From a virus: a stretch of DNA of 20,932 nucleotides. Below, one piece after another: positions 1-20,932 of the stretch. The notes below the pieces were generated by a model. The model saw only the letters and a program-made list of their open reading frames with translations, was not told the origin of the DNA and did not search any database. The number at the start of each line of letters is the position of its first letter. Within the stretch, counting starts at the first letter, position 1. The stretch lies in the IMG/VR virus record IMGVR_UViG_3300028388_002940, positions 1 to 20,932 of that record; one strand, written 5' to 3'. Made by a program: the position numbers and the translations under genes.

Positions 1-2628
1 ATTGTCACTTGCAATTGTTTTGTAAAAATTTGCTGGATTTTTTTCATACATATTTTTTAATTCTGATGGCTTATAACCAGAACCACTAGACAATGTATGA
101 AAGAATTTTTGAACACCAAGTGCTGATTTTATATCACCAAATATATCCATAGATGTTTCAAACTTCGCTTTTATTGTTCTGGCTGTTTCTTTGCCAGTTA
201 TCCAAGCCCACATCTCATAAAACATAGTACCTTCTAATTCATTATCTATTGATGTAAAGGCTATTTTAAAAGTATCAGTAAGAGCCTTGACAGAAGCAGT
301 AGCAGTGGCAATTGTTAATAATATTGCACCAAATCCAGCAGTACCAGCAACACCAAGCATATTCAATAACGATATACTTGCAGCTAATGAAGACATGAAT
401 CCACCAAGAGCAGCTAATATATTACCTGGCCCAAACAGAAACCCATAAAACAATCCACGTTTAATATTATCAGAAGAAGCCAATCCTAATAAATTGTTTA
501 TAATTGGCATTAAATTATTATCTAAAATGCCACTAACCAATTTAAGGTCTGATTTAACACCATCAAACAAAGTTGTAACTTCCTTAACAACGAAATTAAG
601 TGTTTTTTTACTTTCTTCGTATATAGATTTAATAAACACCTTAAGTTGGTCGCTCATTAGAGTTTTTTCTAAGCCTCTTAAAGTACCAGAAATGATTTCA
701 AAGAATTTCTTAATGTTGTTTATTTCATCATCTTCGCTTTTGATACCAAGCAAGCCAAGTACAGCACTAGCGCCGCCCTTGAGTATGTTTTGCGTACTTT
801 CAAACATAGAACTTAATGAATTAGATATAGATTTCGCTAAATCAGTAAAAGTTGATGTCGCTGTAAACGATTCAATTTGTTTTCTGATTCCAATGAGTTT
901 ATCAACAACTTTATCATAAAAGCCAGATTGACCAATCGCCTGTTGGAATTTAAACCATTCGCCCTCGAGTTTGCTTAATTGCACAGAGAACTGCCTTGAT
1001 GCTCTTTCTAATGATTCTTCGTCGTAGAAATCGCCAAGATAATTAGCAAGCGTTTTAAGCATGGCCTCTGGGTCATTCTTCATATCACGAATTGATCTAC
1101 CATGCTCATCAAAAATAAGATTAACAGGTATTTCAAAGCGTCTTTGCAATGACCGTAAATCACCAGACAATGCTTCACGTAAAGAGAACTGAGCACCAGC
1201 AATACCCCACTCTGGTTCAATCTGCGATAATGCCATTGTTACTTGATATGTATCTTTTAAAGTTTCATGAACTTTAGTTGAATCCTGTAACATAGTTCTT
1301 AATGGCCCAACCAGTGCAAATGCTTTTGTTGATTGATATACCTGTTCAAATGATATAGGTAATTTTTCAGCAACTTCGAAAGAAGCCTCCATTAGTCTAT
1401 TTACTGCGGGCATTGTTTTCATCATACCAAGCAGACCTATTTCAAATCCACGCATCTTATCAGTAGCGAATACGATACCTGATGAAAATGTTTTCATTGC
1501 CATACCAAGACCAACCATAGCACCAACACCAGCAACACCAAACAATCCTACAGTTTTTAATAATGTTTTAAATAACCCCAATAACCTATCACCAATAGAG
1601 TAAAGCGCATTAAATGATTTTTTCAAGCCACCAAATAATTTAGATATTTTATTACCATCGTCAGTTATAAAGTCTTTAAATTCCTGGCCAATTCTTGCAA
1701 ATGGCTTTATTGGTACGTTACCACCACCCGAAGCCGCTATTAACTTTTGTTCATTTTTGAATGATTCTTTTTCTAACTTTTTGTAATAATCAGCCATAGA
1801 AGTTAATACTTTGCTTTTACCAGCAGTTATTGATTTTACACTTTCATTAAATGCTGATTTCCAGTGTGCTGATTGTTGCTTATCAAGACGTGTTTTATTT
1901 TTGAATGATTCTTTTTCTAACTTTTTGTAATAATCGGCCATAGAAGTTAATACTTTGCTTTTACCAGCAGTTATTGATTTTACACTTTCATTAAATGCTG
2001 ATTTCCAGTATGCCGATTGTTGCTTTTGTATTTTCATCATCTCTTTTGCAATATACTTTTCTTGCTCAAGAGCCATGTTATTAACTTTAATTTGTTCTGG
2101 TGTTAATAATTGAAGTCCTTTTAAATTTGGTTGTTGGCGAAATGCTTTGTTGCCACTTACAGACCTATAATCCTTTGCTGATAAATAATTAGCTCCAAAT
2201 GGAGCAGCCATATTAGCGGCGGATTTAGCTACAGATTTTTTTGTTTTTTCTGTCTGTGTGATTGTTTGTTTTTCCAATGATTGAATATGGTTAATCATTG
2301 TATTGATTATTTTACCAAATTCAGCATCATTCGTTTTCTGAACTTGAGCTGCAACTGTAGTCATTGCCGAGTTAAATTCTTTGCCTATTGTAGTTGCCAT
2401 ATTTTTAAATTCAGCTCTAAAAAAAGAACTGATTGTAGTTTTAGAACCAACCTTACCAAAAAATGCCATTCTAATCTTAGATTGAATTCCTTTACTAGAT
2501 TCTTCAATCTTGCCTTCAAGAGATTTAAACGACTTTGCTAGTTTTTTCAGTTCATTGTCAACTGATTTAAACGAAGCAGCGTCAAGTTTTAACTTGAGAT
2601 AAAATTCTGTTACTTTCTTTTCAGCCAT
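1..2628 (-). CDS. Tail tape measure protein (partial, C-terminus beyond window)
   Basis: This frame is open from ATG at 2628 to the window edge (876 codons, no stop). The start follows AGGAGC with a 7-base spacer. The protein begins MAEKKVTEFYLKLKLDA and is rich in Lys, Ser, Phe and Leu, with long helical stretches. Hydrophobic Gly/Ala-rich segments lie near residues 357-373 and 725-776, the latter containing GNILAALGGFMSSLAAS. Residues about 202-292 hold a tandem duplication. Great length, helical character, hydrophobic patches and a position directly after a frameshifted tail chaperone are the usual signs of a tape measure, which sets tail length and forms the core around which tube subunits assemble. 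The identification rests on these features and on synteny, not on a conserved catalytic motif. The tail tip genes should lie further left, outside the window. Confidence 0.87.
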   Translation of the reverse strand, partial: MAEKKVTEFYLKLKLDAASFKSVDNELKKLAKSFKSLEGKIEESSKGIQSKIRMAFFGKVGSKTTISSFFRAEFKNMATTIGKEFNSAMTTVAAQVQKTNDAEFGKIINTMINHIQSLEKQTITQTEKTKKSVAKSAANMAAPFGANYLSAKDYRSVSGNKAFRQQPNLKGLQLLTPEQIKVNNMALEQEKYIAKEMMKIQKQQSAYWKSAFNESVKSITAGKSKVLTSMADYYKKLEKESFKNKTRLDKQQSAHWKSAFNESVKSITAGKSKVLTSMADYYKKLEKESFKNEQKLIAASGGGNVPIKPFARIGQEFKDFITDDGNKISKLFGGLKKSFNALYSIGDRLLGLFKTLLKTVGLFGVAGVGAMVGLGMAMKTFSSGIVFATDKMRGFEIGLLGMMKTMPAVNRLMEASFEVAEKLPISFEQVYQSTKAFALVGPLRTMLQDSTKVHETLKDTYQVTMALSQIEPEWGIAGAQFSLREALSGDLRSLQRRFEIPVNLIFDEHGRSIRDMKNDPEAMLKTLANYLGDFYDEESLERASRQFSVQLSKLEGEWFKFQQAIGQSGFYDKVVDKLIGIRKQIESFTATSTFTDLAKSISNSLSSMFESTQNILKGGASAVLGLLGIKSEDDEINNIKKFFEIISGTLRGLEKTLMSDQLKVFIKSIYEESKKTLNFVVKEVTTLFDGVKSDLKLVSGILDNNLMPIINNLLGLASSDNIKRGLFYGFLFGPGNILAALGGFMSSLAASISLLNMLGVAGTAGFGAILLTIATATASVKALTDTFKIAFTSIDNELEGTMFYEMWAWITGKETARTIKAKFETSMDIFGDIKSALGVQKFFHTLSSGSGYKPSELKNMYEKNPANFYKTIASDN
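1753..2025 (-). repeat. Tandem duplication of 48 codons inside the tape measure gene
   Basis: Two 129-base copies, 1753-1881 and 1897-2025, have a period of 144 bases (48 codons) and differ at about three positions by eye. Each encodes QQSA(Y/H)WKSAFNESVKSI followed by TAGKSKVLTSMADYYKKLEKESFKN. The period is a multiple of three, so the frame is kept and the protein is lengthened by one repeat. The near-identity at DNA level indicates a recent duplication. Confidence 0.95.
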
Positions 2629-2652
2629 TTTATAAGCTCCTAAAAGCATAAG

Positions 2653-2682
2653 ATAGAGGTACACATTTTAGTGTACCTCTAT
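2653..2682 (-). terminator. Hairpin between tail chaperone and tape measure genes
   Basis: A perfect 12-base-pair stem (2653-2664 with 2671-2682) closes a 6-base loop. On the minus strand it begins at the TAG stop of the frameshifted chaperone ORF and ends about 25 bases before the tape measure start. The tract after the stem is only moderately T-rich (ATCTTATGCTTTT), so it may be a weak or attenuating terminator or an mRNA processing/stability element. The stem itself is seen directly; the role is inferred. Confidence 0.55.
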
Positions 2683-3511
2683 TTATTAGTTTTATTTGTT
2701 CGTTTATTTACTAATTCACTAGATGCCGATTTAAGACGAATATGATCAACTATTTGTATTTTTTCAAATATTTCTCTACGTTCATCTATATCAATGATAC
2801 CATAAATATCGAAAAGTGCCAATATGGACTGAAATAATATACCGATTGGCTGACCCATCCCAGCAACTATTTGTTGATGAGCACATTTTTGATATAGTTC
2901 AAAGATATAACTGTTTCTAACACTTAGCGCAGGCTTACCAAATGGACATTCGTATGAGTATATGCAGGGTGGCTCTGGTAAGGGGTTTTTACACGGGTCT
3001 TTTTTATGCTTAAACTTGTAATGTTCTTCACAGTCTTTGCATGAACCTCGACCCGGTGTAAATAACCACTCTGCAAACTCAATTAGTTTTTTACTTCGGC
3101 CTTTTCAATTTCGTCTTGAAAATTAGCAGCATCTTTAACAGAGTCAAAAATCCAACTATCAAGTCCATACATTGCTTCTACAAGCTCTGACAGGTTTTCC
3201 TGTGAGAACTGGAATTCATCATCAGGATTAACAGCGGAAAGATCAATAGGAATTCTGGTGGCAAGCCAACGATAAGTCATGCCTTTCCAGCCTTTTACAC
3301 AGCGTTCAAAGATAACCTTTTTCATTTTTTCAAAATCAAGTTCATCGTCCATCTGTCTTGTATGAGGATTTACTGTTTTCTTTGTGTAAAGAGCCGTGAT
3401 TTTCTGAAGTTCTGATTTGTGCAAAAATTCCAACTGAAAAAATACACCAAATTTATCATCAAATGCTACTTCTGAAACACGATTCGTTTTGATAATATCT
3501 TTAAGACCCAT
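2679..3511 (-). CDS. Tail assembly chaperone, -1 frameshifted long form (gpGT-like)
   Basis: The long product reads zero frame from ATG 3511 through A AAA AAC at 3092-3086, slips back one base, and continues in the -1 frame from CTA at 3086-3084 to TAG at 2681-2679, giving about 277 residues. The downstream 135-codon frame has no ATG near its beginning (first Met about halfway, in AGMGQPIGIL), so it is best explained as a frameshift extension. The extension starts LIEFAEWLFTPGRG, has a cysteine cluster (CKDCEEH, DPC, PPC, YEC) and ends in a charged Lys/Asn-rich tail. In lambda and many other long-tailed phages the equivalent gpG/gpGT pair coats the tape measure and recruits tube subunits. Position between tube and tape measure genes fits exactly. 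Confidence 0.85.
3083..3511 (-). CDS. Tail assembly chaperone, short form (gpG-like)
   Basis: This 142-residue protein begins MGLKDIIKTNRVSEVAFDDK at ATG 3511, preceded by TAGGAGC and ATATATT. The same frame extends 24 codons upstream to 3583, but that part crosses a terminator hairpin and lacks a good ribosome binding site, so it is unlikely to be translated. The sequence has an N-terminal beta-rich part (FGVFFQLEFL) and a helical C-terminal half (ENLSELVEAMYGLDSWIF). It stops at TAA immediately after a slippery heptamer. Such abundant short forms act with a rarer frameshifted form as chaperones for tail assembly and are absent from the finished virion. Identification is by position and by the frameshift arrangement. 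Confidence 0.82.
   Translation of the reverse strand: MGLKDIIKTNRVSEVAFDDKFGVFFQLEFLHKSELQKITALYTKKTVNPHTRQMDDELDFEKMKKVIFERCVKGWKGMTYRWLATRIPIDLSAVNPDDEFQFSQENLSELVEAMYGLDSWIFDSVKDAANFQDEIEKAEVKN
3086..3092 (-). other. Slippery heptamer A AAA AAC for programmed -1 frameshifting
   Basis: On the minus strand the heptamer is in the correct phase: codons GTA, AAA, AAC, then the TAA stop at 3085-3083. It matches the X XXY YYZ rule, and both tRNAs would re-pair well after slipping. An AAGG tract lies a few bases upstream and could act as a stimulatory Shine-Dalgarno-like element. No convincing downstream pseudoknot was found by eye. Confidence 0.85.
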
Positions 3512-3533
3512 AATATATGCTCCTAAATAAAAA

Positions 3534-3566
3534 TTGTGGTACAACACTCTTCGTATTGTACCACAA
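3534..3566 (-). terminator. Rho-independent terminator after tail tube gene
   Basis: A perfect 11-base-pair stem (3534-3544 with 3556-3566; TTGTGGTACAA and its complement) closes an 11-base loop. On the minus strand it is followed directly by TTTTTATTT. It lies between the tail tube stop (3600) and the chaperone start (3511), so it would lower expression of downstream tail genes relative to the abundant tube protein. Read-through, or another promoter, must supply the tape measure operon. Confidence 0.8.
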
Positions 3567-3599
3567 CTAATTTTAAAAATCAACAGATATTTAAAGCTT

Positions 3600-4580
3600 T
3601 TATTCGTCTTCCTGAAGTTCGATAGAAGCAGAACTATTGACGATTGTAACGGTCACATCCGTTGTGCTAGTTGTATCATATCTAGCTTGAAATGTGAAGT
3701 TCAGGTTAATTCCAGTAGGTGCATCAATAGCTGGACTTTCACCACCAAGCTTAACTTTAGGAAATTCAATTGTAATAGAGTCTGTTCCATTGTCAAAAAC
3801 ATATCTCAGTCCACATTCTGTACCAGCAGTATACAGAGCATAAAGTTCTGTATCTTCAAAGAACATAGCAAATGCACCAGAGCAGTTTCTAACGCCGTAT
3901 TCAGCAGATGCACGTTCATCGTCACCAAGAACATAACCATCCGTTTCAATATTGTTAGCAATGTTGATAGACCCAGAAACACAATTACCAAGGGCAACCC
4001 ATCCACCACTATGATCAGTTTCTATTGTTACTTGATAGCCAGTAAATCCATTTTTACTTGGATATACAGCGGTATCAATATCAATCTGTTCTGTATCATG
4101 ATGTAATTCTGTTTTACCAATCAAATCCCAAGTTACACTGTGAAACCCTTCCTGTACTATATCAATAACCATGCTGTTAACACGGCAACCCGGATACAAG
4201 AAATGCTTATCAATATTAATGAAACTCTTTTGGATTGAAATGCCTTCTAGGGTGTCAGCAGAACCTTTAAGAACGTGAGTATAAGGGCCAGAACCAGTAG
4301 TAGTTACAGTTCCTTTACCAAGAAGATGTCTGATAAGAATTTCAAGACCTTCTGGTAAAAGATCAGTAACAATACTACCTTGTACAGCTTTATTTCCATC
4401 GGCAAGACCTACAATAGCTCTCTGTCTATTGATGGTTTCGGATTGGAATGTATTTTTAGAACCACCCAGATTAATTGAACGGTGATTTATGCCATGAATC
4501 GCAGCCGGGGTAGGATCTAATGTACCCCAAGCAGCCTCTTGCGTAAAAACAACAGCACTTTTTGAACCAGTTGCTCGCAT
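3600..4580 (-). CDS. Major tail tube protein
   Basis: This 326-residue protein begins MRATGSKSAVVFTQEAAWGT and has a TAAGGAG ribosome binding site 7 bases before ATG 4580. It is rich in Gly, Thr, Ser and Asp with alternating beta-strand patterns, for example YQVTIETDHSGGWVALGNCV and INLNFTFQARYDTTSTTDVT. This resembles the family of phage tail tube proteins often annotated from the opening 'G..S..........WGT' motif. Tube proteins polymerise as stacked hexameric rings around the tape measure. It sits after the tail terminator gene and before the tail chaperone, the standard place. A terminator directly follows, consistent with high expression. Family assignment is by recognised sequence style and synteny. 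Confidence 0.85.
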   Translation of the reverse strand: MRATGSKSAVVFTQEAAWGTLDPTPAAIHGINHRSINLGGSKNTFQSETINRQRAIVGLADGNKAVQGSIVTDLLPEGLEILIRHLLGKGTVTTTGSGPYTHVLKGSADTLEGISIQKSFINIDKHFLYPGCRVNSMVIDIVQEGFHSVTWDLIGKTELHHDTEQIDIDTAVYPSKNGFTGYQVTIETDHSGGWVALGNCVSGSINIANNIETDGYVLGDDERASAEYGVRNCSGAFAMFFEDTELYALYTAGTECGLRYVFDNGTDSITIEFPKVKLGGESPAIDAPTGINLNFTFQARYDTTSTTDVTVTIVNSSASIELQEDE

Positions 4581-4591
4581 AAATTTACTCC

Positions 4592-5062
4592 TTAGATGTT
4601 ACTCTTATTGAACGCATATACGATAATCATTGAGAAAACAAACCCACCGTAAGGATAAATCATTTCATCTACAGTTTCAATAAGGATTGGCAAAACGTAG
4701 TCGCATAATTTACCCAATGTTTCATCTTTGATCATAGCAAGAAAAATATCACGTTGCAAGCTATTCATTATAGAATCTAAGTTTGGAGTATTTTCATTGG
4801 CTTTTGTAAAGCATACAATTTGTATCTTAATTTTATTTTCAAAATTTCCACCAGGTAATGCTTCAAAGTCCTCGCCTTCATTATTTAATATAATCCAGTT
4901 ATTTGGCTTATGTAAAATATCATCTTCTGTTATATTGATATATTGTCTATCAACATAACCCACATCATTATTAAAGAAATTAATACCATCATATGTATTT
5001 GTGGTTTGAATATTTCTTAATACTTCTTCAACCCGATTCAATATGTTTTCTTTTCTTGACAT
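4592..5062 (-). CDS. Tail terminator / tail completion protein (probable)
   Basis: A 156-residue protein starting MSRKENILNRVEEVLRNIQT. It alternates an N-terminal helix, a strand-rich middle (KIKIQIVCFTKANE) and a helix with an ordered run (NLDSIMNSLQRDIFLAMIKD), then a hydrophobic beta end (GGFVFSMIIVYAF). This layout resembles small tail terminator proteins, which cap the tube at the head-proximal end. The 'KAN...DSIMNSLQRDI' part is typical of that group as found in many siphoviruses. It lies directly upstream of the tube gene with an 11-base gap. A neck protein is the main alternative. Confidence 0.62.
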   Translation of the reverse strand: MSRKENILNRVEEVLRNIQTTNTYDGINFFNNDVGYVDRQYINITEDDILHKPNNWIILNNEGEDFEALPGGNFENKIKIQIVCFTKANENTPNLDSIMNSLQRDIFLAMIKDETLGKLCDYVLPILIETVDEMIYPYGGFVFSMIIVYAFNKSNI

Positions 5063-5078
5063 AGTTTTATTCCCACAC

Positions 5079-5705
5079 TTATTTCAAATTTAAGAACTTT
5101 TCTTGTATCCGTTCAAACCAAAAACTAACTTCTTTTTCAATGTGTTCTGAAGACTTATAGCCACCAAATGGCGGGATTGTTAATTTCCCTTTAATGCCCC
5201 AGTTCCATTTTACTCTTCCATATTTACCAGTCCATACTAGTAACTTTTTTGATTTCTTCTTATCGCCCGGAATTTGATACTCTTTGCGACCATGTTCAAA
5301 GATATTAAACATTGCTTTTGATGTAAACTTCCAAACACGTCTACTAGCAGAACCTTTATTCAGTGACTTCATTCTTATTACATGTTTACCAAATTTGCCA
5401 TCTGTAAATTTATTAAATAATCTGTAAACATGTTCAGTTGATGTGTTTGTAGTTCTTCTAACAGAATAAGCAGACATCATGTACTTATTCATTGGTTTAG
5501 ATTTATCTATTTCATATGGATGTGTGCTATTATCCATGATTTTACGCATTGTAGATTTTAATTTTCTATTAATATTCGTTGAATTGACACCACGAAGTAT
5601 ATTTATTGCTTTTTTCTGAAATTGCTTTGAATAACTTAATAGATAGTCAAACACACCGTTTAACCCATCTACAGACATGTTAATGAAATCAAATTTCTTA
5701 GCCAA
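5079..5705 (-). CDS. Neck / HK97 gp10-like tail-completion protein (probable)
   Basis: The frame begins with TTG at 5705 (MAKKFDFINMSVDGLNGVFD), which has AAGGTG 7 bases upstream at 5713-5718; the next Met is codon 10, so TTG is preferred. The start overlaps the end of the connector gene by 8 bases. The 208-residue product is strongly basic and aromatic (LLVWTGKYGRVKWNWGIKGK, with HGRKEYQIPG before it) and ends in an amphipathic helix. Basic proteins of this size with a 'F..HG....' segment between connector and tail terminator are often HK97 gp10-like or minor tail Z-like proteins that join head and tail. That is inference from position and general character. Confidence 0.5.
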   Translation of the reverse strand: MAKKFDFINMSVDGLNGVFDYLLSYSKQFQKKAINILRGVNSTNINRKLKSTMRKIMDNSTHPYEIDKSKPMNKYMMSAYSVRRTTNTSTEHVYRLFNKFTDGKFGKHVIRMKSLNKGSASRRVWKFTSKAMFNIFEHGRKEYQIPGDKKKSKKLLVWTGKYGRVKWNWGIKGKLTIPPFGGYKSSEHIEKEVSFWFERIQEKFLNLK

Positions 5706-6372
5706 GTTTATTCACCTTCTTTTTAATATCTCGACAAATTGCATCAAGTTCATCTTTGCGTAAGCTATATGCATCTTGTGGGGTGAATGATGACTCAGTG
5801 GTATTACCACGTCTATCGAAATTAAACACATTGCCATTATTTGCAGCGCGATTTGATTGATAGCTTGGGTCGTTCTTATAATAGATTACAAGTGATATAA
5901 ACTCATCTTCAAATATGCGTGGTATTTCATCTATAGTTCTATATCTTGCATATTCGTAGTAAATTGTTTCAGATGTTGTAGGCGTTGGAATTAAATCAAA
6001 TGTATCATTACTAACAATTCTAGCATCAACTGGCTTAATTCGTCGCTGTGTTTCATGTTCGTATATATCAGTAATTTGTTGTGATAAGCTGAATCCACCC
6101 CGCCTAGCAACGTCTGGGATATCAGCATCCCCAAAAGGATTTACATTACTTGGCGAATTGTAATATACGTTCTCTATTTTGATTAAGTCGGCATGGGATA
6201 CACTGTATCTAGTCTGGTTGATAACAGTTGTAATAGAAGATGTTTCTAAATATGGATAGAATTCAGATATTTTTCGTGTAGAACGAGAGATGATAGCATC
6301 AAGTTGTGGTGTGTTGATACTATCCATATTGTAAAGATCAGATAATAGTTGTTTGAATTCTTCCAGTGTCAT
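5698..6372 (-). CDS. Head-tail connector (adaptor) protein (probable)
   Basis: I take ATG 6372 (MTLEEFKQLLSDLYNMD) as start because AGGGG lies 8 bases upstream; a GTG three codons earlier overlaps that ribosome binding site and is less likely. The 224-residue protein has an N-terminal helical bundle, a middle with repeated Asp/Tyr turns (TFDLIPTPTTSETIYYEYAR) and a C-terminal helix (DELDAICRDIKKKVNK). The pattern 'F.L.P.P......I...Y.' followed by a helical region resembles gp6-type connectors that dock under the portal. Its start overlaps the preceding methyltransferase gene by 35 bases and its end overlaps the next gene, indicating translational coupling. Confidence 0.55.
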   Translation of the reverse strand: MTLEEFKQLLSDLYNMDSINTPQLDAIISRSTRKISEFYPYLETSSITTVINQTRYSVSHADLIKIENVYYNSPSNVNPFGDADIPDVARRGGFSLSQQITDIYEHETQRRIKPVDARIVSNDTFDLIPTPTTSETIYYEYARYRTIDEIPRIFEDEFISLVIYYKNDPSYQSNRAANNGNVFNFDRRGNTTESSFTPQDAYSLRKDELDAICRDIKKKVNKLG

Positions 6373-7231
6373 AAAAACCACCCCTATTTGTTTTTAAGGG
6401 CTGGTAGCCCCAGTGCTTCAATTGTTCGGAATAATCAGCCACCTTTAAACCAGCATCAGCAGCAGCTTTAATAACTGTTTCATTACTGTGTTTAAAATAC
6501 GCCATATCTGCGTTGGCAGAATCATCACCAGCGTTAAAGATCACTAACACTTTGCCACCATCTTTTAACACCCGTTTAAATTCTACAAAGGCTGGTTTAA
6601 GCAGCTCTGGTGATAAATGATTTAACACATATGAACCATGAACAAAGTCAATAGTTTTATTGTCAACTGATTTCATATTGTGTGCTGATTCATTGATAAA
6701 TCTTACACCTCTGAATGTTTTACCAGACAAGCATTTGGCAACGTCTACAGCAACAGCCATAACACCATTCATTTTAAACCCAAATGCAATAGCACCATAT
6801 GCTGCACCTACATCTAAGAGCGTCTTATTTCTCAAGCCAAATGTTCTTGTAAACATAGAAGCATATGCCTGTTGCCACTTACCATATGCCTGATAATCAC
6901 AGCCTTTTTCTTTTAAGCTATTAAAGTAATCTTCATTGAAGTGCTTTTGATACATTTCAAACAATGATTCATCTATGGCTGGCTTATCTTCATCAATTGC
7001 AATAGATTCAACCTCAACAGCACTCTCTTGTGTATTAACAGGTTCTTCTTCTTTAATTTCTTCCGTCTGTTCTTCTTCTGGAACAATTGCTTCTTCTACA
7101 ACACAATCTTCCATATCCAACTCAATATCATTGAGTTCGGTGCCTGCTTCTAAATCACCAATATCTGTTAAATTTTCTTTGGTTTCTATTGGTTCTTCCA
7201 ATAATTGTTTCTTTTTACGACCTCTAGGCAT
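6338..7231 (-). CDS. Class I SAM-dependent methyltransferase with acidic N-terminal tail
   Basis: The 297-residue protein starts MPRGRKKKQL at ATG 7231 behind AGGAGT. Residues about 12-85 are a low-complexity acidic stretch (many Glu and Asp), probably disordered. Residues about 86-297 hold a Rossmann-fold methyltransferase: motif I LLDVGAAYG at 138-146, an acidic post-I residue in VAVDVAKC (Asp163), and the typical late segment VLKDGGKVLVIFNAG (221-235). It resembles UbiE/type 11 small-molecule or protein methyltransferases, not DNA methyltransferases, because no NPPY-like motif is present. It sits directly after two glycosyltransferase genes and before a connector gene, so a substrate on a virion glycan or virion protein is plausible. 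The substrate cannot be told from sequence. Confidence 0.78.
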   Translation of the reverse strand: MPRGRKKKQLLEEPIETKENLTDIGDLEAGTELNDIELDMEDCVVEEAIVPEEEQTEEIKEEEPVNTQESAVEVESIAIDEDKPAIDESLFEMYQKHFNEDYFNSLKEKGCDYQAYGKWQQAYASMFTRTFGLRNKTLLDVGAAYGAIAFGFKMNGVMAVAVDVAKCLSGKTFRGVRFINESAHNMKSVDNKTIDFVHGSYVLNHLSPELLKPAFVEFKRVLKDGGKVLVIFNAGDDSANADMAYFKHSNETVIKAAADAGLKVADYSEQLKHWGYQPLKTNRGGFYDTGRIQTTII

Positions 7232-7233
7232 AA

Positions 7234-8280
7234 TTAAACTCCTAATATAGATTTTACTTTTTCAAATAATTCATTTCTTATCATATCATAATTCACTTCT
7301 GTCATGCAACGAATCTTACCGCCACATCTTACTCTGGTTTCAAAGCAAGGTTCACATCCTATATATTTTGTCAAGTCAATTGCTTTTGCTTTTTTAGGGT
7401 ATTGTGGATGTAGGGTTATGCGCTCTGATTCCCTAGTTGATGCCAAGAACGTTAATGTAGGGCAGTTTGCACTATGGCACATCCAAAGTACACCACTGTC
7501 CATTGTAATACACAAATCAAGTTTTTCTAACAGTGCTATAACTTGTGGACTTTTTAACTTACCACACAAATTTATTATATTTTTGCCTTCAAATCCTTTG
7601 TCCTTGTCTTGATCTATCAGAATGACATAATAATCCTTTGATAATTCTTCGGCGATTTTATGTATCATTTCGATTGGTAGAGTTTTCATGCAACCAGAAC
7701 CACGAATTTGTAGTCCAATTAAAGGTTTGTCTTTCTTAAAATCTGGCACAATAACACCACCCTTCCATACACAAGACCAATCTAATTCGGTTGGTTGTAT
7801 ATTTTTTAAATTGAAAAAATCCAAGTAGATAAAAACACGATGTTGTGCGTTTTCTTTATTTTCAATCGAGTGATCTCTCTCAAGGATACCATTTGTTGAT
7901 AATATAAATCCAAAATTAAGTTGAGAAATATCACCATTTAGCCATTCTTTTGTAAAAAAACGAATGTCGTTGTAAATATAGGATAATTCTTTTGCAAATC
8001 TATCACTTGTGATAACTTTGACATTTTTTATTCCTAGTTTTTTCTTTAACATTCTACACACAGGAACTATTTGTATTAAATCTCCAAGTGCGTAATCTCT
8101 ATGTATTGTTAAATTATCTGCCCCAACAATACAATTCATGTTAAATTCTGCGAATGAACTATGATCTATGTCTTTGTATGCAGACAAATCAACTATCATA
8201 TTGGGATGAATGGCTATTGGATATGCATCCTTATTGGAATAAATTAATTGAGTTATTTTACTTTTGTTGTAAGATAGCAT
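7234..8280 (-). CDS. Glycosyltransferase family 9 (heptosyltransferase-like)
   Basis: The 348-residue protein has both lobes of a GT-B enzyme. The N-lobe carries RDYALGDLIQIVPV (61-74), the usual family 9 entry motif. The C-lobe carries IGLQIRGSGCMKTLP (188-202), a family-typical MDSG (260-263) with the following helix, and HP at 291-292. A Cys cluster (C309, C312, C319, C325) near the end matches the 'C.PCF......C....CM' tail common in family 9. Known members move heptose or related sugars to lipopolysaccharide cores. The gene starts at ATG 8280 after AGAGG, overlapping its upstream paralogue by 23 bases. Inside a virion operon it more likely glycosylates a phage product or alters a surface glycan; this is inference. 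Confidence 0.85.
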   Translation of the reverse strand: MLSYNKSKITQLIYSNKDAYPIAIHPNMIVDLSAYKDIDHSSFAEFNMNCIVGADNLTIHRDYALGDLIQIVPVCRMLKKKLGIKNVKVITSDRFAKELSYIYNDIRFFTKEWLNGDISQLNFGFILSTNGILERDHSIENKENAQHRVFIYLDFFNLKNIQPTELDWSCVWKGGVIVPDFKKDKPLIGLQIRGSGCMKTLPIEMIHKIAEELSKDYYVILIDQDKDKGFEGKNIINLCGKLKSPQVIALLEKLDLCITMDSGVLWMCHSANCPTLTFLASTRESERITLHPQYPKKAKAIDLTKYIGCEPCFETRVRCGGKIRCMTEVNYDMIRNELFEKVKSILGV

Positions 8281-8854
8281 TAGTTAATACCTCTTTTGTA
8301 TAATTTCTATCAACAGAACTAATACTGACAGAAAAATCATAGTAATCCACATTTATCTGTAAAAATTCCTCAAGAATATGAATTCTATGCAAAAATCTTT
8401 CGTGATTGCTAATGCTATGATCTTTTTCTAACACACCATCCAGATAAATAATCTTATCAAATTTTCCTCTAGGTGTATTAGATTTTAACACATCTACAAA
8501 AACATTAAACGATTTAAAATCATGAACGTAGCAATTATTTGTCAACAAATAATATTTGTTGTTAGTTGTCCTCTTTAAATAGTTGACAACTGGAATCAAT
8601 TGCAATAAATCACCATATGCGCCAAATCTTTTTAGCCCTATTTTTAAATTAGATTGTTTAAATATATCTGGCTTAAAAAGAATATCTTGTTCTGTTATGA
8701 AGTAATTGTTTTTAAGTAATTTAACTGCTACTCGCTTCGGCACCCAAGCCCATTCATTTCTAATAAACTCTTTCGTAAAATTAAATCTATCAATTACAAT
8801 TAACATTTTTTCATAACAATCTGTGTATTTTATTTTTACATATTCTTCTGACAT
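8258..8854 (-). CDS. Truncated family 9 glycosyltransferase paralogue (N-lobe only)
   Basis: The 198-residue product matches only the first lobe of its downstream neighbour. KRFGAYGDLLQLIPVV (75-90) corresponds to the neighbour's RDYALGDLIQIVPV, and DGVLEKDHSISNHERFLHRI (139-158) corresponds to its NGILERDHSIENKE. The sugar-nucleotide C-lobe with the DSG motif is absent. The neighbour has its own complete N-lobe, so this is not one gene broken by a frameshift but a tandem copy that lost or never had its C-lobe. No clear Shine-Dalgarno precedes ATG 8854, which lies just after a terminator hairpin. It could be a non-catalytic partner, an acceptor-binding module or a decaying gene. Confidence 0.75.
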   Translation of the reverse strand: MSEEYVKIKYTDCYEKMLIVIDRFNFTKEFIRNEWAWVPKRVAVKLLKNNYFITEQDILFKPDIFKQSNLKIGLKRFGAYGDLLQLIPVVNYLKRTTNNKYYLLTNNCYVHDFKSFNVFVDVLKSNTPRGKFDKIIYLDGVLEKDHSISNHERFLHRIHILEEFLQINVDYYDFSVSISSVDRNYTKEVLTNAILQQK

Positions 8855-8862
8855 TTGTTACA

Positions 8863-8900
8863 ATAAAATAGAGGGCAAGAATACCCACCCTCTATTTTAT
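8863..8900 (-). terminator. Rho-independent terminator after major capsid gene
   Basis: A perfect 13-base-pair stem (8863-8875 with 8888-8900; GAGGG core against CCCTC) closes a 12-base loop. Because the outer stem is A/T, the minus-strand transcript ends in CCCTCTATTTTATTG, giving a T-rich run. It separates the capsid gene from the glycosyltransferase cassette, so the cassette is probably expressed by read-through at a lower level. Confidence 0.8.
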
Positions 8901-8907
8901 CCTACGA

Positions 8908-10068
8908 TTAAGAAGAACTTACTGTAACAACACCAAGTAAGTCACCAACGACTACTTTCATACCAGCTCTTGAAAGAATGGCACGAGTCTGTCTAAGGGT
9001 ATCCGGGTTAACGAACCACGGAGAAAGATATGCCAGAATGTAAGGTGCAAATACAAAACTGGTTTCTTCCCATCTTGAAGGATTGTTGTAACCCATCAGA
9101 ATTTTACCAGCAGATTCCAGCGGATCAACGAAAACACGCCAGCGGTTTTTCAGAGTACCCATGAAATAACGACCACCAGTTGCAATCATCTGAATGCTGG
9201 TATCACCATCAACAGCTTTAAACCCTTGCATTTTTTCAATGAAAGCAGCTTCATCGGCCCCACAAATGATGAAATTGGTTCTGCGGAATCTTTTCTTAAA
9301 GATTGCATTATCAACATCAATCATTTTTTCGTACAGAGTTTCCATCCAGTATTTTCTATCTTCATATCCAAGACCAGAAGGTTCAACTTTGCTGAATGTA
9401 GCAGCGCCACCAGTAGCGCCATCATACATTGCCTGAATGCCCATTCTATCCCACTCACGAACGGTTTCAGAAGCAAGGTTTGCTGTCATGATAGATTCTG
9501 CATTTTTGCCATGTCGTCTGAGTAAATCCTGCTGTACTTCAATAGTAATTGACGCCTTCAGTTTTTTCTCAGTGGTTGTGATAGTATCAGACGTGATAAC
9601 GAAATTCAATTCTTTAATAGCTTGTGGGCTAGAAGGATTGTATTCTACGTTATCGGCGTAATCACGATTCGCGTGAATGGCGGAAGACACAGAAGTACCA
9701 TCATCCCGCTGTACGTCTGTGTAAAATATGTTACCAACGGGCTCATCAAGAGGCTGGATTGAAGCGATTTCATTCATCAGAAGATTTGGGAAAATCTTAT
9801 CAATCATAGCCAGTTCTGTTTTAACAACGTATGCGATTCCACTATTTGCAGTCTGTTCATGCAGTTCTGCAATGTTAATGGTTTCAACATCAACACCATG
9901 CTCAAGACAGCGCATTTCCATAAGGTTCTGCATCAAGAGTTCCAGTTTGTTCTGGTTAACTTGATCTAATCCCTTACCAGTTAATTGCGATTTAACACCT
10001 TCGGTCAGATGCCCAAACCGCTTGTGGTAAGCTTCATTTCTTTCGAGAAAAGATAATTTTTGTTGCAT
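8908..10068 (-). CDS. Major capsid protein, T4 gp23-type HK97 fold
   Basis: The 386-residue protein starts MQQKLSFLERNEAYHKRFGH behind AGGAG. It resembles T4 gp23-family capsid proteins: KKLKASITIEVQQDLLRRHG followed by KNAESIMTANLASETVREWD matches their conserved E-loop/spine-helix region, and FIICGADEAAFIEKMQGFK with a later KILMGYNNPSRWEETSFVFA and YILAYLSPWF match the A-domain and C-terminal parts. It is shorter than T4 gp23 (about 520 residues), so it probably lacks large insertions. It would form the icosahedral shell and is preceded by its protease and scaffold. A terminator follows, consistent with very high expression. N-terminal cleavage by the protease is expected but the site was not identified. 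Confidence 0.9.
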   Translation of the reverse strand: MQQKLSFLERNEAYHKRFGHLTEGVKSQLTGKGLDQVNQNKLELLMQNLMEMRCLEHGVDVETINIAELHEQTANSGIAYVVKTELAMIDKIFPNLLMNEIASIQPLDEPVGNIFYTDVQRDDGTSVSSAIHANRDYADNVEYNPSSPQAIKELNFVITSDTITTTEKKLKASITIEVQQDLLRRHGKNAESIMTANLASETVREWDRMGIQAMYDGATGGAATFSKVEPSGLGYEDRKYWMETLYEKMIDVDNAIFKKRFRRTNFIICGADEAAFIEKMQGFKAVDGDTSIQMIATGGRYFMGTLKNRWRVFVDPLESAGKILMGYNNPSRWEETSFVFAPYILAYLSPWFVNPDTLRQTRAILSRAGMKVVVGDLLGVVTVSSS

Positions 10069-10094
10069 ACCAATACTCTCCTATTAAAATTTGA

Positions 10095-10766
10095 TTATAT
10101 CCCGTTGATGCTTTTATAGCTATCAATGGTAAGCGGCTCAAGGCCATTAGACGTGCGTTGTTTGTTTTTGCGCTCAAAATCTGAATTTTGTGCTTCGGTT
10201 AAACCGTTTTCAAGAACTGCAACTGCTTCTGTCTGAGCATCAGGAAGTTGGCTTTTAGGTTCTTTAACACTATTCATAGATTCTTTAAGGGCACTGTAAA
10301 CTTCAAACTGCTTGTTGAATACAGATTCAACATCTTCTTTGGTTTCACAATGTTCAAAGATATTTGCAAATACTTCAAGCTTGAAGAATTCTTCGTGTTT
10401 TGCTTTAAGTGATTCAATTGCTGCATCTTTGGCTTCTGAAATAACTTGCTTTTCAGATTCTTTGATAGCAAGATTTGATTCTTCCAATGCTTTTTTAGTA
10501 TCTTCGAGTTCTTTTTTAACAGATTGCAATTCTTTTTCTTTTTCTTCCTGAATTTTAACTTCTGGAATTACAGTGAAAAGATCAGGACATACTGTTTTAA
10601 GAGATTCTGCAAGATTCTTAATAACGGGCCCCAGTTCTGACTTAACAGATGCTTTTGCTTCCTCTACTTTAGTTTCAGTTTCAGACTTTAATTCTGCAAC
10701 TACGCTCTGCTTAAACTGTTCCATAAGTTCAGGAAAAGCCGCTTTCAGTTCTTCAACTGTTTTCAT
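10095..10766 (-). CDS. Nested in-frame scaffold protein (internal start)
   Basis: Inside the protease-scaffold gene, codon 186 is ATG (10766) preceded by AAGGAG with a 7-base spacer, a nearly ideal ribosome binding site. Translation from here would give a 223-residue protein starting MKTVEELKAAFPELMEQFKQ and consisting only of the coiled-coil scaffold. The internal start falls exactly at the boundary between protease and coiled coil. This is the arrangement of lambda C/Nu3, where the free scaffold is made in excess over the protease form. Use of the site is inferred. Confidence 0.75.
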   Translation of the reverse strand: MKTVEELKAAFPELMEQFKQSVVAELKSETETKVEEAKASVKSELGPVIKNLAESLKTVCPDLFTVIPEVKIQEEKEKELQSVKKELEDTKKALEESNLAIKESEKQVISEAKDAAIESLKAKHEEFFKLEVFANIFEHCETKEDVESVFNKQFEVYSALKESMNSVKEPKSQLPDAQTEAVAVLENGLTEAQNSDFERKNKQRTSNGLEPLTIDSYKSINGI

Positions 10767-11321
10767 GCTTTTACTCCTTGATTTAGATTCGTATTGAACA
10801 TAAGTTTTTGTGTCTTTCACAGACGGGTCATCCACAAAATCAATCGTTTCCAGTTCAAACCCATCCTGAATTACATCAAATTTTCCCGGGAACCCAGGTA
10901 ATTCTTGGTCATATGCACATGCACCATAACCACGAGTAGAAACACCAAGTTTTGCACCCAAGTCAACTAATGCCTTTAGGTCTTTACCTGCGGCTGTATC
11001 AGCGATTTGTGCAGTATACCAAGCAAGCCCATTTTCATCAACATCTGATATATCTACAAGCAATGCGCCTGTATTTCTAAGAGATGATTGCCAATCTGGA
11101 TGATCGACCATCATTGTTATTTCCTTATTAATAACACGAGGCCTAAGCTTGTTAATTGCATCCTGCATAGTTTTACGCGGGTAAACACGGTTATTTCCAT
11201 TCGGATAGTCAACTCTTGTGAATGGCGCACTTACTAAATACTTTTTTACACCGTTTTCTTCAACGATGTTATATTTAGATTCTGTAAACCATTGCACTTC
11301 TAAAATTTCATTTTTTCTCAT
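10095..11321 (-). CDS. Prohead protease (T4 gp21-type) fused to scaffold
   Basis: The 408-residue protein starts MRKNEILEVQWFTESKYNIV at ATG 11321 with GAGG upstream. Residues about 28-170 are a herpesvirus-assemblin-like serine protease of the T4 gp21 group: MMVDHPDW gives the catalytic His (H74), and GVSTRGYG gives the nucleophile Ser (S128), with a downstream VDDPS segment. Residues about 186-370 are a charged Glu/Lys-rich coiled coil, typical of a capsid scaffold. The fusion resembles lambda C/Nu3, in which one gene encodes protease plus scaffold. In assembly the scaffold directs shell formation, then the protease degrades it and trims head proteins. It lies 26 bases upstream of the capsid gene. 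Confidence 0.88.
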   Translation of the reverse strand: MRKNEILEVQWFTESKYNIVEENGVKKYLVSAPFTRVDYPNGNNRVYPRKTMQDAINKLRPRVINKEITMMVDHPDWQSSLRNTGALLVDISDVDENGLAWYTAQIADTAAGKDLKALVDLGAKLGVSTRGYGACAYDQELPGFPGKFDVIQDGFELETIDFVDDPSVKDTKTYVQYESKSRSKSMKTVEELKAAFPELMEQFKQSVVAELKSETETKVEEAKASVKSELGPVIKNLAESLKTVCPDLFTVIPEVKIQEEKEKELQSVKKELEDTKKALEESNLAIKESEKQVISEAKDAAIESLKAKHEEFFKLEVFANIFEHCETKEDVESVFNKQFEVYSALKESMNSVKEPKSQLPDAQTEAVAVLENGLTEAQNSDFERKNKQRTSNGLEPLTIDSYKSINGI

Positions 11322-11349
11322 AGAAATACCTCATTTGCGTTCACCTATT

Positions 11350-11379
11350 ATTCTAAACATACAGTAATGGGATTGTCAA
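11350..11379 (-). promoter_or_regulatory. Sigma70-like promoter for protease-scaffold-capsid genes
   Basis: Minus strand: -35 TTGACA (11379-11374), 18-base spacer, -10 TAGAAT (11355-11350). The expected transcript start is about 11343, some 20 bases before the protease ATG at 11321. The -35 box overlaps the stop of the 47-residue ORF. An extra promoter here would raise scaffold and capsid supply above portal and terminase. Sequence match only. Confidence 0.55.
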
Positions 11380-11519
11380 ATAAATAATTTGGTCATTGTG
11401 TAATAGTGTGGGTATGGTATATTTTTTTTAATAGCATTATTGTAAATAACAATATACTTTGAAATTTGATCTTTTGTTAATCCGTATGCTTTTAACGTAT
11501 CTTCTAAATTTAACATCAT
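11376..11519 (-). CDS. Small 47-residue protein, translationally coupled
   Basis: ATG 11519 overlaps the TGA of the preceding gene as ATGA; a second ATG follows directly. The product begins MMLNLEDTLKAYGLTKDQIS and continues through a helical, Lys/Tyr-rich segment to a TGA at 11378-11376. ATGA overlaps link the portal, head and basic-protein genes just upstream in the same way, which supports real translation. No family was recognised. A small head-assembly factor would fit the place, but nothing in the sequence shows function. Confidence 0.55.
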   Translation of the reverse strand: MMLNLEDTLKAYGLTKDQISKYIVIYNNAIKKNIPYPHYYTMTKLFI

Positions 11520-11926
11520 CTATACCTCAACACACCAGCTCTTTTACTCTTTGCAAGTTGAGAAGAAACACCACCAGAACCCATGTTAACAGAACGATAA
11601 GATTTAATCCTGTGTTTACTAAGGTCTAATCGCAGTTGCAATGTTCCACCATTTCTTGTGTTCATTTTAACCATAGATGTATACCAGTTTCTAGGTTTAA
11701 TATTCATGCTACTTGCTTCATATCTAGTAGAAATCTTTTTTAAAAACCTTCTATGCTTTTTAATAAACCTAGTATATGTCTGTCTATATCTACGGCCAAT
11801 CTTCTGAGTTTTCTTTGATGGATAGATGTATATGTAGTTTCCGGGTGTTCCAAGTCTCTGCAAATAGCTAGAGCCTAATATCTTTTGGCCTTTTGTATAC
11901 TCCAATAGTTGTTGTTTTGTTATCAT
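11516..11926 (-). CDS. Basic protein of the head module, unknown function
   Basis: A 136-residue protein starting MITKQQLLEYTKGQKILGSS. It is strongly basic, with clusters such as KKTQKIGRRYRQTYTRFIKK followed by HRRFLKK, and ends in KSKRAGVLRYR. Its start overlaps the end of the MuF-like gene (ATGA at 11926-11923) and its stop overlaps the next small ORF. The charge suggests contact with DNA or with acidic scaffold inside the capsid, but I recognise no family. It is co-translated with head morphogenesis genes, so a structural or assembly role is likely. Confidence 0.7.
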   Translation of the reverse strand: MITKQQLLEYTKGQKILGSSYLQRLGTPGNYIYIYPSKKTQKIGRRYRQTYTRFIKKHRRFLKKISTRYEASSMNIKPRNWYTSMVKMNTRNGGTLQLRLDLSKHRIKSYRSVNMGSGGVSSQLAKSKRAGVLRYR

Positions 11927-13029
11927 TTTGATTCTTTAAAAACAACATGGATAGAAACATCTACCTGCATCGCACTATCAAATAGTGTTTCAACAGATAA
12001 CAAATTTCCATCTATTGCTTTCACCTTTCCATAAACTTGTTTTCCACCAACAAACACACTAACAATATCATTAGGCGTAATGTTGGTTGTATTTTCTATG
12101 TAATCAAATTCATCTGATTTTTTAAACTTTTTAACTTCACCAATCTGAGTAGCATTATACATTATAACAGATACAGCTAAATTTCTTCCATTGATATAGT
12201 TGCTTACATTCTTTTTATTTTCTTTTGCTATATCAAAGTATTTATCAAGTTTCGTCATTTCGTATTTTAAACGATTGTTATAATAGCTATCTACTTGATT
12301 TTTAATATAATTATAATCATTTTCAGATGGTATTATTTCTCTAGCTGATGTGTAATTATCAATTATAAAGTTTGTATATGCTGTATTTACATAAGATGTA
12401 TAATACTGAAGTTTGCACTTACAGTTGTTAAGACATCTGCTATTACAACTTCTAGGTATACCAGGTAGTGTTTTCTTTGTATATGGACTATTTTTTGCAA
12501 ACATCAAACAATCAATACAGTGTTTGTCTGTTATTCCTAATATCCATTCTATCTGCATATCTTCTGGTAAATATGCAATATCTCCCAACTTAAATAATGG
12601 GTCTAAGCCACCAGCATACATGTTCATTCTTCGTTTATATGGCATTTTGCCCGACATATTAATCATATCATCGGCAAATTTACTCATATATTTCATTTCT
12701 TCTGTAGTCTGGTAGACAATAAACCTGCGCTCAGAATCACTTAATGTTGTTTCTGTTCTCTGATTAAATTTTTTACCAAGCAAGTAACTATTAGTAAAAT
12801 GTTTAGATATGGTCGTTTTTTGTAAAACTTCATACTGTTCTTTGGTTAACTTTCCGCCTAACAATAATTCCATATGTTTAAACAGTTCTTGTTTGTATTT
12901 AGCTTTTGTAATCATGAAGTGCTTAACTGCATCTTTACGATCAGACTGCGATACGCCGTGAGTTATCCCCACGGCGTTATTGCGCTTTAATAACGACTTA
13001 GAAAACTTTGCTTCGATATTTAATTTCAT
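11923..13029 (-). CDS. MuF-like minor head protein
   Basis: The 368-residue protein starts MKLNIEAKFSKSLLKRNNAV at ATG 13029, overlapping the portal stop by four bases. The central region has a helical part followed by a cysteine-containing segment: ITDKHCIDCLMFAKNSPYTK, then C195, C199, C203 and C205, ending CKCKLQYY. The 'W....D..C..C..........LP.......C...C.C.L' spacing is the mark of phage Mu F-like head morphogenesis proteins, and the gene sits directly after the portal as usual. The C-terminal third (about 290-368) looks like a small beta domain (NDIVSVFVGGKQVYGKVKAI). MuF proteins are minor head proteins, sometimes ejected with DNA; no toxin domain is evident here. Confidence 0.75.
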   Translation of the reverse strand: MKLNIEAKFSKSLLKRNNAVGITHGVSQSDRKDAVKHFMITKAKYKQELFKHMELLLGGKLTKEQYEVLQKTTISKHFTNSYLLGKKFNQRTETTLSDSERRFIVYQTTEEMKYMSKFADDMINMSGKMPYKRRMNMYAGGLDPLFKLGDIAYLPEDMQIEWILGITDKHCIDCLMFAKNSPYTKKTLPGIPRSCNSRCLNNCKCKLQYYTSYVNTAYTNFIIDNYTSAREIIPSENDYNYIKNQVDSYYNNRLKYEMTKLDKYFDIAKENKKNVSNYINGRNLAVSVIMYNATQIGEVKKFKKSDEFDYIENTTNITPNDIVSVFVGGKQVYGKVKAIDGNLLSVETLFDSAMQVDVSIHVVFKESK

Positions 13030-14714
13030 TGAAACAATTTGGCCTGTGTCAGTATTATTAACTCACGAACCGTCTGTTTTACTTCTGGATGCTTGTCAAG
13101 AATTCTTTGGATTTTTTGCCATTCTTTAAACTTCTTTTCACCAAGCTTAGTCTGTAACGCTGATATGACATCTTCTTTTGTTGGTTCATCGTTTTCATCT
13201 TCTTCTTCTTTATCATCGCCATCCAATGGCTGATCTTCAAACTCGCTGGCACTCATATCGCTTTGATCTTCAGCATCACCTAACATAGCGTCTAGTTCAT
13301 CTTTATAGTTTTCTTCTTCTGCGTCTAACCTATCCATCAGTTCTTTTGCTTCATTGTCTGTCATTCCCATAATCTTGGTGTAGATATACAGGTCATCAAC
13401 CAGCGCCATTTCTGCCAGAATTGATGCTACATCAAGTTTAAGTTTTTCAATTTTCCATCTGCGTTCTTCATCAATAAAGTTACTTATAGGCCATTCTATT
13501 GTAAACTCATCGCTGTTTGTTATAGTGTTTTCAATCGCCAGGCAATCAACAATAAACTGTTTAATTTGTGGTTCAAATAACATCTGGAATCTTCTTATTT
13601 TGCGCAAAAATGTAGTCATTTGAACATCTGATGTAGATTTTGAATTGACATCGGTTTCTTTACCAATAAGAATCTTTGGTGTGTGTGTAGAATAAATCAT
13701 CTTATTCTGGTGGTATTCAATATCTTCTATATTTTTACCAGTGTTGTTTGAATTATTCAACGCGACTACATTGGCACCAGAACCTTGTCTAGTTGGTATA
13801 ACAATATCCTCTATTACTGATAATGGATTGTATTCCCATGACCATTTACCAGACTTAGGGTCGATATACTTTCTTCGTAATAGTTGCTGTTTATACTTCT
13901 TGATAAAGTTAAGAGCATCATCGCCTTCTAAATTACCAACATCTATCATCATAGCATAGTTCTGATTGGCTCTGGAAAGTCTGGATATCATTAATCCTTC
14001 TTCCATCAATCTTAATTGTCTGTATGATAATCTAGAATAATGTAAAATAGACAATCCTTTTCTATACTTAGTCCATCTTTCACGATCTATACAAAGTGAA
14101 AGATGAAAAACTTCTCCGCGTTTAAATGTTGCTAGTTTTTCGCCGGTTTCTGATACTTGCAGATATGCTGAGTTGTCTTTAACAATGCCGTTTTTAACAT
14201 TAGGAACGACACTCTCAATAGGAATGTTTCTTAATCCCATTACCTTTGTTTGTTCTGGGTTTGTTAAAATTTCTTCAAAGTTATCGCCGTATTTTATAGC
14301 ATTTCTAGTGATTGGAAACAGGACTTGTTTAAAGTCTATTCGCTTTAACAATGAATCTATTTGCTTTTGAACTCTGGTTGATTTATGTTTAACTGTGAAA
14401 ATTTCTGTTTTGTCTGTTTCGGCTGGGTATGTAATAAATTCGGAATTAACATCAAGTGACTGTGATAGCTCTGGAACTTCTACGTCCATATTATCATAAT
14501 CAAGATAACAGATTTTATCACTGGCGTTTAATTCCATATTTTTATCAATAAATGAACGCCATGATCTATATGTATTTGAGTTGTCTAAATCATCATCTAA
14601 TAATGATTTAGGTGGTGCCATATTACCAACAGCTTCTAATACAGAAGTTTTTGTTTCGTTTACTATTCTTGTTACTTCGTCACCAAGAAACCATCTTTTC
14701 AATCGACTAAACAT
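13026..14714 (-). CDS. Portal protein, T4 gp20-type
   Basis: The 562-residue protein starts MFSRLKRWFLGDEVTRIVNE; GAGGGA lies before ATG 14714 and only three bases separate it from the terminase stop. The core resembles gp20: RWTKYRKGLSILHYSRLSYR with RQLRLMEEGLMISRLSRANQ, then YIDPKSGKWSW, EDIVIPTRQGSGANVVALNN and GKNIEDIEYHQNKMIYSTHT. These correspond to the wing/stem segments conserved in T4-type portals. Residues about 465-520 are highly acidic (EFEDQPLDGDDKEEEDENDE), followed by a helical end. The portal forms the dodecameric vertex through which DNA enters and leaves and which docks terminase and connector. Confidence 0.88.
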   Translation of the reverse strand: MFSRLKRWFLGDEVTRIVNETKTSVLEAVGNMAPPKSLLDDDLDNSNTYRSWRSFIDKNMELNASDKICYLDYDNMDVEVPELSQSLDVNSEFITYPAETDKTEIFTVKHKSTRVQKQIDSLLKRIDFKQVLFPITRNAIKYGDNFEEILTNPEQTKVMGLRNIPIESVVPNVKNGIVKDNSAYLQVSETGEKLATFKRGEVFHLSLCIDRERWTKYRKGLSILHYSRLSYRQLRLMEEGLMISRLSRANQNYAMMIDVGNLEGDDALNFIKKYKQQLLRRKYIDPKSGKWSWEYNPLSVIEDIVIPTRQGSGANVVALNNSNNTGKNIEDIEYHQNKMIYSTHTPKILIGKETDVNSKSTSDVQMTTFLRKIRRFQMLFEPQIKQFIVDCLAIENTITNSDEFTIEWPISNFIDEERRWKIEKLKLDVASILAEMALVDDLYIYTKIMGMTDNEAKELMDRLDAEEENYKDELDAMLGDAEDQSDMSASEFEDQPLDGDDKEEEDENDEPTKEDVISALQTKLGEKKFKEWQKIQRILDKHPEVKQTVRELIILTQAKLFQ

Positions 14715-14717
14715 AAC

Positions 14718-17096
14718 TTAATCCCTCGCCCATTTTTCAAAATTTTCTATAATTTCCTGATATGTTTGTAAATTACTGGTATCTGTTCCAACAGACACAG
14801 GAAGTAATGGCATATCATTGTATATTGGATTTATGTGCATATTATAAACAATTTGGCCAGCTGCGTCTGATAAATCTTTTGAATTATGTACAAAAATGCC
14901 AGCAGATAGCGCAAAATTACTAGTAAGAGGCACTTCTATATCATATACTGGAACTTCTTCAGAAAGCAATATTTTTTTAATAGAAACTATTTTACAACAA
15001 CAATCCAACGACATAAGAGAATCACGAGTTAATAAATCTTTTGCTTCTTTGTAACTACCATCTCTCATCATAAACCGATGGTCGTCGGTGCATTTAATTA
15101 TCTCACCATTATCTATCTGTATTTCCAAATATTGTTTTATTTTTTTAGTTTCAAATATTCGTTTTGCTTTTGTAGGAACAATAAGTCCATTTTCAAAACA
15201 GCCATATAGTTCTACATTTTCCAAACCTACCAACTCTGAAATTGGTACATTTGTACCATTCAATAGCTTAATCTTTGTATCTCCTAAAAAACAACCCCGT
15301 GGATTATGATCAATTTTATTTCTGATGTAATCCCGTTCTAACTCATTTAGCTCCAATTCAAGCAATTGATTGTAAATTGAGCAGATTCTTTCTTCATATA
15401 ACGCAGAACGATATGTTTCATATGGCTCAGTTGTTTTATCCATTGATATGTATGTGCCTTCTATGCCATATCGTTTCAATATCTGAAACATATCTGTAGA
15501 CTGATATCCATCCATTGATACCTGTCTTATTTTATACCCAAATTTTATTAATTGCAATATCAAATTACGAACTCTTGCTAATTCTACTTCGCCAAATTCT
15601 TCTTCTTTCTTTATCGTCAGTAACATTTCTATTACAATTTTTGGCATTTTTTCTTCGTATACATCAAATGTTTGTTTTTCTGCATTAAAGAATTCTTTCT
15701 TTGCCCGAGCATGTCCATCTATGTAACCAAGCGCAAAGCCGAACTTATCCTTCTTGACACCAATATCTATACCAACATATCTAACTGCGTCTGGCTTTCT
15801 TATCTTATGTGGTAAAATATATTCTTGTTGTAAGAATTGTGGCTTTGGGGATAATGTTGCCTCATCTACAGAAAATATTCTGGTTAATCCGATTTGTTCT
15901 CCATGTAAAAAGGCATTTCCAATGTACTCTTTATTACCAATAAAGGGCTGCACTGTGTAAATAGCCACGCCAGCAATATCACGGATTGCGTTATCAAGGT
16001 CTTTACGAAATTTATCATAAAAATCCATAGGGACGTGAATAACTTCACCAACAATAGGCTGATTGTCAAATTCATCTATAATTCTACTCCTACTATTAAT
16101 ACTCCCAATCATTACCTTAAATTCTTCGGTGGAATATCTTTCTCTATTTACAGTCCATAAATTGTAATCCATTACATGAACTGTTTGTATTCCTGTTTCT
16201 CTTTCTAATTCTTTTGATTTTTCTATCTGATTTGCAGTAAAATCATTTGGATATACCTTAGACGAACCTATATAAAAGATTCCGGGTTTATGTCCGTTCT
16301 GCAAGAAACGTGCGTCTAGCCTACGTCGAACTGATTGATAAAGAACTAATGCCTCGTCGTATATTTCACCAGCCTCTTGTGCCCTTTTAGAATTGGCTAC
16401 CTTTTTAAAGAAGTTAGCTTCATCGAGACACGCACTATAAATGTTTAAACCAATCGTTGATGAATGTTCTGACGTCGCATTCATAATCTCGATATTATTA
16501 GGGAATATCATAGATTCAGTTGCACGCTTAGGATCAAATTGGAAGTTTTCTATGAAATATGGTATCTTTTTTAATGCTTCTTTAATACCAGAAAAGATAT
16601 TCTTTTTACTTTGCTTTTCAGTTATAGATATAATCATCAGTGCTATTTTTGTATTAGCACCCAGTCCAAAGAATCGCTGTGGGTACTTAAGGCAAGACAA
16701 TAGATATAACTGCCATATCATTGATATTTCCATGAAAAAAGATTTTCCCCAACCAATACCACCAGTTAAAATAACTTCAGAATAAGGCGAATCCTTTCTA
16801 TGTATTTCGCAGAATTCTTTTTTCAATTGCTCATGCAAAGTAGCAGCAACACCTTCTCCTGTTACTGGATCTGGGCCTAGAAAATACGGGTCTGATAAAA
16901 ATTGTTCTGGTGTTACTGGTTCCCATCTGAAAGGACTAGAATCTTTTACTATTTCTTCAAATGTATCTTGAATGATGTTTAAAACAACTTCTTCATTTCC
17001 CTGATGTTCTTTGATTAAATTTTCAATAAAATCACTCTTTTTAATTGATTTAAGCATCAATTGTTTAATTTTCTCAGGATTATAATTTCCAATCAT
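14718..17096 (-). CDS. Terminase large subunit interrupted by a mini-intein
   Basis: The 792-residue precursor starts MIGNYNPEKIKQLMLKSIKK. The ATPase half has Walker A GGIGWGKS (112-119) and Walker B ACLDEANF (222-229). The nuclease half has VGIDIGVKKDKFG with Asp444, VSMDGYQS with Asp529, and a last acidic motif SKDLSDA (739-745). A 137-residue intein occupies residues 602-738, between HNPRG and SKDLSD. Removal would restore HNPRGSKDLSDA and a mature length of 655 residues. The enzyme packages DNA into proheads through the portal and cuts concatemers. No small terminase gene lies upstream; the upstream gene is on the other strand. The ribosome binding site (AGAAAG) is weak. Confidence 0.93.
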   Translation of the reverse strand: MIGNYNPEKIKQLMLKSIKKSDFIENLIKEHQGNEEVVLNIIQDTFEEIVKDSSPFRWEPVTPEQFLSDPYFLGPDPVTGEGVAATLHEQLKKEFCEIHRKDSPYSEVILTGGIGWGKSFFMEISMIWQLYLLSCLKYPQRFFGLGANTKIALMIISITEKQSKKNIFSGIKEALKKIPYFIENFQFDPKRATESMIFPNNIEIMNATSEHSSTIGLNIYSACLDEANFFKKVANSKRAQEAGEIYDEALVLYQSVRRRLDARFLQNGHKPGIFYIGSSKVYPNDFTANQIEKSKELERETGIQTVHVMDYNLWTVNRERYSTEEFKVMIGSINSRSRIIDEFDNQPIVGEVIHVPMDFYDKFRKDLDNAIRDIAGVAIYTVQPFIGNKEYIGNAFLHGEQIGLTRIFSVDEATLSPKPQFLQQEYILPHKIRKPDAVRYVGIDIGVKKDKFGFALGYIDGHARAKKEFFNAEKQTFDVYEEKMPKIVIEMLLTIKKEEEFGEVELARVRNLILQLIKFGYKIRQVSMDGYQSTDMFQILKRYGIEGTYISMDKTTEPYETYRSALYEERICSIYNQLLELELNELERDYIRNKIDHNPRGCFLGDTKIKLLNGTNVPISELVGLENVELYGCFENGLIVPTKAKRIFETKKIKQYLEIQIDNGEIIKCTDDHRFMMRDGSYKEAKDLLTRDSLMSLDCCCKIVSIKKILLSEEVPVYDIEVPLTSNFALSAGIFVHNSKDLSDAAGQIVYNMHINPIYNDMPLLPVSVGTDTSNLQTYQEIIENFEKWARD
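14883..15293 (-). mobile_element. Mini-intein (no homing endonuclease) in terminase
   Basis: In-frame 137-residue insertion. The first residue is Cys with a block A match (CFLGDTKIKLLNG). Block B is GEIIKCTDDHRFMMRDG with the TxxH motif. Blocks F and G are VPVYDIEVPLTSNFALSAG and IFVHN, with penultimate His, terminal Asn and a +1 Ser. All residues expected for class 1 protein splicing are present. At this length there is no room for a LAGLIDADG or HNH homing endonuclease, so mobility has been lost or must be supplied in trans. Confidence 0.93.
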
Positions 17097-17111
17097 TTTT
17101 TTAATTCTTTC

Positions 17112-17140
17112 TTGACAATTCCGGCAACATCTGATAAAAT
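17112..17140 (+). promoter_or_regulatory. Rightward sigma70-like promoter
   Basis: -35 TTGACA (17112-17117), 17-base spacer, -10 TAAAAT (17135-17140). The predicted start is about 17147. It would drive the 24-residue ORF and the methyltransferase gene. Sequence match only; hexamers and spacing are close to consensus. Confidence 0.7.
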
Positions 17141-17168
17141 CATGACATTAGCGCCCTAATTTTATGAT
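17139..17168. repeat. Interrupted palindrome, candidate operator between facing promoters
   Basis: Two nested arms are symmetrical about 17153/17154: ATCAT (17139-17143) with ATGAT (17164-17168), and ATTAG (17147-17151) with CTAAT (17156-17160), separated by three-base gaps on each side and a CGCC centre. The outer arms touch the -10 boxes of both promoters, so one bound dimer could block both. Role inferred. Confidence 0.5.
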
Positions 17169-17192
17169 AAACGAAAGGTTAATATATGTCAA
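17164..17192 (-). promoter_or_regulatory. Leftward sigma70-like promoter for virion operon
   Basis: Minus strand: -35 TTGACA (17192-17187), 17-base spacer, -10 TATCAT (17169-17164). The predicted start near 17157 leaves a leader of about 60 bases before the terminase ATG at 17096. It faces the rightward promoter, so the two transcripts overlap by roughly ten bases and each polymerase crosses the other promoter. Confidence 0.65.
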
Positions 17193-17260
17193 TATATAAA
17201 CAAATATTAGATTCTGGCGAACTTAGAGGGTTAGTACAGGTAGTCAGAGGTGAAAAGTGA
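17186..17260 (+). CDS. 24-residue leader-like ORF before methyltransferase
   Basis: ATG 17186, with GAAAGG about 6 bases upstream, opens a 24-codon ORF encoding MSIYKQILDSGELRGLVQVV followed by RGEK. Its TGA (17258-17260) overlaps the GTG start at 17257, giving a GTGA coupling. It could be a leader peptide that couples translation, or a very small protein. No family was recognised. Confidence 0.45.
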   Translation: MSIYKQILDSGELRGLVQVVRGEK

Positions 17261-20139
17261 AAAGCGAAACAAAACAGACATTATTTGCGTTACAAGAAGC
17301 CGACCAAGACCTTGAATGGTTCCCGACAACCCCTGAAATTTTACAAGCAGTTAATCGTGACTTGCTTGAAATAAGCTGTGAACAATATAGACATAGCGGC
17401 TACCATAGAAGCAGTCAAAACATGCATCGATGCTATGGCAGCCGAGAAGACTTTACAGGTGAAGAATTTTTTATTGATTCTTTCCTTGATATTGGATGTG
17501 GCGATGGCAGAGTGTTTAACTTTATCAAGGGTAATTCTAAAATCAGAACGATCATAAAAAATAGGCTTGGCATTGAAAAAGCTGACGTACAGGCCGACAA
17601 CCTTGTTAGAAATGGCGTGGGTCTAATTGGTAGAGATTTATTTGAAACGGTTTTGCTTGGTAAGTTTTTCAACGTTGTATTCTGCAACCCGCCATACTCT
17701 CAGTTTAAATTGTGGATTGAGAAAATACTCAAAGAAGCCCGCGCAGAAGTTTTTTACTTTGTGATTCCTGAAAGATGGCAAAATGACATCAACGTAAAAT
17801 ACATGATGGAAGAAAAGGGAGAGCTTGAAAATCTTGGCAGCTTTGATTTTCTTGGTGCAGACAGAGCAGCAAGGGCAAAAGTTGATTTAATCAAAGTTTC
17901 GCCCTACAAGCACAAAGACAAAGGAAAAGACCCGTTTGACGCTTGGATTGAGGAAAATATCGGCAATTTTGAGGTATCCGAGGAGCAGATAAAAGAAGCT
18001 GAACAAAAAGAAGCCGATAGAATGGCGATGCAGCAAAATAGAGCAGATAAGGCCGCTTTATTGTGCGAAAACTACCGAGAAGACCTTAATCAGCTTATGC
18101 AGCTTTTTAAATCACTGGCAAATGTTAATTTTCGGCTTTTAAAGCAACTTGGACTTGATAAAGAAAGAATTTTGCAAATTGTAAAAGACGATATTCAAGC
18201 TCTGAAAAAGCGATACTGGCACCAAGCTTTTGACGCGTTGCAGCCCATTAGCAGCAGACTTACTAATAAAACAAAGGAAAAGCTGTTGGACTCAATAAAG
18301 TGGTTTGCTGATCTTGATTTTAACGAGGGGAATATAAAAACGATTATTGTTTGGGTCATTGAAAATTACAACAAATATGTTAAAGAGCAGGTTCTACAGG
18401 CTTTTGAAGACTTTACAGGATTTGATTGCGTTCGTGCTTATAAAAGCAATGACAAGTGGTTTAAAAGTGGCTGGCGTTACAACAACAAAGACATGCCGGA
18501 AAAATACGCTCTTGATTATAGAGTCGTGTGTCGTTGTCTGCTTTCAAGCTATCAATATGACCTGCATAAAAACAAAATTTCTGACTTGGCTGTAATTGCA
18601 GAAAATCTTGGCTTTAAAAATCTTGGAGTCACTGAGTTCGTGCAAGATGGCAAGAAAAAATATTGCAAAAACGATGAACATCAAGAAAATTTTTCAGGTT
18701 TTTTAAATAGTATTTGTATTTTCGGTGGAGGTAGTGCAGGATGGATCACTGCCCTTGCATTAAGGACTGCACTACCTGACATTCCTATTGCTATTGTTAT
18801 ACCAAAAGAATATTCAAATATAGGAGTAGGAGAAAGCACCCAGCCTGACTTATTGTCTTTGTTGTCTGATGGCGGAATAGACATAGATGATTTTGCGCAA
18901 CAAGTAGATAGTGGTATTAAACACGGTATTTACTATAGAGATTGGAATCAAGTAGGCACCGATTATTGGCATCCTTTTACAGATTTATCTGGAGAAGAAA
19001 TGTATACTAGAGCACACCACTATCACAAGATGAATAAGGTAGATCCTCACAACTATCCATTACAGGATTATTATAAAACAGTTCATCCTTCGTACCACCT
19101 TATTGTAGAAAATAACTGCTCGTCAACATCTATACCATATGCATTGCATATTGATTCTGATAAAATGGCAAAGTATTTAAGAAATTTTTTAAAAGATTCA
19201 ATCTTTATTGTCGACTGCGATGTTTATCAGGTGATCACAGATGGTAAAAAAATAAAAAGTATTCATGCCGATAATAACCCTATCGATGCAGATTTGTATA
19301 TCGATTGTACAGGTTTTAGTAGGATTTTGTCTAATGCTATTAACAACACAGAAACAGACAACTATGAAGGAAACGTAAATGCAGCCATTGTAGGTCGCAT
19401 ACCATATGTAAACGAGGCAACACAATATTTTCCCTACACACAGGCACATGCATGGGAATATGGCTGGATTTGGACTATACCTTTAGAAACACGTATTGGA
19501 TCAGGATGTGTTTATAACGAAAATTTTTGCTCAGAAGAGATTGCGGTTGAGAAGTTTTTAAAATATTGGCATTATGCAGTATCTGAAAAAGACATTAGAA
19601 AAATTAGTTTTGATTCAGAAAGTCTTATTGAGCCCTGGAAATCAAACGTTGTAAACATAGGTTTAAGTGCAGGTTTTATTGAACCATTAGAAGCCACAGG
19701 TATAAGCTGGTTTGTAATGGCAAGTGAGGTTTTGGGAATAATGTTAAAAAATCGCTATTTTGATAAACAACTTGCGCAACGTTACAATACATCAATGAGA
19801 TCTTTTATTGAGGATGTTCAAGATTTCATAGATGTGCATTACATGCTTTCTGAAAGAACTGATTCAAAATTTTGGGAATATCAGACAAACAGGCCTAGAC
19901 ATCCGCGTTTGTTAGCTAGATTAAACATTTACAAAAAATTTATGCCAAACAAAACAAACAGAAGATCGTCAGTTGCTTGGGCTTTCAACGATGTTTCTTG
20001 GATAGATATTCTTACGGGTTATCATTTTAACTTTGATGATATTGATATACCAGATGATTATATTAGACAGAAAGAAAGTCAACTGTTTAAGGATCATAAT
20101 ATTAAAATACAAAGAAATATTGACACAGGCAGCACTTAA
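17257..20139 (+). CDS. In-frame fusion: adenine-type DNA methyltransferase + flavin-dependent halogenase (probable chimera)
   Basis: One uninterrupted 960-codon frame opens at GTG 17257 (AGAGG upstream). Residues 1 to about 200 are an N6-adenine-type methyltransferase: motif I FLDIGCGDGRVF (76-87) and motif IV NPPY (144-147). Residues about 260-480 are a helical region resembling the DUF4942 extension seen on phage and plasmid methyltransferases (WYF-rich, KWFKSGWRYNNKDMPEKYAL). From about residue 484 the sequence is a tryptophan-type halogenase. The two functions have no known link, the methyltransferase extension seems to end abruptly, and the halogenase begins almost at its natural first residue. 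I read this as two genes from different phages joined in frame; whether in nature or in assembly cannot be decided here. Confidence 0.7.
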   Translation: MKSETKQTLFALQEADQDLEWFPTTPEILQAVNRDLLEISCEQYRHSGYHRSSQNMHRCYGSREDFTGEEFFIDSFLDIGCGDGRVFNFIKGNSKIRTIIKNRLGIEKADVQADNLVRNGVGLIGRDLFETVLLGKFFNVVFCNPPYSQFKLWIEKILKEARAEVFYFVIPERWQNDINVKYMMEEKGELENLGSFDFLGADRAARAKVDLIKVSPYKHKDKGKDPFDAWIEENIGNFEVSEEQIKEAEQKEADRMAMQQNRADKAALLCENYREDLNQLMQLFKSLANVNFRLLKQLGLDKERILQIVKDDIQALKKRYWHQAFDALQPISSRLTNKTKEKLLDSIKWFADLDFNEGNIKTIIVWVIENYNKYVKEQVLQAFEDFTGFDCVRAYKSNDKWFKSGWRYNNKDMPEKYALDYRVVCRCLLSSYQYDLHKNKISDLAVIAENLGFKNLGVTEFVQDGKKKYCKNDEHQENFSGFLNSICIFGGGSAGWITALALRTALPDIPIAIVIPKEYSNIGVGESTQPDLLSLLSDGGIDIDDFAQQVDSGIKHGIYYRDWNQVGTDYWHPFTDLSGEEMYTRAHHYHKMNKVDPHNYPLQDYYKTVHPSYHLIVENNCSSTSIPYALHIDSDKMAKYLRNFLKDSIFIVDCDVYQVITDGKKIKSIHADNNPIDADLYIDCTGFSRILSNAINNTETDNYEGNVNAAIVGRIPYVNEATQYFPYTQAHAWEYGWIWTIPLETRIGSGCVYNENFCSEEIAVEKFLKYWHYAVSEKDIRKISFDSESLIEPWKSNVVNIGLSAGFIEPLEATGISWFVMASEVLGIMLKNRYFDKQLAQRYNTSMRSFIEDVQDFIDVHYMLSERTDSKFWEYQTNRPRHPRLLARLNIYKKFMPNKTNRRSSVAWAFNDVSWIDILTGYHFNFDDIDIPDDYIRQKESQLFKDHNIKIQRNIDTGST
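18685..18715 (+). other. Putative chimeric junction
   Basis: Within this AT-rich, T-run-containing stretch the protein changes from methyltransferase extension (KNDEHQENFSG) to halogenase start (NSICIFGGG). Upstream genes use strong ribosome binding sites and form a siphovirus-type module; downstream genes are T4-like with weak ribosome binding sites and more AT-rich coding sequence by eye. The exact breakpoint cannot be set without relatives of each side. Confidence 0.6.
18706..20139 (+). other. Flavin-dependent (tryptophan-type) halogenase module
   Basis: Residues about 484-960 form a near-complete FAD-dependent halogenase of about 477 residues. Visible landmarks: FAD-binding GGGSAGW (490-496); NIGVGESTQPDLLSLL (521-536); Lys555 in SGIKHGIYYRDW, aligned with the catalytic Lys79 of PrnA; the family signature GWIWTIP (736-742); and FIEPLEATGISW with Glu812, aligned with catalytic Glu346 of PrnA. 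Such enzymes halogenate tryptophan or indole-like compounds using FADH2, oxygen and halide, and need a separate flavin reductase, which is not seen here. Halogenase-like genes are known in marine T4-like phages, where the substrate is unknown. The module lacks only its own start codon. Confidence 0.88.
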
Positions 20140-20273
20140 TAGTGAATTTTATAAAAAAAGACTATACATTATCTTATCTATCTCCCTACAATGAGTCTTA
20201 TCACTAGTGTACGTTAAGTTATAATATTGCTTTACAATATTTTACAAGTTTTCAAAACTATATCAGATGTTAG
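20140..20273 (+). other. Short AT-rich intergenic stretch
   Basis: No gene is visible. TTATCA (20198-20203), a 16-base spacer and TATAAT (20220-20225) make a possible weak promoter for the next genes. A 7-base-pair AT-rich hairpin (20223-20229 with 20235-20241) overlaps it. Neither is strong. Confidence 0.3.
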
Positions 20274-20651
20274 ATGAAAATGAAAAAACCAGACAGAGTA
20301 GCAGACAATCCCATGTCATTGCCTTATGCTAGCAATGTCAGCGGACCTGCTATCTCCGTCCCTGATGTAGCTAAGTTTAAAGAACGGGTGCCGCTGGCTA
20401 ATCATCATCTATATCAAAGGCTAGAAGAGATAAAGAAAGAATACGATGAACTTTTAGCACTTGCAAAAGATACTGAACTTTGTTATAATGCACGTTATAA
20501 CTTTATTCCTATAGTAGGAGAAACATATTATCTTTATTGGACAGGAGACGACTATTTGCTTAGTTTAATAGATCCAGATAGATGGGATAGATACGAGTTT
20601 GTAGGTTCATATGTGCATGGCACAAACAACACATGGGAAAGACAAGAATGA
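20274..20651 (+). CDS. DUF2452 protein, T4-like phage type
   Basis: The 125-residue protein starts MKMKKPDRVADNPMSLPYAS. It has the DUF2452 layout: an N-terminal NPMSLPY motif, a helix (LYQRLEEIKKEYDELLALAK), and a C-terminal block NARYNFIPIVGETYYLYWTG followed by LLSLIDPDRW and NTWE. The family is common in T4-like marine phages and in some bacteria, with no established function. It lacks a clear ribosome binding site, unlike genes in the left part. Its stop overlaps the start of the clamp-loader gene as ATGA, so the two are coupled. Confidence 0.82.
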   Translation: MKMKKPDRVADNPMSLPYASNVSGPAISVPDVAKFKERVPLANHHLYQRLEEIKKEYDELLALAKDTELCYNARYNFIPIVGETYYLYWTGDDYLLSLIDPDRWDRYEFVGSYVHGTNNTWERQE

Positions 20652-20932
20652 AAACATTATGGGTGGAGGCTTACCGGCCGAAAAAGATACAAGACTATGT
20701 GTTCCGCGACGAAGCACAAAGAAAACAAATCCAAACGTGGGTAAAAGACGAAAGCATTCCACATCTACTGTTTAGTGGAAGCGCAGGCATTGGCAAGACC
20801 ACAATGGCCAAAGTGCTTATTAACGAACTTGGTATTGAAGAATATGATGTATTAGAAATCAACGCCAGTCGCACAAACTCAGTTGACGATGTAAGAGACA
20901 AGATCACAGGCTTTGTGCAAATGATTCCGTTC
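20648..20932 (+). CDS. Sliding-clamp loader large subunit, T4 gp44-type (partial, 3' end beyond window)
   Basis: ATG 20648 opens a frame that runs off the right edge (95 codons). It begins MKTLWVEAYRPKKIQDYVFR, a typical clamp-loader N-terminus (WVEKYRP), and carries Walker A GSAGIGKTT at about residues 44-52 within HLLFSGSAGIGKTTMAK, then LEINASRTNSVDDVRDKI, the conserved segment following the first strand in gp44/RFC small-subunit AAA+ ATPases. With gp62 this ATPase loads the gp45 clamp onto DNA during phage replication. It is a core T4-like replication gene and does not fit the siphovirus module at left. The gene symbol is withheld because only the N-terminal third is visible. Confidence 0.9.
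   Translation, partial: MKTLWVEAYRPKKIQDYVFRDEAQRKQIQTWVKDESIPHLLFSGSAGIGKTTMAKVLINELGIEEYDVLEINASRTNSVDDVRDKITGFVQMIPF

Follow-up and report, generated by a model that had tools for sequence, protein, structure and literature searches.

The window, a stretch of 20,932 nt of viral DNA analysed over its whole length (IMG/VR record IMGVR_UViG_3300028388_002940), consists of three blocks of separate ancestry, which meet at two junctions (Table 1). Its 960-codon open frame, which the list of open reading frames gives with a GTG start at 17257 and its stop at 20139, does not look like an evolved bifunctional enzyme; it looks like the product of a junction. The joins are probably a chimera that arose during assembly or amplification.

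In order, the frame contains the motifs DIGCGDGRV and NPPY, followed by GGGSAGW and GWIWTIP, and it also contains Lys555 and Glu812. The original prediction of one frame with methyltransferase and halogenase motifs was borne out by the translation and, for Lys555 and Glu812, by alignment with solved halogenases. A lineage junction had been placed near 18,685-18,715; it is supported, and could be narrowed down to a stretch of eight residues. The accompanying view that the contig joins two phages was not upheld, as there are three blocks. Comparison of each half of the frame with its full-length relatives revealed both the truncation of the methyltransferase and a second, unsuspected junction 5' of it.

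Table 1 Features of the three blocks and of the two junctions between them, with position in the window, strand and supporting evidence.
Feature	Position	Strand	Evidence
Left block: virion and packaging module (tail, capsid, portal, terminase)	1..17096	-	Synteny with L006-L010
Remnant of dATP/dGTP-diphosphohydrolase gene, ~22 codons, with 1-nt slip	17186..17250	+	L006 MSINKQVLDSGKRQQFSTGSQR; PF18909
First junction, left block to methyltransferase	17219..17257	.	Homology to L006-L008 stops
Truncated DUF4942-type methyltransferase, residues 1-474	17257..18678	+	49% identity to L022; ~82 C-terminal residues gone
Second junction, eight residues (HQENFSGF)	18679..18702	.	Match members of neither family
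Flavin-dependent tryptophan-type halogenase without own start codon	18703..20139	+	PF04820, E 1.9e-85
DUF2452-like protein	20274..20651	+	82% identity to L128, 62% to L126/L127; PF10504 below cut-off
gp44-type clamp loader, 5' part, stopped by the contig end	20648..20932	+	phrog_168, E 2.1e-28

The left block and the first junction

The five contigs syntenic with the left block (L006-L010) are uncultivated viral contigs, and the closest of them was L006, with 88% identity in the capsid protein. The description of the upstream genes as a siphovirus-type virion module was partly right: it failed for the portal (Portal_T4, E 5e-36) and the capsid (Gp23, E 3e-40), which are T4-type by Pfam. A tail protein at 3600-4580 matched phrog_290 in PHROGs.

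The site of the first junction is covered by three of the five relatives (L006, L007 and L008), and these have other genes there. In L006, a dATP/dGTP-diphosphohydrolase gene lies divergent to the terminase, followed by ThyX and HD genes; L007 and L008 carry diphosphohydrolase, ThyX and HD genes at the site in the same kind of order. No halogenase was found anywhere in the searched records of these three. The diphosphohydrolase gene is intact in all three, and its 5' end alone is left in the window. Before this remnant, the window has kept the intergenic stretch of the left lineage, including divergent promoter-like sites near 17112-17192. After the remnant, homology is lost and the methyltransferase begins, with a purine-rich stretch, AGAGG, directly 5' of the GTG start.

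The remnant reads MSIYKQILDSG, compared with MSINKQVLDSG in L006, and is followed by STGSQR in a frame shifted by one base. Between the window and L006, 37% of conserved codons differed synonymously across the genes for terminase, portal, capsid and tail. In the first 11 codons of the remnant, every conserved degenerate codon was identical to that of L006; in STGSQR, all six differed. Judging from these codon counts, which are small, the break may lie near 17219, with the next 30 bases coming from another lineage.

The two parts of the fused frame and the right block

Relatives of the methyltransferase part were obtained by profile searches, as single-sequence searches of viral and genome collections gave no close ones. 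The best were L210, from a metagenome-assembled bacterial genome (50% identity), L022, and L023/L024 (41%). Relatives at ~30% were found on plasmids, among them those of Campylobacter, Vibrio, Shewanella and Marinobacter, and in a Helicobacter pullorum prophage. The start of the window protein was placed where the relatives start. DIGCGDGRV and NPPY aligned with the homologues, with G80, G82 and N144-Y147 invariant, and both the SAM-binding motif and the NPPY catalytic motif of a DUF4942 methyltransferase are present. Pfam detected DUF4942 at residues 314-400 (E 4.7e-7), and PHROGs gave a DNA methyltransferase match at residues 70-171. Matches in PADLOC were all weak, to orphan and type II methyltransferases and one Cas3b. 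A structure search with L022 linked its catalytic domain to RNA adenine dimethyltransferases (KsgA, Dim1, Erm), at low TM-scores, which do not establish the substrate.

In these motifs, and in its 31-50% identity over residues 1-474, the part resembles the DUF4942 methyltransferases (PF13708) found on plasmids, in prophages and in phages. Unlike them, it is missing its C-terminal end. The alignments with L022 and L210 stopped at window residue 474, and 77 of 80 viral homologues run well past this point, by a median of 82 residues. The window protein covers positions 2-82 of the 190 in the Pfam domain, compared with 2-186 in L022, and does not contain a complete DUF4942 domain with its conserved C-terminal end. 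In an AlphaFold model of L022, the part missing from the window forms three strands and three helices (pLDDT 88-95). In a model of the fusion, the methyltransferase core and most of the halogenase were confident, most of residues 407-480 had a pLDDT of 40-50, and the C-terminal subdomain of the methyltransferase was lost. Because the missing end is ordered in the L022 model and the residues just before the join are modelled poorly in the fusion, the methyltransferase is cut inside an ordered subdomain. We also considered a complete methyltransferase merely abutting the halogenase, which was ruled out by the missing end.

Halogenase homology started at residue 483. The Pfam Trp_halogenase profile matched over practically its whole length (residues 486-923, profile positions 2-443 of 458), and phrog_2928 matched residues 485-939 (E 1.8e-97). 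The GxGxxG and WxWxIP motifs of the predicted halogenase are present as GGGSAG and GWIWTIP, and Lys555 and Glu812 aligned with the conserved catalytic K and E of the solved enzymes. The nearest relatives found had 50-54% identity (L117 54%, L002 52%). These free halogenases begin with MKQINNVCIFGGG (L117) or MFQTVKSICIFGAG (L002), and the window has ENFSGFLNSICIFGGG. Since both free relatives carry a start of their own, the window halogenase has lost its start. The originally reported landmark motifs of the halogenase stood, and a start codon of its own is lacking.

In T4-like phages, halogenases of this kind occur as ordinary single genes. Phage flavin-dependent halogenases (phrog_2928, PF04820) have been annotated in Pelagibacter phage HTVC008M and in Synechococcus phages, and a characterised viral one is VirX1 of cyanophage Syn10 (PDB 6qgm; PMC8407142). 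The window part is like the phage halogenases in having GGGSAGW, GWIWTIP, the catalytic Lys and Glu, a near full length and T4-like neighbours. It is unlike them in being read through from a methyltransferase fragment, without a start codon of its own. On an uncultivated phage contig (L117:3002-11061), four halogenase-like genes lie close together, along with at least one gene resembling 2OG-Fe(II)-oxygenases and another of a similar kind, a gene content suggestive of a possible phage-borne tailoring cluster.

The T4-like neighbours expected 3' of the halogenase were recovered, as a DUF2452 match below the Pfam cut-off and then a phage clamp loader. The clamp loader was at most 86% identical to those of the T4-like L126-L129, and 39% identical to the left lineage's own in L007. 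DUF2452 adjoins the clamp loader in L126-L128 as well, and the flanks examined there contained no halogenase. In seven contigs (L136, L137, L139, L140, L145-L147), a more distant halogenase (29%) was located upstream of the clamp loader, and therefore such a neighbour is not out of place. Of the 17 clamp-loader contigs tested for a left-type capsid gene, 15 had none, and the capsids of the other two were only 24-27% identical. That the left and right blocks form one known lineage was ruled out by the clamp loader and by gene content. None of the loci fetched for any one block contained the other blocks.

Origin of the joins

The probabilities that we attach to the four readings below are judgements, not computed posteriors. 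A chimera being more probable than a real fusion, as originally proposed, is still the leading reading. Three ancestries would have been placed end to end, namely the left packaging module, a foreign, cut DUF4942 methyltransferase and a T4-like halogenase-DUF2452-clamp-loader stretch, by joins made during metagenome amplification or assembly. The second join would be in frame by chance, as is expected for ~1 in 3 random joins. If translated, the predicted product would combine the catalytic domain of a methyltransferase with the broken end of DUF4942 and a flavin halogenase that looks intact.

The joins break three genes: the diphosphohydrolase, of which ~22 codons are left, the methyltransferase, which is ~82 residues short, and the halogenase, which has no start. 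Together with the separation of the blocks in their relatives and the missing second example, this suggests joins that were unshaped by selection. We consider an accidental join most likely, because the methyltransferase is cut in its last domain and close relatives of the blocks were never found together. Chimeras made up <5% of contigs ≥10 kb in simulated viromes (PMC5610896), and are therefore a realistic source. The window is like chimeric metagenome contigs in its blocks of separate ancestry, its joins inside genes and the lack of a second copy among the records compared. It is unlike them in its two close joins, the in-frame result and the outer blocks, which are partly alike in composition. 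Further points count against a chimera. Two joins are needed, 1.4 kb apart, and both are near the 5' end of the next gene. The right block is oriented like the operon it replaces, and the frameshift in the remnant is consistent with a truncated gene decaying in a real genome.

In codon usage, the methyltransferase was distinct from the left block (p 1.6e-10) and also from the halogenase (p 3.5e-4). Between the halogenase and the left block there was no difference (p 0.25), and of 172 ORFs taken from T4-like and halogenase-carrying contigs, none was as close to the left block as the halogenase. DUF2452 and the clamp loader did differ from the left block (p 2e-4). By dinucleotide profile, the right block lay as close to the left block as segments of the left block itself do, with the methyltransferase outside. 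At the sequence level, the composition shared by the halogenase and the left block is the main evidence against a simple chimera. A transfer into the left-block phage must postdate the split from L006, unless the lineage of L006 lost the genes. We judged such a transfer too recent for codon adaptation, and therefore infer that the match mainly reflects similar habits of the donor.

Because of the paired joins, the shared codon usage, the preserved orientation and the frameshifted remnant, a real illegitimate recombination in a phage is possible, if rather unlikely. A methyltransferase fragment and a T4-like halogenase/clamp-loader segment would have displaced the diphosphohydrolase-ThyX-HD operon. 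The in-frame join would be incidental, and the halogenase may be produced as the C-terminal part of a chimeric protein, or may not be produced. The left-block-like codon usage and dinucleotide profile of the halogenase argue for such an event, as do the retained orientation and promoter-like sites, the AGAGG before the GTG start and the frameshift, which is expected for a decaying gene. However, foreign DNA would have to have been acquired at least twice at a single site after the split from L006, with three genes left broken, and the phage's clamp loader would now be T4-like and different from the one that its own lineage carries. The codon usage of DUF2452 and the clamp loader, unlike that of the left block, also speaks against a real recombination.

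A functional bifunctional enzyme, in which the catalytic domain of the methyltransferase would carry the halogenase or guide it, for example to nucleic acid, is very unlikely. All 960 codons are open from a plausible start, the catalytic motifs are intact in both parts, and the methyltransferase core and the halogenase were modelled with confidence. If it were true, a viral halogenase would be tied to a methyltransferase, through a striking exchange of modules between distant phages, and would gain a new partner or a new target, for instance nucleic acid. However, that a frame stays open through a junction is weak evidence of bifunctionality; DUF4942 is cut inside an ordered subdomain and the joining stretch is poorly predicted. 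The truncation opposes the new bifunctional protein of the original prediction whether or not the junction is real. No fusions were present among the retrieved homologues of either half, and none of the other loci and phage records compared held a protein covering both, which had been named as a sign of a real fusion. The exact 53-base junction had no match in the viral collection scanned. Near-identical records may be left out of such searches, and the missing second example is therefore weak evidence. A literature search on DUF4942 and on methyltransferase-halogenase fusions gave no lead.

We give the lowest probability to two overlapping genes that seem fused through a miscounted T run at 18699-18704. 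With one extra T, the methyltransferase would stop at once and the halogenase would start in the other frame, at an ATG at 18674; the methyltransferase would be truncated even so. The alternative frame is indeed open upstream, with this ATG, and the first junction likewise has a 1-nt slip. However, the similarity of the alternative N-terminus to the relatives was not significant (~0.06-0.31 of random stretches scored as well), in the 17-kb left block the annotated genes have open frames, as in the list, and a miscount leaves the missing methyltransferase end unexplained. The components are members of known families, and, with the chimera as the preferred reading, the fusion is best treated as not a real feature.

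Other features of the left-block lineage

The T4-type portal and Gp23 capsid (8908-14714), together with the phrog_290 tail protein (3600-4580), represent a little-known phage lineage. Its 120-kb member L007 has a tape-measure-sized gene of 2,493 residues without a PHROGs match.

The gene for the terminase large subunit (14718-17096) contains a mini-intein-like insert at 14883-15293, on the minus strand (Pfam Intein_splicing, E 3.6e-14). The insert is found at the same place in L007 and is absent from L006, which is 84% identical. A head-region protein of L007 (L007:5735-8119, corresponding to 11923-13029 in the window) has an apparent long intein-like insert with an endonuclease-like part, recognised by eye only; the copies in the window and in L006 are uninterrupted. 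Within the virion operon, at 6338-8854 on the minus strand, lie genes for a methyltransferase and a glycosyltransferase family 9 protein and a related shorter gene, a set kept in the same order in L006-L010.
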